In this document: positions 1 to 64,000 of the stretch, in pieces
How the letters are laid out: the number at the start of each line of letters is the position of its first letter
Position numbering within the stretch: position 1 is the stretch's first letter
Origin: Deltaproteobacteria bacterium
Lineage (GTDB): Bacteria > Myxococcota_A > UBA796 > GCA-2862545
NCBI GenBank assembly: GCA_006226595.1
Contig: SBGP01000020.1
Coordinates: 1-64,000 of the forward strand
Direction: 5' to 3'
Length of the DNA: 64,000 nt
Made by a program: the position numbers and the translations under genes
The notes under the pieces: model-generated
What the model was told of the DNA's origin: nothing
The model's database searches: none
What the model saw: the letters and a program-made list of their open reading frames with translations, nothing else

Positions 1-440
1 TGGAGCACGCCGAGATGACGCAGCGCCACCCCGCGCGGAAGCGGGAACGGGGCCACGCCGAGACGGCGGAGCACGCGGGCCAGCTCACTGGCATGGCGGG
101 TCTCACGGAACTGAGCGAACACCGACAGAGGCGGGTTCTCGGCACCGGTGTCCCGCTCGACCCAGCCGCGGGAGGGCTCGAGCACCGCCAGCTCGCGCCA
201 GTCACGGAGACCTGGCTCCTCCGCGAGCACCGCCTCCATCTGCTCCGGCAGCAGCCGCACCCCGAAGTCGACCTCACCGGGATGGCCGTCCCCGAGCACC
301 AGCTCGTAGACCACCGCCTGGCATCGGGGCATGCGCGCCACCAGCGCATCGAGGGCCGCTTCGCTCCGGGCCCCCGCGAGCCCCAGCGCCTGGAGCCGCG
401 CAAGGCCCGCCCTGGCGCGTGCCGTGGCCAGCTCAGGCAT
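1..440 (-). CDS. Hypothetical protein, C-terminus beyond window
   Basis: Reading frame open from an ATG at 440 down to base 1, giving 146 residues and running off the window. It begins [20 protein letters not shown], is acidic and Leu/Glu-rich, and has no motif I recognise. The ATG lies upstream of and overlaps the stop of the inositol-monophosphatase gene by 8 bp on the same strand, so the two are probably translationally coupled in one operon with dtd. There is no signal peptide or membrane segment in the visible part. Function unknown. Confidence 0.7.
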   Translation of the reverse strand, partial: MPELATARARAGLARLQALGLAGARSEAALDALVARMPRCQAVVYELVLGDGHPGEVDFGVRLLPEQMEAVLAEEPGLRDWRELAVLEPSRGWVERDTGAENPPLSVFAQFRETRHASELARVLRRLGVAPFPLPRGVALRHLGVL

Positions 441-1194
441 GCGCCTCGGCCAGCATGCGAATCATCGCGTCGTGCAGGTAGGGGTTCGCCGCGAGCGGGC
501 ACGGCCGGTGTCGGTCGATGGGGCTTCCGTCGTGCGCGGTGACGACGCCTCCAGCCTCGCGGACGAGCACGATGCCCGCCGACACATCCCACGGCGACAG
601 GGTGAACTCCCAGTACGCATCGAGACGACCGGCGGCGACCAGCGCCAGATCGAGTGCGGCGGCTCCTGCGCGGCGCACGCCCTGCGAGGTCTCGAGCGCG
701 CGCTTGACGCTCTTCAGGTAGTGCGCCGCCCGCTCGCGGCGGTCGTAGGGGAAGCCCGTGGCGAGCAGCGCCTGTTCGAGGCTGCGAACCTCGCTCACGC
801 GGATCGGCTCGCCGTCGGCCGTCGCTCCGCGCCCCTTCGCGGCGGCGTACTCGACGCCACGAGCGGCGTCGATGACCACACCGACCACGGGTTCCCCATC
901 CACCTCGAGGCCGACGGACACCGCGTAGGCGGGAAAGCCATGGACGAAGTTGGTCGTGCCGTCCAGCGGGTCGACGACCCAGCGAGTGGCGCGCGTGGAG
1001 CCGCCCTCCTCCTCGCCGAGCACCTCGATGTCCGGCGTGTGCCGAGCGAGCACCTCGCGCACGGCGGCTTCGCAAGCCCGGTCGATCTCGGTGACGAGGT
1101 CGACGACACCCTTGTGATCGACGCGCTTTGGCCGCTCCTCGAGCAGACGTGCCGCGGCCCGGGCCGCCTCGAGGGCGACGGCGAGCTCGTTCAC
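433..1194 (-). CDS. suhB: Inositol-1-monophosphatase family phosphatase
   Basis: Predicted cytosolic Mg2+-dependent phosphatase that releases phosphate from inositol-1-phosphate or similar sugar phosphates. The 253 residues have normal family length. Visible signatures are the metal-site GEEEGG (about 60-65), the hallmark DPLDGTTNF (75-83) and the C-terminal WDVSAG metal motif near residue 202. The start is a GTG whose GTGA overlaps the stop of the upstream dtd gene, indicating translational coupling. Members of this family also include histidinol-phosphate and PAP phosphatases; the WDVSAG form favours the inositol-monophosphatase/SuhB branch. The symbol is a family assignment, not proof of orthology with E. 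coli suhB. Confidence 0.88.
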
Positions 1195-1634
1195 GGCGTG
1201 TCCAGGATCAGCGTCACCGGGCCATCGTTGAGGAGCCGCACGTCCATGTGCGCCCCGAAGACGCCCCGTCCGACGTGGGTCACGCCCTCTTCGCGCAACA
1301 TGACGCAGAAGCGCTCGTACAACGGCTCGGCGACGTCTGGATGGGCCGCCCCGACGAAGCTCGGCCGGCGTCCCTTGCGGCAGTCGCCGTACAGCGTGAA
1401 CTGACTCACCACCAGTGCACCGCCGCCGATGTCGACGAGGCCCAGGTTCATCCGCCCCTCGTCATCGGAGAAGATCCGTAGGCCGGCGATCTTGCGCGCG
1501 AGCCAGCGCGCCTCGGCCTCCCCGTCTCCGGGACCCACGCCGAGGAGCACGAGCACGCCCGTGTCGACCTCGCCGGTCACCGCGCCGTCCACGGTGACCG
1601 AAGCCCCGCGGACGCGCTGAATCACGGCTCTCAT
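1191..1634 (-). CDS. dtd: D-aminoacyl-tRNA deacylase
   Basis: Hydrolyses D-amino acids mischarged onto tRNA, a translation proofreading step in the cytosol. The 147-residue length fits DTD. The family motifs are present: SQFTLYGD (77-84) and the C-terminal GPVT (138-141, the Gly-cisPro chiral-recognition loop, in the context NDGPVT). ATG start at 1634. Its TGA overlaps the GTG of the next gene (suhB), so dtd, suhB and the gene at 1-440 form one minus-strand operon. It is 19 bp downstream of the kinase-like gene and may share its transcript. Confidence 0.95.
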
Positions 1635-1653
1635 GCGCCCGTGCTCGCGCCGA

Positions 1654-3426
1654 TCACGGGGCCTTGCACGACATGGTCGAGCCGGAGACCGTGCACGCCA
1701 CGGTGCCGCTGCCGCCGATGGAACCCGCCCACATGCCGCCGCTGGCGTCGTCGATGATGCGACAGGCCACCGGGAGCTGCAGTCCGTCGAACTCCATCGC
1801 CAGCGAGCCGTTGATCTCGGCCTTCTGGCCGTCGCCACAGCTGATGAACGCGAGAGCGGGGGTGCGGATGGTGACCTTGGCGATGCCGGTGGTCGGAGCC
1901 GGCTTCGGCGCCGGCTTCGGCGCGGGGGCCGGGGCCGGCTTCGGCGACGGACGCGGCGACGGCTTGGGCGACGGCTTCGGCGAGGGCTTGGGAGCCGGCT
2001 TCGGCGCCGGCTTGGGCTCGGGAGCCGCCTCGGGCGCGGGCTCGGGCGTACCGCCACCACCCGTGTCGCGGGTGGTCGAGGGCTGCGGTGCCGGCGCGGG
2101 ACCGGTCACAGCGGGGGTGTCGTCGCCCTGGTTCATGAACCACACGCCACCGCCGACGGCCGCACCGCCGAGGCACACGAGGATCATCAGGAACACGGCG
2201 CCACCGGCGATCAGGCCGGTGCTGCCACCGCCACCACCGGCATCCTGTGGCGGCGGCGGCGAGTAGCCGGGCCCGGGACCCGCAACCGGGCCGCCGGCAA
2301 TGGGACCGCCCGCCACCGGACCACCGGCGACGGGGCCACCGGCCACCGGTCCACCGGCCACCGGCCCACCGGCCACGGGACCACCCGCGATTGGCGGTGC
2401 CTGCGGCGGAGGCGGCGCCTCGGCGGCGGGCGCGTCGCGCTTGGCCGTGCGCTCGCCCTGCTTGCCACGCCGCTTCGGGCGCGGGGCGGCATCACCACCC
2501 TCGGCCATCGCCTTCATCTGGTCGAGGCTCCAGAAGCTGGTGCTGGAGCCGCCACCGACCTGCGGGCGGTAGGGCTGGTTCTCCGCGAGGTGCGGATCGC
2601 GGCTGACCTCTTCTTCGTCCGGCTCGTTGGCGAGCGCGGCCTTCATCGCATCGCGCGACCAGAAGGCCGTGGCCTGGCCCTGCTTGCCGCCCGACGAGAA
2701 GTCGATGCCGCCGCCGCGGGACAGTGGACCCTGCGCGGTGATCGGGCCGCCGAGATCCTCGGAGGGCGCCTGGAGCTTGGACGGGTCGCGGAGCAGGCCA
2801 TCGGCATCGCGACGTTCGCCGCCACCTTCGATGGCCTCGGCACCCCAGTCGGCGATGTGCGGGCCATCCACGGCATCGGCGAAAGCGATGAACGTACGCC
2901 ACAGGTCGATGGCAGGCGGGCGGTCATCGGGCTCGTAGGAGAGCATCTTGGCGATGAACCACTGGACGTCGCCAACCATCTCTTCGGGCAGCTCGTCGAA
3001 GTTGATCGCGAGGACGGCATCGATGATCGCGTCGTCGTACTCATCAGGATCGTCGGGGAGTTCGCCGAGATCGTTCGGAGAGAACAAGCGGAACGCGATG
3101 TAGCCGAGGCCCCACAGATCGGAGGCGTAGCCGGGCCGACCCTCGGGCGCGAAGGTCTGGTCGCGCTCCTCGCCGAAGCCCTCGACGCTGACCGCACCGA
3201 GCTCGTCGATGTAGACGTCGCGGGGCACGATGTCACCGTGACCCTCGTCGTCCTGCTCGGCGATGTCGAGGATCTCGCACAGCGCGGCGATGATCTCGAG
3301 GCAGATCTTGAAGGGCGGCAGGCCGTCCTTGAGCAGGGATTCGAGATCCAGCCCGTACGCACGCCCCTCGACCGCGTCGACGCCGCCGTCGGCGCCGATG
3401 GTTCGGCAGTAGTGCCAGTCGCTCAA
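1654..3426 (-). CDS. Membrane protein with degenerate, N-lobe-less protein kinase domain
   Basis: 590 residues. Residues 23-185 match the C-lobe of a Ser/Thr kinase: [12 protein letters not shown] (63-74) sits at the catalytic loop, but Lys is missing, and VEGFG (81-85) replaces [16 protein letters not shown] (100-112) resembles subdomain IX. There is no glycine loop or VAIK lysine because only about 22 residues precede the C-lobe. Then come two copies of an FWS-D-MKA motif (255-262, 298-305), a (GGPVA)n tract (348-383), one membrane segment (404-430), a Pro-Lys tract (469-512) and a Cys-containing C-terminal domain, likely extracytoplasmic. Start chosen as TTG at 3426 because GGAGGAG precedes it; an ATG pair near 3479 lacks such a site. 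Probably a non-catalytic signalling or scaffold protein. Confidence 0.75.
1891..2022 (-). repeat. Pro-Lys (PKPAPKP/PKPSPKP) repeat tract
   Basis: In-frame low-complexity stretch encoding alternating Pro and Lys with Ala/Ser, residues about 469-512 of the kinase-like membrane protein, just after its membrane segment. It is likely a rigid wall-spanning or periplasm-spanning spacer linking the anchor to the C-terminal domain. Confidence 0.8.
2278..2385 (-). repeat. 15-bp tandem repeats encoding [10 protein letters not shown]
   Basis: About seven near-identical 15-bp units encode repeated Gly-Gly-Pro-Val/Ile-Ala in the linker before the membrane segment of the kinase-like protein. The units differ mostly at wobble positions. 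Such a tract is prone to length change by slippage and would alter only linker length because 15 is a multiple of three. Confidence 0.85.
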
Positions 3427-3478
3427 AGCGCTCCTCCGGTCAGGGCCTCGGCAAGGAAGAGGCCCGGTGTTGGGCCGC

Positions 3479-3484
3479 ATCATA
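3479..3484 (-). promoter_or_regulatory. Candidate -10 box (TATGAT) for the kinase-like operon
   Basis: Minus-strand TATGAT, one mismatch from the sigma-70 -10 consensus, lies about 53 bases upstream of the TTG at 3426 in an otherwise very GC-rich gap. No good -35 is visible (TCGCAC at 17 bp). Confidence 0.35.
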
Positions 3485-3588
3485 AGGCATCGCTCGATCC
3501 GGTGCGACGCCGGTGGGCGTGGACGGGTTCCACGAGCCTGGCTACTCGCACGCTTCGTCGCCCGCGATGCGGGCTCAGGAGAGGCAAC

Positions 3589-4905
3589 ATGGCCGTCCAC
3601 CTCGCGAAGGGTACCCGCGACTTCCTGCCCGCCGACATGCTCGCTCGCCGCCAGGTCGTGCACACCGTGCAGCAGGTGTTCGAGCGTTTCGGGTTCGAGC
3701 CCCTCGACACCCCCGTGTTCGAGCGCATCGAGACCCTCACCGGCAAGTACGGCGACGAGGGCGAGAAGCTCATCTACAAGATCCTCAAGCGCGGCGAAGG
3801 CGGCGTGCGCGGTGAAGTGGATCAGGCGCTTCGCTACGATCTCACCGTGCCCCTCGCGCGCGTGCTCGCGATGAACCCGGACATTCGCCTGCCCTTCCGG
3901 CGCTACCACATCGCCAAGGTGTGGCGCGCCGATCGCCCCGCGAAGGGCCGCTTCCGCGAGTTCTTCCAGTGCGACGTCGACATCGCCGGCAGCAGCTCCC
4001 CGCTCGCGGACGCCGAGTGCCTTGCGGTGCTCCACACGGCGCTGAACGAGCTCGGGTTCAAGGGCTTCACCATCCGCCTGAACGACCGCCGCATCCTCGC
4101 GGATCTCGCGGCTGCCGCGGGCGCGAAGGACAGCCAGAGCGAGAAGAGCTTCCTCGTCGCCCTCGACAAGCTCGACAAGATCGGGCGCGCGGGCGTGGAT
4201 GGCGAGCTTGCCGAGCGTGGCTTCGCGGCCGACGCCATCGAGACGGCCTGGGAGGCGCTCACGCCGCAGGCGGACGATGCGGCCACGCTCGCCTACCTCG
4301 GCGACAAGCTCGGCAACCGCGGCAAGGAGGGCGTGGCATACCTCGGCCAGGTGCGCGACGCGGCCATCGCGCTGGGCGTGGATCCGGCGCGCCTCACCGT
4401 CGACCCGACCCTGGCGCGCGGCCTCGACTACTACACGGGTCCCGTGTTCGAAGCGACGGTCGACGAGCCGAAGGTCGGCAGCATCGCCGGCGGTGGCCGC
4501 TACGACGGGCTCGTCGGCGTGTTCTCGAAGCAGGACATTCCCTGCGTGGGCGTGTCCCTGGGCCTCGAGCGCATCGTCACCGTGATGGCCGAGCTGGGCA
4601 TGCTGCCCGAGGCGGGTCCCGTCGCCGAGGTGCTCGTCACCGTGTTCTCGGACGACCAGCTCGGGGATTCCCTCGCCGCCGCGAATGCCTTGCGCGCTGC
4701 TGGCGTGCGCACCGAGGTCTACGCGGGCTCGCCGAAGCTGAAGAACCAGTTCAAGCACGCCAATGCTCGCGGCTACACCTGGCTCGTGGTCGTCGGACCC
4801 GACGAGGCCGCCGAGGGCGTGGTCACGCTCAAGAACCTGCGGACCGGCGAGCAGCAGCGGATCGCCGCGGCCCAGGCTGGCGCGCGCATCCTCGAGAGCC
4901 GCTAG
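3589..4905 (+). CDS. hisS: Histidyl-tRNA synthetase
   Basis: Class II aminoacyl-tRNA synthetase that charges tRNA-His with histidine in the cytosol; 438 residues, the usual bacterial size. It starts MAVHLAKGTRDFLP, the class-typical N-terminus, and carries RYDLTVPLAR, the histidine-binding LARGLDYYTG and motif-3 GGGRYDGLV, followed by an anticodon-binding domain. ATG at 3589 is preceded by AGGAGAGG. It is divergent from the kinase-like gene and transcribed alone or with the genes from 5013. Confidence 0.97.
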   Translation: MAVHLAKGTRDFLPADMLARRQVVHTVQQVFERFGFEPLDTPVFERIETLTGKYGDEGEKLIYKILKRGEGGVRGEVDQALRYDLTVPLARVLAMNPDIRLPFRRYHIAKVWRADRPAKGRFREFFQCDVDIAGSSSPLADAECLAVLHTALNELGFKGFTIRLNDRRILADLAAAAGAKDSQSEKSFLVALDKLDKIGRAGVDGELAERGFAADAIETAWEALTPQADDAATLAYLGDKLGNRGKEGVAYLGQVRDAAIALGVDPARLTVDPTLARGLDYYTGPVFEATVDEPKVGSIAGGGRYDGLVGVFSKQDIPCVGVSLGLERIVTVMAELGMLPEAGPVAEVLVTVFSDDQLGDSLAAANALRAAGVRTEVYAGSPKLKNQFKHANARGYTWLVVVGPDEAAEGVVTLKNLRTGEQQRIAAAQAGARILESR

Positions 4906-4910
4906 ACGGC

Positions 4911-4926
4911 TGGCACGCCCCCTGCA
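4911..4926 (+). promoter_or_regulatory. Candidate sigma-54 promoter, weak -12
   Basis: TGGCACG then CCCC and CTGCA: the GG and GC dinucleotides are separated by 10 bases as sigma-54 requires. The -24 half is consensus; the -12 half is CTGC rather than TTGC. It lies 87 bases before the ATG of the small membrane protein at 5013. Confidence 0.4.
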
Positions 4927-5012
4927 TGGTTCCGCGCCGAGACGAAAACGCGGTATGGTGAGGCGGGCGTTCGCCCCCCTCCCTCCCCCCTCCCTCCTCC
5001 TGGATGTCCCCC

Positions 5013-5180
5013 ATGGCTCGCTCCCTCACCGTGAAGCACGAAGAGAACCCCTCCACGAACCCCCTGCTGACGGGCTTTCTGATCCTCGCGGCGGTGGTGC
5101 TCATGGCGTCGGCGCTGCTCGGAGCCCCGGCCGCGAACGGCGAGATGGCGCCTGCGCAGGACACGACGCTCGCGCCATAG
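5013..5180 (+). CDS. Small single-pass membrane protein
   Basis: 55 residues beginning MARSLTVKHEENPSTN, with one hydrophobic helix (about residues 18-36, LLTGFLILAAVVLMASALL) and a short acidic Pro-rich tail. It is too short for most gene callers. A C/T-rich leader precedes the ATG with no clear ribosome site, so the start is not certain. No family recognised. A sigma-54-like site lies upstream. Confidence 0.55.
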   Translation: MARSLTVKHEENPSTNPLLTGFLILAAVVLMASALLGAPAANGEMAPAQDTTLAP

Positions 5181-5252
5181 TCCGCGGCGAAGCCTTCCTG
5201 TCAGGTGGCTGACCCGGCCTGGCTGGGCCAGGGCGTTGCGCTACGTACACGC

Positions 5253-5753
5253 ATGCACCGACGTCTCGACCATCACCTGATCCATCGCGACCCCGCTCCC
5301 CTGTACATGGGGGAACTGCCCCGCGCGTATGGCAACGTGCCCGCGCCGGTCGTGATCAATATGTGCGGCATCTTCGCGCACCCCGAAGCTCCGGTGCGCG
5401 TCACCTTCGGCATGCCGCTGCTCGACTCGCTCGACGAGTCACTGGCCCCCTCGAAGGCCGAGCTCGAGGCGTTCCTCGCCAGCGTGCATCCATGGGCCGA
5501 GCGCGGCTCCACCTACTGGCACTGCCACGCGGGTCTCAACCGCAGCGGACTTGCGGTGGCGGCCTATCTGCACCTCTACCGAGGCTTTCGCATCAGCGAG
5601 GCCATCGCGCACATCCGCGAGCGGCGGAACCCGATGGTGCTGTGCAACAGCCTCTTCGAGAAGCGCCTGCGAGGCTGGTACGGACAGGCCGACGAGCAGG
5701 AGTTCAAGCCCTTCGACATGGAGACCTACCTCCGCGAGCGCTGGGGCAAGTAG
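5253..5753 (+). CDS. Dual-specificity protein phosphatase
   Basis: Cysteine-based phosphatase of the DSP/tyrosine phosphatase fold, 166 residues. The signature loop HCHAGLNRSG (90-99) has the catalytic Cys91 and phosphate-binding Arg97. It probably removes phosphate from Tyr/Ser/Thr in proteins, a natural partner for the Ser/Thr kinases in this genome. I start at the ATG at 5253; a GTG at 5205 in the same frame would add 16 residues, and neither has a strong ribosome site. Cytosolic, with no signal peptide. Confidence 0.82.
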   Translation: MHRRLDHHLIHRDPAPLYMGELPRAYGNVPAPVVINMCGIFAHPEAPVRVTFGMPLLDSLDESLAPSKAELEAFLASVHPWAERGSTYWHCHAGLNRSGLAVAAYLHLYRGFRISEAIAHIRERRNPMVLCNSLFEKRLRGWYGQADEQEFKPFDMETYLRERWGK

Positions 5754-5786
5754 CACGCGACGGATCCGAGAACACACGCGTGCATT

Positions 5787-5792
5787 TATAGA
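5787..5792 (+). promoter_or_regulatory. Candidate -10 box (TATAGA) upstream of iron-transport operon
   Basis: TATAGA within the AT-rich island TTTATAGATTTCC, the only such island for hundreds of bases, about 50 bases before the substrate-binding-protein start. No convincing -35 box and no recognisable Fur box. Confidence 0.3.
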
Positions 5793-5842
5793 TTTCCTAG
5801 AAGCCAACGGCTGCGCGTTCTCGGCGCCCGAGGCCGGTTCGA

Positions 5843-6895
5843 GTGAGTTACCCTCGCGCCGTGCGACATCTCCTCCCCCTGCTCGCCCTCCTCGCCGCCT
5901 GCCGCGTGGAGCTCGGTCCCCCCGGCGCCCGCGCCGTCGTCACCTCCGACGACGAGGCCCCCGCGGGTGAGGTGTGGATCTACACCTCGATGTACCAATC
6001 GGTGATCGACCAGGTGGATCCGCTGATCCGCGAGGCGCTTCCCGGCGTGGAGCCCCAGTGGTACCAGGCTGGTTCCGAGAAGGTCGCGCAGCGCGTCGAG
6101 GCCGAGTGGGACGCCGGCGGCTCGAAGGCCTGCCTGCTGATGACCAGCGACCCCTTCTGGTACGCCGCCATCACCCGCCAGGACCGCCTCCAGCCGCACT
6201 TCGCGCCCAACGTTCTCCAAATCGACCGCGGCATGGTCGACCCGAGCGGATACTGGGCCACGGCGCGTATCAGCCTGCTCGTGCTCGGCGCCCACGAGGA
6301 CGTCAGCGACGCCCCGACCGCCATCGGGCAGCTCGGTGACCCGGACTACGCGGGCCGCGTGAGCATTGGTGACCCCCTGTCGAGCGGCACCATGTTCACG
6401 CTGCTCTCCTTCCTCACCGAGGGCAAGACCGACGACGCGAGCTGGTCCTTCGTCGAGGAGCTGCGCGGACAAGGCCTGGTGAGCGCGGGCGGCAACTCCA
6501 GCGTGCTCACTCGCCTCGAGACCCGCGAGCGCGAGATCGGCGTGCTGCTGCTCGAGAACCTGCTCAAGGCCGCCGAGAAGGACTCGCCCGCCAAGCCGAT
6601 CTATCCGGCCGACGGCGCCATTGCGGTCCCCGGGCCCATCGCGCTGACCTCGGACTGCCCGAACCCGAAGGCCGCCCGCGCGGTCTACGACTTCCTGCTC
6701 TCGGACCCCGGACAGCAGGCCATGGTCGACGGCAACATGTACGCGGGCCTGCCGCACCTGCCGCCGCCGAAGGGCGCCGAGCCGCTCGACGCCATTGCTC
6801 TGAGGCCCTGGGACACGGCCTTCCGCGAGCGCGTGGCCGCCGACAAGGCCGCGATCAAGGAGCGCTTCGCCGAGCTCGTGTCGGGCGCGCAGTGA
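5843..6895 (+). CDS. Fe3+-type ABC transporter substrate-binding lipoprotein
   Basis: Periplasmic binding component of an AfuA/FbpA-type ferric iron importer. 350 residues; N-terminal lipoprotein signal with lipobox LAAC, then the family pattern of a short beta strand EVWIYTSM, a central WYQAGSEKV region and a GPIALTSDCPNP region near the C-terminus. Start GTG 5843; a second in-frame GTG at 5861 gives a shorter but equally good signal peptide. Its TGA overlaps the permease GTG. Related proteins bind phosphonates or putrescine, so iron as the ligand is inferred from family and gene order. Confidence 0.85.
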   Translation: MSYPRAVRHLLPLLALLAACRVELGPPGARAVVTSDDEAPAGEVWIYTSMYQSVIDQVDPLIREALPGVEPQWYQAGSEKVAQRVEAEWDAGGSKACLLMTSDPFWYAAITRQDRLQPHFAPNVLQIDRGMVDPSGYWATARISLLVLGAHEDVSDAPTAIGQLGDPDYAGRVSIGDPLSSGTMFTLLSFLTEGKTDDASWSFVEELRGQGLVSAGGNSSVLTRLETREREIGVLLLENLLKAAEKDSPAKPIYPADGAIAVPGPIALTSDCPNPKAARAVYDFLLSDPGQQAMVDGNMYAGLPHLPPPKGAEPLDAIALRPWDTAFRERVAADKAAIKERFAELVSGAQ

Positions 6896-8571
6896 GGCTG
6901 CTCGACACCCGCACCGCCGTGCTCGGCGGGGCTGTGGCCCTGCTCACCGGGCTCGTGGTCGTCCCGCTGGGTCTGCTCGGCCTGCGGTTGCTCGCCGATC
7001 CCGCCGCCGGGATCGAGGCCCTGGGCAATGGGCTCAACCTCGCCGCGGCGCTGAACACCCTCATCCTGTCGCTGTCGGTGCTCGCGTTCACCGTGTTCGT
7101 CGGCGTGCCGCTCGGGTGGCTCGTCGGGCGGACCGACCTGCCGGGCGCGCGCACGTGGCGCGCGGTGTGCACCGTGCCCTACGTGGTCCCGCCGTACATC
7201 ACCGCGATTGCGTGGATCACCCTGCTCAACCCGACCAACGGCCTGCTCAACCGCGCCATGGCGGGCATCGCGGGTCCGCTCGACATCTACACACTCGCCG
7301 GCATGACCTGGGTCATGGGCCTCGCGTACACGCCGTTCGTGATGCTCGCGACCGCCGACTCCTTGTCGCGCATGGACGCCTCGCTCGAGGAGCAGGCCCG
7401 CATCGCCGGCGCCTCTCCGCTGCGCACGCTGTTCGCGATCACGCTGCCGATGGCGGCCCCCGGCATCTGGACCGGTGCGAGCTTCGTGCTCGCCGCGAGT
7501 GCCGCGAGCTTCGGCGTGCCCTACCTGCTCGCCAGCGGCGCGGTCGAGCCGGACTTCGTGCTCACCACCCGCATCTACCAGGCCCTGGACCTCGACCCGG
7601 CCACCGGGCGACCGGTTGCCGTCGCCCTGTCGCTGGTGCTGCTCGCGATCGGCATCGGCCTGCCCGCCCTCGGACGGCTGCTTCAGGGACGGCGCAAGTT
7701 CACCACGGTCACGGGCAAGGCCACCCGCGCTGCCCCCTTCGCGCTCGGCCGCGCCACCCCCGCCGCCCTCGCCTTTGTCGGCGCCTACTCCGCGGTCGCG
7801 GTCGCGCTGCCGCTGGTGACCATCGCCGTCACCTCGCTGATGGGCAACTTCGGACGCGGGCTCGGCGCGGACAACCTGACCCTCGCCAACTACAGCGCGG
7901 TGCTCTTCGAGCGCTCGGACACGCTCGAAGCCATCGGCCGAAGCCTGTTCCTCGCCGCGGCCGCCGCCACCGGCGCCGTGCTCCTCGGCGGCCTGCTCGG
8001 GTGGATGGCGAAGCGCACCGACGCCCGCGGACGCCAGGTCGTCGTGTCCCTGGCGCGCCTGCCCTACGCAGTGCCCGGCACCGTGCTCGCTCTCGCGCTC
8101 ATCCTCGCGTTCTCGCAGGAGATCCGCCTCATCGTGCTCGAGCGCCTCACCATCGGGCTGGCCCTCGCGGACACCCTGTGGATGCTGGGCCTGGCGTACA
8201 TGGTGAAATTCCTCGCCTTCCCCGTCGGCAACACCGAGGCCGGACTCGAGGCCACCGACGCGAGCCTCGAAGAGCAGGCCCGCATCGCCGGCGCCGGGTG
8301 GGGCACGACGATGGCGAAGATCACGGGACCGCTACTGCTGCCGAACCTGGTCGCTGCGTGGTTCCTCGTGTTCATGCCCGCGTTCTCGGAGGTGACCATG
8401 TCGATCCTCCTCTCGGGCCCGGACACCCGCGTCGTCGGCACGCTGCTCTTCGAGCTGCAGACCTACGGCGATCCGCCGAGCGCCGCCGTACTCGCCATGG
8501 TGGTCACCGTGCTCGTGCTCGGAGGCAACGCCGGACTGCGCGTCATGAGCCGCGGCAAGGTCGGCCTGTGA
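6892..8571 (+). CDS. ABC transporter permease, fused double domain (FbpB-like)
   Basis: 559-residue inner-membrane permease with two binding-protein-dependent transport domains in one chain, the usual arrangement for ferric iron importers. Each half has an EAA-loop motif contacting the ATPase: EEQARIAGASPLRTL in the first and EEQARIAGAGWGTTM in the second. About twelve hydrophobic helices. It begins with GTG overlapping the stop of the binding-protein gene (GTGA), so translation is coupled. The ATPase follows after 97 bp. Confidence 0.9.
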   Translation: MRLLDTRTAVLGGAVALLTGLVVVPLGLLGLRLLADPAAGIEALGNGLNLAAALNTLILSLSVLAFTVFVGVPLGWLVGRTDLPGARTWRAVCTVPYVVPPYITAIAWITLLNPTNGLLNRAMAGIAGPLDIYTLAGMTWVMGLAYTPFVMLATADSLSRMDASLEEQARIAGASPLRTLFAITLPMAAPGIWTGASFVLAASAASFGVPYLLASGAVEPDFVLTTRIYQALDLDPATGRPVAVALSLVLLAIGIGLPALGRLLQGRRKFTTVTGKATRAAPFALGRATPAALAFVGAYSAVAVALPLVTIAVTSLMGNFGRGLGADNLTLANYSAVLFERSDTLEAIGRSLFLAAAAATGAVLLGGLLGWMAKRTDARGRQVVVSLARLPYAVPGTVLALALILAFSQEIRLIVLERLTIGLALADTLWMLGLAYMVKFLAFPVGNTEAGLEATDASLEEQARIAGAGWGTTMAKITGPLLLPNLVAAWFLVFMPAFSEVTMSILLSGPDTRVVGTLLFELQTYGDPPSAAVLAMVVTVLVLGGNAGLRVMSRGKVGL

Positions 8572-8591
8572 CGCACCTGCGCGAGACCCGG

Positions 8592-8597
8592 TAGACT
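8592..8597 (+). promoter_or_regulatory. Candidate -10 box (TAGACT) upstream of the ATPase gene
   Basis: TAGACT 72 bases before the ATPase ATG in the 97-bp gap after the permease gene, with a TGACGC about 17 bases further upstream as a weak -35. It may supply extra ATPase and haem-enzyme transcripts. Confidence 0.25.
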
Positions 8598-8668
8598 GCG
8601 CGTCTGCCTCGCCCATCGCTCCCTCACCGAATACCCGCCTCCTCCACCCGAATCCCCGCGCAGCCCCG

Positions 8669-9691
8669 ATGGCAGACGTCCGCATCACCCAACTGGTCAA
8701 GCGCTATGGCGACAACGAGGTCGTCCGGGGGCTCGATCTGCACGTGCAGGACGGGGAGATCGTGTGTCTGCTCGGACCGTCGGGCTGCGGCAAGACGACG
8801 ACGCTGCGCATGGTCGCGGGACTCGAGACGCCGAGCGGTGGCACGGTGCACATCGGCGACCAGCTCGCCTCCGGACCCGGCACCTTCGTGCCTCCCGAGA
8901 AGCGCCAGCTCGGCATGGTCTTCCAGTCCTATGCCGTGTGGCCGCACATGACCGTGCTCGACAACGTGACCTTCCCGCTCAAGGTCGCCGGACGCGACGC
9001 GGACGCCGCGGACCTCGCACGCAAGGCGCTCGCCAGCGTGAAGCTGGAGGGGCTCGAGGCCCGCTACCCGCACCAGCTCTCCGGAGGGCAGCAGCAGCGC
9101 GTCGCCCTCGCCCGCGCGCTGGTTGCCGAGCCACGGGTCCTGCTGCTCGACGAGCCGCTGTCCAACCTCGACGCGCGCCTGCGCGAAGAGATGCGCGACG
9201 AGATCCGAGCCCTGGTCAAGCGCATTGGCGTGACCGTGATCTTCGTCACCCACGACCAGGAAGAGGCCCTCGGTCTCTCGGATCGGGTCGCAGTGATGGA
9301 GCGCGGCGTGATCCAGCAGCTCGACACCCCCGAGGGCCTGTACGAGCGGCCCGCGAATGGTCTCGTGGCGCGCTTCGTGGGCACCCTCAACGAGCTTCGC
9401 GCCGAGCGCACCCTGCACGGGGCCGCGGTGGCCGGCGTCGACGTCGCGGCTTCTCCCACCACCGGAGCGCCGGACTCGGGCGCGTGTGTGCTCGCGTTCC
9501 GTCCGGAGAACGCGCGGCTCGGAGAGGCCGGCATTCCCGGCGAGATCGTCGCCAAGGCCTACCTCGGACCCACCGTGCGCTACCGCGTGCGCATCGACGG
9601 GCAGCCGGTCCTGGTGGACGGCCCCCGCAACCTGGCCGTCGGCGATGCGGTGCACGTCGCCGTCGACCGCGCCCTGGTGCTGGCCTCGTGA
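8669..9691 (+). CDS. Fe3+-type ABC transporter ATP-binding protein
   Basis: 340-residue ATPase that powers the importer at 5843-8571. Walker A GPSGCGKT (36-43), signature LSGGQQQR (137-144), Walker B LLLDEP (158-163), the H-loop in FVTHDQEEA, and a C-terminal TOBE domain (about 245-335). This domain set fits the FbpC/PotA/MalK group. ATG start; its TGA overlaps the GTG of the haem enzyme, so the two are translationally coupled. Confidence 0.92.
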   Translation: MADVRITQLVKRYGDNEVVRGLDLHVQDGEIVCLLGPSGCGKTTTLRMVAGLETPSGGTVHIGDQLASGPGTFVPPEKRQLGMVFQSYAVWPHMTVLDNVTFPLKVAGRDADAADLARKALASVKLEGLEARYPHQLSGGQQQRVALARALVAEPRVLLLDEPLSNLDARLREEMRDEIRALVKRIGVTVIFVTHDQEEALGLSDRVAVMERGVIQQLDTPEGLYERPANGLVARFVGTLNELRAERTLHGAAVAGVDVAASPTTGAPDSGACVLAFRPENARLGEAGIPGEIVAKAYLGPTVRYRVRIDGQPVLVDGPRNLAVGDAVHVAVDRALVLAS

Positions 9692-10974
9692 TCGACACGG
9701 TCGTCGTCGGAGGCGGCATCAGCGGCCTTACCCTCACGTGGCGCCTGATGCGCGAGGGACGCGAGGTCGTGCTCCTCGAGGCGAGCGGCCGGGTCGGCGG
9801 CACCATCCGCAGCACCGTGCACGAAGGCATCACCGTCGAGCACGGGCCGCAAGCCTTCCCGACGACGGCCCTGCCCGTGTTCGACCTGATCACCGAGCTC
9901 GGCATCACCGACGAGGTGCTCGTCGCACGCGAGGCAGCCCGCAAGCGCTTCCTGCTCCACAAGGGCAAGCTCGAGCCGCTCCCGCAGTCCTTCGCAGACA
10001 TCGCGCGCTCGCCGCTGCTCGGTATGCGGGCGGTGGGCCGGGCCATGGGCGAGCCGCTGGTCCGCAAGGCGCCGAACCCCGGCGAGTCGGTGTACGACTT
10101 CATCTCCCGGCGCTTCGGCAGGGCGGTGGCCGAGCGCTTCGCGACCGCACTCGTCGCGGGCGTGTACGGCGGCGATGCCCGCGACCTCGAGGTCGGCGCC
10201 GCGTTCGAGGACTGGGTGCACCTCGAGCGCACCCACGGCTCCGTACTCAAGGGCGCCATGGCGCGCCCGCCACACCCCGCTCACGCGCCGAACAACCTGT
10301 TCACCCTCCGCGGTGGCATGGAGCGCGTCACCGCGGCTCTCGGCGAGGCCCTGCGCGAGCAGATCCGGTTGAACACGCCCGTCGAGCGCATCGAGCGCGA
10401 CGGCGACACGCTCGTCGTGCGCGGTCCGGACCTGCGCGCCCGCGAGGTCGTGGTCACCGTGCCCCCGGGACGCGCCGCAGCCATGCTCCCCGAACTGGCC
10501 GACCTGCGCGGCATCCCCACCGCCCCCATCGCCGGCGTGCACCTCGCCTTTGATGCGCTGCCCGAGCGAACCGGCTTCGGATGGCTGGCCCCGATGGACG
10601 CGCGGCGTGACGTGCTCGGCTGCCTGTGGGTGTCCTCGGGCTTCCCGGACTTCGCCGGCGGCAAGACCGTGAAGCGCCTGATGATCGGCGGCACGCGGGA
10701 CCCGGGTGCGGTCGAGCTCGACGACGACGCACTCGTGGCGCGAGCGGCGCGCATCCTCCGCGAGGTCGAGGGCGTGCACGCCGAGCCCGTGTTCACGCAC
10801 GTCGCACGCTCGCGCATCGGCATTCCGCAGTACGTCCGCGGCCATCTCGCGCGCATGCGACGCCTCCAGGCCGCGATGCCTGGGCTGTCCTTCCTCGGCT
10901 GGGGCTACACGGGCGTAGGCGTGAACCACTGCGTGCAGGCGGCCGGTTCCTGGCGAGGCTCCTCAGCGAGTTAG
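9688..10974 (+). CDS. Protoporphyrinogen oxidase (HemY/HemG-type)
   Basis: FAD enzyme oxidising protoporphyrinogen IX to protoporphyrin IX, the penultimate haem step; 428 residues. The N-terminus VIDTVVVGGGISGLT is a dinucleotide-binding fold, followed by LLEASGRVGGT typical of the amine-oxidase/PPO superfamily, and the C-terminal GWGYTGVGVNHCV closes the FAD site. Start GTG overlaps the ATPase stop. Its coupling to iron import makes physiological sense because ferrochelatase uses its product with Fe2+. Alternative: coproporphyrinogen oxidase of the same fold. Confidence 0.85.
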   Translation: MIDTVVVGGGISGLTLTWRLMREGREVVLLEASGRVGGTIRSTVHEGITVEHGPQAFPTTALPVFDLITELGITDEVLVAREAARKRFLLHKGKLEPLPQSFADIARSPLLGMRAVGRAMGEPLVRKAPNPGESVYDFISRRFGRAVAERFATALVAGVYGGDARDLEVGAAFEDWVHLERTHGSVLKGAMARPPHPAHAPNNLFTLRGGMERVTAALGEALREQIRLNTPVERIERDGDTLVVRGPDLRAREVVVTVPPGRAAAMLPELADLRGIPTAPIAGVHLAFDALPERTGFGWLAPMDARRDVLGCLWVSSGFPDFAGGKTVKRLMIGGTRDPGAVELDDDALVARAARILREVEGVHAEPVFTHVARSRIGIPQYVRGHLARMRRLQAAMPGLSFLGWGYTGVGVNHCVQAAGSWRGSSAS

Positions 10975-10998
10975 GCTGTTTCCCCATCCGGAGGACCC

Positions 10999-11334
10999 AT
11001 GAACACGCTGATCTGCACCCGCACCTGAAGCGCCTGTCGCAAGGCGGTCGCCTTGCTCGACGAAAAGGGCGTGTCCTACACCTACCGCGAGTACACGAAG
11101 GATCCCCTCACCGAGGACGAGATCCGCGAGGTACTCGGCCAGCTCGGCATGAGCGCGTCCGACGTGCTCCGCGCACGCGACGCGAAGAAGGCCGGGCTCA
11201 CGGGTGACGAGAGCGACGAGCAGCTGGTCGCGCTGATGGCGGAGAATCCCCGCCTGCTCCAGCGCCCCATCCTCGTCACCGAGCGCGGCGCCGCCCTCGG
11301 CCGTCCGGTCGAGAACCTCGAAGCCGTGCTCTGA
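10999..11334 (+). CDS. Probable selenoprotein, ArsC/Spx-family redox protein (in-frame TGA = Sec10)
   Basis: Starts ATG at 10999 behind GGAGGA and reads MNTLICTRT, TGA, then SACRKAVALLDEKG to a stop at 11332-11334 (111 residues with selenocysteine). The TGA (11026-11028) falls where Spx/ArsC relatives have the redox cysteine, making a U-S-A-C motif like their CxxC. The rest is typical of the family: EYTKDPLTEDEIREVL, then LLQRPILV and GRPVENLE. A 6-bp hairpin with a GGUC loop follows the TGA at the right distance for a bacterial SECIS. Likely a thiol/selenol oxidoreductase; arsenate reduction is possible but unproven. It sits 24 bp after the haem enzyme. A gene caller would start it at TTG 11053 and lose the active site. 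Confidence 0.85.
11029..11062 (+). promoter_or_regulatory. Candidate bacterial SECIS element
   Basis: Perfect 6-bp stem CAAGGC (11040-11045) with GCCTTG (11050-11055) closing a GGTC tetraloop (11046-11049), the same apical loop as the E. coli fdhF SECIS. The stem extends by G11039-C11056 and, after a two-base bulge, by C11038-G11059, T11037-A11060 and G11036-C11061. The loop lies 17-18 bases after the TGA, inside the spacing known for SelB recognition. Confidence 0.8.
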
Positions 11335-11340
11335 CCCGGC

Positions 11341-12288
11341 TCACACCCGGGTGAAGCAGAGGAGCGCGTTGTCGGTGGGGTCCCCCTCCTGCAGCGCGAC
11401 CTCGGGCACCCGGGTGAAGCCCTGCGCCTCGATCCACTCGGTCCACCCCGCGACGCTGCGGAAGTGCCGGATCTGGGCCTGGTTGTCTGCCCACGACACG
11501 CCGACCCCCGCGTTGAATACGTCGTGCGCGAGGGCGACGAAGGTGTCCATCGTCTCGTCGACGACGTCGTGCTCGCGCACGAGCAGCCTACCGCCAGGCC
11601 GCAGCACGCGACGCAAGCTGGCGACGAAGTCCCCGAGCGCCGCCTCCGGGCAGTGGTGGAAGCCGATGAGGTTGGACACGAGGTCCACGCTGGCGTCGGG
11701 GATGTCCGCCGACACGGGCTCGTACTCGCCGAGGTGCACGAAGCTGCCGACCTTGGACAGCTGTCCACGCTCGACCAGGTCCACCGGGCTGTTGGTCGGC
11801 GCGAGGTCGTTGAGCACGTACACCGGACCCTCGACGGACACGCGCTGATCGAGGGACTTGAGGTAGCGCCCGGTGGTGCCCATCTCGACGTAGCCATCGA
11901 TGGTCGCGCCCTCTCCGAGCAGCTTCGCGACCTGCGCGGCCATCTCCTGCTTCTGCTTCTTCAGGGCCGGGAGCGCGTAGGTCACGGTGCTGCCGATGGG
12001 CGTGATCGTCGGCAGGCCCGCGACGAGCGCGGCGTAGATCGCCTCGTCCGAGGCGTGCTCGAGGGTGCACTTGTGGATCAGGTCGTGGAACTTGTCCTCC
12101 GGATACAGGTGGAAGACGTGGACGAGGAAGTCCTTGAACGCGGCCCGCAGCGCGTCGTCGCCGTAGATCCGGTGGAAGTGGCTTCCCGGGTCCCCGACCA
12201 CGCCGGCGCTCGGCACCTCCACGGCGCGGCCACAGGCGGCGAGGAAGGCAGAAGACAAGGCGGAGAGCAGCAGTTCGCGTCGGTGCAT
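11341..12288 (-). CDS. Exported (Tat-lipoprotein-like) SAM-dependent methyltransferase
   Basis: 315 residues. The N-terminus MHRRELLLSALSSAFLAACG combines a twin-arginine start, a hydrophobic run and a lipobox LAAC, so the protein looks exported and lipid-anchored. Residues 130-315 are a class I methyltransferase: glycine-rich first strand YVEMGTTGRYL, DLVSNLIGFHHCP and LRPGGRLLVREHD. No substrate can be inferred. Exported methyltransferases are odd because SAM is cytosolic; Tat export of a folded, SAM-loaded protein is one explanation. It is convergent with the selenoprotein gene at a 6-bp gap and divergent from the SDR gene. Confidence 0.78.
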   Translation of the reverse strand: MHRRELLLSALSSAFLAACGRAVEVPSAGVVGDPGSHFHRIYGDDALRAAFKDFLVHVFHLYPEDKFHDLIHKCTLEHASDEAIYAALVAGLPTITPIGSTVTYALPALKKQKQEMAAQVAKLLGEGATIDGYVEMGTTGRYLKSLDQRVSVEGPVYVLNDLAPTNSPVDLVERGQLSKVGSFVHLGEYEPVSADIPDASVDLVSNLIGFHHCPEAALGDFVASLRRVLRPGGRLLVREHDVVDETMDTFVALAHDVFNAGVGVSWADNQAQIRHFRSVAGWTEWIEAQGFTRVPEVALQEGDPTDNALLCFTRV

Positions 12289-12356
12289 GCACGGATCCTA
12301 TCCGTTGCGTGGCAGGCGCACGCTCCCGTCATACGGCGAGGGTCCAGGAGGACCTC

Positions 12357-13016
12357 ATGACCACTGCTCTCGTCACTGGCGCCAACCGGGGCATCGGCCT
12401 CGAGCTCGCCCGCCAGCTCAAGGACCGCGGCGTCTCCGTGATCGCGGCCTGCCGTCGCTCTTCCCCCGAGCTCGATGCCCTCGGTGTGCGCGTCGAGACC
12501 GACGTGGACGTGACCGATGCCGACTCCGTCACCCGGCTCGCCCAGCGCATCGACGGCCCCATCGACCTGCTCGTCAACAACGCCGGCATCCTCACGGTCG
12601 AGCGGCTCGGAAACCTCGACTACGACGCGATTCGCCGGCAGTTCGAGGTCAATGCCCTGGGGCCCCTGCGCGTGACCGAGACCCTCGCGCCCCACCTTGC
12701 CGACGGCGCCAAGGTCGCGATCATCACGAGCCGCATGGGCAGCATCGCCGACAACACCAGCGGCTCGATGTACGGCTACCGCATGTCGAAGGCAGCGGTG
12801 AACATGGCCGGCGCCTCGCTCGCTCAGGACCTCAAGGGTCGGGGCATCGCGGTGGCGCTGCTCCACCCGGGCGCGGTGAAGACCGAGATGACTGGCGGCC
12901 ACGGCCAGGTCGAGGCGGACTTCTCGGTCCAGGGTCTGCTCGCGCGCATCGACGAGATGAACCTCGAGAACACTGGCGCGTTCTGGCACGCGCAGGGCGA
13001 GGCACTGCCCTGGTAG
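12357..13016 (+). CDS. Short-chain dehydrogenase/reductase
   Basis: 219-residue Rossmann oxidoreductase using NAD(P). Cofactor motif TGANRGIG (8-15), NNAG near residues 75-78, catalytic Ser in the TSRMGS segment and YRMSK (Tyr/Lys pair). Substrate unknown. ATG at 12357 preceded by AGGAGG. The gene stands alone between a divergent methyltransferase gene and the DUF4157 gene. Confidence 0.9.
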   Translation: MTTALVTGANRGIGLELARQLKDRGVSVIAACRRSSPELDALGVRVETDVDVTDADSVTRLAQRIDGPIDLLVNNAGILTVERLGNLDYDAIRRQFEVNALGPLRVTETLAPHLADGAKVAIITSRMGSIADNTSGSMYGYRMSKAAVNMAGASLAQDLKGRGIAVALLHPGAVKTEMTGGHGQVEADFSVQGLLARIDEMNLENTGAFWHAQGEALPW

Positions 13017-13123
13017 CGCCGCGGCATTAATGTCGCGCCTCGCATGGGGCGCGACGGCCCCGAACCCCCGAAAGCCGCCTCCACACGCCCTCTTCACGGC
13101 GATGTTGACGCGGCTCTCACACA

Positions 13124-13139
13124 TGGCACATCCGTTGCA
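13124..13139 (+). promoter_or_regulatory. Sigma-54 promoter before the DUF4157 gene
   Basis: TGGCAC, five bases, TTGCA: both halves match the sigma-54 consensus and GG (13125-13126) and GC (13137-13138) are ten bases apart. Predicted start of transcription near 13150, leaving a leader of about 57 bases before ATG 13207. Needs an enhancer-binding activator, none of which is in the window. Confidence 0.75.
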
Positions 13140-13206
13140 TCGTCTTCGAGTGCCAGCCTCTGCTGGCTCTCTCTCCTCCGCACTCCTCAGCGGAACTGGA
13201 GCCTCT

Positions 13207-14724
13207 ATGAAGACCCTGCGACGTGCGTCGTCCGCTATTTCTGCGCCTTCTTCCCAGGACGTCGATTCCGGAGAAGAAGTCCACGAGAACGGCTCTGCCC
13301 AGGAGCAGCTCGAAGCGCAGGGTCAGAGCACCGGCCCCTTCGACAGCCCCCTGCTCAACGCGGCGCTCGAAGCCTCGTTCGGCCAGTCGCTGAGCGGTCT
13401 GTCGGCGGACTGGGCCAGCGCCGAGAACGAGGCCATCGGGGCGGACGCGAGCTGCGAGGGCTCGGCGATGAGCTTCGGGGGCAGCATCTCGGAGAACGCG
13501 GCGGACACCGCGTCGATGGAGATCGTCGGCCACGAGGTCGCCCACGCGCTGGCCGGCGGCGGCAGTGGTGAGACCGTGCTCGACACCGAGAACGACCAGG
13601 GCGAGGACAAGGCCGACGAGGCGGGCGTCCGCTTCGCCGAGTGGGCCAGCGCGGGCTTCGAGGGCCCAGCCCCCGAGCTGAAGGCGGCGACGGGCGGAAA
13701 GGCGGCCATCCACCGCCACGGCGGCGCCACCCTCAGCGGCCGTCCCATGCTGCGTCGCGGTAGCCGCGGTGGCGAGGTCAGCGCGCTGCAGTCCCTGCTC
13801 AACGCCCTGGGCCACGCGCTGTCCGTCGACGGCATCTTCGGTCGCCGCACCGAGTCCGCGGTGCTGGCCTACCAGCGCTCGAAGCGACTGGAGATCGACG
13901 GCATCGTCGGCCCGAACACCGCGAGCAGCCTGAACGGCGCCCACGCGGGCACGCACAGCGGAAGCGGTCAGGGCAGTCAGAGCGGTCAGAGCGGTCAGAG
14001 CACCCAGGCCGGTGTCACCGGGCGTCCCGAGCTGCGCCTCGGCCGTCGGGGCACGCTGGTCGAAGCCCTGCAGCGGCTGCTCAACACCAAGGGGGGCAGC
14101 CTGCGCGTCGACGGCGACTTCGGGCCCGCCACCGACAACGCGGTGAAGCGCTTCCAGGCCGCCAACAACCTCGAGGTCGACGGCGTGGTCGGCCCCAACA
14201 CCGCGGCCAAGCTCAACGATGGCAGCAGCAACGACCTGACCTCGGGCAACGCGAACGGGGGACAGGGCAACCAGCCCTTCGCCGGCAACGAGGCCTACGA
14301 GAACCTGCGCGACGCGGTGATGGCCGCTGCCGAGTCCCACCTCGGCAAGCCCTACTACTGGGGCGCCGACGGCCCGAGCATGTTCGACTGCTCCGGCTTC
14401 GTGCTCTACGTGCTCCGCCAGGAGACCGGGCTGATCAACTGGGGCGACGACACCGCCGCGGGCATCAGCAACCGCCTGCCGAAGACCACCACGCCGAAGC
14501 GTGGGGACTGCGTCTTCTACCGGGGCCGCTCCGGCATCAGCCACATCGAATTCTCGACGGGCAATGGCAGCGAGACCCTCGGAGCGAGCGGCGGAGGCCC
14601 GAGCACCAAGGGCGACAACCCGCGGGCCAAGGTGAAGTTCGGCAACTACAACCGCGACAGCCGCGCGAAGTCCTTCGGCAGCATCGAGGGCCTGATCCAG
14701 GCCAAGTTGTCCGGGGGCCGGTGA
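13207..14724 (+). CDS. DUF4157-like, double PG-binding, NlpC/P60 cell-wall hydrolase (eCIS-type effector candidate)
   Basis: 505 residues without a signal peptide. Residues 45-117 resemble DUF4157, ending in GHEVAHALAGG with HEVAH at 109-113; that domain is common on cargo of extracellular contractile injection systems. Then two PG_binding_1 repeats (about 177-245 and 272-337), each with VDGxFG and DGxVGPNT, separated by a Gly-Ser-Gln linker, and an NlpC/P60 peptidase domain (365-495) with catalytic Cys395 in FDCSGF and His446 in ISHIEF. It should bind peptidoglycan and cut its stem peptides. Start ATG 13207 (GGAG upstream). A sigma-54 promoter lies upstream. Confidence 0.82.
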   Translation: MKTLRRASSAISAPSSQDVDSGEEVHENGSAQEQLEAQGQSTGPFDSPLLNAALEASFGQSLSGLSADWASAENEAIGADASCEGSAMSFGGSISENAADTASMEIVGHEVAHALAGGGSGETVLDTENDQGEDKADEAGVRFAEWASAGFEGPAPELKAATGGKAAIHRHGGATLSGRPMLRRGSRGGEVSALQSLLNALGHALSVDGIFGRRTESAVLAYQRSKRLEIDGIVGPNTASSLNGAHAGTHSGSGQGSQSGQSGQSTQAGVTGRPELRLGRRGTLVEALQRLLNTKGGSLRVDGDFGPATDNAVKRFQAANNLEVDGVVGPNTAAKLNDGSSNDLTSGNANGGQGNQPFAGNEAYENLRDAVMAAAESHLGKPYYWGADGPSMFDCSGFVLYVLRQETGLINWGDDTAAGISNRLPKTTTPKRGDCVFYRGRSGISHIEFSTGNGSETLGASGGGPSTKGDNPRAKVKFGNYNRDSRAKSFGSIEGLIQAKLSGGR

Positions 14725-14738
14725 AAGATCCACCGCCG

Positions 14739-14765
14739 CTCTCCGTATGAGGGGTGTACGGAGAG
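14739..14765 (+). promoter_or_regulatory. Hairpin that buries the ribosome site of the protease gene
   Basis: Perfect 9-bp inverted repeat: CTCTCCGTA (14739-14747) and TACGGAGAG (14757-14765) around a 9-base loop. The 3' arm contains GGAGAG, the ribosome-binding site of the ATG at 14769. When folded, it would block initiation; it could also weakly terminate transcripts from 13207. Confidence 0.6.
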
Positions 14766-14768
14766 CAC

Positions 14769-15245
14769 ATGCAGATCGCACGCTTCGGCGCCGCACCGGT
14801 CGTCGTCACCCGAGGGTTCTTCGCCCTGACCGCCCTTCTCTACCTGGTGTCCGGCGCCGCCATGCCCGGTCTCGTCGGCGCCCTGCTGTGGCTACCGATG
14901 ATCGCGGGCAGCGTGCTCGTCCACGAGCTCGGCCACGCCTACGCGGCCCGCGCGAACTCGCGCAAGGTCCGAGAAATCCAGCTCAACTGGCACGGCGGCC
15001 ACTGCGTGCACGAGGGCCTGCCCCTGCCACCGGTGATGTTCCGCGTCGCCCTCGCTGGACCCGCTGCCAGCCTGGGACTGGCGGTGGTGGCCTTCTTCGT
15101 GAGCCTGCTCCCCCTCGGGCCATGGGTCGTCGCCGCGGCCTCCACGCTGTTCGCACTCAACCTCAGCTGGGCCGTGTTCAACCTCATCCCGGTCAAGCCC
15201 TTCGACGGAGGACACGCGCTCGCCGCACTCACCGGACGCCGCTGA
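14769..15245 (+). CDS. M50 (site-2 protease) family membrane metalloprotease
   Basis: 158-residue compact site-2-protease-like membrane protein. The zinc site HELGH is at 52-56 inside a membrane helix, and the second motif NLIPVKPFDGGH, supplying the third ligand Asp, lies near 138-149. Such enzymes cut membrane-anchored regulators or signal peptides within the bilayer. It lacks PDZ or CBS add-ons. ATG at 14769 follows GGAGAG; an in-frame GTG at 14754 is less likely. The ribosome site lies in a hairpin arm. Confidence 0.85.
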   Translation: MQIARFGAAPVVVTRGFFALTALLYLVSGAAMPGLVGALLWLPMIAGSVLVHELGHAYAARANSRKVREIQLNWHGGHCVHEGLPLPPVMFRVALAGPAASLGLAVVAFFVSLLPLGPWVVAAASTLFALNLSWAVFNLIPVKPFDGGHALAALTGRR

Positions 15246-15310
15246 GCCCTTGCAGCTGAGGCACCATTCATTTACTCTCCCGGCGAGACAGGATCCCCGT
15301 GGAGGGCCTC

Positions 15311-15610
15311 ATGTCGCCGGCTGCCATCGACAAGCTGACCCCCTCTCTCGCGGCGCGTACGTGGGCCGCCATGGTCGACGAGTCGAGCCGTGAGGCGCTC
15401 GGCGCCGCCGCGGTGAAGGGCGTCGAGAACGCGCTCGAGGTCGGTGGACGCGCCAGGCGCACCGCGCTCGACCTGCTCCGCCGAGAAGCGGTGAAGACGG
15501 TCCGCGACCTCAACCTCGCCGAGACCGTGCAGGAGGCGCTGGCCGGCTACACGCTGGAGATCAGCGCCAGCCTCGCCCTCAAGCCGCTCCCGCGGACCGA
15601 GCCGGGCTAG
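15311..15610 (+). CDS. Hypothetical helical protein
   Basis: 99 residues, rich in Ala, Leu, Arg and Glu, predicted all-helical, with no membrane segment: MSPAAIDKLTPSLAARTWAA at the N-terminus. I choose ATG 15311 because GGAGG lies 6 bases upstream; GTG 15299 would add four residues. No family recognised. It lies between the protease gene and a small membrane-protein gene on the same strand, and could be co-transcribed with both. Confidence 0.65.
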   Translation: MSPAAIDKLTPSLAARTWAAMVDESSREALGAAAVKGVENALEVGGRARRTALDLLRREAVKTVRDLNLAETVQEALAGYTLEISASLALKPLPRTEPG

Positions 15611-15650
15611 TCGCGCGGGGATACCAGGCAGGACCGCCCTGGAGCCCAAC

Positions 15651-15911
15651 GTGTGGATCGAGATTGTCGGATGGTACGGCGCGGCCGCCATCCTCGGAGG
15701 CTACGCCGCCACCAGCCTCGGCTGGCTGGATGCCAAGCAGCCCGGTGGCCACCGCATCTACCAGACCCTCAACCTCACCGGGGCCGCCGGCATCGTGGTC
15801 GTGAGCGCCGCCCACGCCAACTGGCAGCCCGCCGTGCTGAACGTCGCATGGGCCGTCATCGCGCTGTTCGCACTCGCCCGTCCGCCCGCGGAGAGCGCGT
15901 CTGAGGCGTGA
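15651..15911 (+). CDS. Small membrane protein (CBU_0592-like)
   Basis: 86 residues with three hydrophobic helices (about 4-26, 40-56, 60-76). The pattern of a GWYGAAAILGGYA helix, a short polar turn, a YQTLNLTGAAG helix and an AVLNVAWAVIALFAL helix resembles the CBU_0592 family of unknown function. Start GTG 15651, GGAG 6 bases upstream. Function unknown. Confidence 0.7.
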   Translation: MWIEIVGWYGAAAILGGYAATSLGWLDAKQPGGHRIYQTLNLTGAAGIVVVSAAHANWQPAVLNVAWAVIALFALARPPAESASEA

Positions 15912-16017
15912 ACGCGCATGCTTCGCGGCGTCCGCCTGTCCTTCACGTGTAGGCGAAGAGGCACAGCGGCGCGCGAAGGCCGGCAAATCGTGGTTTCATG
16001 GTCCTCTGGAGGCGCTG

Positions 16018-17364
16018 ATGCGCATGCTTCCCCTCGTCTTCGTGCTCGCTTGCGCAGGGGCCGAACCCGAGGACACAGGACCCACCGCTCCGCCGCTGAC
16101 CGACCTGCCCACGTCCACCTGCGGCACGCTGGAGTACGAGTGGGTGCCGCTGGACCACATGGGCGAGCTGGTCGAGTGGGAGCGCCTGCCCGATCTCGAC
16201 ATGGAAGCTGGACTGCTGCGCGGCGTGCTCGACCTGGCGGGCTTCCCCGCGGACGCCCTGCCCATCACCTACGACGTCGTCATGTACCGCGTGCGCTACC
16301 GCACCCAGGACCGCGGGCGAACCGTCGAGACCACCGGCCTGGTCTCGTTTCCGGACGCCGAAGGCACCTTCCCGACCGTGGCCTGGCTGCATGGCACGAC
16401 CGGATTCTCCGATCAGTGCGCTCCCAGCGGACTCGGCGTCGAGGGGGCCGCTGGAAACCTGCTCCTGTCCAGCCTCGGCGCCGTGGTGGCGTCACCCGAC
16501 TACCTGGGCATGAACGGCTGGGGTGAGCCCTCCGACATGCTGCATCCCTACGTGGTCGGCGAGCCCACCGCCCTCGCTTCGCTCGACGCGATTCGCGCGG
16601 CGTGGGAGCTCGCCGAGCTCGAGGCTGGAAACACCGAAGTGGTCGCGGACCGCAAGACGGTGCTCTTCGGGCCCTCGGAGGGTGGTGGAGCCGCCCTGTG
16701 GTCCGAGCGGTACGCCCCCTGGTACCTGCCAGAGGCCGACATCGTCGGTGCGGTGGCCAGCGTGCCGCCCACGAACGTCGCCGGGCTCGTGAAGCACGGC
16801 GCCGCGGAGTTCGGAGATACGACGCGAGGCCTGTCCGCAGTGCTTGCCACTTACCAGGACTGGTACGGCATCGACGCCCCGCTCACGGAGGTCTACACGG
16901 ACGCCGACCCAGCCTTCTTCGCGTCCTCGGTGGTCGACGCACTCGAGGCCAGCTGCAACCCGGGCTCGCTGTTCGACGGGGTGACGAGCACCGACCAGGT
17001 CTACAGCGACGCCTTGCGGACCGCCGCCGCCGCCGAAGACTGGGACGCGCTGGGCGAGTGGGGCTGCGCGATTCGCGCGAACACGCTCGTTCACGCCCCG
17101 ATCCCGCGCATCTCGGACACGCCAGTCCTGTACGTCATCGCCGGCGCGGACGAGCTCGTCTATCACGAGACCAACCGCGAGGACGTGCCGCGCCTGTGCG
17201 AGGCCGGCTACCGCCTCGAGGTGCTCGAGTGCGAAGGAGCCGACCATGTGGCCGGCGCCCGCGACTCGTTGCCCGAGCAGTGGCAGTGGGCGCTCGACCG
17301 ACTCGCGGACGTGCCATTCGAGGCGCCGTGCGAGCTGCCGACGCCGGAAGTGTGCACGCCGTAG
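16018..17364 (+). CDS. Secreted alpha/beta-hydrolase lipoprotein (secretory-lipase-like)
   Basis: 448 residues. A short lipoprotein signal MRMLPLVFVLACAG (lipobox VLAC) is followed by a Thr/Pro-rich spacer and an alpha/beta hydrolase with TVAWLHGTTGFSDQ (oxyanion region) and nucleophile elbow GPSEGGG with Ser near residue 220; the acid and His are plausible in the YVIAGADELV and CEGADHV segments. Several cysteines suggest disulfides outside the cytosol. The layout resembles fungal-type secretory lipases and bacterial relatives. Substrate not predictable. Confidence 0.78.
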   Translation: MRMLPLVFVLACAGAEPEDTGPTAPPLTDLPTSTCGTLEYEWVPLDHMGELVEWERLPDLDMEAGLLRGVLDLAGFPADALPITYDVVMYRVRYRTQDRGRTVETTGLVSFPDAEGTFPTVAWLHGTTGFSDQCAPSGLGVEGAAGNLLLSSLGAVVASPDYLGMNGWGEPSDMLHPYVVGEPTALASLDAIRAAWELAELEAGNTEVVADRKTVLFGPSEGGGAALWSERYAPWYLPEADIVGAVASVPPTNVAGLVKHGAAEFGDTTRGLSAVLATYQDWYGIDAPLTEVYTDADPAFFASSVVDALEASCNPGSLFDGVTSTDQVYSDALRTAAAAEDWDALGEWGCAIRANTLVHAPIPRISDTPVLYVIAGADELVYHETNREDVPRLCEAGYRLEVLECEGADHVAGARDSLPEQWQWALDRLADVPFEAPCELPTPEVCTP

Positions 17365-17365
17365 C

Positions 17366-17401
17366 CCGGCTTCGCCCCGTCGTGCCGAAAGGCACAGCCG
17401 G
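17366..17401 (+). terminator. Nested GAAA-loop hairpin after the lipase gene
   Basis: Outer stem CCGGCT (17366-17371) with AGCCGG (17396-17401); inner stem GTGCC (17382-17386) with GGCAC (17391-17395) closing a GAAA tetraloop; a ten-base bulge on the 5' side. It starts two bases after the lipase stop. No T tract follows, so termination would be non-canonical. Confidence 0.35.
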
Positions 17402-17508
17402 AGCCACACCCCGGAAGGCCCCTTCTGGGCGCTACTCCCGGCTCCTGCAAGAAACTCGTCATGCAAATGGGCGAGAATCCGGGCATCGTCCGTTGGGGGG
17501 CCCGCTCC

Positions 17509-20500
17509 ATGACCTCGGTACTCGCACTTCTCTGGATTCCGTTCGCGCAGGCGCAGACGTGCAGCAGCGACCCGCCGGCGGCCTGGCTCGACAGCGATGC
17601 CGCGGCCTGGGTGGCACTCCCGGGTCCCACGAGCGGCGCCCTCGGTGACGCCGCCGGTGACGCGCAGTCGCAGTGGGACGGCCTCGGCACGCCTGGGGTG
17701 TACGAAGAAGCGGGCGGCTACTGGGCGAAGTCCGTGGATGGGAACACGGCGTACTTCCGCATCCGCCTCGCGAGGAGCCCCGCCTCCAGCTCGGCGAACA
17801 AGTGGGCCTCGTTCGGCTTTCACACGCTGCTCGAGTCCGATGACAACACCACGGACGCGAGCTGGGACTTCCAGGTCGTGCTCGACGGCGTCGGCGACAC
17901 GGTCGAGATCCGCGAGAACACCATTCCCGAGGGCGGGGGTGCGGGCGGCTGGTGCACCGATGCCGCCGAAGCGGTGAACTTCTGCTACCCGGCGACCGTC
18001 GACAACAGCGGCGTCGACCTCGCCGGCCGCTTTCCGGACTACGCGCGGGTCTCGCCGGCGTGCAGCGACTTCGGCGCGACCACGCCCGGTTCCTGCGTGC
18101 CCGCGGACTGCAAGGCCGACGTCGACGGCGATGGCGTCTGGGACGGCACCCCCGAGTGTACGGACCGGTTCCTCACCGTGCAGGTGCCGTGGGCGGACTT
18201 CGTCGCCGCCACCGGCATCACCGACCTCGATCTCGCCCCGATGATCATGGGCACGGGCTCTAACGGCTCGGACATCTCCAAGGACGTGCTCGGCGCCGAG
18301 TGCACCGACAGCTGGGACGACGTCGCCGGTGGTCAGCGCGACTTCGACGGCGACGGCATCCTCGACCGCGACGAGCTCAACGTCACCAACACCGACTACC
18401 GCGACCCGGACACCGACGACGACGGCATTCCCGACGGCGTCGAGGTCTATGGAGACGACCTCACGCCGGGTACCGGCGACGAGACGGGCCTCGACCCGAA
18501 CGACCCGGATACCGACGGGGACGGCCTGTGCGACGGCACTCGCGCCGACAACGAGTCCGACGGCATCGACCCCGCCGATGCGTGCACCGGCTCCGAGATC
18601 GACGAGGGCACCGACCCCACCGATGCGGACAGCGATGACGACTCGATCAACGATGCCGACGAGGTGGCGGGCGGCACGAACCCGAACGACCCGGACACCG
18701 ACGGCGACGGCCTGTGTGACGGCACCCGCACCGACAACGACTCGGACGGCGTGGACCCGGCGGACGCCTGCGTGGACACGACCGCCGATCCCGACCCGCT
18801 CGATGCCGACAGCGACGACGACGGTCTGCTCGACGGCGTCGAGGTCGCGAACGGCACCAGCCCGACCGACGCCGACTCCGACGACGACGGCCTGTGCGAC
18901 GACACTCGCGTCGACAACGACAACGACGGCATCGATCCCGCCGACAGCTGCGACGGCTCCGAGGTCGACGCGGGTACCGACCCGCTCGACGCCGACACCG
19001 ACGACGGCGGCCGCACCGATGGTCAGGAAGTGCTCATCGACGGCACCAACCCCGTCGACAACCCCGCGGACGACGTCCTCGACACCGACGGCGACGGACT
19101 CACCGACTACGTCGAGATCAACGAGACGAACACGGACCCGAACGACGCAGACACCGATGACGACGGCATCTCCGACGGGGACGAATACTACGGCCCCGAC
19201 GGCAACCCGGGCACCGGTGACGAGACGAACCCGGCCGATCCGGACACCGATGGCGACGGCATCTGCGACGACACGCGTACCAACAACGACACGGGCAACA
19301 GCACCATCGAGCCCGCGGATGCGTGCGTGGGCGGTGAGGTGAGCGAGTCGGGCACCGACCCGGCCGACGCCGACAGCGACGACGACGGCATCCCCGACGG
19401 CAGCGAGGACGTGAACGGCGACGGCGTGCTCGACAGCGGCGAGACGGACCCGAACGATCCGGACACCGACGACGACGGACTGTGCGATGGCACCCGCGCC
19501 GACAACGACGGCGACGGCATCGACCCGACCGACCCCTGCGACGGCAGCGAGATCGTCGAGGGCACCGACCCGCGGGATGCAGACAGCGACGACGACTCGC
19601 TCTCAGACGGCGACGAGGCGGGCGGCTCGACGAGCCCCACCGACCCGGACACCGACGGCGACGGCATTTGCGACGGACCGCGTACCGACAACGACGGCGA
19701 CGGCGTGGACCCCGCCGACCCGTGCGACGACACGATCACCGACCCGGACCCGAGCGACGATGACGCCGACGACGACGGTCTCACCGACGCGGAAGAGCTC
19801 GCCAACGGCACCGATCCCACCGACCCCGACTCCGACGACGACGGCCTGTGCGACGGCACCCGCGCCGACAGCGAGAGCGACGGGATCGACCCGCCGGACC
19901 CGTGCCAGGGCTCCGAGGTCGCCGAAGGTACCGACCCGAACAACCCGGACACGGACGGGGGCGGCCGCACCGACGGTGAAGAGGTGCTCATCGACGGCAC
20001 CGAGCCGGTGAACACGCCCGGCGACGACCTCCAGGACACCGACGGCGACGGACTCACCGACTACTACGAGGACAACGTCTCCAACACCGACCCGAACGAC
20101 GCCGACAGCGACGACGACGGCATCTCCGACGGCGACGAGGTCGACGGCAGCGACGGCACGCCGGGCACGGGCGACGAGACCGACCCGAACAGCCCCGACA
20201 CCGACGGTGACGGCATCTGCGACGACGTGCGCGTCGACAACGAGAGCGATGGCGTGCTCCCCGCCGACACCTGTGTCGGTGGCGAGCTGACGAACGGCAC
20301 CGACCCCACCGACGCCGACACCGACGATGACGGCCTCACCGACGGCGAGGAGGACCTCGACGGCGACGGTGTGCTCGACCCGGGCGAGAGCGACCCGAGC
20401 GACCCGGACACCGACGGTGACGGCCTGTGCGACGACACCCGTGCCGACAACGAGACCGACGGGATCGAGCCCGCCGACACCTGCTCCGGCTCCGAGGTCG

Positions 20501-21270
20501 ACGAAGGCACCGACCCGCAGAACCCCGACACCGACAACGACGGACTCACCGACAGCGAGGAGGTCGACACCTACGGCACCGACCCGACCAACCCCGACAC
20601 CGACGGCGGTGGCCGGACCGATGGCCAGGAGGTGCTCGAGGACGGCACCGAGCCCGTGAACACGCCGAACGACGACCTGGTCGACAGCGATGGCGACGGG
20701 CTCACCGACGGGGAGGAGATCGACCTCGGCACCGACCCGACGGATCCGGACTCCGACGGGGATGGCATCAACGATGGCGACGAGGTCGACATCTACGACA
20801 CGGACCCCCAGAACCCGGACTCCGACGACGACGGACTGCTCGACGGCGAGGAGATCACCGACACCAACACCGACCCGAACGACCCGGACTCCGACGGAGA
20901 CGGCCTCGAGGACGGTGAGGAGATCGACGTCTACAACACCGACCCGAACGACGAGGACACGGACGGGGACGGCCTGACCGATGGCGACGAGGTCGACGTC
21001 CACGACACCGACCCGACCAACGATGACAGCGATGACGACGGCCTGCTCGACGGCGAGGAGGTCGACACCTACGGCACCGATCCGAACGACGCCGACACCG
21101 ACGACGGCGGCGTGCCGGATGGCGAGGAAGTCGACCTGGGCCTCGACCCGCTCGACCCGATCGACGACGTGGAGCTCGAGTTCGTGGGTTGTTCCTGCGA
21201 CGCGAACGCGCCGGGCACCCCGCTGTGGCTCGCCCTCCCGCTCCTGCTCGGGCTGCGCCGCCGGCGCTGA
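17509..21270 (+). CDS. Giant thrombospondin type 3 repeat surface protein with MYXO-CTERM-like tail
   Basis: 1253 residues. The signal peptide [16 protein letters not shown] leads to a globular domain (about 20-270) with several cysteines. Then roughly 31 calcium-binding type 3 units by my count (DxDxDG cores such as [10 protein letters not shown]), extremely rich in Asp (about 275-1220). The end is GCSC, a short spacer, [12 protein letters not shown] and RRRR: a MYXO-CTERM-type sorting signal, normally processed by a myxosortase and leading to surface attachment via the cysteine. I start at ATG 17509 since it opens a clean signal peptide after GGGGGG; ATGs at 17461 and 17467 are in frame. 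Probably a calcium-stiffened stalk or adhesin. Confidence 0.88.
18360..21140 (+). repeat. Degenerate tandem array encoding thrombospondin type 3 units
   Basis: Repeats of mixed length with a core such as GACACCGACGGCGACGG, each encoding DTDGDG-like calcium sites. Longer super-units of roughly 300 codons share VLIDGT-P-N-P and [10 protein letters not shown] blocks (near 19020-19110, 19980-20060 and 20610-20710), suggesting duplication of large segments. Confidence 0.8.
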
Positions 21271-21590
21271 TCGCCGCTGTCCGAGCCCACCGCGCTCCCA
21301 TCGCCTTCGGGTGGTGCGGAGCGCGCGTCGTTTCGCCCCGCCGAACGCGCGCTCGTGGTGGATTGGCAAGCCCACGGCGCTCTGGATTCCACATCCTCAG
21401 AACCAGCCCCGAACCCCATGTTCGGGCCATCCGCAGCGCCACCGATGACAATCGCTTCACAGACCGCTTGCCGGGATTCCGAACACGTGTAATCTACGCC
21501 ACCTCGCTGCGAGAAACCCCCGGTCCGACGGGCGTCTCGATCAGCAGCCGGCCGCCCCTCACACGCCGGTCCTCGCACCCACGGTCCTCC
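21271..21590 (+). other. 320-bp non-coding gap
   Basis: No credible gene on either strand. It is somewhat less GC-rich than coding DNA near 21420-21500. A weak promoter-like pair (TTGCCG 21468-21473, TAATCT 21490-21495) is the only signal I see; it would serve the small acidic membrane protein at 21591. Confidence 0.6.
21468..21495 (+). promoter_or_regulatory. Candidate sigma-70-type promoter
   Basis: TTGCCG, 16 bases, TAATCT, about 96 bases before ATG 21591. Spacing is acceptable and both boxes have four matches to consensus. Confidence 0.35.
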
Positions 21591-21911
21591 ATGCCCCACG
21601 ACCTGCACACGCCGTACGACGCCGACGAAGAAGCCTCGACCGTCTACGACACCGACGACCTGATCGCGTACATCCGCTCGCGTCAGGAAGCCGAGGCACG
21701 TGCCGAGCTCGAGGTCCTCGAGGAGCTGGAGCTCGACGAGGACGACTGGCTCGAGTACGACTCGCTCGCCAAGGCGCCGGAGCTCGTGTACGGCAAGCCG
21801 CGGAGCCTGTTCGGCCTGAGCGGCTACCAGTGGGCCATGGTCGTCGCCGTCTTCCTGGGCCTGAACGTCGTGGCCCTCGCCGTCGTCGTCCGCCTGCTGG
21901 TGATGCTCTAG
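21591..21911 (+). CDS. Acidic tail-anchored small membrane protein
   Basis: 106 residues: a very acidic cytosolic part (residues 1-70; runs such as LEVLEELELDEDDWLEYD) followed by one C-terminal membrane helix (about 82-105, WAMVVAVFLGLNVVALAVVV). No family recognised. ATG 21591 chosen because no upstream codon in frame has a ribosome site. Convergent with the sulfatase gene, 12 bp apart. Confidence 0.65.
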   Translation: MPHDLHTPYDADEEASTVYDTDDLIAYIRSRQEAEARAELEVLEELELDEDDWLEYDSLAKAPELVYGKPRSLFGLSGYQWAMVVAVFLGLNVVALAVVVRLLVML

Positions 21912-21923
21912 CCGAGCGGGCGC

Positions 21924-23357
21924 TTACCCCCCGCTCACGGGGTCGCGGTACCGCTGCATCCAGGCACGCTGTTCGTCGAGCTGGCGCTTGAGGTCGCGCA
22001 GGGCCGCTGAGTCCGCTGCGTCGCGGTCGCCCTCGAGCAGGTCCGGCCCCTCGTCGAAGGCGCCTGCCTCATAGCGGTGAAGCGAGCGACGCACGTTGTG
22101 GTCGCGCTCGATGAGCTTGTGCGTCGCATCGCGAACCGTCCACGCGGACTGGCCGAGGTGGAACTCCTCCGCAAAGATGTAACGGCGCGCTCCGTCGAGA
22201 CTCGGGTCGACGACCTGAGGCAGGAAGCTCGCGCTGTCCAGGCCCTCGAGCGCCTGCGTGTCGATGCCGGCCACGTGGGCCACCGTCGCGAACAGATCGG
22301 TGGTCTGCACCAGCGCGTCGGACCAGCCAGGGGTCTGCACGTAGGGACCCGCCACGAGCAGCGGTACCCGCACGCCCCCGTCGAACACCGTGTCCTTGGA
22401 GCGCTCGGCCAGACTCGGCGCGGTCATCACCTGGTTGGCGGTGCCATTGTCGCCGAGCACGATCAGCGTGGTGGTGGCCCGCTGCTGCTCGGTCATCGAC
22501 CCGAGGATGCGCCCGATCTCAGTGTCGACGGCCTCGAGGATCAGGGAGTAGCGGACCGGCCGATCGGACGGATCGGTCGGCATCTCGGCGACGAGCGAGG
22601 CAGGGGGCAAGCTGAGCGGCAGGTGGGGTGCGTTGAACGCCAGCCACAGGAAGAAGGGCTGGTCGTCCATCTCCGAGAGGAACGCGATGGCCTCGTCGGC
22701 GGCGTCGACGGTCATGTACGTCTCGGACCAGGACAGCACGCCGTCGACGTTCTTCTCCCAGTGGTAGTACCCCCCGCCGTCCTGGCTGGGAACGAAGGAC
22801 ATGTCGGGGTTCGCGAGCGAGCCGCGGTGTCGCTCGAAGCCCTGATCGAGCGCATCCGTGGAGGGGTCCTCGCCATCCGCCCAGTCGCGGAGGTGCCACT
22901 TGCCGACGACCGCCGAGGTCACCCCTTCGTCCGCGAGCAGCTCGGCGAGCGTGAGCTCCTCCTGGCGGAGCGACACCGGGTTGATCGTCGGATGGATCCA
23001 CCGCCCGATACCGGTCTGGGTGGGATTGCGACCGGTGAGCCCCGCCGCCCGCATCGGCGAACAGGAAGGCTCCGCCCACGCGTTCCGGAAGAGCACCGAC
23101 TCGGCGGCGAGCGCGTCGAGCACTGGCGTGTACGCGGGATCCGGGTGCAACTCGTAAGGCGCGAACTTGTCGACGCCGACGTCGTCGAGCAGGAACACGA
23201 TCACGCTTCCCGGTGCCGAGCCCACGTCGTCGACCACCTCCACAGCGGCCGCGTGATCGTAGTCCGGGTCGAGGTTGGGCGGTGTCGGGCTTCGGCCGCA
23301 ACCGGCGACAACCGAGAGGCCCAGGGTCCACACGAGCGCAAGGAGAGGTCGATGCAT
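21924..23357 (-). CDS. Sulfatase lipoprotein
   Basis: 477 residues with a lipoprotein signal ending at Cys20 (VVAGC). Alkaline-phosphatase/sulfatase fold: metal ligands LLDD at 57-59, the nucleophile motif CSPMRAAGLTGR (99-110), in which Cys99 in C-x-P-x-R should become formylglycine, GKWHL, and a late LGDNG metal site. The fourth motif residue is Met instead of the usual Ser. It likely removes sulfate from an external glycan or small molecule. ATG at 23357; the HIT gene starts divergently 38 bp away. Activity needs a formylglycine-generating enzyme, not seen here. Confidence 0.85.
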   Translation of the reverse strand: MHRPLLALVWTLGLSVVAGCGRSPTPPNLDPDYDHAAAVEVVDDVGSAPGSVIVFLLDDVGVDKFAPYELHPDPAYTPVLDALAAESVLFRNAWAEPSCSPMRAAGLTGRNPTQTGIGRWIHPTINPVSLRQEELTLAELLADEGVTSAVVGKWHLRDWADGEDPSTDALDQGFERHRGSLANPDMSFVPSQDGGGYYHWEKNVDGVLSWSETYMTVDAADEAIAFLSEMDDQPFFLWLAFNAPHLPLSLPPASLVAEMPTDPSDRPVRYSLILEAVDTEIGRILGSMTEQQRATTTLIVLGDNGTANQVMTAPSLAERSKDTVFDGGVRVPLLVAGPYVQTPGWSDALVQTTDLFATVAHVAGIDTQALEGLDSASFLPQVVDPSLDGARRYIFAEEFHLGQSAWTVRDATHKLIERDHNVRRSLHRYEAGAFDEGPDLLEGDRDAADSAALRDLKRQLDEQRAWMQRYRDPVSGG

Positions 23358-23395
23358 GCACGCTCCCGGGCGCAGAAAACGCGGAGGATGCCCCG

Positions 23396-23884
23396 ATGTC
23401 AAGCACCGCGTTACCGCGGGTCCGAGAGGTGGATGTGGCCCCCTGCGTGTTCTGCGGCATTCTCGGCGGCGAGCTCGAAGCGAGCATTGTGCTCGACGAG
23501 CCCGAAGTCCTCGGATTTCTCGACCTGCACCCGTGGTCGACGGGGCACGCGCTGCTCGTGCCGCGCCGCCACGCACAGCACCTCGACGAGCTCACCGAAG
23601 CCGAGCGCGCGAGCCTGATCGAGGCCGGCAACCGGGTGTCGCGGGCGATGCGTGACGCCGGCCTCGCCGACGACGTCCACTTCGTGATCAACGACGGCCC
23701 TCGCGCGGCTCAGACCGTGCCTCACGCGCACCTGCACGTGGTGCCCCGCTCGCGACACGACCGCCGGCGCATGCTGGCGCGCCTGCTCACGGCGATGGTG
23801 CCTCCCCTGTGGAAGCGCTCCCGCGACGACCTCGACCGTACAGCGGCCACCCTGCGCGAGGCGCTGGCTCAGGCGCCGAAGTAG
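23396..23884 (+). CDS. HIT-family nucleotide hydrolase/transferase
   Basis: 162 residues. The histidine triad HAHLHVVP (110-117) binds the alpha phosphate of nucleotides; the N-terminal CVFC (17-20) is typical of Hint/diadenosine-type members that bind zinc. Probably hydrolyses AMP-lysine-like or dinucleotide substrates. ATG at 23396 with GGAGG upstream. Its 3' end overlaps the convergent sulfotransferase gene by 16 bp. Confidence 0.9.
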   Translation: MSSTALPRVREVDVAPCVFCGILGGELEASIVLDEPEVLGFLDLHPWSTGHALLVPRRHAQHLDELTEAERASLIEAGNRVSRAMRDAGLADDVHFVINDGPRAAQTVPHAHLHVVPRSRHDRRRMLARLLTAMVPPLWKRSRDDLDRTAATLREALAQAPK

Positions 23885-24816
23885 GCGTCGTACGGGAAGT
23901 CGCTGCCCAGCGCGGCAAGGTCCTCGCGACACACCCGGTCGATGGCCGCACGCTGCTCCTCGGTGAGCAGCGCGGAGGCATCCCCGCGCTTGCCGGTGCG
24001 GATCATCACGGCACGCTCCCCCATCACCGAGGGCACGGGGGTCGCGAACAGGTGCTCGTGCGCCTTCATCCACGCGAAGCTGCTCTTCTCGACCACCGCG
24101 GCCCGCCCGGCATCATCGAGCTCGACGCCCATGAGCGCCGCCACCCGGTCCACGCAGGTGCCGAGATTGTCCTTGAGCTCGCCGAAGGTGAGCACGAGCA
24201 CGTTGTCGCGCTCGCGCAGCGCCCACCATCCCGCGGTGTGCGTTGCCCACGACCCCAGCGGGAACCGCCGCTCGACGAAGCGGGCGTACCAGTCGTCGAG
24301 GTCCGGAGGCGCTCCCCAGATGCCGTCGATGATGCCCCCGACGAAGTGGAAGCTCGACGTGAACACGTCCTTGGGGTCACGCACGACGACCACGTAGCGA
24401 GCCTGCGCGGCGTAGGGCACGTGCTCGGCGGGCACGTGGGTCTTCACCGCACGAAGCCCCGTCCGGGAGCGCGGCGGCGTGTCCAGCGGCGCCACCTGGG
24501 AGGGCACCGGCGCCTCGGGCCACGGCACCAGCGCGTGGATGTCGTCGAACTCGGCCTGACCGTAGTCGGCGATCTGGGTGACGATCTGCATCATCCAGTT
24601 CGTGCCCGACTTCGACACCGTGCACACGAACACGTCCGCGGGGCTGGGCTCGTAGCCGCGAAAGACGAAGGACAGCGCCTTCTCCGAGCCGATCGCGAGC
24701 ATCCACATGTAGAAGCGCGTCAGCGGGCGCCCGAGGCCGACGCGGCCGACGAACCACAGGCTCCGGAGCACCACGCGCTCCCCAAAGGTCGGCGGCTTCG
24801 CCACTAGCGCACGCAC
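23869..24816 (-). CDS. Sulfotransferase
   Basis: Transfers sulfate from PAPS to a hydroxyl or amine, cytosolic type, 315 residues. The 5'-phosphosulfate loop is SKSGTNW (68-74) and the 3'-phosphate site VVVRDPKDVFTSSFHF follows near 140-155, the pattern of the Sulfotransfer_1 family. Start GTG 24816; a second GTG four codons on is possible. A sulfatase gene lies two genes away, so sulfate ester formation and removal may be linked, which is inference. The stop overlaps the HIT gene. Confidence 0.87.
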   Translation of the reverse strand: MRALVAKPPTFGERVVLRSLWFVGRVGLGRPLTRFYMWMLAIGSEKALSFVFRGYEPSPADVFVCTVSKSGTNWMMQIVTQIADYGQAEFDDIHALVPWPEAPVPSQVAPLDTPPRSRTGLRAVKTHVPAEHVPYAAQARYVVVVRDPKDVFTSSFHFVGGIIDGIWGAPPDLDDWYARFVERRFPLGSWATHTAGWWALRERDNVLVLTFGELKDNLGTCVDRVAALMGVELDDAGRAAVVEKSSFAWMKAHEHLFATPVPSVMGERAVMIRTGKRGDASALLTEEQRAAIDRVCREDLAALGSDFPYDAYFGA

Positions 24817-24820
24817 CGAT

Positions 24821-25711
24821 TCACGCGCTCACCAGCGCCCAGTGCACGGCGGCGACGTCTTCGAGGCGCTCGGCCAGGGCTCGGCCGACGGGCCAGGGCC
24901 GGAAGTGCGCCTCGAGCCCGCTGTCGTCCAACCGCGACGAGGGGCTGTCGAGCAGGGCCAGCAGTGCCTCTCCCACGCGCTCGTCATCGAAGGTCTCGGG
25001 TAGATCCGGCCCGGTGAGGGTGAGGAGGTGCCCGATGCCGCCTGCGAGCGGTGCGGGAGGCTCGCCCGCCCGCCGACGGCGAAGCTGCGTGCCGGACGCG
25101 AGTCCCGTCGGAAAGCGCACGCGAATCGCCAGCCGCCGCCCCGGCTCGACCCGGACGTCGCCGAGCTCGGTTCGCCCGACCCAGGCTTCGCCGTCCCAGC
25201 GCAGTCCCCTCGCCTCCAGCGGGTTCTCGACGAGACGGTCCCAGGCGTCGCGCAGGGCCGTCGCCAGCGCGAGGGCCGCATCGCCCACGAGTGGGGCATC
25301 CTCGGCCTCGACCCGCTGCTGGCGCAGGACCACCGCGCCATTGTGCATCTCGACGGCGACCCGGTCCTCGCGCAGGGCATCGAGCAACGGCCGCACCTGG
25401 GGGCCCGCAGCGAGGGCACGCGTGAACGCCAGCGGCCCATCGAAGCGATATCCGAGCGGCAGACCCTCTTCCGGCGCGAGATCGGCGCCGAAGGGCGTCG
25501 ACTGCCCCGAGAACACGAAGGCCCACGGCTCGCCCATGCGCACGGTCGCGACGAGCGCGTCGAGCTCGCTGTCGCGGAGCACCTTGCACGGCAGTCCGTC
25601 CACCGAGCGCGCGATGCGCCGCGCATCTTCCTGCACCCAGCCGGTTCCCTCGACGGCCTCGGCGATCACCGCTGCCGTGGGTGAAGCCTGCCAGTCGAGG
25701 TCGGCGAACAA
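24821..25711 (-). CDS. Hypothetical protein
   Basis: 296 residues, soluble, Leu/Ala/Arg-rich, with no motif I recognise; [16 protein letters not shown] (residues 62-77) is the most distinctive stretch. The frame is open to a TAG at 25757-25759 but contains no ATG or GTG; I use TTG 25711. A CTG at 25735 sits 6-7 bases after CGGAGG and is an unusual alternative start. It lies between the ohrR-like gene and the sulfotransferase gene on the same strand. Confidence 0.6.
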
Positions 25712-25776
25712 CGAGCGCAGCGCGCGAAGCAGCAGGGCGACCTCCGTGCGACCAGCCTACCGCGAATGGCGCATGG

Positions 25777-26220
25777 TCAGGTCTGGAGTCGCGCCACCAG
25801 CGACTTCACCGCATCTCGGAGCGCCGCGACCTGCGCGAGGTCCTCGGAGGTCGCGTCGCACAGGAGCTGCTCCGGAACCGCCTCGGCCCGCGACGACAGC
25901 GCCGAGCCTTCGTCCGTGAGGCGGATGCGCACCACCCGCTCGTCGACCTCGTCGCGCGTCCGCTCGACGAACCCCTGCTGCTCGAGCCGCTTGAGCAGCG
26001 GCGTCAACGTGCCGGAGTCGAGGAACAGGCGCTCACCGAGGCTCTTCACGGCGAGCGGCGGTCCGCCGAGATCCCGCTCCTCCCAGAGCACGAGAAGGAC
26101 CAGGTACTGCGGGTAGGTGAGTCCCAGCTCGACCAATACCGGCCTGTACGCGCGGGTGACCAGCCGCGATGCCGTGTACAGCGCGAAGCACAGCTGGTCG
26201 TCGAGCCGGGGCGCGCTCAC
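25777..26220 (-). CDS. ohrR: MarR-family organic-peroxide regulator (OhrR-like)
   Basis: 147-residue winged-helix repressor. Residues 7-20 ([14 protein letters not shown]) match the OhrR N-terminus, with Cys11 at the position of the peroxide-sensing cysteine; [14 protein letters not shown] and the wing region [15 protein letters not shown] follow. It should dissociate from DNA when Cys11 is oxidised. Its GTG overlaps the stop of the glutathione-peroxidase gene, so both are made from one mRNA. The palindrome at 26738-26751 is its likely operator. Confidence 0.87.
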
Positions 26221-26702
26221 GCGAGGGCCGCCGCGAGCTCGGCCTCGATGGCCTCGGGCTCTTCGCGCGGACCGAAGCGCTTCACGATGTTGCCGTCGGG
26301 ATCGACGAGGAACTTGGTGAAGTTCCACTTGATGCCCTTCGTGCCCAGCACACCCGGCGCCGCGGACTTGAGCTGCTCGAACAGCGGGTGGGTACCCGAG
26401 CCGTTCACCTCGATCTTCGCGTGCATCGGGAAGGTCACGCCGTAGTTGATCTGGCAGAACTCGGCGATGCCGTCGCTGTCGAGGGGCTCCTGGCCGGCGA
26501 ACTGGTTGCAGGGGAAGCCGAGCACGACCAGGCCGTCGTCCTTGTGCGCTTCGTAGAGCTTCTCGAGGCCCTCGAACTGCGGGGTGAGCCCACAGCGGCT
26601 CGCCGTGTTCACGATGAGCAGGGTCTTGCCCTTGTACTCGGAGAGGTCGGTCTCGCGGCCGTCGAGAGTGGTGACGCGGGTGCTGTAGTCGAGCTTCGCC
26701 AT
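26217..26702 (-). CDS. Glutathione-peroxidase-family thiol peroxidase
   Basis: 161 residues reducing hydrogen or organic peroxides. The family triad is visible: peroxidatic Cys37 in NTASRCGLT, Gln71 in FPCNQFAGQE, and the Trp of WNFTKFLVD. The residue is Cys here although this genome appears able to use selenocysteine. Start ATG 26702 with GGAGG five bases upstream; upstream in-frame ATGs lack one. First gene of a gpx-ohrR operon. Bacterial members often use thioredoxin rather than glutathione. Confidence 0.92.
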   Translation of the reverse strand: MAKLDYSTRVTTLDGRETDLSEYKGKTLLIVNTASRCGLTPQFEGLEKLYEAHKDDGLVVLGFPCNQFAGQEPLDSDGIAEFCQINYGVTFPMHAKIEVNGSGTHPLFEQLKSAAPGVLGTKGIKWNFTKFLVDPDGNIVKRFGPREEPEAIEAELAAALA

Positions 26703-26737
26703 GATGGCCTCCATGGACACCATGTAGTGCACGATTA

Positions 26738-26751
26738 AATTGCGCGCAATT
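26738..26751. promoter_or_regulatory. OhrR-type operator palindrome
   Basis: Perfect 14-bp palindrome AATTGCGCGCAATT inside an AT-rich island, 36 bases upstream of the peroxidase start. AATT arms around a short GC core resemble known OhrR operators. On the minus strand a TTTAAT -10 overlaps its edge with TCGACG 17 bases upstream, so a bound repressor would block the promoter. Confidence 0.7.
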
Positions 26752-26814
26752 CATCTCGTCGAAGATCCCGTCTTTCTTGGCTGGACGGAGACCTCCCCGG
26801 GGTAGCCTCTGGCC

Positions 26815-28194
26815 ATGTCCGGCCGACGAATCACCGTGAGCGACGCCGTCTTCCTGGCGTCGGAATCCCGCGAATCGATGATGCACGTGGGGGCGCTCAT
26901 GCCCTTCACCGCACCTCCTGACGCGGAACCCACCTTCCTGCGCGACCTGATGGAGGAGCTGCGGGAGTCGCCCCACGCCTTCCCGCCGTGGAACAAGCGG
27001 CTCAAGAACCCCGAGTTCCTCGCGTCTCCGCGCCAGAAGTGGATCACCGACGACGACTTCGATCTCGACTACCACGTGCGTCGCTCGGCTCTCCCCATCC
27101 CCGGCGGCGAGCGCGAGCTCGGCATCCTGGTCTCGCGCCTGCACTCGGTGCAGATGGACTTCCACCGGCCGCTGTGGGAGGTGCACCTGATCGAGGGCCT
27201 GCACGGCGGGCGCTTCGCCATGTACGCGAAGGTCCACCACTCGCTGATCGACGGCTACACCGCGATGCAGATCCTCTCGAACAGCTTGTCGCCGGACCCC
27301 GACGAGCGCGACATGCCGCTGTTCTTCCATCGCGAGCGCCCGAAGAAGAAGAGCGCCGGCGAGCCGGTGGCCACACTGTCGGGACTGCTCGACCTGGTGC
27401 GCGAGCAGATCGACGGCAGCGCGCCGTTCTGGAAGGCGGTGGGCCGACTCGGCAAGTCGTGGGGCGGCCTCGATCCGCACCTCGCGGCGCCCATGCAGTC
27501 CCCGTCGACGATCTTCAACAAGAAGATCAGCCGAAACCGGCGCTTTGCAACGCAGTCCTACGCCCAGCAGCGGCTGAAGGATGTCGCCAAGGCCTCGGGC
27601 GGAACCCTCAACGACGTGGCCCTGTGCTTGTGCGGCTCGGCGCTGCGGCGCCTGCTCATCGACCTCAACGCCCTTCCCGACGCCCCGCTCACCGCCATGC
27701 TCCCGGTGAACATCCGCCCCGCGGACGACCCGGGTGGCGGCAACGCCGTGGGCGCCATCCTCGCGTCCCTGGCCACGAACATCGCCGACCCACAGGACCG
27801 CCTGGCCGAGATCATCGCGTCTACCCGCCGGGCCAAGAAGCAGCTCGAGGGCATGCCGCGCTCGACCATTCTCCAGTACACGGCCCTGCTGCTCGCGCCG
27901 CTCGCCGGCCAGCTCGCCACCGGCACCGCCGGCATCGTGCGTCCCGCATTCAACGTCGTGATCAGCAACGTGCCGGGCCCGAGCCAGCCGCTGTACTTCC
28001 GGGGGGCTCGCCTCGAGGGGGCGTACCCGTTGTCGATTCCGTTCCACGGGTACGGCCTGAACATCACCCTCAACGGCTACGCCGGGGACCTGAACTTCGG
28101 TTTCATCGGTTGCCGCGATGCCTTGCCGCACTTGCAGCGACTCGCGGTGTACGCCGGTGAGGCCCTCGAAGAGCTCGAGGCGGCCGTGGGCTGA
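26815..28194 (+). CDS. Wax ester synthase/diacylglycerol acyltransferase
   Basis: 459-residue WS/DGAT enzyme joining acyl-CoA to a long-chain alcohol or diacylglycerol to make storage wax or triacylglycerol. The catalytic HHSLIDG is at 141-147 and the DUF1298-type C-terminal half has LPVNIRP and NVVISNVPGP. ATG at 26815. It points away from the peroxidase operon and is followed by the cyanophycinase-fold gene after 46 bp, so it may share transcription with the ATP-grasp region. Confidence 0.92.
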   Translation: MSGRRITVSDAVFLASESRESMMHVGALMPFTAPPDAEPTFLRDLMEELRESPHAFPPWNKRLKNPEFLASPRQKWITDDDFDLDYHVRRSALPIPGGERELGILVSRLHSVQMDFHRPLWEVHLIEGLHGGRFAMYAKVHHSLIDGYTAMQILSNSLSPDPDERDMPLFFHRERPKKKSAGEPVATLSGLLDLVREQIDGSAPFWKAVGRLGKSWGGLDPHLAAPMQSPSTIFNKKISRNRRFATQSYAQQRLKDVAKASGGTLNDVALCLCGSALRRLLIDLNALPDAPLTAMLPVNIRPADDPGGGNAVGAILASLATNIADPQDRLAEIIASTRRAKKQLEGMPRSTILQYTALLLAPLAGQLATGTAGIVRPAFNVVISNVPGPSQPLYFRGARLEGAYPLSIPFHGYGLNITLNGYAGDLNFGFIGCRDALPHLQRLAVYAGEALEELEAAVG

Positions 28195-28240
28195 CGAAGC
28201 GCGTCGACCGCCGCGATGCGCCGGGTTAACGCCCGCCCCC

Positions 28241-29194
28241 ATGCTCCATCTCCTCGGACCCCAACGCCGCGACCCCAACCTCGTCGAGGTGCTCGATCAC
28301 CTCGGGGTGTCGGGGCCGTTGGTCGCGATCACGGCTGGCTGGCGCCACGACGAGGACGAGCTCGGGCCCCTCGAGGCCGCTGTCGGCAAGGTCAGCCACC
28401 TGCCGCTGTACCGCTGGTTCGACGAGGTGCCCGATCAGGCGCCGGATATCGCCAAGCTGTACAAGGAGCGCCAGTCGCGCATCGTGCGCTTCAAGGAGCT
28501 GTACCGCCTGCGCATGAGCATGGGCCTCGACACGGTGCGCGCGCTGGTCCGCACCAAGTCCGCCGAGCCCGGTCTCGTCGAGCAGCAAATCCAGAGCGCC
28601 TCGGAGGTCGTGCGCGGCATCGACCGCGAAGCGCTCGCCGCCGTGGACGCGGTGCGCGCGGACTACTCGCGGCTCGTGCAGCGCTTCGAGTGCCCGGCCA
28701 TCGCCGCTCGACGCGACGAGGTCGATGCGGCCATCGAAGACGCCGGCGCCATCCTCGTCGCGGGCGGGCACGTCGCCGTCCTCCGCAACCGCATGCTGTT
28801 CTTCGGCGCGGAGCACCCGATTCGCCGGGCCATGGAGCGCGGTGTGCCCGTGCTCGCCTGGGGCGCCGGGGCCATGGTGATGACCCGCCGCATCGTGCTG
28901 TTCTACGACGACGCCCCCGACGGCTCCGCCGACGCCGAGATCCTCGATCACGGCCTCGGGCTCGCCCCAGACCTCGTCGCCTTGCCTCACGCGCGGGAGC
29001 GCCTGCGCCTCGGTGACGCGGCACGCGTCTCGGCTCTGGCCCGCCGCTTCGGACCCGACGCGTGCATCGCGCTCGAGAAGGGCGCGTGGATTCGCCATAC
29101 CTCGGCGGGCTGGCGCAGCCGGGGACCCGCAGGCAGCGCGTCCCTGCTCCTCGCCGACGGTCGCGTGGACGACGTCCCGCGGGAGGTCGCATGA
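28241..29194 (+). CDS. Peptidase S51/cyanophycinase-fold protein lacking the catalytic serine
   Basis: 317 residues. The C-terminal half follows the S51 class I amidotransferase fold: AGGHVAVLRNRMLFF, then VLAWGAGAMVM (204-214), where family enzymes have a WSAGA/TSAGA nucleophile elbow, then LPHARERLRL (248-257), placed like the family histidine segment. Gly208 occupies the nucleophile Ser position, so hydrolysis is unlikely; binding or a different reaction is possible. Residues 1-150 contain a helical insert with many charged residues. ATG 28241. ATGA overlap with the esterase gene. First gene of the ATP-grasp/hydrolase run. Confidence 0.75.
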   Translation: MLHLLGPQRRDPNLVEVLDHLGVSGPLVAITAGWRHDEDELGPLEAAVGKVSHLPLYRWFDEVPDQAPDIAKLYKERQSRIVRFKELYRLRMSMGLDTVRALVRTKSAEPGLVEQQIQSASEVVRGIDREALAAVDAVRADYSRLVQRFECPAIAARRDEVDAAIEDAGAILVAGGHVAVLRNRMLFFGAEHPIRRAMERGVPVLAWGAGAMVMTRRIVLFYDDAPDGSADAEILDHGLGLAPDLVALPHARERLRLGDAARVSALARRFGPDACIALEKGAWIRHTSAGWRSRGPAGSASLLLADGRVDDVPREVA

Positions 29195-30336
29195 CCCGGG
29201 TTCTCGACCTCCTCAAGCAGATCGAGGCGGATCCCGCCCACACCACGCACCTCGTCGAGCACTTCCTCGAGCGCTTCGGCAGCCCCGTGGTCCAGGAAGG
29301 CACCGCCACCTTCTTCCTGCGCGGTCCCTACGAGTCCGTCGCGCTCGTGCACTGGGTGTTCGGCCTCGAGTCGCGCATCCCCTTCTCTCGCCTGCCGGGC
29401 ACCGACGTGTGGTCGCTGTCGGTCGAGCTGCCCGAGCACGCCCGGGTCGAGTACAAGTTCGAGGTCATCCTCAACGGCCACCGCCACTGGATCAAGGACC
29501 CCAACAACCCGCACCTCGCCTTCGACCCCTTCGGCGCGAACAGCGTGTGCCGGATGACCGGCTACGAGGACCCGAGCTGGGTCGAGCCCGACGAGGACGC
29601 CCGGCGCGGCACGCTCGACGGCTTCACCGTGAACAGCACGGTGTTCGGCGACCAGCGGGACGTGCGCATCTGGGTGCCCCACGAGTACAAGGCCCACAAG
29701 GAGTACCGACTGCTCGTCGTCCACGACGGCGACGACTACCTGCGGTTCACCGGCCTCCAGACCATCCTCGAGAACCTCGTGCACCGACACGAGATGATGC
29801 CGGTCGTCGTGGCCCTCATCAACGGCGTGAGCCGTAACGAGGAGTTCGGCGCGAACCCGCTCCATCCCCGCTACATCATGGAGGACCTGGTGCCGGCGCT
29901 CGAGAAGCGCCACCGCCTGTCCCCCGACCCCCGCGACCGCGGGCTGATGGGCGCGAGCTTCGGTGGCGTGGCCAGCCTGTGGACCGCGTGGAACTACCCC
30001 GGCGCCTGGGGTCAGCTCGTGCTCCAGTCCGGCAGCTTCGTATTCACGGACATCGGCCACCACGGCCGCAGCCCACTGTGGGACCCGGTCGTCGCCTTCG
30101 TGAACGAGTTCCGCCAGGACCCGGGTCGCACCGGTGCCCGCGTCTTCCAGTCCTGCGGCGTGTTCGAGAGCCTGATCACGTACAACCGCTCGCTCGTGCC
30201 GCTGCTCCGCGACGCTGGTGTCGACCACAAGTTCGTCGAGAGCCGGGACGGCCACAACTGGATCGGCTGGCGCGACCGCCTGCGCGAGGGCCTGACCTTC
30301 GCGTTCCCCGGCCATCTGTGGATGACCTATGACTGA
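29191..30336 (+). CDS. Esterase-D/Fes-type alpha/beta hydrolase with N-terminal E-set-like domain
   Basis: 381 residues. Residues 40-125 look like a carbohydrate-binding-module-48/early-set domain (KFEVILNGHRHWIKDPNNP), as in enterochelin esterases; residues 140-375 form a putative esterase with nucleophile Ser256 in GASFGG and a late His in DGHNW. No signal peptide. It would hydrolyse an ester or amide-ester in the cytosol. ATG overlaps the upstream stop and the next gene overlaps its 3' end by 8 bp: a tight operon. Confidence 0.82.
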   Translation: MTRVLDLLKQIEADPAHTTHLVEHFLERFGSPVVQEGTATFFLRGPYESVALVHWVFGLESRIPFSRLPGTDVWSLSVELPEHARVEYKFEVILNGHRHWIKDPNNPHLAFDPFGANSVCRMTGYEDPSWVEPDEDARRGTLDGFTVNSTVFGDQRDVRIWVPHEYKAHKEYRLLVVHDGDDYLRFTGLQTILENLVHRHEMMPVVVALINGVSRNEEFGANPLHPRYIMEDLVPALEKRHRLSPDPRDRGLMGASFGGVASLWTAWNYPGAWGQLVLQSGSFVFTDIGHHGRSPLWDPVVAFVNEFRQDPGRTGARVFQSCGVFESLITYNRSLVPLLRDAGVDHKFVESRDGHNWIGWRDRLREGLTFAFPGHLWMTYD

Positions 30337-31717
30337 GGCCGGTCGCACCGCGCTGTGGGCAGGCATCGGTCTGCTCGCCGCAGGTGCGCTGGCCGCCGGA
30401 GTGCTCGCCTCACGCGCCCCGGCTCCCCCCGAGATCCCCGACCTCGACACGCTGCCCGCCCTCCCTCGAGCCACGGCCGAGGCGCGCGACGTGGTGCTCG
30501 TCATCGGCTGCACCGTGCGCAAGGACGAGCTCACGCCGTACGGCGGGCTCGCGAAGACCACCCCGTTCCTGGCCGAGCTCGCCGCCCGCGGCGCTCGCTT
30601 CGAGGACGGCATCGCGGCCGCTCCGTGGACCAAGGCCGCGACGACCGCGCTGATCACCGGCCAGCATGCAGCATCGGTCGGCATGGTCGAGCCCACACGC
30701 GGCACGAACCGCCGCGTGCTCGCGAGCGAGGTGACCACCCTCGCCGAGCGCTTCGCCGAGGCGGGCTACGCGACGGTCGGGGCCACCGCGAACCCGAACC
30801 TCAACGCCGTGTTCGGCATGGACCAGGGCTTCGCGCGCTACCTCGAGGGCAGCGCGCTGTGGGCGGGCGGCCACCAGGCCAAGGTCGACGGTCGTGTGCT
30901 CGCGGGTTCGGTCATCGACGCGGTCCGCGAGGTCCCAGGCACCGCCCCCCTGTTCCTGCAGGTCATGTTCGTCGACGCCCACGCGCCCACCGACACCCCG
31001 GACCCGTCCGGTTGGGCCGAGGACGGCGCTCCCCAGGCACTCGCGAGCTATCGCGGCGACCTGAACCGCCTCGACACGGCGGTGCGCACGCTGTCCGACG
31101 CGCTAACCCGCGCCGGACGCGATCCCGAGCGCGCGTACTTCGTGTTCGTCTCGGATCACGGCGAGGGGCTCGGCATCCCGACGCACCACGGCACCGCCCA
31201 CGGCGAGACCACCTACCGGAGCACCGTCGCCATGCCGTGGCTGGTCACGGGTCCCGACGTCGCGAGCCGGACGATTCCCGGACTCGCCTCCCAGGTCGAC
31301 GTGACGCCCACCCTGCTCGGCCTTGCGGACATCGAGGGCTACGAGGGTCCGGGCCAGGACCACAGCGCGCTGATCCGCGGTGAAGGCCAGCGCACCGCCC
31401 GCGACCGTGCCTTTGTCGACACCTGGTTCGCCGAGCGGCAACGCGCCGCCGTGTACACCGACGACACCGCGTGCCACCTCGAGCTGCAGAAGACCGAGGA
31501 CACGACCCCGGGTCGCGTCTTCCCCGCCTGCTATGACCGCCGCACCGATCCGTGGGCCGAGCACCCCCTCGCCGATCCGCCTCGGGCGCTGATCAAAGAA
31601 GCGTGGCAGTGGCGGAAGGACCGGGAGTCCGAGTACGCCGCGTGGCCCCACACGCGAAACGCGAAGCTCGACGACGACGAGACCCGTATGCTCGAAGCGC
31701 TCGGCTACGTGCAGTAG
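30329..31717 (+). CDS. Membrane-anchored sulfatase/phosphatase-fold protein with altered active site
   Basis: 462 residues: one N-terminal membrane helix (about 8-28) then an alkaline-phosphatase-fold domain. In relatives the first strand reads VDTLRAD; here it is IGCTVRKDE, putting Cys where a metal-binding Asp is expected. The nucleophile segment is APWTKAATTALITG, with Thr and no C/S-x-P-S-R. FVSDHGEG keeps the later metal Asp-His. It is therefore not a formylglycine sulfatase; a phosphotransferase-like or inactive role is possible. Overlaps the esterase gene by 8 bp, implying coupled synthesis. Confidence 0.75.
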   Translation: MTEAGRTALWAGIGLLAAGALAAGVLASRAPAPPEIPDLDTLPALPRATAEARDVVLVIGCTVRKDELTPYGGLAKTTPFLAELAARGARFEDGIAAAPWTKAATTALITGQHAASVGMVEPTRGTNRRVLASEVTTLAERFAEAGYATVGATANPNLNAVFGMDQGFARYLEGSALWAGGHQAKVDGRVLAGSVIDAVREVPGTAPLFLQVMFVDAHAPTDTPDPSGWAEDGAPQALASYRGDLNRLDTAVRTLSDALTRAGRDPERAYFVFVSDHGEGLGIPTHHGTAHGETTYRSTVAMPWLVTGPDVASRTIPGLASQVDVTPTLLGLADIEGYEGPGQDHSALIRGEGQRTARDRAFVDTWFAERQRAAVYTDDTACHLELQKTEDTTPGRVFPACYDRRTDPWAEHPLADPPRALIKEAWQWRKDRESEYAAWPHTRNAKLDDDETRMLEALGYVQ

Positions 31718-31796
31718 TGCGATCCGTCACGTCGTCGACCCGAGACGACGAGCCCCCGCGGGGTTAGCCCTCCGCGCTGATTTCCTCGGAGCATCC

Positions 31797-33038
31797 ATGG
31801 ACTCCTCCGTCCGACACATCGGACTGTCGCTCGGCGCCGACCTCTGCTGGCCCGCGGCCTTCGAAGACCTGCTCAACGCGCTCGATCTCGACATCGAGCA
31901 CGACGGCGAGCGCATGACCTTCTCGGTCGAGCGCGTCACCGTGCACCCCTTCGATCTGCAGTACAAGCCGAAGTACGACCTCGTGATCGACCGCATCACC
32001 CACTGGTTCAACACCAGCCGCGAATGGGTGAAGAAGATCGCGCTGATGGACGGTGTGTACGTGCTCAACAACCCGTGGGCCATCCAGTCCATGGAGAAGC
32101 ACACGTCCTACGCGGCGATGATGCGGCTCGGCATGCGCATCCCCAAGACCTGGATGATCCCGCCGAAGGAGTACGAGGACGAGGGCGACACCAAGGTCAC
32201 CGTGCAGCGCTACAACCGCCTGTTCGACCTCGCCAAGCTCGGTGAGGAGATCGGCTACCCCGCGTTCCTCAAGCCCTACGACGGCGGCGGCTGGGTCGGC
32301 GTGACCCGCGTCACCGACAGCGCGTCGCTGCACGCTGCCTACGACAAGAGCGGCAAGCGCGTGCAGCACCTGCAGGCCGCGGTCCAGGGCTGGGACCGCT
32401 TCGTGCGCGGCGTCGGCATCGGGCCGCAGGTCATGCTCGCGAAGTACGACCCGGACCAGCCGCTCCACGGGCGCTACGTGCCCGACGAGGCCCCGCTCAC
32501 CGGCGACGAGGCGTGGGAGGCGCGGGCGACGACCAAGGTCATCAACGCGTTCTTCCGCTGGGACTTCAACTCGTGCGAGATGCTGCGCGCCGACGGCGAG
32601 CTGCATCCCATCGACTTCGCGAACGCGTGCCCCGACAGCCAGGTCACGAGCCTGCACTACTACTTCCCGCAGCTCGTGCTCAACCTGCTCAAGTGGTCGA
32701 TCTTCTGCGCCGCCACCCGCCGCAAGCCCTCGCTGTCGATGGACTGGGAGAGCTTCTTCGCCATCGCCGCCGAGGACATCCCCTACCGCGACAAGCTCGT
32801 GAAGTACGAGGCCCTCGCGGACGCCCACTTCGACACCGCCGCCTTCGACGCGTTCTGTGCCGAGCACCTCGGTGATCTGCCGCGCGTGGCCGATGCCTAC
32901 TTCGCGAGCGACCGCTTCCGCGAGGTCACCCGAGCCAAGGTCGCCGCGCTGTACCCCGAGCACGAGATCGACGTGTTCACCAACCACTTCTTCGACCAGG
33001 TCCAGACCTGGCGCGCGCACCACCCGGTGGAGAGCTGA
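31797..33038 (+). CDS. ATP-grasp ligase A (413 residues)
   Basis: ATP-grasp fold enzyme expected to form an acyl-phosphate and join it to an amine or thiol. Visible: YPAFLKPYDGGGWVGV (ATP-grasp lysine strand and glycine loop) in the middle, and LHPIDFANACPDSQ, the Mg-binding acid/Asn segment, later. It differs in sequence from the other three ATP-grasp proteins nearby and has a long C-terminal extension with DWESFFAIAAEDIPYRD. Substrates unknown. ATG 31797; its TGA overlaps the ATG of the following esterase (TGATG). Confidence 0.8.
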   Translation: MDSSVRHIGLSLGADLCWPAAFEDLLNALDLDIEHDGERMTFSVERVTVHPFDLQYKPKYDLVIDRITHWFNTSREWVKKIALMDGVYVLNNPWAIQSMEKHTSYAAMMRLGMRIPKTWMIPPKEYEDEGDTKVTVQRYNRLFDLAKLGEEIGYPAFLKPYDGGGWVGVTRVTDSASLHAAYDKSGKRVQHLQAAVQGWDRFVRGVGIGPQVMLAKYDPDQPLHGRYVPDEAPLTGDEAWEARATTKVINAFFRWDFNSCEMLRADGELHPIDFANACPDSQVTSLHYYFPQLVLNLLKWSIFCAATRRKPSLSMDWESFFAIAAEDIPYRDKLVKYEALADAHFDTAAFDAFCAEHLGDLPRVADAYFASDRFREVTRAKVAALYPEHEIDVFTNHFFDQVQTWRAHHPVES

Positions 33039-33766
33039 TGGAACGCCGCACCTTTGCCTGGCACAGCCCGGCCCTCGACCGCGAGATGCGCATCGCCGCG
33101 TGGGGCCACTTCGGCCGTCCGGTGGTCCTGTTCGCGACCGCCGCGAGCGACGAGCTGGACTACGAGCGCTTCAAGCTCATCCACGTGCTCAAGCCGCTGA
33201 TGGAAGCGGGCCGCATCAAGGTCTACAGTGTGAGCTCCGTCGCAGGCGAGGGCTGGCTGTCCAAGGACGCGCACCCCGGCCACAAGAGCTGGCTGCAGCA
33301 CTGCTACGACCGCTACCTGGGCGAAGAGGCATTTCCCGCCATCGCCGAGGACTGCGGCGGCTTCACGCACTTCGTCACTGCTGGCGCGTCCATCGGCGCC
33401 TACAACGCGGTGACCGCGCTGCTCAAGCACCCCGACTATGTCGACCTCGCCATCGGTATGTCCGGCACCTACGACTTCGATCGCTGGATGCACGGCCACC
33501 GCGACGAGTTCTACTACTTCAACCAGCCGATGTACTTCGTGCCCAACCTGCCCGAGGGCGCCCTGCTCGACGAGCTGCGCACCAAGCGCGTCGTGCTCGC
33601 CACCGGCCAGGGCCGCGCCGAGGCACCCGACGAGTCGCGGCGCATGAGCCAGGTGCTCGATGCCAAGGGCATCCCCAACGATCTCGAGATCTGGGGCAAG
33701 GACGTGCACCACGACTGGCCGACCTGGCGCACCATGCTGCCGATGTTCCTCGACCGGCTCGTCTAG
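33038..33766 (+). CDS. Alpha/beta-hydrolase esterase coupled to ATP-grasp A
   Basis: 242 residues, single-domain esterase with nucleophile Ser118 in AGASIGAYNA and a late HHDW histidine. No signal peptide. The ATG shares one base with the stop of ATP-grasp A, so the two are co-translated and probably act on the same metabolite: one ligates, the other releases, or transfers. It resembles the uncharacterised esterase group often placed with ATP-grasp genes, which I state from general family knowledge. Confidence 0.8.
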   Translation: MERRTFAWHSPALDREMRIAAWGHFGRPVVLFATAASDELDYERFKLIHVLKPLMEAGRIKVYSVSSVAGEGWLSKDAHPGHKSWLQHCYDRYLGEEAFPAIAEDCGGFTHFVTAGASIGAYNAVTALLKHPDYVDLAIGMSGTYDFDRWMHGHRDEFYYFNQPMYFVPNLPEGALLDELRTKRVVLATGQGRAEAPDESRRMSQVLDAKGIPNDLEIWGKDVHHDWPTWRTMLPMFLDRLV

Positions 33767-33816
33767 CCCCGCTGGCGTCTCGCCCCTCGCACAAGCTCCG
33801 AACCCAGGTTCTTCCG

Positions 33817-35034
33817 ATGCACGTGATTCTGCTCGCCCCCCACTTCCCCGCCGGCCAGCGCCGCTTCCTGCGCGCACTCAAGTCCGTGGGGGCCATGGTC
33901 ACGGGCATCGTCGACGGGCCCGTCGACACCGAGGTCAAGCACTTCCTCGATCAGATCGTCACCATCGACAACGTGACCAGCGAAGAGCAGGTCTACCGCG
34001 CCGTGCGCAAGATCCAGGACAAGGGTCCGTGGGTGCACAAGCTCGAGGCGACCATCGAGGCCCACGTGCTCACCGCGGCCCGCGTGCGCGAGCGCACCGC
34101 GATTCCCGGAACGCCCGCCGAGACCGTGCTTCGCTGCCGCGACAAGGTCCTGATGAAGACCTTCCTCAAGGAGCACGGCATTCCCTCCGCCGCCCACGAG
34201 GGCGTCGAGACCGCCGGCGAGTGCCGGGCCTTCGCCGATCGCGTCGGCTACCCGCTGATCATCAAGCCGCGCGACGGTGCGGGCAGCGCCGGAACCTACC
34301 GGGTCGACGACGACGCCGAGCTCGAGTGGGTCATCCACGAGCTCGGCATGGACCGTCGCCCCACGCCGGTCGCCATCGAGGAGTTCGTCGAGGGCCACGA
34401 GGGTTTCTACGACACGCTCACCGTGAACGGCCGCATCGTCATGGACTTCGTGTCGCACTACTACCCGAACGTGCTCCCCGCGATGCGCGATCCGGGCACG
34501 CCGGCGATGATCGTGACCAGCAACCGCATCGCGGCCGACAGCTACGGTGAGCTCAAGAAGCTCGGCGCGCAGGTCAACGACGCCCTCGGTCTCGGCACGA
34601 CGGCGACGCACATGGAGTGGTTCTTCGGTCCCAAGGGCCTGCGCTTCAGCGAGATCGGCGCCCGTCCGCCCGGCGTGAACTTCTGGGACGTGTACTGCGC
34701 CGCAAACGAGATCGACCTGTACGAGGAGTGGGCGCGGGCCGTGTGCTACGGCGACGTGCACGCCATGCCTTCCCGCCGCTACTCCGGCGGCCTGATCTCG
34801 CTGCGCCCGACCCGCCAGGGCACGGTGCACGGCTACACCGGCGTCGACGAGGTGTACCGGAAGTACGGCGCCGGAATCGTCAAGGCGCATCTGCCTCCGG
34901 TGGGCAGCCGCACCCAGCCGATCGAAGCCGGCTACCTCGCCAACGCGTGGCTCATCGTCCGGCACCCCGACTACGATGGATGCAAGGCGGTGATGGAAGA
35001 CATCGGCCGCACCCTCCGCATGCACGCAGGATGA
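33817..35034 (+). CDS. ATP-grasp ligase B (405 residues)
   Basis: Carboxylate-amine ligase-like ATP-grasp protein. It begins MHVILLAPHFPAGQRRFLRA (pre-ATP-grasp Rossmann fold), then YPLIIKPRDGAGSAGTYRV, AIEEFVEGHE and the Mg/phosphate site THMEWFFGPKGLRFSEIGAR with PPGVN. Same length and architecture as ligase D, and alignable with C. ATG 33817. Its stop overlaps the next hydrolase start (ATGA). Target carboxylate and amine unknown. Confidence 0.85.
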   Translation: MHVILLAPHFPAGQRRFLRALKSVGAMVTGIVDGPVDTEVKHFLDQIVTIDNVTSEEQVYRAVRKIQDKGPWVHKLEATIEAHVLTAARVRERTAIPGTPAETVLRCRDKVLMKTFLKEHGIPSAAHEGVETAGECRAFADRVGYPLIIKPRDGAGSAGTYRVDDDAELEWVIHELGMDRRPTPVAIEEFVEGHEGFYDTLTVNGRIVMDFVSHYYPNVLPAMRDPGTPAMIVTSNRIAADSYGELKKLGAQVNDALGLGTTATHMEWFFGPKGLRFSEIGARPPGVNFWDVYCAANEIDLYEEWARAVCYGDVHAMPSRRYSGGLISLRPTRQGTVHGYTGVDEVYRKYGAGIVKAHLPPVGSRTQPIEAGYLANAWLIVRHPDYDGCKAVMEDIGRTLRMHAG

Positions 35035-35984
35035 GGGCGCTCCGCCTCGCGAACGCACTGCTCCGCGCGACGTGGCGCAGCACCACGCGAGGAAAGCCCC
35101 GTTCCAGCTGGAGCGGGAGCGAGACCTTCACCGTCCACCTGCTCCAGGCCTTGCTCCAGTCCACAGTCGGACGCGGCGCGGCGGTCCAGCGTGCAACCCT
35201 CTCCGAGCCCGCGCAGCGGCTGCCTTCGGGGGTGCGTGAGCACGAGGAGTCTTGGGGTGGCCGCCGAGCCTGGCGCTGGATCCCCGAGGACGCCCACCCG
35301 ACGCGGCTCGTCGTGCACTTCCACGGCGGCGGCTACGTCATCGGCTCGCCGCTGGAGAACCGGGCCTACCTCGCGGTGCTCGCGCGACTGCTGCGGGTCG
35401 AAGTGGTGAGCATCGCCTACCGCCTGTGCCCGGAGCATCCACACCCCGCCGCCCACGAAGACGGTGAGGCAGCGGTTCGAGCGCTGGTGGACAGCGGTGT
35501 GGCACCCGGAGACATCGTGCTCACCGGGGACAGTGCCGGAGGTGGCGTCGCGCTGGGCACCGTCTACCGCCTCCGTGACAGCGGTGGCCCGACCGTGGCT
35601 GGCGCGGTGCTCGGCTCGCCGATGGTGGACCTTCGCGCCGAGTCCGCCAGCTACGCCGCGAATGCCGCGTCCGACTACCTGATCCGGCCGCTGGTGGTGG
35701 AGTGGGCCCGGGCCATGGGCGTCGCCGACAGCGACCCGAGCGTGAGCCTGGTGCTGGCCGATCCGACCGGCCTGCCACCCCTCCGGTTCCTGGCGGGAGA
35801 CGCCGAGATCTTCCGCGACGACGTCGTGGCCTGCGCCGAGCGCGCGAAGGCCGCCGGGGTCGACGCCGAGGTCGTGGTCGGCGCAGACGCCGTGCACTGC
35901 TGGTACAAGTCGCCTCGGTTGCCGGGACCTTCCGGCGGGGCCGAGCACGTGGCCGCGCAGATCCGCGGGCTGTACCAGCGCTAG
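35031..35984 (+). CDS. HSL-family alpha/beta hydrolase
   Basis: 317-residue hormone-sensitive-lipase-type esterase. Oxyanion motif HFHGGGYVIGSP, nucleophile Ser168 in TGDSAGGG, an acid in the FLAGDAEIF segment and His in ADAVHCWY. Positively charged N-terminus (about 30 residues with seven Arg) but no clear signal. ATG overlaps the stop of ATP-grasp B, the third ligase/hydrolase overlap in this run. Its stop shares a CTAG with the stop of the convergent ATP-grasp C. Confidence 0.86.
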   Translation: MRALRLANALLRATWRSTTRGKPRSSWSGSETFTVHLLQALLQSTVGRGAAVQRATLSEPAQRLPSGVREHEESWGGRRAWRWIPEDAHPTRLVVHFHGGGYVIGSPLENRAYLAVLARLLRVEVVSIAYRLCPEHPHPAAHEDGEAAVRALVDSGVAPGDIVLTGDSAGGGVALGTVYRLRDSGGPTVAGAVLGSPMVDLRAESASYAANAASDYLIRPLVVEWARAMGVADSDPSVSLVLADPTGLPPLRFLAGDAEIFRDDVVACAERAKAAGVDAEVVVGADAVHCWYKSPRLPGPSGGAEHVAAQIRGLYQR

Positions 35985-37195
35985 GCGTAGCGGATCTTCA
36001 CCGTGCGGACGAGATCGAGCACCGCCTGCTCGACGACCGTCGTGTCCGGGTGGCGAACGATGGCAAAGCCCTCGCCCTCGTAGCCTCCAGCCTTGGGCAT
36101 GCCGACCTTGGGCAGCTGCGTCTCGACCACGAGGTGGCCCATCTTCTTCTGGGCCTCGTCCAGTCCGTCGATGCGTGCCACGCGTCCGCGGCCGGTGCCT
36201 CGCAGGAAGGCGATGCCGACCGCGTAGCGACGCTCGAAGGGACCGTCGTGCTCCCGGTCGACCACCGCGCGGGCCCAGGCCCGGTGCAGGCTCTGGTCGT
36301 GGGCGTAGCTCATGAGCTTCACGATCTGCGCCCCAGGTGGACGCGCGGCGATCTCGCCGATGGCCATGCTCCCGTCGGGACGACGGAACCACTCCATGTG
36401 GGTCATGCCCTCGCACAGGCCCAGAGCCTTGATGGCCTTGCGACCCGCCTCGCGGGCGTCGTTGTACTCGGGGCTCGAGATGTCGCGGGGCAGCACCACG
36501 ATCCACTGCATCCAGTCGTTCCGCACCACATCCAGCGGGCCCGGGTAGTAGCGGCCGATGGACTCGAAGACGGGCGTACCGCCGATGCTCACGGTCTCGT
36601 AGGTGAACTCGCGGCCCGCGAGGAACTCCTCGGCGAGCATGGTCCGGCCCGGTCCCGGGCGAACCTCGGCGAGCGCCTGGTCGAGCTGAGCCCGGTCCTC
36701 GACCTTGTAGGTCGCGCGCGAGCCCGCTCCGGCCGGCGGCTTGAGGATCAGCGGGTAGCCGACCTCTTCGGCGAGGGCGTACGCATCGGCCGCGCTGGTC
36801 ACGGTCCGGCTCGCGGCGCAGGGCAGCCCATGCTGACGGAACACCGCCTTCATGCGCGCCTTGTCGCGGAAGTTCTGGGTGACCTCGACGGAGGGCCCGT
36901 AGATCCCGAGCTCCTCACGGGCGATGGCGACCTGGACCTGCAGGTCCTCGAGGATGCCGAGCAGGCGGTGAATCTCGCCGTACTGCTCCTGGAGATAGCG
37001 GGCGCCGCGCACGATCATCGCCGGGTCCATCGCATTGGGCACGGTGACGATGTCGTCGAACAGCGCGCGGTCCGCGCCCTGGGGCGCCTGCTGGAACAGG
37101 CCGAGCAGGCGAATGTTCGACAGACCGCGCAGGGCCCGCGCGAACAGCATGGTCGTTTCCATGGGGAAGGGCGCGGTGAAGATCACGTTGCGCAT
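35981..37195 (-). CDS. ATP-grasp ligase C (404 residues)
   Basis: Minus-strand paralogue of ligases B and D: MRNVIFTAPFPMETTMLFAR start, YPLILKPPAGAGSRATYKV, MLAEEFLAGREFTYETV, then THMEWFRRPDGSMAIGEIAA with RPPGAQ. All core ATP-grasp residues appear present. Start ATG 37195 with GGAGG and GGTGG upstream. It is divergent from ligase D, with a 155-bp shared promoter region that holds an 8-bp dyad. Confidence 0.86.
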   Translation of the reverse strand: MRNVIFTAPFPMETTMLFARALRGLSNIRLLGLFQQAPQGADRALFDDIVTVPNAMDPAMIVRGARYLQEQYGEIHRLLGILEDLQVQVAIAREELGIYGPSVEVTQNFRDKARMKAVFRQHGLPCAASRTVTSAADAYALAEEVGYPLILKPPAGAGSRATYKVEDRAQLDQALAEVRPGPGRTMLAEEFLAGREFTYETVSIGGTPVFESIGRYYPGPLDVVRNDWMQWIVVLPRDISSPEYNDAREAGRKAIKALGLCEGMTHMEWFRRPDGSMAIGEIAARPPGAQIVKLMSYAHDQSLHRAWARAVVDREHDGPFERRYAVGIAFLRGTGRGRVARIDGLDEAQKKMGHLVVETQLPKVGMPKAGGYEGEGFAIVRHPDTTVVEQAVLDLVRTVKIRYA

Positions 37196-37236
37196 ACACC
37201 ACCTCCGAGGAGCCCGGGCCTATCCCAACCGCAGGC

Positions 37237-37266
37237 GGTGTCCACGGTCTCCGCGCGATGGACACC
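37237..37266. promoter_or_regulatory. 8-bp dyad between divergent ATP-grasp genes
   Basis: GGTGTCCA (37237-37244) and TGGACACC (37259-37266), perfect inverted repeat with a 14-base spacer, in the 155-bp divergent gap. Read outward on each strand, TGGACA resembles a -35 box, so this may be a regulator site or back-to-back promoters. Confidence 0.4.
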
Positions 37267-37350
37267 GAACCCCCTCCAAATTGCGCGAATCTCCACGTCG
37301 ACCGCCGGTCATCGCCGAGGTACGTCGGCACGTCCTTCGTGAGGTGCTCA

Positions 37351-38568
37351 GTGGACGTCGTGTTCATCGCCCCCGCCTACCCGGCCGAGATGCCCGAGTT
37401 CACCCGCGGGCTCGCCGCCGCCGGCGCGCGCGTCTTCGGGATCGGCGACACGCCGCGCCACATGCTCGCTCCCCGGGTCAAGGAGGCGCTGTACGACTAC
37501 CTGCAGGTCCCGCGCATCCTCGATGAGGACGACGTGCTCGAGCGCGCCCACGCCTGGCTCCGCGGCCGCAACATCGACCGGGTCGAGTCGCAGTGGGAGC
37601 CCACCGTGATCCTGGCCGCCCGCATGCGCGAGCGCTTCGGGCTCCCCGGCATGTCCGTCGACACCGTGCTCGGCTTCCGCGACAAGCAGCTGATGAAGGA
37701 CCGCATCGCCGCCGCCGGCCTGCGCGTTCCCTACGCGTACAAGTGCCGCACCGAGGCCGCGATGCGCGAGGCCGCCGAGAAGATCGGCTTCCCGCTCATC
37801 GTCAAGCCCATCGCCGGCGCCGGCAGCGCCGACACCTACCGGGTCGACGACGCGGCCATGTTCGACAAGGTGATCCGCGCGGTGAAGCGCGTCGAGGTCG
37901 TCAGCGTCGAGGAGTTCGTCGACGGCGAGGAGTTCACCTACGACACCGTCTGCGTGGATGGCGCGCCGATCTACGAGAACGTCGCTCAGTACCTCCCACG
38001 GCCGCTCATTGCGCGATCCATCGAGTCCATCGACCCGATCATCTGCACGGTTCGCGACCTGACGCAGCCCAAGCTGCAGGACGGACTCAGCCTCGGCCGC
38101 GGTGTGCTCGGCGCCCTCGGCATGGGCACCGGCTTCACGCACATGGAGTGGTACCGCAAGGCCGACGGCGAGGTGGTGTTCGGCGAGATCGGCTGCCGCC
38201 CTGGCGGCGCGCGGCTGGTCGACCAGATGAACTACACCTCCGACCAGGACCTGTTCCTGGGCTGGGCTCAGGCGGTGCTCGGTCACCGGCCCCGACTCGC
38301 CCAGCCCCGCAAGTACAACGCGGCCATCGTGTTCAAGCGGGCCAAGGGTCAGGGCCGCATCACGCGCATCGAGGGGCTCGATGCGTTCAAGGCCCGCTAC
38401 CACGACCGGATCTGCGCCATCGACCTGCTGCCGGTCGGTACGCACCGCCGCGACTGGACCCAGACGCTGATCAGCGATGGCTGGCTCATCGTGCGCCACC
38501 CCGACTGGAACGAGGCCATCGCCACCGCCGAAGCCGCCGCGAAGGACATCCGTATCTGGGCGCAGTGA
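37351..38568 (+). CDS. ATP-grasp ligase D (405 residues)
   Basis: Starts GTG 37351 ([20 protein letters not shown]), GAGG 6 bases upstream. Then [37 protein letters not shown] and [20 protein letters not shown] with RPGGAR, aligning along its whole length with ligases B and C. Three such paralogues within 5 kb suggest successive couplings of different building blocks. No carrier protein or NRPS gene is present nearby. Confidence 0.86.
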
Positions 38569-38612
38569 TCCGCCCACGCAGCCCTCGCGTAAGCTTGGGG
38601 TACGGAGTGACG

Positions 38613-39725
38613 ATGAAGCACCTGCCCCTGTTGGCCGCCCTCGCGCTGTTCGCCTGCACCGCGGACGATGACGACGACACCGCCGTCGACACCAGCACCG
38701 AGACGGACACCGACACCGACGCGGACGCGGATGCGGATACCGACGCGGATGCGGATACCGACGCGGACGCAGACACCGACGCGGATGCGGATACCGACGC
38801 GGATGCGGACACCGACGCGGATGCGGACACCGACGCGGATGCGGACACCGACGCAGACGCCGACACCGACGCGGACGCGGACACCGACGCAGACGCCGAC
38901 ACCGACACAGACGCCGACACCGACGCGGACGCGGACACCGACGCGGACGCGGACACCGACGCAGACGCCGACACCGACACCGATGCCGACACCGACACCG
39001 ACACCTGCGGTGACTGCGGTGCGGGGACCTGTGCCGGCGGCCAGTGCGTGTGCGACGCGTTCTACGTCGCGCTGAGTCCGACCGCCGCCGAGGCCCTGTC
39101 GAGCACGAACTACGCGAGCGGAGACCACGCGATCGGCCTGAGTGCGGACAACACCAGCGCCCAGGCGCAGTCCTCTGCGAGCGGCGGCGCCCGGGAGATC
39201 GTCTACGACCCCGCCACGGGCGTCCTCGACTACGCGATCGAGTACGGAAGCGACTTCGGCTACACCGACCTCACCGGCGACTACAGCAACGCGCACGTCC
39301 ACGGGCCCATCGCCGTGCAGTACCCGAGCGTGAACACCAACGCCGGGGTGGTGTTCGCCATCACCCACACCGCCGGAAGCAGCGCGCGCACCGGAAGCTT
39401 CGCTGGCACCCGCACGCTGAGCCAGACCGAGGCCGACAACCTCGCCGCGAACCTGCTGTATGTCAACGTCCACAGCGGATTTGTCGGCGGCGGCGAGATC
39501 CGAGGCCAGCTGGTGCCGCTGTCGACCGGACGCACCTGCGCGCCGGGAGCGAGCTGCGCCCCGCTCTGTGAGTGCAGCGACGGTACGGTGTGTCACGACG
39601 ACCTGCCCCACGTGGACACGTCGAGCTGCGACACCAATGGCGGATGCGCGCTCTCCTGCGACGTCGGGTGGACCGACGACGACCGTGACCCGAGCAACGG
39701 TTGCGAGGCTGCCATCCGGCGCTGA
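38613..39725 (+). CDS. CHRD-domain lipoprotein with (Thr-Asp-Ala-Asp)n stalk
   Basis: 370 residues. Lipoprotein signal ending at Cys15 (LFACTAD), an Asp run, then about 100 residues made almost only of Thr, Asp and Ala (31-131), a Cys-rich segment, a CHRD domain (about 148-305; [12 protein letters not shown] and [10 protein letters not shown]) and a Cys-rich tail. CHRD domains occur in secreted chordin-like proteins. The acidic stalk should hold the domain away from the membrane and may bind calcium. ATG 38613, GGAGTGA upstream. Confidence 0.85.
38703..39005 (+). repeat. 18-bp tandem repeat (TDADAD stalk)
   Basis: 101 codons of Thr/Asp/Ala only, built from near-identical 18-bp units such as ACCGACGCGGATGCGGAT with some 12-bp variants. 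Runs of identical units make it a likely site of length change by slippage, always in frame. Confidence 0.9.
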
Positions 39726-39754
39726 TCCCGCGCGAAGGTGACGACACGGTCCGG

Positions 39755-39781
39755 GGGCGGTGAAGCCGCGGCGACAGCCGC
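39755..39781 (+). terminator. Tandem small hairpins after the CHRD gene
   Basis: GCGG-TGAAG-CCGC followed by GCGGC-GACA-GCCGC (39768-39781), which share bases and are mutually exclusive folds. No T tract. Possible weak terminator between the CHRD lipoprotein and glgC. Confidence 0.25.
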
Positions 39782-39837
39782 CCTCTTCGCACCCCACTCG
39801 CGCTAGGCTGGGGTTCTGCACCGACCGAGAGGGCCGC

Positions 39838-41220
39838 GTGAACCGCACTCCGATCTTCATCCTCGCCGGCGGCAAGGGTTCCCGACTCGCGCCGCTCACC
39901 TGCCACCGCGCGAAGCCCGCGGTGCCCTTCGCGGGGCGCTACCGCATCATCGACTTCGTGCTGAGCAACGTCGTGAACTCCGGCTACGGCCAGGTCTACG
40001 TGCTCACGCAGTTCATGGCGACCAGCCTGATCAAGCACCTCTCCCGCAACTGGCACCTTCAGGGCATCCAGCAGTTCATCGAGGTGGTGCCCGCCCAGAT
40101 GCGCCGCGGCTCGCATTGGTACCTCGGCACCGCCGACGCCATGTGGCAGAACGGCAACCTGCTCCATCAGGCGCGCGCGCAGCATGTCGGCATCTTCAGC
40201 GGCGACCACGTGTACAAGTTCGCCATCGACCAGATGCAGGAAGTCCACGAGGACAGCGGCGCGGCGCTGACCATCGCCGCCATGCCCGTGCCCCTCGAGG
40301 AGGCCACGGCCTTCGGCGTGATCCAGGTCGACAGCACCGGGCGGATCACCGGCTTCCAGGAGAAGCCGAAGAACCCGACGCCCATGCCCGGCGACCCGGA
40401 CCGCGCGCTGGTGAGCATGGGCAACTACTTCTTCCAGCGCACCCGGCTGCTCGAGTACCTCGAGGACGATGCCGACCGCGAGGACTCCCACCACGACTTC
40501 GGCAAGAACATCATCCCGAAGATGCTCGAGGACGGCCTGCACCTGCAGGTCTACGACTTCGGCACCAACCGGATCCCCGGCGAGCGCGAGAGCACGGTCC
40601 CCTACTGGCGCGACGTCGGCACGCTCGAGGCGTACTACCTGGCGAACATGGAGGTTCGCAGCTCGCTGCCGGCGCTCAACCTCTACAACCGCAACTGGCG
40701 CATCCGCACCGCCCAGCGCGACTACCCGCCCTCTCGCCTGGTGCGCCACTCGCACAGCCACGCCGTATCGAGCGCCATCGACTCGCTGATCTCGGAGGGC
40801 TCGATCATCTCGTCCTCCACCCTCGACCGCGTGCTCGTCGGCTACGACTGCTTCGTGCACGCCGGCTGCTACCTGCAGGAGTCGCTGATGCTCTCGGGCT
40901 GCGACATCGGCGAGGGTGCGCGCATCCGCGGCGTGCTCATGGACAAGAACTGCCGCATCGAAGCCGGCGCCGAGATCGGCATCCACGAGGCCACCGACCG
41001 AGAGCGCTTCCCGTTCCGCACCGAGAGCGGCCTGGTGGTGCTGCCCAAGGGCACCGAGGTCCCGCGCAGCGGCCCGATCCGCTTCGCGCACGACATGGCG
41101 CTGATCATGAAGAACGACCCGGACACCAAGCAGGTCCTCGAGGAGTGGGAGGGTCGCTACCTGGTGGCCGACCGCTCGCGGCACAGCCACGACTCCTCCG
41201 GTCCCCGGTACAAGGACTAG
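39838..41220 (+). CDS. glgC: Glucose-1-phosphate adenylyltransferase
   Basis: Makes ADP-glucose from ATP and glucose-1-phosphate, the committed step of bacterial glycogen synthesis; 460 residues. Nucleotide-binding loop [14 protein letters not shown] near the N-terminus, [29 protein letters not shown], and a C-terminal left-handed beta-helix. Start GTG 39838 with GAGAGGG upstream. Two base pairs separate it from glgA, so they are one operon. Confidence 0.95.
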
Positions 41221-41222
41221 AC

Positions 41223-42644
41223 GTGCGCATCCTCCACATCTCCAGCGAGTGCGCGCCGTGGGCCAAGTCCGGCGGCCTCGGCGACGTCGTCGGTGCCCTG
41301 CCCGATGCCCTGCTCCAGGCCCGCCCCGACGCTCAAGTCGCGGTCGTGCTCCCGCTGTACGCGAAGGCCAAGGCCGAGCTGAACAAGCGCGGCATGTCCC
41401 TCGAGGACACGGGTGTCGTCGCCGACGTGGCGATGCACAGCGTGACCGCACGCGTGCGCTTCCTGCGCCTCGCCCGCGAGGGCCGGGCGACGGTGTTCTT
41501 CGCCGCCTGTGATGCCGCCTTCGGACGCGACGGCCTGTACGGCTACAGCGACGACGGCGAGCGCTTCATCCTGCTGTGCAAGGCCACCGTCGCCATGGCC
41601 GGCAAGCTCATGGGCGGCCCGCCGGACATCCTCCACACCCACGACTGGCACGCAGCCCTCGCCGCAGCCCTCGCCAACACCAGCGCCCGCGGGCTGATGC
41701 CGCGCACGAAGAGCCTGGTGACCATCCACAACCTCGCCTACCAGGGCATCGTCTCCAAGGACCTGCTGCCGGTGAGCGGGCTCGGGTGGGAGCACTTCCA
41801 CCTCGACTGCGCCGAGTGGCACGACAACCTGTCCCTGCTCAAGGCCGGCATGAGCCTGGCCGACGCGGTGACCACGGTGTCGCCGACCTACGCCCGCGAG
41901 ATCCGAACCCCCGAGTTCGGTGCCCAGCTCGACGCCTTCCTGCGGCGACGGCGCATCTTCGGCATCCTCAACGGCATCGACACCGACGAGTGGAACCCCG
42001 AGTCCGACCCCCACGTGGCGGGCTCGTGGACCGCCGACGACCTTTCCGGCAAGCAAGAAGCCCGCAAGGCACTGCTCGAGCTGTGCAAGTGGGACGACCA
42101 CCCCGGCGTGCCCACGTTTGGCGTCGTCAGCCGCATGACCTCCCAGAAGGGCCTGGACCTGCTGCTTCCGCTGGTCGGCGAGCTTCACGGCATGGGCGCG
42201 CGCCTGGTGGTGCTCGGCACCGGAGAGCCCGGCCTCGAGGAGGGCTTTCAGCTCGCGGCCCGGCACTACCAGAGCAACGTGCGCACCGACATCAACTTCG
42301 ACGTGCCCCTGTCGCACAAGATCATCGCCGGCTGCGACGGCCTGCTCGTGCCCAGCCGCTTCGAGCCGTGCGGACTGACGCAGATGTACGCGATGCGCGT
42401 GGGCACCGTGCCCATCGTGCGCGCCACCGGCGGCCTCGCCGACACCGTCACCCCCGATCGAGGCTTTGCCTTCGAGCACAGCACGGTCCAGGGCCTGCGC
42501 TGGGCCATGCGCACCGCCGCCCACACCTACCGGGAGCAGCCCGGCCGGTGGAAGGCCATGCAGCAGAACGGCATGCGTCACGACTGGAGCTGGAAGGCCT
42601 CGGCGGCGCGCTACCTCGCGCTGTACGACGCCCTACTCGCGTAG
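41223..42644 (+). CDS. glgA: Glycogen synthase (ADP-glucose)
   Basis: GT5 glycosyltransferase extending alpha-1,4-glucan from ADP-glucose; 473 residues. Signatures KSGGLGDV (15-22), THDWHAAL, TIHNLAYQG, SRMTSQKGLDLL and the C-terminal PSRFEPCGLTQMYAM with RATGGLADTV. Start GTG 41223, two bases after the glgC stop. Its end overlaps the convergent GH57 gene by 12 bp. Confidence 0.95.
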   Translation: MRILHISSECAPWAKSGGLGDVVGALPDALLQARPDAQVAVVLPLYAKAKAELNKRGMSLEDTGVVADVAMHSVTARVRFLRLAREGRATVFFAACDAAFGRDGLYGYSDDGERFILLCKATVAMAGKLMGGPPDILHTHDWHAALAAALANTSARGLMPRTKSLVTIHNLAYQGIVSKDLLPVSGLGWEHFHLDCAEWHDNLSLLKAGMSLADAVTTVSPTYAREIRTPEFGAQLDAFLRRRRIFGILNGIDTDEWNPESDPHVAGSWTADDLSGKQEARKALLELCKWDDHPGVPTFGVVSRMTSQKGLDLLLPLVGELHGMGARLVVLGTGEPGLEEGFQLAARHYQSNVRTDINFDVPLSHKIIAGCDGLLVPSRFEPCGLTQMYAMRVGTVPIVRATGGLADTVTPDRGFAFEHSTVQGLRWAMRTAAHTYREQPGRWKAMQQNGMRHDWSWKASAARYLALYDALLA

Positions 42645-43961
42645 CCCGGCGACCGTGGGCAGCAGCTCCGTGAGGTCCGGCCCGCCCGCCTCGGTGACGA
42701 GCTCGACCGCGCGCTGCGCATAGCGCAGGATCTGCGTCGTCTCGAGCCCACCCGGGTCCGCAAAGAACCACCCGCAGCTGGTGAACATCATCAGCCGGTG
42801 GTTCTGCACCTCGAGCAGCAGGCGCAGCGCCTCGTCCTCACGCCCGGCAAGCGGGTCCTGGCCCGTGTCGAGGCCCGAGTCGCGCAAGAGCGTGTGGATG
42901 TACTGGTCACGGAACGCCCACGGGTCTTCGCCGCTGGCGGCGGCGATGCGGGGCATCGACCACTCGTCGATCGCGTCGCGCAGTGCATTCAGCCCGTCGC
43001 GCAGCTTGGGTCGCCAGCGCCCGTCCTCGGTGCCGCAGCCGCAGTCCCGCGACCAGCGCCCCACCCCGTGGCTGCAGCTCCAGCTCGTCGGCTCGCGGAT
43101 GCCCATGACCTCGGTGGGCGGGTGCTGCGCGAGCCACGTGCCGTGCGAGACGACGGGCACGCCGAGCTCGCGCAGGGTGCGGATGCAGTACGCGAGCGCC
43201 ATGTCGCCGTGGCGGTGGTGATGCCCATAGGACTCGCCGTCGGTGGCGAGGTGCACGAGGCCCGTTCCGCTCGCGAGGCGATGTGCCATGCCCTCGCCGT
43301 TGTCGAGCCAGCGGTCGAAGGCCACGCCGCGGGACGGGCGACCGTCGTAGAAGAAGGCCGCGATGTGGCGCCCGTCGGGGAGCGGCACGAGCCGAGGATG
43401 GTCGGTCTCGACGTCCTCGCCCTGCGCGGACTGGTGCGGCGCGAGGATGGTGAACTTCACCCCCTCGTCGGCGAGGGCAACCAGCGTGGGCGTGTCGACG
43501 GCGGTCTCCGGGCACCAGAGCCCCTCGGCCTTGCGACCGAAGCGCGCCTCGAAGTCCGCGAGGCCCCAGCGGATCTCGGTCCGGCGGTCCTCTTCGGAGC
43601 ACAGCGGCAGGATGGCGTGGTGATAGCCCTGCGCGATCGCAGGCCCGTGCCCGCTACGGGCTGTCGCGGCGCGGTCGGCGGCGACGATGCCGTCGTGCAC
43701 GTCCCGAGCCTCGTCCCACATCCAGCGAAGCAGCGTCGGCCCCACGTCGTAGGCCAGGTGTTCCCAGCAGTTGACGCGCTCGACCACCTCGCCGTGCGGA
43801 CCGACGATCGGGGCATCGAGCAGGGGGCGATAGCACTCCGCAGTGATGCGCTGGTTCCAGTCCCAGAACGGCGCCGCGGACGGCTGGCGCTCGATCTGCC
43901 CGGTCCATGGGCTCTCGCGTGGCGGCTGGTAGAAGTGTCCGTGAATGCAGACAGAAGGCAT
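42633..43961 (-). CDS. Glycoside hydrolase family 57 enzyme
   Basis: 442 residues of the GH57 fold, which includes alpha-amylase, amylopullulanase and branching enzymes. Conserved blocks: HGHFYQPPRE at the N-terminus, GLWCPETAVD with the expected catalytic Glu, then a late LATDGESYGHHH block holding Asp/Glu and His ligands. Given glgC-glgA beside it, a role in alpha-glucan branching or trimming is likely; GH57 branching enzymes exist and no GlgB gene is seen here. ATG 43961; its start is 34 bp from the divergent GH13-GH77 gene. Confidence 0.85.
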   Translation of the reverse strand: MPSVCIHGHFYQPPRESPWTGQIERQPSAAPFWDWNQRITAECYRPLLDAPIVGPHGEVVERVNCWEHLAYDVGPTLLRWMWDEARDVHDGIVAADRAATARSGHGPAIAQGYHHAILPLCSEEDRRTEIRWGLADFEARFGRKAEGLWCPETAVDTPTLVALADEGVKFTILAPHQSAQGEDVETDHPRLVPLPDGRHIAAFFYDGRPSRGVAFDRWLDNGEGMAHRLASGTGLVHLATDGESYGHHHRHGDMALAYCIRTLRELGVPVVSHGTWLAQHPPTEVMGIREPTSWSCSHGVGRWSRDCGCGTEDGRWRPKLRDGLNALRDAIDEWSMPRIAAASGEDPWAFRDQYIHTLLRDSGLDTGQDPLAGREDEALRLLLEVQNHRLMMFTSCGWFFADPGGLETTQILRYAQRAVELVTEAGGPDLTELLPTVAGLRE

Positions 43962-43995
43962 GGGCGGGAGTGTACTTCCGGAGTAGGTGTCCGCG

Positions 43996-46900
43996 ATGCC
44001 GCATCCCCTGTCCACCGCCGTTCGTCCGGGAGAACTCCGCTTGCCCTCGCCCCTGCGCGAACACGCAGGGGGTGCGGACTGGGCGACGGCTGCCGCGGGA
44101 CTTCGCGCGGTGTGGGTGCTCGACAGCGCTCCCCCCTCGCCGGGCGAGCTCGCGGCGGCGACGGCGCTGCAGGCCGCACTCACGGCGCAGATCGACGCCT
44201 CGCCCCTGTCGCTCGAGGCGGCGGTCGCGACCCTCGATGCCGCTCTGGCGGCAAACCCGGCGACTCCCTGGCTCGCCGAGGCCCTGGGTGAGTGCCCGCC
44301 CCCCGACGTGGCCTTCGTCGCACGGCACGGCGATCACGCCCTGTTCGACGCGCTGATCGCGCCCTTCCTCGCCGCGGACGACCTGCACGGACAGCTCGCG
44401 TGGGTGCTCGACCACTGGGAAGTGCCTGCCGAGGTGCGCGATGCCGGCGTGTTCGCGTGGGACGTGCTCGCCGAGGAGTCCACCTTCCGCGGCGGCGGCC
44501 CCGGACCCACCGAAGCCCCGGGTCTCGGTGAGCTCGTCGGAGACCCCGGCTACTCCGACGATGCGCCGTGGATGACGGCCGCGGTGCTCCAGGTCAAGCA
44601 CGGCCCCGTGTGGATGGCCCAGCTCAGCGCCTGGACCGGCCAGCCGGTGCGCAAGCTCGACCACATCCCCGAGAGCGAGCTGCGCCGCCTCGCGAGCCAC
44701 GGCGCGACCGTGCTGTGGCTGGTGGGGATCTGGGAGCGCTCCCCCGCGAGCGAGCGCATCAAGCGCATTCGCGGGGCCAAGGAAGCCATCGCCAGCGCGT
44801 ACTCGCTGGTCGACTACCGGGTGGCTCGGCACCTCGGCGGCGAGCCGGCCCTCGAAGTGCTCAAGGTGCGCGCCGCCCGCGCCGGCCTGCGACTGTGCGC
44901 CGACGTCGTGCCCAACCACACCGGCCTCGACAGCACGTGGATGGTCGAGCACCCCGAGTGGTTCGTACAGACCGAGGTGCCGCCCTTCCCGAGCTACCGG
45001 TTCAGCGGCCCGAACCTGTCCGGCGACCCGCGCATCGAGGTGCGCATCGAGGACGGCTACTGGCGCGCGGACGACGCGGCCGTGGTCTTCGAGCGCCGCG
45101 ACGTGGCCACCGGAAAGCGACGCTACGTCTACCACGGCAACGACGGAACCACGATGCCGTGGAACGACACCGCTCAGCTCGACGTGAGCCTGCCCGAGGT
45201 CCGCCAGGCGCTGATCGACACCGTGCTGCGCCTCACCGCCCGCTTCTCGGCCCTGCGCTTCGACGCGGCGATGGCCCTCGCACGGCAGCACGTGAAGCGG
45301 CTGTGGTACCCGGACCCCGGCGAGGGCGGTGCCATCCCGTCGCGCTCCGGGAAGAGCCTGAGCGACGAAGAGTGGATGCGCCGCATGCCCGGCGAGTTCT
45401 GGTCCGAGCTCGTCCAGGCGGTGCGCGAGCAGGCCCCCGGTACCCTGCTGCTCGCCGAGGCCTTCTGGCTGATGGAGGTCGACTTTGCAAGGGCCTACGG
45501 CCTGCATCGCGTGTACTGGAGCGCGTTTCGGGACTGGATCCGCGACGGGCGGCACGCGGAGCACAAGTCCTGGCTCGAGGACGCACTCGCCAAGGAGCCC
45601 GAGCTGCTCGGGCGCCTGTGCCTGTTCCTGTCCAACCCCGACGAGAAGAGCGCGGCCACCGCCTTCGGAACCGGTGCGCGCTACCTCGCCGCCGCCACGC
45701 TCCAGGTCACGCTGCCCGGACTGCCGCTGCTCGCCCACGGTCAGGTCGACGGCCTGCCCGAGCAATACGGCATGGAGTTCTCGCGGCCCCACCTCATCGA
45801 CCCGCCGGACGAGCGCATGGAGGCCCTCCACGAGGCGCGCCTCCTGCCGCTGCTCGCGCGACGGGCGCTGTTCGGCGCCGTCGACGGCTTCCGGCTGTAC
45901 CGCTTCCTCTCGGGTCCGCACGCGCAGGACTGCGTGTACGCGTACACCCAGAAGCGCGGTGAGCATCGCGCGCTGATCGTCGTCAACTCGAGCCCCGAGC
46001 CCCGCCGCGGACGTCTGCACACGAGCGTGCCGATGCGACGTGGCGGAGCGGTGCGGACCGCCGACCTCGCCGAGGGCCTTGCACTCGGCCCGAGCCGGGT
46101 CACCGCTCTGCACGACGCGCATGCCGACACCTGGACCCTGCACCTCACCGAGGACCTGCGCACGCGCGGCCTCGCGCTCGACCTCGCACCGTGGCAGACC
46201 ATCGCCGTGCTCGACGTGATCGAGCTCGCCGACGAGGACGGTCGCTGGACGGAGGCGACGCGCCGACTCGGCGGCAAGGCCCTGCGACGCCTCGAGGACG
46301 CATTCGCCGACGACGGCCTGCCGCGCGCCGCGGGCGTGCTCCTCCACCCGAGCAGCCTCCCCGGACGCGAGCGCATCGGCACGCTGGGCAAGCAGGCTCA
46401 CGCCATGGCCGAGTGGCTGGCCAGTGCCGGCTTCTCGTGGTGGCAAGTCTTGCCGCTGTGCCCAGGCGGTCCGGGCGACTCGCCCTACTCGAGCCCGACC
46501 TCGCGGCTCGGCGACCCGCTCCTCCTCGACCTCGCCACCCTCAAGCACGAGGGCTGGCTCAAGCGCTCGGAGCTCCGCCAGGGCCGCGCGAAGAAGCGCA
46601 AGTCGCGCATTCGCTTCGACAAGGTGCGCAAGACCAAGCGCCCGCTGCTCGACCGGGCCGCGAAGCGCTTGCTCGCGAAGGTCGAGCACCCCGACCACCA
46701 GGACTTCCTCGCGTGGAAGCGCGCGCATGCCTGGGCCGACGAGCACGCCCTGTTCGATGTGCTGCGCAGCGCCTATGGCGGGCGTCCGTGGTGGGAGTGG
46801 GAGGAGGCCGGCCCCAGCGCCGAGCTCGTCGCCGCCCACCGCGAGGCCATTGACGTGCGGCTCGTGCTCGCGTTCTGGTTCGATCGACAGTGGGCCGCGC

Positions 46901-47781
46901 TTCGGGTGCACGCCGAGAAGCTCGGTTTGTCACTGATCTCCGACCTGCCCATCTACGTCGCCCTCGACAGCGCCGAGGTGTGGAGCACCCCGGAGATCTT
47001 CGAGCTCGACGAGCAACGTCGCCCGCAGCGCCTCTCGGCGGTCCCGCCCGACGCCTTCGCCGAGGACGGCCAGATCTGGGGCAACCCGCTTTATCGCTGG
47101 GAGCTGCCCGCGACGCGCACCTGGTGGATCGAGCGCTTCGCACGGGCACGTGAGTGGACGCCGGTGCTGCGCATCGACCACTTCCGAGGCTTCGCGGACT
47201 ACTACGCGGTGGACGCCGCGCAGCGGAACGCCCGCGAGGGCGTGTGGAATCGCGGTCCAGGCGTCGCACTCTTCGAAGCCATCGACGAGGCCCTGGGCTC
47301 CGAGCTCGCTATCGCCGAGGACCTCGGGCAGATCGACGCGCGCGTGCACGAGCTGCGCGAGGCCACCGGCATGCTCGGAACCCGCGTGCTGCAGTTCGGG
47401 CTCGGCCCGTCCGAGGCAGACAACCCGCACCAGCCCAGCGCGCTCACCGAAGACGCGGCGGTGTACACCGGCACCCACGACAACGACACGACCGTCGGCT
47501 GGTGGACCGGACTCGACCCGGCGATGCAGGCCGCGGTGGCACGGCAGCTCGGCGTCGAGCCGACCAGAAAGGCCGCACTGTCCGGCGTGATCGACGAGGC
47601 GCTGCGCTCGCCGTGCGCGCTCGCCATCTTCCCGATGCAGGACCTGCTGGGGCTCGGCCGCTCCGGTCGCATGAACCTTCCGGGCAGCGTCGGCGGCAAC
47701 TGGTCGTGGCGCATGAAGCGCGCGCCCAGCGAAGACCTCGCCGAAGCCTGGGCCGACCGCCTGGCCCGCTTCGAGCGCTAG
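43996..47781 (+). CDS. Fused GH13 alpha-amylase-type and GH77 4-alpha-glucanotransferase
   Basis: 1261 residues with two complete catalytic halves. Residues about 200-760: GH13, with CADVVPNHTG, nucleophile in ALRFDAAMA, acid/base in LLLAEAFW and a stabilising Asp in FLSNPDE. Residues about 775-1255: MalQ-type GH77, with SLPGRERIGTLG, GDSPYSSPTSRLGDP, nucleophile in LRIDHFRGFAD, acid/base in AIAEDLG and THDNDTTVGWW. The first 190 residues are unassigned. The protein could cleave and then re-join maltodextrins. Start ATG 43996; a GTG at 43987 is in frame. Part of the glycogen block. Confidence 0.85.
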   Translation: MPHPLSTAVRPGELRLPSPLREHAGGADWATAAAGLRAVWVLDSAPPSPGELAAATALQAALTAQIDASPLSLEAAVATLDAALAANPATPWLAEALGECPPPDVAFVARHGDHALFDALIAPFLAADDLHGQLAWVLDHWEVPAEVRDAGVFAWDVLAEESTFRGGGPGPTEAPGLGELVGDPGYSDDAPWMTAAVLQVKHGPVWMAQLSAWTGQPVRKLDHIPESELRRLASHGATVLWLVGIWERSPASERIKRIRGAKEAIASAYSLVDYRVARHLGGEPALEVLKVRAARAGLRLCADVVPNHTGLDSTWMVEHPEWFVQTEVPPFPSYRFSGPNLSGDPRIEVRIEDGYWRADDAAVVFERRDVATGKRRYVYHGNDGTTMPWNDTAQLDVSLPEVRQALIDTVLRLTARFSALRFDAAMALARQHVKRLWYPDPGEGGAIPSRSGKSLSDEEWMRRMPGEFWSELVQAVREQAPGTLLLAEAFWLMEVDFARAYGLHRVYWSAFRDWIRDGRHAEHKSWLEDALAKEPELLGRLCLFLSNPDEKSAATAFGTGARYLAAATLQVTLPGLPLLAHGQVDGLPEQYGMEFSRPHLIDPPDERMEALHEARLLPLLARRALFGAVDGFRLYRFLSGPHAQDCVYAYTQKRGEHRALIVVNSSPEPRRGRLHTSVPMRRGGAVRTADLAEGLALGPSRVTALHDAHADTWTLHLTEDLRTRGLALDLAPWQTIAVLDVIELADEDGRWTEATRRLGGKALRRLEDAFADDGLPRAAGVLLHPSSLPGRERIGTLGKQAHAMAEWLASAGFSWWQVLPLCPGGPGDSPYSSPTSRLGDPLLLDLATLKHEGWLKRSELRQGRAKKRKSRIRFDKVRKTKRPLLDRAAKRLLAKVEHPDHQDFLAWKRAHAWADEHALFDVLRSAYGGRPWWEWEEAGPSAELVAAHREAIDVRLVLAFWFDRQWAALRVHAEKLGLSLISDLPIYVALDSAEVWSTPEIFELDEQRRPQRLSAVPPDAFAEDGQIWGNPLYRWELPATRTWWIERFARAREWTPVLRIDHFRGFADYYAVDAAQRNAREGVWNRGPGVALFEAIDEALGSELAIAEDLGQIDARVHELREATGMLGTRVLQFGLGPSEADNPHQPSALTEDAAVYTGTHDNDTTVGWWTGLDPAMQAAVARQLGVEPTRKAALSGVIDEALRSPCALAIFPMQDLLGLGRSGRMNLPGSVGGNWSWRMKRAPSEDLAEAWADRLARFER

Positions 47782-48132
47782 CTACAGTGTGCGCTTGACC
47801 GGTCCCTTCGGGGCCGGCGGCTCTTCGGGCTCGTGGCGTCCAGCCCCACCGAGGTCGGTGCGGGTGCCCGGCGTCGGCGCCTGCGCCGGGTCGATGGAGA
47901 CCTCGGGCTCCGCCTCGGGCGCTGGGGTTGCAGCCTCCACGGACTGCCCCGGCTCCGGGCGAACCGTCTCGGCAAAGGCCTCGGCTGCATCGGCTACCGC
48001 GTGACGCGCGTCGCTCAGCAGGTCGTCGCCAGCGGGAGCCGGCGCGGGACGAGGGGCGGGCTTCGGGCTCGGGCGGGTCGCCACCTTGACCTTGCCCTTT
48101 CCGAGGTTCAGCAGTCGCTTGAAGGTACTCAT
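47782..48132 (-). CDS. Pro-rich small hypothetical protein
   Basis: 116 residues: a basic N-terminus MSTFKRLLNLGKGKVKVATR, a Pro-Ala-Lys tract, a helical acidic middle (DDLLSDARHAVADAAEAF) and a Pro/Glu-rich tail ending GPVKRTL. Mostly disordered. ATG 48132. Its stop abuts the stop of the GH13-GH77 gene (TAGCTA). Unknown function. Confidence 0.6.
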   Translation of the reverse strand: MSTFKRLLNLGKGKVKVATRPSPKPAPRPAPAPAGDDLLSDARHAVADAAEAFAETVRPEPGQSVEAATPAPEAEPEVSIDPAQAPTPGTRTDLGGAGRHEPEEPPAPKGPVKRTL

Positions 48133-48378
48133 GCACCCAGCGTAATCCCGCGAGCCGCGCACGGGAAGCCCAGCGCGCGACGCCCCCCGGGCTGCCGTCG
48201 GTTCCGCCACGCCGCAGCGCCGGCGACGAGCCCGATGGACAGGCACTCTCCGGTTGGCGTGGCCGCTTCCGACGCCGTCGAACGCGCCGCTCCGTGGACG
48301 ATGCACCATCGCACCCACAGGGCGTGTGCGAAATAGCCCACACCAAACGGATGGCCCGCTGTTCATGCGCCTTCACAG

Positions 48379-48394
48379 TGGCACGGCCCTTGCT
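48379..48394 (+). promoter_or_regulatory. Consensus sigma-54 promoter before the CBS-UspA operon
   Basis: TGGCACG-GCCC-TTGCT matches the sigma-54 consensus fully; GG (48380-48381) and GC (48392-48393) are ten bases apart. Predicted transcript start near 48405, about 26 bases before the GTG at 48431. The 298-bp gap upstream has room for activator sites and holds no other gene. Confidence 0.85.
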
Positions 48395-48430
48395 CCATCC
48401 CGAGTGAACCCCCCACCCCGTGGAGGCCAC

Positions 48431-48844
48431 GTGAAGAAGAACGTGCCCGTCAGCAAGATCATGACCGCCAACCCCATGACCGTGCACACCAAGCAGAAGC
48501 TCTCCGAGGTCCGCACCCTCATGGAGCAGAACGGCTTCCATCACGTCCCGGTCGTCTCCGGCACGAAGCTGGTCGGCATGCTGTCGTCGACGGACATCCT
48601 CCGCGCGTCCTACACCTACGAGGGCGACATGCGGCAGACCGACAACGTGCTCGATCACACCGTGTCCATCGAGCAGCTCATGACCCGAGACATGCAGACC
48701 GTCGGCCCGCACACCACGATCCGCAACGCCACCGAGATCCTCGCCGAGGGCGCGTTCCACTCCCTTCCGGTGGTCGAGGACGGCGACCTGGTGGGCCTGG
48801 TCACCACCACCGACATCCTGCGCGACGTACTCGCCCGAGGCTGA
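48431..48844 (+). CDS. Tandem CBS-domain protein
   Basis: 137 residues consisting of two CBS domains (about 6-62 and 75-135): VSKIMTANPMTV, HHVPVVSGTKLVGMLSSTD, then IEQLMTRDMQTV and HSLPVVEDGDLVGLVTTTD. Such pairs bind adenine nucleotides and sense energy state. Start GTG 48431 with GGAGG upstream. Four bases before the UspA gene, so they form an operon under the sigma-54 promoter. Confidence 0.92.
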   Translation: MKKNVPVSKIMTANPMTVHTKQKLSEVRTLMEQNGFHHVPVVSGTKLVGMLSSTDILRASYTYEGDMRQTDNVLDHTVSIEQLMTRDMQTVGPHTTIRNATEILAEGAFHSLPVVEDGDLVGLVTTTDILRDVLARG

Positions 48845-48848
48845 TGCC

Positions 48849-49274
48849 ATGACCCGCTTTCGCACCGCTCTCGTTCCCATCGACTTCTCGGATCGCAGCC
48901 AGCCCGCGCTCCGCGCCGCTTCCGAGCTCGTCGGCTCGGGTGGAGCGGTGCACGCGGTCCACATCCTCGGACGCATCGAGGCCAACGAGCCCGGCGTGAT
49001 CTGGGGCACGGTCGACGACGACTCCCGCACCCGACACGCCGCCGAGGCGGTCGAGAAGCTGGTCGCCGAGGCCGGAGTGCCAGGCGTCACCGTGCACGTC
49101 CGCATCCAGCCGGGCAACCCGGCTCACGGCATCGTCGCCATGTCCGAAGAGCTCGGCGCCGACCTCGTCGTCGTGCCCGCCGCGGGCAAGACGGGACTCG
49201 CGGCACTCGGCTCGGTCGCCGAACGCGTCGTGCGGCTCTCGCGTCGCCCGGTGCTCGTGCTCCACGAGGGCTGA
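48849..49274 (+). CDS. Universal stress protein (UspA family)
   Basis: 141 residues; starts MTRFRTALVPIDFSDRS, typical of Usp. The ATP-binding signature G-2x-G-9x-G-S is present in AGKTGLAALGSVAERVV (residues about 112-128), ending in RPVLVLHEG. Probably binds ATP and acts in stress survival together with the CBS protein. Confidence 0.92.
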   Translation: MTRFRTALVPIDFSDRSQPALRAASELVGSGGAVHAVHILGRIEANEPGVIWGTVDDDSRTRHAAEAVEKLVAEAGVPGVTVHVRIQPGNPAHGIVAMSEELGADLVVVPAAGKTGLAALGSVAERVVRLSRRPVLVLHEG

Positions 49275-49296
49275 CCGCGGCCCCCCCGGCCCTGCT

Positions 49297-50028
49297 ATGT
49301 TCGGGGTCGGGGGTGCCTTGCTCGAAGTCTCGGGACTCGGAAAGTCCTACGGTGGACGCCTCGCCGTCGACGGCCTGGACTTCACGGTGGCCGCTGGCGA
49401 AGTGCTCGGCCTGGTCGGCCCCAACGGCGCGGGCAAGACCACGACCATGCGCTGCATCGCCGGCATCATCCCACCGACCACGGGCGTCGTGCGCATCGCC
49501 GGACACGACATCCAACGTGAGCCGCTCGCCGCGAAGCGCCGGTTGGGCTTCATCCCTGACGAGCCCCAGCTGTTCGACCTGCTCACCGTCGACGAGCACA
49601 TCGCGTTCACCGCGCGCATCTACGAGGTCGATCAAGTCGCCGCTCGCCGGGATGCCCTGTTCTCCCGCCTCGAGCTGACCGGACGGGGACAGGACCTGCC
49701 CGGTGCCCTGTCCCGGGGCATGCGCCAGAAGGTGGCCGTTGCGTGCGGCCTGCTTCCCGAGCCGCGCGTCATCCTCTTCGACGAGCCCCTCACCGGTCTC
49801 GATCCCGTCGCCATCCGCGCGATCAAGGCGCTCATGCGCGAGCGCGCCGACGCCGGCGCCGCGGTGGTCGTGTCGAGCCACCTGCTGTCGCTGGTCGAAG
49901 AGATCGCCGACAGCCTGCTGGTGCTCAAGGAAGGACGCCGCCTGTTCCACGGCACGCTGGGCGAGATGCGTGCCGAGCTCGCCCCCGGTGAGAGCCTCGA
50001 GGACGGCTTCCTGCGGATGACCGGCTGA
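49297..50028 (+). CDS. ABC exporter ATP-binding protein
   Basis: 243-residue ATPase: Walker A GPNGAGKTTT, signature region LSRGMRQKV (an ABC-2-type variant of LSGGQ), Walker B VILFDEPLTGLDP, H-loop SSHLL. Start ATG 49297; a TTG at 49318 with GGGGGTG upstream would fit the usual family N-terminus better. TGATG overlap with the permease gene that follows. Substrate unknown. Confidence 0.9.
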   Translation: MFGVGGALLEVSGLGKSYGGRLAVDGLDFTVAAGEVLGLVGPNGAGKTTTMRCIAGIIPPTTGVVRIAGHDIQREPLAAKRRLGFIPDEPQLFDLLTVDEHIAFTARIYEVDQVAARRDALFSRLELTGRGQDLPGALSRGMRQKVAVACGLLPEPRVILFDEPLTGLDPVAIRAIKALMRERADAGAAVVVSSHLLSLVEEIADSLLVLKEGRRLFHGTLGEMRAELAPGESLEDGFLRMTG

Positions 50029-51608
50029 TGGCGGGACTCGGGTGGCTGGCCGCGCAGCAGGTCCGTGCGCGCGTGCAGCGAGGCCTGTCCACCGCCAGCC
50101 CCGCTCTTCTCGCAGGCGCCGGCTTTGCCACGCTGATCGGCATGGCCGCGGTCTCGGCGGTCGCGCGTTCGCCGCTCGGCTTCGAGGCCCGCCACGCCAC
50201 CGGTGTCGCCGGCTTGTCGCTCGTCAGCGCCATCGGCTGGGCGTGGATCACCGCCGCCGGCCGGCCCGCACCCGCATTTTCGCGGAGCGAGATCCAGTGG
50301 CTGATCACCGCACCGCTCCGCCGCCGCGACCTCGTGGCCTACCGCTTCGCCGTGACCCAGCCCGCACTGGTCGCTCTCGCCGCGGTGGCCGGCGTGGCCT
50401 CGCTTCCCTTCGGGCCGCTGCAGGCCCTGCGCGTCGCCATCGGCACGCTGCTGCTGCTCGAGCTCGCCCTCATCGGCCAGCTGTTCGCCGCCAGTGCCCA
50501 GGCTCGCCTCGCCTCCTGGGGCCTGGGCGTCCTGCCGCGCACGCTCGTCGCGGTGTGCATCGTGCTCGGGCTGTGGGCCGCCGTCTTCTGGGGAGCGCCC
50601 GTGCCCCCGGATGCCAGCGAGGACCCGATGCTCGCACTCGACTGGCTCGCGGACGCCATCGTCGCGCGCCCGCTGCTGGTCGCAATCGCCGGGCTGCCCA
50701 TCGCTGGCCCCATGCTTCCCGGGCTCGGGCTCCTCCTGCTCGCGGCGGCGGGCATGGCGGTCGCGGGCATGGTCTTCGACGGCCCCTTCGAAGAGCACGC
50801 CCTGCTCGCCTCGCGCCCCGCTGACCGGGGGCGAGCGCTGTATCCGCTCGCGGGCCACGGCCCCGCCTGGCGCGCGATCGCCTGGCGCGGAGCCACCGCC
50901 GTCACCCGCCAGGCCGTGCGCGCCGCCCCGGCCATCGCGGTGATGTGCGTCAGCGTGGTGTTCCTCGTCCAGGCGCGAGCGAACTCACCGCGGGACCGCG
51001 AGATCCAGGTGTTCGGCGCGTTCATCCTCGGACTGTTCGCCCTCGCGCCCACCTTCGTACAGCAGGACCTCCACGACGACCTCCGCCGAGGCACCTGGCT
51101 GCGAGCCCTCCCGATCCGCAGTCTCGACCTGGTCCGAGGCGCGGTGGTCGGCGGCACGCTGACCATGTGGCCCGCACATGCCGCCATCACCGTCACCGCC
51201 GCGTTCTTCGTCCCAAGCATGCCCGCAGCCCCCGACTACAGCCGGCCCGTGGTCGTGCTCTCGCTCATCGCGATCGAAGGCGCCTGTACGTACGCGAGCT
51301 TCGCGATGTCGAATGCGATGGTCGTCGCATGGCCGCGCTGGCTTCAGCACACCGGCGAGGAAGCCGCGGGACTCGAGAACGTGGGTCGTCTCGTCGGCGC
51401 CACCGCGCTGCGCAACAGCCTGCTCCTCCCGGTGATGATGCCCTCGGCCGTGGCCGGTGGCATCGCGTTCGCCTTGCTGTTTCGCGTGGACCCGCGCCTC
51501 GCCGCCGTCGCGTGGGCCGCGGTGTCGACCAGCCTGGTGCTGCTCTTCGGCGAGTGGGTCGTCCGTCGCACCGCCAGGCGCCTCGACGCACCGTGGGACG
51601 AAGCCTAG
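50028..51608 (+). CDS. ABC exporter membrane protein
   Basis: 526 residues with about ten to twelve hydrophobic helices, in the pattern of the putative ABC exporter family (a soluble start with SRSEIQWLITAPLRRRDLVAYR, then helices). It overlaps the ATPase gene by one base, which pairs them. Its TAG stop lies in the CTAG at the left end of the inverted-repeat element at 51605-51789. Substrate unknown. Confidence 0.82.
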   Translation: MAGLGWLAAQQVRARVQRGLSTASPALLAGAGFATLIGMAAVSAVARSPLGFEARHATGVAGLSLVSAIGWAWITAAGRPAPAFSRSEIQWLITAPLRRRDLVAYRFAVTQPALVALAAVAGVASLPFGPLQALRVAIGTLLLLELALIGQLFAASAQARLASWGLGVLPRTLVAVCIVLGLWAAVFWGAPVPPDASEDPMLALDWLADAIVARPLLVAIAGLPIAGPMLPGLGLLLLAAAGMAVAGMVFDGPFEEHALLASRPADRGRALYPLAGHGPAWRAIAWRGATAVTRQAVRAAPAIAVMCVSVVFLVQARANSPRDREIQVFGAFILGLFALAPTFVQQDLHDDLRRGTWLRALPIRSLDLVRGAVVGGTLTMWPAHAAITVTAAFFVPSMPAAPDYSRPVVVLSLIAIEGACTYASFAMSNAMVVAWPRWLQHTGEEAAGLENVGRLVGATALRNSLLLPVMMPSAVAGGIAFALLFRVDPRLAAVAWAAVSTSLVLLFGEWVVRRTARRLDAPWDEA

Positions 51609-51789
51609 CAGGCTGCTGAAAAAGTCGGACCGAGTGGTCTGAGGGCCGTTTTGCGGATTCGGCCGGTCGTTCCGCGATTCCCCGAAAGCCGAGGAATGAA
51701 CGTGCTGAAGCACGTGACTGACGAGACGACGGGCGAAGGCGTGAAACGGGTCCAGGACACGACGGGAGAGTTTTCCAGCAGCCTGCTAG
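51605..51789. mobile_element. 185-bp MITE-like element with CTAG flanks
   Basis: Terminal inverted repeats CAGGCTGCTGAAAAA (left, 51609-51623) and its partner ending TTTTCCAGCAGCCTG (right, ending 51785), one mismatch, bounded on both sides by CTAG (51605-51608, 51786-51789), a likely 4-bp target duplication as made by IS5-type transposases. The interior (about 150 bp) encodes no transposase. It separates two convergent genes whose stop codons lie in the two CTAG copies. The mobilising parent IS is not in the window. Confidence 0.8.
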
Positions 51790-52784
51790 GGCTCGCGAAC
51801 CTCGACCGAGGGCGCCGGCACACGACGGCGCAAGCGGCCCCAGACGTTGCGGAATGGCCTCAGGTATAGCGCGAACAGCGACTGGAACTCGGGAGTCTCG
51901 TCGGTGCCGAGCCCGTACACGAGCTTCTCGTAGCGGCGCGGGTTGTACAGCGTCCCGAAGGCCCAGTCCCAGATCGCGAACACGTAGCCCATGTTCTTGT
52001 CCCAGTGCGGGCGCGCCGCCGAGTGGTGGATCTGGTGCTGCGCGGGGCTGATGAGGATGAACTGCAGCCAGTAGGGGTACTGGATCCACACCTGGCTGTG
52101 GCGGAGGTTGAACGCAGCGAAGTTGAACAGGGCGACGAGGATGTTCGCGTTCATCAGCTTGATGACCTCGACCCCCGGCCCCAGCCACCACACCAGGAAT
52201 GCCCAGCTCACACCCGTCCCCACACCGACCAGCGTCACCGTGAACGCCTCCTCGACCGGATGCATGCGGGTGGCAGTGATGGGCGTCATCACCTCGGCGG
52301 AGTGGTGCACCTTGTGGAACTCCCACAGCACCGGCACGAAATGGAACAGCGTGTGGGCAACCCACATCCAGAAGTCGCGCGAGAGCAACGTGACCAGTGT
52401 CATCACCACGGCCCAGCCCCAGTGCGCATCGACCGTGGCGGCGCTGCCCTCTCCGAAGGCCCACTCGAGCCCGGAGCTCACGAAGCGCTTCGTCGCGCTG
52501 GAAGCCGCGAGGAAGTACACGAGGAAGAAGGCTTCGAGGATGCGGTTCGTGATGAAGAACAGGTAGTCGGTCTTCGCCGAGCGATGCAGCCAGATCTTCG
52601 CGGGAAACAGCCACTGAAGCAGGGGGCGGTCCGTCTTCTTGAGCACGTAGCGCAGGTACGCGTAGGCACCGATGGCGATGACCAGGGCCGAGGCCTGGTA
52701 GACGTAGCCGACGCGGCTGTACGGATTGAGCAGGTCGAGGATGGGGAAGGCCAGCCGCACCGCGATGTCTTCGCTGCTGAACAT
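51786..52784 (-). CDS. Fatty acid hydroxylase/sterol desaturase superfamily membrane protein
   Basis: 332 residues with four or more membrane helices and the three histidine boxes of the di-iron family: HTLFH, HKVHH and HQIHH. Hydroxylates or desaturates a lipid such as a sterol, carotenoid or fatty acid in the membrane; several Myxococcota make sterols, but the substrate cannot be read from sequence. Start ATG 52784 with GGGAG upstream. The stop TAG is in the right-hand CTAG of the inverted-repeat element. Confidence 0.88.
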   Translation of the reverse strand: MFSSEDIAVRLAFPILDLLNPYSRVGYVYQASALVIAIGAYAYLRYVLKKTDRPLLQWLFPAKIWLHRSAKTDYLFFITNRILEAFFLVYFLAASSATKRFVSSGLEWAFGEGSAATVDAHWGWAVVMTLVTLLSRDFWMWVAHTLFHFVPVLWEFHKVHHSAEVMTPITATRMHPVEEAFTVTLVGVGTGVSWAFLVWWLGPGVEVIKLMNANILVALFNFAAFNLRHSQVWIQYPYWLQFILISPAQHQIHHSAARPHWDKNMGYVFAIWDWAFGTLYNPRRYEKLVYGLGTDETPEFQSLFALYLRPFRNVWGRLRRRVPAPSVEVREP

Positions 52785-52801
52785 CGAGCTCCCGAGAGCC
52801 C

Positions 52802-52807
52802 ATTGTA
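52802..52807 (-). promoter_or_regulatory. Candidate -10 box (TACAAT) for the hydroxylase gene
   Basis: Minus-strand TACAAT, one mismatch to consensus, about 18 bases upstream of the ATG; it would give a very short leader. No clear -35. Confidence 0.3.
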
Positions 52808-52960
52808 GCCCGTGCCCTCGCCGTCCTCTCGCCTGGTGCCGCGCGTCGATGCGCCCCGCATCGGCGGCGGGCCCCTGTGGGCGCACGGCGCGCGATCAGA
52901 CGAGCTGGCGCTCGCGGCGCATGCCCGCGTCTCCGAGGGGTACGATGGCCGCGGAGGAAC

Positions 52961-54760
52961 ATGGCCGACGAGACCCTGGACCTCCTCGATACCCGGGCGA
53001 CCCTGCGTCCCTCGGGCGGCGAGGAGACCTTCGGCGAGCAGGCACTCACCGCGCTTCGCGCCATGGGCGACCGGAGCAGCGGACTCGTCCTCGGCGAGAC
53101 GCTCGGCAAGGGCGGCATGGGTCTGGTGCGCGTCGGCGAGCAGCGCTCCGTGGGCCGTGCCGTCGCGATCAAGACGCTGAAGAACAGCAACCACAGCGAC
53201 CAGGCGGCGCTCGAGCTGCTGCGCGAGGGCTGGGTCACCGGGCACCTCGAGCACCCGAACATCGTGCCCGTCTACGACGTCGGCACCGACGCCTCCGGTC
53301 AGCCGTTCCTCGTGCTCAAGCGCATCGACGGCCTGGTCTGGACCGCCCTCATCCGCGAGCCGGAGACCGTCCACGAGCGGTTCGGCGCACGCAGCGCGCT
53401 CGAGTGGCACCTCGACGTCCTCCTCGAGGTCTGCGACGCCGTTCGCTTCGCACACGACCGCGGGGTGGTGCATCGCGACCTCAAGCCCGACAACGTCATG
53501 GTCGGGCAGTTCGGCGAGGTCTACGTCCTCGACTGGGGCATCGCGGCGTCACTGGAGCCCGACCCCACCGGGCGCCTGCCGCGCAAAGCCGGTCTGTGCG
53601 GCTCGCCGGCGTACATGGCGCCAGAGATGTTCGAGCTCACGGCCCCTTCTCCAAGCATGGACATCTACCTGCTCGGCGGCCTGCTCCACGAGATCCTGTA
53701 CGGCGAGGCTCCTCACCGTGCGCACACCCTCGACGAGGCTCGCGCGCTGTCCTCTCGACCGGTTCGCGCCGACCATGACACGGAACCCGAGCTCGCCGCC
53801 CTGTGCGCACGCGCGCTGGACCCGGATCCCGCGAAGCGGCCGGCCTCGGCCACCGCGCTCGCACGGGAGCTCCGCGACGTGCTCGAGCACCGCGAGTCCC
53901 AGCGCCTCGCGCGCCGTGCGGCCGAGTGCGCCAGTGCAGCCGCAGACACCGACGACTCGGTCGTGCGGCGGCGTCACTTCGCCGAGGCCCGGTTCGGCTG
54001 GCAGCAAGCGCTCGAGCGCTGGCCCGAGAACGCCGACGCCCAGGCGGGCATCACCGCGATGGTCCGCGACATGGCGCGCTGGGAGCTGGCAAATGGCCAC
54101 GTGCAGGCCGCCGCCGCGCTGCTCGACGAGCACCCGGACCTCGAGGCGAACACCGCGAACGCCATTCGCGACGCGGTGGCCAAGCTGGCCGAGGAACGCG
54201 CACGACTCGACGCCCTCGCACGCGACCAGGACGAGGTCGCAGGCATCCGTACCCGCATGTTCCTCGCCGGGGTGTTCGCCTTCGCGTTCATCTTCTTCCC
54301 GCTGGTCATGTGGACCCAGCAGGACTGGCTGCTCACGCAGCCGCCGCTGCTCGTCACCAGCACGTGGACGGGCGTGGTGCTCGTGATGACCGTGGGCCTT
54401 CTGTACTGGGCGCGGGACTCGATGGGCCGGTCCGCTGTGAACCGGGCCTTCGCGAGGCTGCTGTTCGTCGTGCCCCTCTCCCAGCTGGCGATCAGCCTGT
54501 CGTCCCTGTGGACCGGCGACACGCTGCTCGAGCTGCTTCGCCATCAGTTCATGATGTGGGCGGCGGTGTGTGCGGGTGCGGGCGCCGCGGTGGACGCGCG
54601 CATCGCGCCGTCGGCCATCGCCTACATGGTCGCCTGGGTCATGGCTGGCGCCACGCCAGAGCTCGGGCTGCCGATGATGGCCGCCGCGGACCTGGTCCTC
54701 GCGGTGAACCTGTTCTGGATGTGGGGTCCGAACCTGGTTCGGGTCGTCCACCAGTCCTGA
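52961..54760 (+). CDS. Membrane Ser/Thr protein kinase
   Basis: 599 residues. Kinase domain about 42-310 with complete motifs: glycine loop LGKGGMGLV (48-56), Lys71 in VAIK, HRDLKPDNVM (171-180), DWG (191-193, variant of DFG), GSPAYMAPE. A helical region (310-425) follows, and then six or so membrane helices at the C-terminus (about 430-595). Probably active and sensing through its membrane part. ATG 52961, GGAGG upstream. Convergent and abutting (TGATCA) with a hybrid histidine kinase gene. Confidence 0.92.
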   Translation: MADETLDLLDTRATLRPSGGEETFGEQALTALRAMGDRSSGLVLGETLGKGGMGLVRVGEQRSVGRAVAIKTLKNSNHSDQAALELLREGWVTGHLEHPNIVPVYDVGTDASGQPFLVLKRIDGLVWTALIREPETVHERFGARSALEWHLDVLLEVCDAVRFAHDRGVVHRDLKPDNVMVGQFGEVYVLDWGIAASLEPDPTGRLPRKAGLCGSPAYMAPEMFELTAPSPSMDIYLLGGLLHEILYGEAPHRAHTLDEARALSSRPVRADHDTEPELAALCARALDPDPAKRPASATALARELRDVLEHRESQRLARRAAECASAAADTDDSVVRRRHFAEARFGWQQALERWPENADAQAGITAMVRDMARWELANGHVQAAAALLDEHPDLEANTANAIRDAVAKLAEERARLDALARDQDEVAGIRTRMFLAGVFAFAFIFFPLVMWTQQDWLLTQPPLLVTSTWTGVVLVMTVGLLYWARDSMGRSAVNRAFARLLFVVPLSQLAISLSSLWTGDTLLELLRHQFMMWAAVCAGAGAAVDARIAPSAIAYMVAWVMAGATPELGLPMMAAADLVLAVNLFWMWGPNLVRVVHQS

Positions 54761-56545
54761 TCACTCCGGGTCGATCAGCTCGACGGCCAGGCGAATCGCG
54801 GTGACGGCACCCGACTCGAGCGTGTGGTGCTTGGTGAGCACCGCCGCACAGCGACGCGCGAGGAACGGAATCTGTACCCGATCGAGGTTCTGGCCCGTGA
54901 GCACGATGATCGGCACGTCCGGAAAGCGCTCCTGGAGGCGATCGACCAGGGAGAATCCATCGATGCCGGGCAGGTTCAGATCGAGGATCACGACTCCCGC
55001 CGTCGACACCTCGAGCTCGGCGAGGAAGCTCTCGCCATCCCCGAACGCGCGCACCCTGCAGCGCTTGTGGTTGAGCCCTCGCTCGAGGATCACGCGCACG
55101 ACCGGGTCGTCCTCGACCACGAAGACCTCGCCCCGCACGTGCGGGAGCTGCAGCCCCGTGCCCGGCTCGGCGGCGGAGACGCGTCGCTCGCGGGAGATGG
55201 CGCGGGCCTCGGCGCCCTCGGCGGGCAGCTCTTCCCAGCTCTCGGGGTCGCGCGTCGCGGGCGCACCGGGCTCGATGACGGCCAGCAGACGATCGATGCG
55301 CCACGCTTTGCCTGCCGGGGCCAACGCGCCCGGCACCACCGGGAAAGTGGCGGTGAACGTGCTCCCCTCACCCGGCGTGCTGCTCACCGCGAGGTCGCCG
55401 CCGAGCAGGCGGCACAGCTGCTGGGAGATGGCCAGCCCGAGGCCGGAGCCCCCGAAGCGGCTCGCCGTCGAGGCTTCGGCCTGGACGAAGGGCTGAAAGA
55501 TACGCGCGCACTGGGCCTCGGTCATGCCAATGCCGGTATCGGAGACCTGGAGCACCAGGCGGGGGTTCACGCCCTCGTCGCGCCGCGCGACCAGCCGCAC
55601 CTCCCCGGACTCCGTGAACTTGAACGCGTTGCCGAGCAGGTTGAGCAGGATCTGCCGCACCCGGCCCGCGTCCGTGAACACGACACCGAGGTGATCCCCG
55701 GCCTCGAGGACGAAGCGGTTGCCATGCTTCGCGGCTAGCGGCGTCACGGTCGTCGACACGTCGTCGACGAGCGACCGCACGGCCACCGGCTCGATGTTGG
55801 TCTCGAGGCGACCCGACTCGATACGCGAGAGGTCCAGGATCTCGTTGACCAGCGACAACAGGTGCCGCGACGCACCGAGGATGCGGGCGAGGTCGGCGTC
55901 CGCGTCGTGCACGTCGATGTCGTGCAGCTCTTCGCGAACGAGCTCGGAGTAGCCGATGATCGCGTTGAGGGGCGTGCGCAGCTCGTGGCTCATGGAAGCG
56001 AGGAAGCGGCTCTTGGCCGAGCTCGCCTCGGACGCACGTCGATGCGCCTCGGCCAGCTCGCGCTCCGCTCGACGGCGCTCGGCGACCTCCTGCTCGAGCG
56101 CATCGCGCGCCTGCTGAGCCTCGGACAACCGCTCCTGCATGCTCGCGCGCAGCGAGCGGTTCTCGACGACCACCCGACGGTGGGCGCACGCACGCCGCAC
56201 CGCGGCAATCAGCGGTTCGAGGTCCGCCGACTTGATCACGTACTCGAACACGCCCTGCCGCACGGCGTCGAGGACCGCACTGACGTTGTCATCCGAGGAC
56301 TGGACGATGACCGGGATGCCGCTGGTGGCGACGAGCGGGTCGCCCACGAACTCGAGGCCGCTCATGTCGGACATGTGCAGGTCGCAGACCACGACATCCG
56401 GGGGCGACCGGTCGATGGCGTCGAGGGCCTCTTCGCCGCTGAGTGCGGTCTTCACCGCGTACCCGGCGTCTTCGAGCACCACCTTGGTGAGCTCGAGAGC
56501 CAGTTCGCTATCATCGACAAGCAGGATGGAGCCGGGCGTCGTCAC
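54761..56545 (-). CDS. Hybrid sensor histidine kinase (REC-HisKA-HATPase-REC)
   Basis: 594 residues, all cytosolic. Receiver 1 (about 5-122) with phospho-acceptor Asp55 in VCDLHM; coiled coil 125-180; HisKA with His187 in SMSHELRTPLNA; HATPase with NLLGNAFKFT, DTGIGM and GGSGLGLAIS; receiver 2 (about 474-592) with Asp522 in VVILDLNLPGIDG. It takes signal at receiver 1 from another kinase and passes phosphate onward. Start GTG 56545, the only reasonable start. Stop abuts the kinase gene stop. Confidence 0.93.
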   Translation of the reverse strand: MTTPGSILLVDDSELALELTKVVLEDAGYAVKTALSGEEALDAIDRSPPDVVVCDLHMSDMSGLEFVGDPLVATSGIPVIVQSSDDNVSAVLDAVRQGVFEYVIKSADLEPLIAAVRRACAHRRVVVENRSLRASMQERLSEAQQARDALEQEVAERRRAERELAEAHRRASEASSAKSRFLASMSHELRTPLNAIIGYSELVREELHDIDVHDADADLARILGASRHLLSLVNEILDLSRIESGRLETNIEPVAVRSLVDDVSTTVTPLAAKHGNRFVLEAGDHLGVVFTDAGRVRQILLNLLGNAFKFTESGEVRLVARRDEGVNPRLVLQVSDTGIGMTEAQCARIFQPFVQAEASTASRFGGSGLGLAISQQLCRLLGGDLAVSSTPGEGSTFTATFPVVPGALAPAGKAWRIDRLLAVIEPGAPATRDPESWEELPAEGAEARAISRERRVSAAEPGTGLQLPHVRGEVFVVEDDPVVRVILERGLNHKRCRVRAFGDGESFLAELEVSTAGVVILDLNLPGIDGFSLVDRLQERFPDVPIIVLTGQNLDRVQIPFLARRCAAVLTKHHTLESGAVTAIRLAVELIDPE

Positions 56546-56898
56546 GGTCGTAGTACAACACAGGTCACCCGGCCTGCGGTGTCGCGAGATGTCCGCGACA
56601 AGGAGCGCTTCGGGGATGAATCAGCCCTGACCCGCTGCGGTATCCTCGGAAAGAGGTCTCGAGCCCTCGCAGGAATCCATGACCTTCATCTCTGGCGAGC
56701 TGATCGCCGTCGAGCGTCAGGATCTCGAGCGAAGTCGGCTCGATGGCGCGCGAGCTGCTCCGCGCGCTCGACGGACGCGCACCACTCGCCCTGGCGAAGC
56801 ACACGCCACGGCTCGACACGCCTCCAGCGGCTCCGGACAGCGTCGAGAACCACGGCGGATCCCTCGGCTCGTGCGACACTCCCGGCGAGGAGGACGAC
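56546..56898. other. 353-bp divergent non-coding gap
   Basis: Lies between the hybrid kinase and dienelactone hydrolase genes. It holds a 7-bp dyad, TGTCGCG (56580-56586) and CGCGACA (56594-56600), spaced 7 bases, possibly a regulator site. An ATG at 56743 is in frame with the hydrolase but would add 52 residues without family likeness. No RNA gene recognised. Confidence 0.5.
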
Positions 56899-57600
56899 GT
56901 GGCCGATACGACGATCGAGGGCGGTCCCGCCTACGTCACCGGTGACCCCGCCAGCGGCCGTGCCGTGGTGGTGCTCCACGAGCTCTTCGGCCTCACCGAC
57001 GACATCCGCCGCATCGCGGACCGCTTCGCCGAGGCCGGCTACTTCGCCGTCGCTCCGAACCTGTTTGCGCCGCGCGGGCGGGCCCCGCTGTGCATCGTGC
57101 GCGTGATGGGCGACCTGAGTCGCGGCGACGGCCCGGCACTCGACCAGATCGAGGCGGCGCGACGCTGGGTGGTCGCGCAGGGCATCGACGAGGCACGCAT
57201 CGGCGTCGCCGGGTTCTGTCTCGGGGGCGGGTTCACGGTGCTCGCCGCTGGACGCGGGAAGTTCGCCGTAGCGGCCCCCTTCTACGGCGACGTGCCTCGC
57301 AGCCAGCGCAAGGTCGCCGGCCTGTGCCCGACCGTGGCCAGCTTTGGAGACCGCGACGCGATGTTCGCGGCGGGCGCCGACCGATTGCGCCAGCACCTCG
57401 AGCGGCTCGGTCAGCCGCACGACGTCAAGCTCTACGAAGGGGTCGGGCACAGCTTTGCCAACCCCGATCATCCGAAGTGGTCCCGTCCGTTCGCGGGCCT
57501 GCCGCCTCTACGCGTCGGCTACGACCCCGAGGCGGCTGCCGATGCGTGGAAGCGTGTCTTCGCCTTCTTCGACGAGACGCTCACGCCCGTCGACGCTTGA
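56899..57600 (+). CDS. Dienelactone hydrolase family protein
   Basis: 233-residue alpha/beta hydrolase. The nucleophile is Cys107 in VAGFCLGGG, typical of dienelactone hydrolases, with Asp151 in SFGDRD and His in GVGHSFANP as the rest of the triad. Opens with AVVVLHELFGLTDD. Substrate not known; many members are general carboxymethylenebutenolidase-like. Start GTG 56899 after GAGGAGG. Overlaps the convergent OYE gene by 20 bp. Confidence 0.88.
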   Translation: MADTTIEGGPAYVTGDPASGRAVVVLHELFGLTDDIRRIADRFAEAGYFAVAPNLFAPRGRAPLCIVRVMGDLSRGDGPALDQIEAARRWVVAQGIDEARIGVAGFCLGGGFTVLAAGRGKFAVAAPFYGDVPRSQRKVAGLCPTVASFGDRDAMFAAGADRLRQHLERLGQPHDVKLYEGVGHSFANPDHPKWSRPFAGLPPLRVGYDPEAAADAWKRVFAFFDETLTPVDA

Positions 57601-58801
57601 AGCCCTTGAGACCGTTCCGCCACGCGTACTTCGCGAGGGAGCGGAGCGGATGCGAGCGCGGCTTCGGATCCTTGCCATCCCCCATGCGGTGCAGCTGCAG
57701 CTCGTAGTGCAGCAACTCGGTCATGCCGAGTCGGTCCACGAAGGCGATACCGGTCTTCGCAGGAGGCATGTCGACCGCGTAGCTCGGGTCCTCGACCAGC
57801 CGATTCGGCAGGTCCGGGTACAGCGCCAGCGGGCGAGCCAGGCCCACCAGGTCGACCGCGCCCTCATCGAGGGCCGCGTTCATCGCCGGTCCACTCCGGA
57901 AGCCGCCGGTGACGACGAGCGGGGTGGACAGCGACGCGCGAACGGTGCGCGCGAACTCGAGGAAGTAGGCCTCGCGCTCGCGGGTGCTCTGGCGGGGGGA
58001 GACCATGGCGGGCGCCTCGTAGGTCCCGCCGCTGACCTCCATGAACGCCAGTCCTTCCCCGTCGAGGGCCTTCACGGTGCCCTGGGTCTCCTCTTCGGTG
58101 ATGCCGCCGCGCTTGAAGTCCGCCGAGTTCAGCTTGAGGCCGATGCCGAAGCCCGGCGACGTGCTCGCCTTGCACGCCCGGACGATCTCGATGAGAAAGC
58201 GGCGGCGACGCTCCAGATCGCCGCCCCAGGCGTCGTCACGGCGGTTGGTGTGCGGCGAGAGGAACTGGCTCACGAGGTAGCCGTGGGCCCCGTGGATCTG
58301 GATGCCGTCGAAGCCAGCCTGCTCGAACACCGCGGCGGTGCGAGCGAAGCGAGCGACGAGAGCCTCGATCTCGTCGGAGGTCAGCGCGCGAGCCGTCGCC
58401 ATGCTCTGCGCGAGCACGCCCTTGAACGGCACCGCACTCGGGGCCACCGCCTCCGGGTTGAGGAAGCGCGGCACCTGGCGTCCCGGGTGGTTGAGCTGCG
58501 CATAGATCAGCCCACCGCCCAGCTTTCCAGCCTCCGCCCACTTCCGGAGCATCGGCAGATCGCGGTCGTCCTCGACGACCACGTTCCCGGGCTCGCCTCG
58601 GGCGCCGAAGTCGACCATGACGTTGCCGGTCACCGACAGTCCGATGCCACCGCGGGCCCAGCGCCCGTAGAGCTCGACGAGCGCGTCGGTGGGTGCACCC
58701 GTTGCGGTCCCGAGGGTCTCGCTCATCGCGGACTTCAGGGTGCGGTTGGGGACGACCTGCCCGGTTGCGGGCAGCGTGAACGGCGTGGCGAGAGTCGACA
58801 T
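57581..58801 (-). CDS. NADH:flavin oxidoreductase (Old Yellow Enzyme family)
   Basis: 406 residues, FMN TIM-barrel ene-reductase. Conserved segments: LIYAQLNHPGRQ, GFDGIQIHGAHGYLVSQFLS and PHTNRRDDAWGGD, all typical of the NADH-dependent OYE-like group; the C-terminal about 50 residues are basic. Reduces activated C=C bonds; natural substrate unknown. ATG 58801. Divergent from the helicase gene. Confidence 0.92.
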   Translation of the reverse strand: MSTLATPFTLPATGQVVPNRTLKSAMSETLGTATGAPTDALVELYGRWARGGIGLSVTGNVMVDFGARGEPGNVVVEDDRDLPMLRKWAEAGKLGGGLIYAQLNHPGRQVPRFLNPEAVAPSAVPFKGVLAQSMATARALTSDEIEALVARFARTAAVFEQAGFDGIQIHGAHGYLVSQFLSPHTNRRDDAWGGDLERRRRFLIEIVRACKASTSPGFGIGLKLNSADFKRGGITEEETQGTVKALDGEGLAFMEVSGGTYEAPAMVSPRQSTREREAYFLEFARTVRASLSTPLVVTGGFRSGPAMNAALDEGAVDLVGLARPLALYPDLPNRLVEDPSYAVDMPPAKTGIAFVDRLGMTELLHYELQLHRMGDGKDPKPRSHPLRSLAKYAWRNGLKGFKRRRA

Positions 58802-58921
58802 GGCGCCATGAATGCGCACCTCGACGGCGCAGGCAAGGGGACATCCGGACGGAAACGGCCTTTCCCGGGAGCCACACCCCGCCGTCGGGTTACTTCCGCC
58901 GCCCACTCAGCCAAGAGCCCC

Positions 58922-60196
<1,275 letters not shown>

Positions 60197-61081
60197 GTGG
60201 ACCAGGCGTCGCGAGGCAGCCTGCTCGTCCTCGCGTCCGCCGTGGGCTTCGCCTTCAAGGGCATCGTCGCGAAGCTCGTGTACGCCCAGGGCATGGAGCC
60301 CGTCGAGGTCGTCACCCTCCGCATGATCCTCGCCGCCCCCCTGTTCTGGCTGGGGCTTCGCGCCATCGCCGGAAGCGCTCCTCCGCCACGCACGCGGGAA
60401 GACTGGACCTCGCTGGCCCTGGGGGCCGGCTTCGCGCTCGCAGCCCTCGCCGACTTCGAGTCCGTCGACCGTCTCGGCGCCGGACCGTCCCGCGTCATCC
60501 TGTTCACGTTCCCGCTGTTCGTGCTGCTCTTCCAGGCCATGCTCGACCGGCGTGCTCCGGCTCCGCGCGAGCTCGTCGCCTTCGGCATCGCCTGGGGCGG
60601 CTTGCTGCTCGTCGCCGCGCCCGGCGGCGTCGTCCCCGATCCCATCGGCATCGCCGCGGGCCTGCTCGCGTCCACCTCGTACGCGGTGTACCTGCTCGGC
60701 TCCCAGTCCCTGATGAAGTCGCTGGGCTCCGCACGGTTCACGACCCTCACGAACACGGGTGCCCTCACCACCACCCTGCTCGCCTCGCCCTTCCTCATCG
60801 GCGGTGAGGTGCACATGCCCACGCCGACCGCCCTCGGCTGGATGGCGCTGCTCGTCGTCTTCGCGACCGTGCTCCCCTTCTTCGCACTGTTCGAGGGCAT
60901 TCGCGAGATCGGCGCCCCGCGTGCGGGGCTGCTGGCGCTGATCGGGCCTCCGATCACGGTCGGCGGGGCGTGGCTGTTCCTCGGCGAGCAGCTGACCATC
61001 GGACAACTCGCGGGAAGCCTGCTCGTCGTCGGCGCCGTCGGCGGGCTGCGATGGGTCGAGTCCCGCGAGGCCCCGGAGTGA
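60197..61081 (+). CDS. EamA-family (DMT) transporter
   Basis: 294 residues with ten hydrophobic helices in two EamA repeats of five. Typical features: LASAVGFAFKGIVAKLVY in helix 1, and the last pair ALIGPPITVGGAWLFLGE. Exports or imports small metabolites. Start GTG 60197 immediately after the helicase stop, so co-transcribed. Stop abuts that of the zinc-finger gene (TGATCA). Confidence 0.9.
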   Translation: MDQASRGSLLVLASAVGFAFKGIVAKLVYAQGMEPVEVVTLRMILAAPLFWLGLRAIAGSAPPPRTREDWTSLALGAGFALAALADFESVDRLGAGPSRVILFTFPLFVLLFQAMLDRRAPAPRELVAFGIAWGGLLLVAAPGGVVPDPIGIAAGLLASTSYAVYLLGSQSLMKSLGSARFTTLTNTGALTTTLLASPFLIGGEVHMPTPTALGWMALLVVFATVLPFFALFEGIREIGAPRAGLLALIGPPITVGGAWLFLGEQLTIGQLAGSLLVVGAVGGLRWVESREAPE

Positions 61082-61435
61082 TCAGCCGCCGAGCTCGGCC
61101 ATGCACCCCACGCAGCACGGCGTCTCCGGGCGCGCCTTGAGCCGGCCGTAGCCGATCGGCTCACCGCACTTCTTGCAGTACCCGAACTCGCCGCTGTCGA
61201 CCGTGCGCAGCGCCACCTTCACGACCTTGGCGCGGTGCTCGTGCCGCCGCAGCTGCTCCTTGGCCATGGCCTGCTGCTGGATCGCGTCGATGCGACTCAC
61301 GCGACCGACCGCGGTCGTGAGCTCGACCACCTCGATGCCGTGCGCGGCGGAGAGCAGCTCGGTCAGCTCCCGATCGAGCGCACGCAGATCGGCGATCAGC
61401 TCGCTCTCCTCGGCCTCGGTGAGTTCTTCGGGCAT
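61082..61435 (-). CDS. TraR/DksA-type zinc finger protein
   Basis: 117 residues: a coiled-coil-like helical hairpin (1-80) and a C4 zinc finger with Cys87-x2-Cys90 and Cys108-x2-Cys111. DksA-like proteins enter the RNA polymerase secondary channel and work with ppGpp; the acidic tip residues needed cannot be judged here. ATG 61435 preceded by GAGGTG; ATG 61459 is an alternative. Confidence 0.88.
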   Translation of the reverse strand: MPEELTEAEESELIADLRALDRELTELLSAAHGIEVVELTTAVGRVSRIDAIQQQAMAKEQLRRHEHRAKVVKVALRTVDSGEFGYCKKCGEPIGYGRLKARPETPCCVGCMAELGG

Positions 61436-61617
61436 GGACACCTCGTGCGCACCCGTCATCCTACCCGGAGCCCTGCTCCGCTCCGACACGAGACTGTTGG
61501 TGTCGGCTGGCGCGCGGCCCGGTAGTAGCCCGGAGGCGTCGCCGTCACACCTGACGCGCCGGCGAGGCTCGCCAGTGCTAACCTGCCCGTCTGCCGCTGC
61601 TCTGGGGGAAGAAGTTC

Positions 61618-62970
61618 ATGAGCGACCGCGCTCTAGCCGTCGCCGCCGAGTTCTGCCGACTCGTCGACACCGCGGACCTGTTCGAGTACCTCGGCCTGTC
61701 CAAGGATGCGTCCGCGGAAGAGGCGAAGACCGCCCTCCAGAAGAAGCGTCGCTACATGCAAGGCATGCAGAGCAACCCGAAGTTCAAGGACTCGGCGCGC
61801 TTCCTGATCAAGAACTACCGGGTGCTCGAAGAGGTCCTCACCGACCCCAGGGCCCACCTCGCCGCCGCCGCCACCGCCCGCGAAGAAGAGAAACTGCCGA
61901 TGCTGCTCCTCGCCGTCGAGGGCGTCATGGCCGATGGCCGCGTGTCGCAGCAGGAAGAGCAGTTCTTGCGCACGAGCGCGCTGTCCCTCGGGATCTCGCT
62001 CGAGACGTACGAGCGCGTGCTCACCGAGGAAGCTCTCAAGCGAAACGCCTTCGTCGAGACCCAGGCGCACACCAACGCGCACCTCGACAACGCCGTCAGC
62101 ATCCACACCATGGGTGCCGAGCCGAACACGGGCGAGCAGAGCAAGCTGCGCGGCGCCGAAGGTCACGGCTGGTGGGACGCGGCGTTCACCCGCTTGCTGC
62201 TCGACGTCATCCCCGGCGGGCCCGGTGAGATGGTCGACGTGTACTGCCGCACCGCGCTCTCCGCCGAGACCGTCCTCCCCGAGCGCCGCCAGCTCGACTG
62301 GGTCGGCGTCGACAAGAGTCGCGAGCGCATCCACGAAGCGACCACCCGGCTCGCGCGGAGCGACATGGCCCACCTGCGCAAGCGCGTGCGCCTCGCCCAC
62401 GGCGAGCCCGAGAACCTGCCGCTGCAGCCCGAGAGCGTCGACTTCGTGCTCGCGGTCCGTGCCCTCGGCAACCTGCTCGACACGCGTCCGGTCCTCGACG
62501 AGGCCGTCCGCGTGCTCCGGCCCGGCGGCCGCCTGATCGTCGCCGAGCCCGATGGCTTCGGTGAGAACTTCATCTTCGACGACCACCTGGTCGAGTACAA
62601 CTTCGCGTTCCACAAGCTCGTCGTCGAGGTCGACGGCGTGCTCGGCGGACGTGGCTCCCGCATCTCGCGCGGAGGACTCGCCGTCGGCCCGAGCCTGCCG
62701 GGCCGCATGCTCGCCGCCGGGTTCACCGACCTCGAGGTCCGGGTGCACGGCTCGAACAACCTGGGCCTGCGGACCTTCCAGCGCTTCGCTCGCCGGCTGC
62801 GACGCTATCCGCAAGCCATGGCCAAGGCCGCGCGGCTGCCACAGGATCACCCGCTCCTCATCGACGTCCTCAACGAGGTCGATCAGCTCGAAGCCCGCTT
62901 CCCTCCGGATCACCGCGCCATGTGCGGCAACGTGCTTCCGATGTACCTGGCCGTCGGCGTCAAGGAGTGA
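61618..62970 (+). CDS. J-like/TerB-like domain fused to SAM methyltransferase
   Basis: 450 residues. Residues 18-80 ([20 protein letters not shown]) resemble a J-domain but lack the HPD tripeptide. Residues 90-140 ([20 protein letters not shown]) resemble a TerB-like helical domain. From about 180, a class I methyltransferase: [43 protein letters not shown]. Substrate unknown. ATG 61618, GGGGGAAG upstream. Its stop overlaps the start of the DUF255 gene. Confidence 0.75.
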
Positions 62971-64000
62971 GGACGCGGGTCCTCGCGAGCGTCCTGGTCG
63001 CGGCAGCGCTCGCCGCGGGCATCGCGGTGGTGCTCTCGGACAGCGACCACCCGTCGCACGAGTTCGAGTTCATCGCCACCCGCCTGCCCGGCGCGCCCCC
63101 GCTGCCCGCCGAGCTGTTCGAGCAGCTCGAGGCCCGGCGCACCACGGCGGAGGGACCGTTCCGCACCCGCCACGTCGGCGAGGATGGGCACCCGATCTAC
63201 GCGAACCGCCTGCTGCTCGAGAGCTCGCCCTACCTCGCGCAGCACGCCCACAACCCGGTGAACTGGTTCCCCTGGGGTGACGAGGCCTTCGCCCTCGCCG
63301 AGGAGCTCGGGCGCCCCGTGCTGCTCTCCGTGGGCTACGCGACCTGCCACTGGTGCCACGTGATGGAAGAGGAGTCCTTCGAGGACCCCGCCATCGCCGA
63401 GCTGATCAACAGCCGCTACATCCCGATCAAGCTCGACCGCGAGGAGCGTCCCGATCTCGACGCCATCTACATGACCGCGGTGCAGGGCTTCACCGGAGGA
63501 CGCGGCGGCTGGCCCATGACCCTGTGGCTCACACCCAAGGGCGAGCCGTTCTACGGCGCGACGTACGTGCCGCCCGAGGATGGCATGCGCGGCCGTCCCA
63601 CCGGCCTGCGAACGATGCTCACGCGACTCGCGGACCTGTACGAGCAGGAGCCCGAGAAGGTCGTGCTCACCACCCTCTCGGTTCGCGAGTCCATCGAGAA
63701 GACGCTCGCGGCCCACGCCGAGCCAAGCGAGCTCGCCGAGCTCCCGGAGCAGGCCCTGTCGGAGGCGGTGAGCCGCGACTACGACGCCGAGCTGGGCGGC
63801 CTGAAGGGTGCACCGAAGTTCCCGAGCCACATGCCGCTGCGCCCGCTGCTCCGCATGGATGGCGAAGACGCGCAGCGCGCCGAGCACACGCTGGAAGCGA
63901 TGGCGGCAGGCGGGATCTACGACCACCTGGGCGGAGGCTTCCACCGCTACAGCGTCGACGCCCGCTGGCGAGTGCCACACTTCGAGAAGATGCTCTACGA
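62967..64000 (+). CDS. DUF255 thioredoxin-like protein (YyaL/SPATA20 family), truncated by window
   Basis: 344 residues visible. An N-terminal hydrophobic segment (about 4-22) suggests export or anchoring, unlike most relatives. Thioredoxin-like domain: [20 protein letters not shown], then [16 protein letters not shown] with a CxxC pair, and [14 protein letters not shown]. The C-terminal barrel begins at [19 protein letters not shown]. Start GTG 62967 overlaps the upstream stop. Role unknown; a redox or sugar-epimerase-like activity has been suggested for the family. Confidence 0.87.

Follow-up and report, generated by a model that had tools for sequence, protein, structure and literature searches.

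A predicted selenocysteine-containing ArsC subfamily in Myxococcota-type bacteria

The locus described here raises the question of whether a gene with a TGA at its catalytic position is damaged, begins farther downstream, or is translated through that codon as a selenoprotein. It lies in a window of 64,000 nucleotides, the whole stretch of DNA that was analyzed, at positions 1 to 64,000 of contig SBGP01000020.1 (assembly GCA_006226595.1, Deltaproteobacteria bacterium).

An ArsC-family frame with a TGA at codon 10

Read from its ATG, the frame meets a TGA at the tenth codon and then stays open until the TGA at 11332-11334, with the motif U-S-A-C-R-K-A around the first TGA and QRPI and GRP farther on. 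The start codon with its good ribosome site, the TGA followed by an intact frame, and both family motifs had been claimed in the original prediction, and all were found in place (Table 1). It had also expected automatic annotation to truncate the gene to the TTG at 11053; indeed, the standard code leaves the TTG-started frame as the sole ORF. Full translation of the gene would require codon 10 UGA to be decoded as selenocysteine (Sec). We infer that such insertion takes place; the selenoprotein reading of the gene, which we hold with a high degree of confidence, is strongly supported by the sequence comparisons below.

Table 1. Positions of the features of the locus and its upstream neighbor within the window
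Feature	Position	Strand	Remarks
Protoporphyrinogen oxidase	9688..10974	+	TIGR00562, 213.7 bits versus cut-off of 97.85; same-direction upstream neighbor
Shine-Dalgarno-like GGAGG	10990..10994	+	4 nt 5' of the ATG at 10999; seen in the sequence
Predicted ArsC-family selenoprotein gene	10999..11334	+	111 aa; Sec read as residue 10; stop TGA at 11332-11334 (codon 112)
Cys6 codon	11014..11016	+	Invariant (34/34); replaces ArsC His8
In-frame TGA, residue 10, read as selenocysteine	11026..11028	+	At the position of catalytic Cys12 of R773-type ArsC
Cys13 codon	11035..11037	+	Second residue of UxxC, putative resolving Cys; invariant in the clade
Putative SECIS apical hairpin	11039..11056	+	Perfect 7-bp stem (11039-11045/11050-11056); GGUC loop (11046-11049)
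TTG-started ORF	11053..11334	+	93 aa; without the active site; sole ORF under the standard code
Arg58 codon	11170..11172	+	ArsC Arg60; invariant (34/34)
Arg89 codon	11263..11265	+	ArsC Arg94 (LQRPI); invariant (34/34)
Arg102 codon	11302..11304	+	ArsC Arg107 (GRP); invariant (34/34)

A search of the order gave the window gene and 10 orthologues with 53 to 74% identity, each with exactly one TGA and always at the same codon. Across 379 genomes of the phylum, 33 matches scored at least 133 bits, 32 of them with one TGA and one without, while all the others among the matches listed scored 97 bits or less and contained no stop. This gap in scores (133 versus 97 bits) separates the sequences as a clade of their own. 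At codon 10, the 34 clade rows have TGA in 32 cases and TGC in the remaining two (L058 and L162); homologs carry Sec (TGA) or Cys (TGC or TGT) there, and canonical ArsC has Cys. Where relatives are named, they are MAGs whose titles read Deltaproteobacteria, Myxococcales, Myxococcota, and Polyangia. Viral contigs contained neither a relative nor a copy of the SECIS-containing stretch, and plasmids gave only canonical ArsC-type matches with <60% identity. Taken at the level of sequence, this appears to be an ArsC-family clade that is almost wholly Sec containing and spread across many Myxococcota-type lineages.

Decay of the gene, or a sequencing or assembly error, could account for a premature TGA seen in a single MAG, but the chance that the codon is a real stop of either origin is negligible and the comparative data refute it: the TGA, the frame intact on both sides, and a hairpin are kept in 31 other distinct sequences of many families, the protein is strongly conserved on either side of the codon, and independent assemblies show TGA at the same place, which excludes a sequencing error.

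The hairpin past the UGA and the selenocysteine machinery

A hairpin begins 10 nt past the UGA, and its GGUC loop begins 17 nt past it. A perfect 6-bp stem with a GGUC loop 17 to 18 bases from the TGA had been predicted; the loop and its distance held, while the stem has 7 bp. The SECIS of Escherichia coli fdhF shares the GGUC apical loop, which starts 18 nt after its UGA (confirmed in the sequence) versus 17 nt here, but in our case the apical stem is uninterrupted over its 7 bp, lacks the bulged U in its 5' strand, and is of another sequence.

The fold energy of the region as a single sequence was unremarkable (z of about -1.3), and nothing relevant was matched in Rfam at either gathering or relaxed thresholds. 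For this reason, folding of the one sequence could not by itself establish a SECIS, and it is comparison that does. With a stem that hardly varies, covariation is weak evidence when taken alone, so the case is built on synonymous conservation, compensatory changes, and the loss of GGUC in the Cys relatives. Among 13 orthologues, the conserved codons within positions 14 to 20 had a mean codon entropy of 0.17 bits, versus 1.32 for the conserved codons in the rest of the gene; Leu19 was TTG in 13/13, a codon used for only 19 of the 167 other Leu codons. Standard pairs occupied 216 of 217 pair cells in the stem (31 distinct sequences, with L171 left out), in two lineages a G-C pair had become A-U through synonymous changes at both of its bases, and four members had Ser, encoded by AGC, in place of Arg14 with both stem bases preserved. 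The sequence left out, L171, has a different hairpin, still with 7 bp, closed by a CGUGC loop. In both TGC relatives the GGUC loop was lost through a change of GTC to GTG; L162 additionally has CTG in place of TTG, and L058 has CGA in place of CGC, which breaks one pair. Together, these patterns show selection on the hairpin, as would be expected of a SECIS element. In the tree, L162 falls within the Sec sequences, so that Sec was there most likely replaced by Cys, with the SECIS decaying afterwards.

The genome to which the window belongs (7.23 Mb, 117 contigs, 97% complete) contains all four components of the Sec machinery: selA (489 bits), selB (297 bits versus a cut-off of 242, with the winged-helix domains SelB-wing_2 and SelB-wing_3), the tRNA-Sec gene selC (63 bits versus 47; SeC(tca) by ARAGORN), and selD (257 bits), spread over four contigs. 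The hairpin would bind the winged-helix domains of SelB, which would bring Sec-tRNA(Sec) to the ribosome so that the UGA is read as Sec. A SECIS model search of the same genome returned this one site only; the next best match had an E value of 0.2, which gives no clear sign of another gene with this element.

Over the order (63 genomes), tRNA-Sec was found in 48 and selA in 52. The carriers of the gene number 12 genomes including the window's own (G000, G001, G007, G010, G011, G012, G020, and G059 to G062), a tally based on the eleven rows with TGA from the order search; selA was present in all 12, and tRNA-Sec was detected in all of them but G012 and G060, where it was missed. Among 25 more carrier genomes and gaps examined, 17 had tRNA-Sec and the others were mostly incomplete MAGs. 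The carriers in which it was not found (G012, G060, G065, G178, G206, G274, G278, and G283) are likewise mostly incomplete. Both TGC-carrying genomes retain tRNA-Sec. A genome of the same genus (G018, 97% complete) has selA and tRNA-Sec and lacks the Sec-ArsC gene, which is therefore patchily distributed. In G000 (contig C1, 118010-118906, L126), selD lies within an open frame of 745 codons and is perhaps fused to another domain.

Two further explanations can be judged against these data. A general reassignment of the stop codon, or a leaky suppressor, with TGA read as Trp or Cys, would keep the frame open too. This is extremely improbable, given that the same gene terminates in TGA, that a conserved hairpin sits exactly at the position required by SelB, that the GGUC loop is gone from both Cys relatives, and that the Sec machinery is complete. 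Hardly more probable is an internal start, at TTG 11053 or elsewhere, that would make the 93-aa product the real protein. The TTG ORF is present in nearly all members, but mechanically so, because this TTG encodes Leu19 within the hairpin and is accounted for by the stem. Besides, the residues before it include an invariant L4, C6, T9, and C13, and the frame of the two TGC relatives is open over its entire length.

Protein family, neighborhood, and predicted activity

The selenoprotein predicted here passed the Pfam ArsC model (PF03960, 48.7 bits versus a cut-off of 24) and also matched Pfam Glutaredoxin. TIGR00014 was the best NCBIfam model, below its equivalog cut-off (79.4 versus 106.05 bits), with 79 to 88 bits for the other clade members tested, while the Spx/MgsR model TIGR01617 was not passed (56.9 versus 75.05 bits). 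An AlphaFold2 model with Cys substituted for Sec (pLDDT of 92.9) came closest to the ArsC of Yersinia pestis and that of E. coli R773, with a TM score of 0.93 to each, versus about 0.8 to Spx. In R773 ArsC, Cys12 is catalytic, and His8 and Arg60/94/107 have active-site roles, the three arginines binding the anion. Residues were mapped by alignment of 34 clade members to an R773-type ArsC (L174): Sec10 aligns with Cys12, and the extra invariant Cys6 gives the clade an active-site signature of C-x3-U-x2-C. The clade is thus like TIGR00014/YfgD and R773 ArsC in fold, length, catalytic position, equivalents of the three arginines, and best NCBIfam score, but it has Sec for Cys, UxxC for the usual CxxS, and Cys6 for His8. 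Spx of Bacillus subtilis also has an ArsC fold, with a CxxC redox switch; in contrast, the window protein scores lower on Spx profiles and TM, keeps the ArsC arginines, and has a GRP motif typical of ArsC. The ArsC/Spx family first proposed for it could hence be narrowed: by profile score, modeled fold, and conserved arginines, the protein resembles ArsC more closely than Spx.

The original prediction also suggested a redox role in iron import and heme oxidation from the location of the gene. Its same-direction upstream neighbor is a protoporphyrinogen oxidase, 5' of which lies a solute-binding-protein ABC transporter to which the models assign no definite substrate. The other clade members examined had neither of the two nearby, and such a role is unsupported since the neighbors are not conserved. 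No conserved neighbor appeared apart from an upstream gene (about 220 to 300 aa) beside Sec-ArsC in L051, L124 (G062), and L125 (G061), common to these three related f6 genomes only and absent among the window's neighbors. Elsewhere in the window, most of a 1,269-aa protein (17461-21270) is built from D-x-D-x-D-G repeats that look thrombospondin type 3-like by eye, and its C terminus is an RRRR tail. In a 564-aa ORF (13030-14724), inspection by eye alone picked out a DCSGF (NlpC/P60-like) motif and repeated stretches that resemble peptidoglycan-binding sequence.

A selenoprotein of this family might also be a Spx-like regulator or a general seleno-redoxin instead of an oxyanion reductase. This is the alternative that survives best, although we hold it to be less likely than not. 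The UxxC resembles the CxxC switch of Spx, Pfam Glutaredoxin matches, Cys6 replaces the His8 of ArsC, and no ars genes were noticed in the sampled neighborhoods; against it stand the three anion-site arginines, all invariant, a fold nearer to ArsC than to Spx, and a TIGR00014 score above those of the Spx models. From residues and fold, the predicted activity is probably that of an oxyanion reductase.

The protein is most likely a selenol-based reductase of arsenate or a related oxyanion or thiol. In such a thioredoxin-fold reductase, Sec10 would lie beside the three anion-binding arginines, and its selenolate would attack either an oxidized thiol or the oxyanion that they hold, which would be arsenate, if ArsC is a guide, or another of its kind. 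Cys13 would resolve the selenium intermediate, leaving a UxxC selenenylsulfide to be reduced by a thioredoxin/glutaredoxin system, possibly with help from the invariant Cys6, which may be a second resolving thiol or may tune Sec10. Arsenate itself is a guess from residues and fold, because we noticed no ars genes in the neighborhoods sampled around clade members, the annotation of which was not exhaustive. A fuller proposal, which we put forward tentatively, is that of a distinct, mostly Sec-fixed ArsC subfamily of many Myxococcota-type lineages, hidden from annotation, in which C-x3-U-x2-C with Cys6 for His8 would form a three-chalcogen relay with its own path of reduction, the enzyme perhaps acting on something different from arsenate.

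Relation to known selenocysteine-containing ArsC proteins

Sec-containing ArsC is already known as a kind: a Sec-containing arsenate reductase with UxxS was described from the Sargasso Sea in 2005 (PMC1088965), Sec-containing ArsC 1 (UxxS) and ArsC 2 (UxxC) from the GOS data in 2008 (PMC2398784), and a 2026 review lists both forms (PMC13188914), where NF041106 also appears. The 2005 protein likewise belongs to COG1393/ArsC and has Sec in the catalytic position, but it is UxxS, whereas the clade has UxxC plus the extra Cys6. Arsenate reductase 2, or the UxxC selenoprotein (PMC2398784; NF041106), is closer, being of the ArsC family with UxxC and an in-frame UGA with SECIS. However, at E ≤ 1e-3 NF041106 (cut-off of 85 bits) did not match the window protein, and the other clade members tested gave 19 to 24 bits or no match. 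The clade may overlap individual environmental sequences from 2008. As far as the literature searched shows, what is new is a separate, apparently almost wholly Sec-containing C-x3-U-x2-C clade, together with its frozen SECIS and the two Cys relatives that occur in nature.

Other Sec-ArsC candidates were seen along the way. In the same order, L035 (G024, 1501-1809, minus strand) and L037 (G036, 1501-1791, minus strand) encode a second ArsC/Spx-like protein with an active-site TGA (STUTTCRDAR), in each case followed by a hairpin of another sequence; this protein stays under the cut-offs of all NCBIfam models, NF041106 included. L059 and L114 (Gemmatimonadota) and L084 (Acidobacteriota) make up another group of ArsC proteins with Sec, in which the motif is UTTC; at 107 bits, L114 clears the TIGR00014 cut-off, and the hairpins of L059 and L114 have CGUGA loops.

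A standard-code gene caller would lose the active site in every Sec-containing member examined, and as the only standard-code ORF is one without it, the subfamily is hidden from annotation. The strict synonymous conservation defines a precise putative SECIS for these bacteria, usable in searches for more selenoproteins, and the two natural TGC relatives with a decayed SECIS offer a clean comparison for asking what advantage Sec has over Cys in ArsC-type enzymes. With this clade, lineages in which the literature searched had reported no such protein would gain a well-defined subfamily of selenoproteins.

Follow-up and report, generated by a model that had tools for sequence, protein, structure and literature searches.

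Gene content of the locus

The window analyzed here is a 64,000-nucleotide stretch of contig SBGP01000020.1, from the genome of a deltaproteobacterium of the Myxococcota. Codon-usage gene calling over the window reproduced the genes and coordinates of a first-pass annotation, which had delimited a block of four ATP-grasp ligases together with three esterase-fold hydrolases, a sulfatase-fold membrane protein and a protein of the cyanophycinase fold, and scans against Pfam and NCBIfam backed the S51 fold, the Fes-type esterase, the sulfatase, the HSL-type hydrolase and the ATP-grasp folds of LigB, LigC and LigD. The block opens with an S51-peptidase-fold protein of 317 aa (28241..29194, + strand; Pfam Peptidase_S51, E = 1e-8) and a Fes-like esterase of 381 aa (29191..30336, +; Pfam Esterase, E = 3e-20), followed by a sulfatase-fold membrane protein (30329..31717, +; Pfam Sulfatase, E = 4e-32). 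Next come LigA, a RimK/LysX-type ATP-grasp ligase of 413 aa (31797..33038, +), and Est, a CE1-like alpha/beta hydrolase of 242 aa (33038..33766, +). The remaining ligases are of the L-amino-acid-ligase type: LigB (405 aa; 33817..35034, +), LigC (404 aa; 35981..37195, − strand) and LigD (405 aa; 37351..38568, +), with an HSL-type alpha/beta hydrolase (35031..35984, +; Pfam Abhydrolase_3, E = 1e-44) between LigB and LigC. Downstream, the block is followed by a CHRD protein that carries a repeat of Asp, Thr and Ala, the glucose-1-phosphate adenylyltransferase GlgC (39838..41220, +; 498 bits to NF002023, cut-off 458), the GT5 glycogen synthase GlgA (41223..42644, +), a GH57/DUF3536 protein and a GH77 protein.

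Four pairs of same-strand genes overlap, namely S51/Fes by 4 bp, Fes/sulfatase by 8 bp, LigA/Est by 1 bp and LigB/HSL by 4 bp, which agrees with the junctions of 1-8 bp described earlier. The strict co-expression of all four ligases that had been read from these junctions does not follow, because LigC lies on the opposite strand. A scan for promoters and terminators gave no signal above shuffled sequence.

Conservation of the gene set across phyla

A contig scan with LigA as the sole query returned 329 coding LigA relatives, of which the best 80 were kept as orthologous loci. By tblastn with the window proteins, the partners found near LigA in these 80 loci were the Fes-like esterase (73 loci), the S51-like protein (64), Est (64), LigB (55), LigC (33) and LigD (32), together with the frequent partner GlgA (36) and the occasional partner GlgC (5); all of these counts are lower limits, with 32 loci shorter than 17 kb and 48 of 17 kb or more. 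The S51, Fes, LigA and Est genes are all present in 54 of the 80 loci and all four ligases in 26; LigC and LigD are both absent in many cases, though locus ends are often cut. Where both are found, the S51 and Fes genes are always adjacent and on the same strand (64/64 loci), overlapping in 57. LigA and Est are likewise adjacent on one strand in 47 of 51 loci, and LigC and LigD lie within 300 bp of each other in 23 of 25, on the same strand in 10 and on opposite strands in 13.

By record label, the loci come from Myxococcota, Planctomycetota, Acidobacteriota, Actinomycetota (Ilumatobacter and Acidimicrobiia), Pseudomonadota (including Gammaproteobacteria) and others, phylum names that are drawn from the titles of MAG records and can err, as in 'Klebsiella pneumoniae' for L081 and 'Rhodobacterales' for L069. 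Because they recur in other genomes, the seven gene families S51, Fes, LigA, Est, LigB, LigC and LigD form a set beyond chance. Homologues scattered singly had been named beforehand as the outcome that would speak against the block; instead, their linkage is conserved across phyla.

The sulfatase, the HSL-type hydrolase, the CHRD protein and a WS/DGAT protein were each considered as members of the set and rejected, since a search of 100 loci (the 80 above and 20 fetched later, some sharing contigs with the first 80) brought up no homologue of any of them at E ≤ 1e-5. In the nearest locus, L069, LigA directly follows Fes and LigC directly follows LigB, and we therefore regard these genes as local additions to the window. 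The limits of the block as first drawn had to be changed on both counts: they enclosed the sulfatase and the HSL-type hydrolase, and they omitted GlgC and GlgA just downstream, even though in other genomes GlgA is repeatedly found next to the ligases. A second sulfatase in the window (21924-23333) has homologues near LigA in 3 of the 80 loci.

The four ATP-grasp ligases

The description of LigB, LigC and LigD as paralogues of 404 to 405 residues was borne out by their mutual identity of 33-34% over about 408 columns, whereas the similarity of LigA to them is distant. A maximum-likelihood tree of 63 rows, built from every second orthologue, separates the three into orthologue lines that each span several phyla, with support of 99/100 for the LigB clade and 97/100 for the LigC clade, and with LigD forming one side of a branch supported at 82/65. 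The row for the genome's fifth ligase (own_C55, G000:C55), which was in the wrong frame, was disregarded. Alignments comprised the window protein plus those of 43 of 80 loci for LigA, 25 of 54 for LigB, 23 of 31 for LigC and 24 of 31 for LigD.

When profiles of LigB, LigC and LigD were compared with the PDB by hmmsearch, the best solved-structure match of each was the L-amino acid ligase 4wd3 (E = 1e-25, 2e-30 and 5e-31, respectively), and BL00235 (3vot) and BacD (3vmm) were also matched. The LAL_C2 C-terminal domain was weakly detected in LigB and LigD. By similarity over most of their length, then, the three ligases belong to the L-amino acid ligase type and not to the housekeeping ligases; assignment to the latter is what the first-pass annotation had held would undo its proposal. 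They differ from the known L-amino acid ligases in forming three parallel orthologue lines in one neighborhood with esterases and GlgA.

LigA gives a weak Pfam signal (Dala_Dala_lig_C, E = 0.0025), and its AlphaFold2 model (pLDDT 89.7) is a clear ATP-grasp. The best VIA match of this model is RimK (5zct; Z = 21.1, rmsd 2.8, 264 residues aligned), and ArgX (3vpb) is matched at Z = 19.3, with the ArgX/LysX group at Z of about 19. Judged from the model, LigA is RimK-like in fold, yet we do not file it as RimK, its score to the NCBIfam rimK_fam model being 32.1 bits against a cut-off of 143.4. RimK, LysX and ArgX are amino-acid ligases that act on protein carriers. LigA differs from them in about 100 additional C-terminal residues past the ATP-grasp core, predicted to be mostly helical, and in sharing only 15-18% identity; moreover, among the genes near LigA in the 80 loci, no conserved small ORF beyond apparent shadows was found that could serve as a LysW-type carrier, although a target encoded farther away would escape this search.

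The S51-like protein and the two esterases

Alignments of these three families comprised the window protein and 33 of 64 S51-like proteins, 27 of 71 Fes-like esterases and 28 of 51 Est proteins. In the nucleophile column of the S51-like family, 29 of 34 aligned rows have Ser, and the window and L069 have Gly. The window protein is thus without the catalytic Ser of the S-A-G-A-type motif. It scored 18.5 bits to the NCBIfam cyanophycinase model, below the cut-off of 126.6, and the family profile retrieved nothing from the PDB at E ≤ 0.1. Of the earlier label of a cyanophycinase fold, the S51 fold holds by its Pfam match and the nucleophile does not; with Gly in place of Ser, a peptidase role for the window protein is therefore doubtful.

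The catalytic residues of both esterases are intact, with Ser256 and His355 invariant in all 28 rows of the Fes-like family and Ser118 and His225 invariant in all 29 rows of Est, which is CE1-like with a weak Pfam esterase signal. The model of the Fes-like protein matches the enterobactin esterase Fes over its full length (Z = 34.0 over 345 residues), with structural scores of Z = 32-34 to enterobactin esterase and 26-28 to CBM48-bearing CE1 esterases; Foldseek also placed both groups close to the model, with the higher TM-scores for Fes. In contrast to enterobactin Fes, the protein has no recognized siderophore synthesis or uptake genes among the conserved neighbors scanned. Its N-terminal region matched Enterochelin_N in 26 of 28 members, CBM_20 in 10 and CBM_48 in 7, the last two weakly. 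Because the match to enterobactin esterase exceeds that to the CBM48 esterases, glucan binding by the N-terminal domain is not established.

Accessory genes and candidate precursors

In other lineages, the neighborhood includes a GCS2-type ligase with CBS domains (36/80 loci), an AspA/AstE-like protein (14/80) and an N-formylglutamate-amidohydrolase-like protein (12/80). These accessory genes fit amino-acid chemistry and so lend support to a conjugate pathway. A search of the window's own genome for the GCS2-type ligase found just CBS-domain matches.

A precursor or carrier peptide was also considered and rejected. Among 2013 small ORFs from the 80 loci, no conserved ORF of either kind was recognized, in agreement with the absence noted at first, although short divergent precursors could escape such a search; judged by their position, most of the small-ORF clusters merely shadow the GCS2-CBS, Est and FGase-like genes, either antisense or in another frame. 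The selection of ORFs for neighbor clusters likewise counted some antisense shadows as genes (c11, c12 and c19).

Association with glycogen synthase

The window GlgA is the sole GT5 gene found in its genome, being the only PF08323 match there, and both it (502 bits) and the GlgA of L089 (528 bits) exceed the TIGR02095 glgA cut-off of 328 bits. GlgA and LigB lie on the same strand and at most 300 bp apart in 22 of the 33 loci that have both. In at least 19 genomes with LigA, the GlgA and LigA genes are on one contig within 28 kb, and in 16 of these they are 3.4-4.9 kb apart. GlgA is absent from 44 of the 80 loci, some of them short or truncated, and the two genes sit on different contigs in family f12 and in a number of genomes from the window's order, which counts against a link.

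Among 282 genomes of the phylum, GT5 occurs in 77 of the 80 that carry an orthologue of LigA and in 113 of the 202 that do not (Fisher p = 8e-13), where 9 of 89 genomes whose LigA matches are remote paralogues of 30-35% identity count as lacking the orthologue. For the family and order of the window, the corresponding numbers are 31 of 33 with LigA and 6 of 16 without. Both statistics ignore shared ancestry.

In a tree of 58 GlgA proteins, from which row L211 (273 aa) and stretch L212 were left out, 17 of the 20 linked copies fall in one clade with support of 100/100. The linked copies of this dedicated clade come from Myxococcota, Planctomycetota and Pseudomonadota; the clade also holds three further rows, two of them from genomes without LigA, and the majority of the remaining GlgA copies from genomes with LigA fall outside it. 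The GlgA copies of the window, L069 and L074 fall in another clade, which implies either repeated origins of the linkage or a replacement of the GlgA of the cassette. A single origin of linked GlgA was rejected as a general claim, as the linked label requires five changes on the tree.

Relation to known systems

The set is not filed here as a known system, because the S51 nucleophile is missing, LigA scores below the RimK cut-off and the precursor of a graspetide was not found. The amidoligase neighborhoods of Iyer et al. 2009 are said to combine non-ribosomal ATP-grasp ligases with peptidases and hydrolases of various kinds, and would resemble the present set in this respect. Graspetide (RiPP) clusters share the ATP-grasp ligases and differ in their precursor gene, for which no counterpart appeared in the 80 loci; the passages of PMC8939145 covered here do not mention glycogen. 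Within the portions covered of the literature on ATP-grasp enzymes with glycogen synthase, cyanophycinase, esterases, L-amino acid ligase or myxobacteria, the set is not described, and Iyer et al. 2009, where a previous mention would be most expected, lies outside that comparison.

Proposed pathway and alternatives

We tentatively propose, with somewhat less than even confidence, that these genes encode a conserved pathway in which successive ATP-grasp ligations yield a short amino-acid conjugate with amide links, and that this pathway operates jointly with alpha-glucan (glycogen) metabolism. Successive ligation without an NRPS had been suggested at the outset and stays the leading hypothesis; the membership of the gene set is what had to be corrected. 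The gene set, its conservation, the enzyme families and the intact catalytic residues of Fes and Est are the part of this proposal that the sequences support. A short amide conjugate appears to be the best reading of the product from the enzyme families, and its tie to alpha-glucan is one that we infer from the linkage, the dedicated GlgA clade and the co-occurrence.

Every step beyond 'ATP-grasp ligase' is assigned by family and is put forward conditionally. LigB, LigC and LigD would differ in the amino acid or amine that each one attaches, and LigA, as a RimK-like enzyme, may use an acidic amino acid to cap the chain or to extend it. Fes and Est could act on an ester, either in the product or in its carrier, by cleaving or transferring it. 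The S51-like protein might bind the product, or trim it where the Ser is kept. GlgA would either supply an alpha-glucan that bears the conjugate or make a co-regulated carbon store.

A real possibility, if a doubtful one, is that the product is a free small molecule, such as a peptide containing an ester bond that the Fes-like esterase would open, and that the glycogen synthase is a mere neighbor. The full-length match of the Fes-like protein to enterobactin esterase, which acts on amino-acid esters, would fit such a molecule, as would the resemblance of LigB, LigC and LigD to dipeptide-forming ligases and the many loci in which GlgA is missing or genomes in which it is unlinked; E-64, as presented in the available part of PMC12568646, offers a precedent for amide synthesis independent of NRPS. 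Speaking against this reading are a dedicated GlgA clade that accompanies the ligases in three phyla and the genome-level co-occurrence of LigA and GT5; in addition, the scanned representatives of the larger conserved neighbor clusters included no evident transporter.

It is unlikely, though conceivable, that the alpha-glucan itself is modified with amino acids or peptides, the chain made by the dedicated glycogen synthase being decorated through esters and amides by the four ligases and two esterases. If true, the product would be either a combined store of carbon and nitrogen or a bacterial glycoconjugate of a new kind, present in several phyla.

Protein or peptide tagging, in which LigA would add amino acids to a protein as RimK or LysX do and the hydrolases would remove them, seems improbable. 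RimK and LysX/ArgX are indeed the closest folds to LigA, but no conserved small ORF for a carrier or target was found in the 80 loci, and LigB, LigC and LigD are akin to ligases of free amino acids and not to taggers. A chance or merely lineage-local cluster of unrelated metabolic genes can be set aside as highly improbable, for while the sulfatase, HSL, CHRD and WS/DGAT genes of the stretch are indeed local, seven gene families recurring as conserved sub-blocks in several phyla contradict it.

Returning to the proposed conjugate pathway, seven families kept together across phyla usually reflect a shared biochemical task. With LigA, LigB, LigC and LigD now defined at the level of clades, the pathway can be searched for and tested. 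If the ligases do act with a dedicated glycogen synthase, they would form an undescribed bacterial link between nitrogen-containing conjugates and glucose storage.

Genes flanking the ligase block and accessory genes of related loci

Upstream of the block, a secretory lipase gene (16018-17364) adjoins the plus-strand gene of a 1267-residue bacterial TSP3 repeat protein (17467-21270). A second sulfatase and an adjoining sulfotransferase are encoded on the minus strand (21924-24804), and homologues of this sulfatase lie close to LigA, the RimK/LysX-type ligase, in related loci L077, L081 and L082.

A plus-strand gene placed between LigD and GlgC (38595-39725) encodes a protein that has a CHRD domain and a long repeat rich in Asp, Thr and Ala; no homologue was found in the related loci, in a search weakened by this low-complexity part. 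After GlgA, the region 42633-48844 holds a minus-strand GH57/DUF3536 protein gene, then a GH77 protein of 1223 aa, with a weak alpha-amylase match, and a CBS-pair protein (48431-48844).

Elsewhere in this genome, outside the block, lies a fifth gene of the L-amino-acid-ligase type (locus L002; G000:C55:16474-17682, minus strand), which shares 44% identity with LigC. In many related loci, the system is joined by genes for a GCS2-CBS ligase (as at L109:8139-10445), an AspA/AstE-like protein (L124:16812-18170) and an N-formylglutamate-amidohydrolase-like protein (L125:4123-5136).
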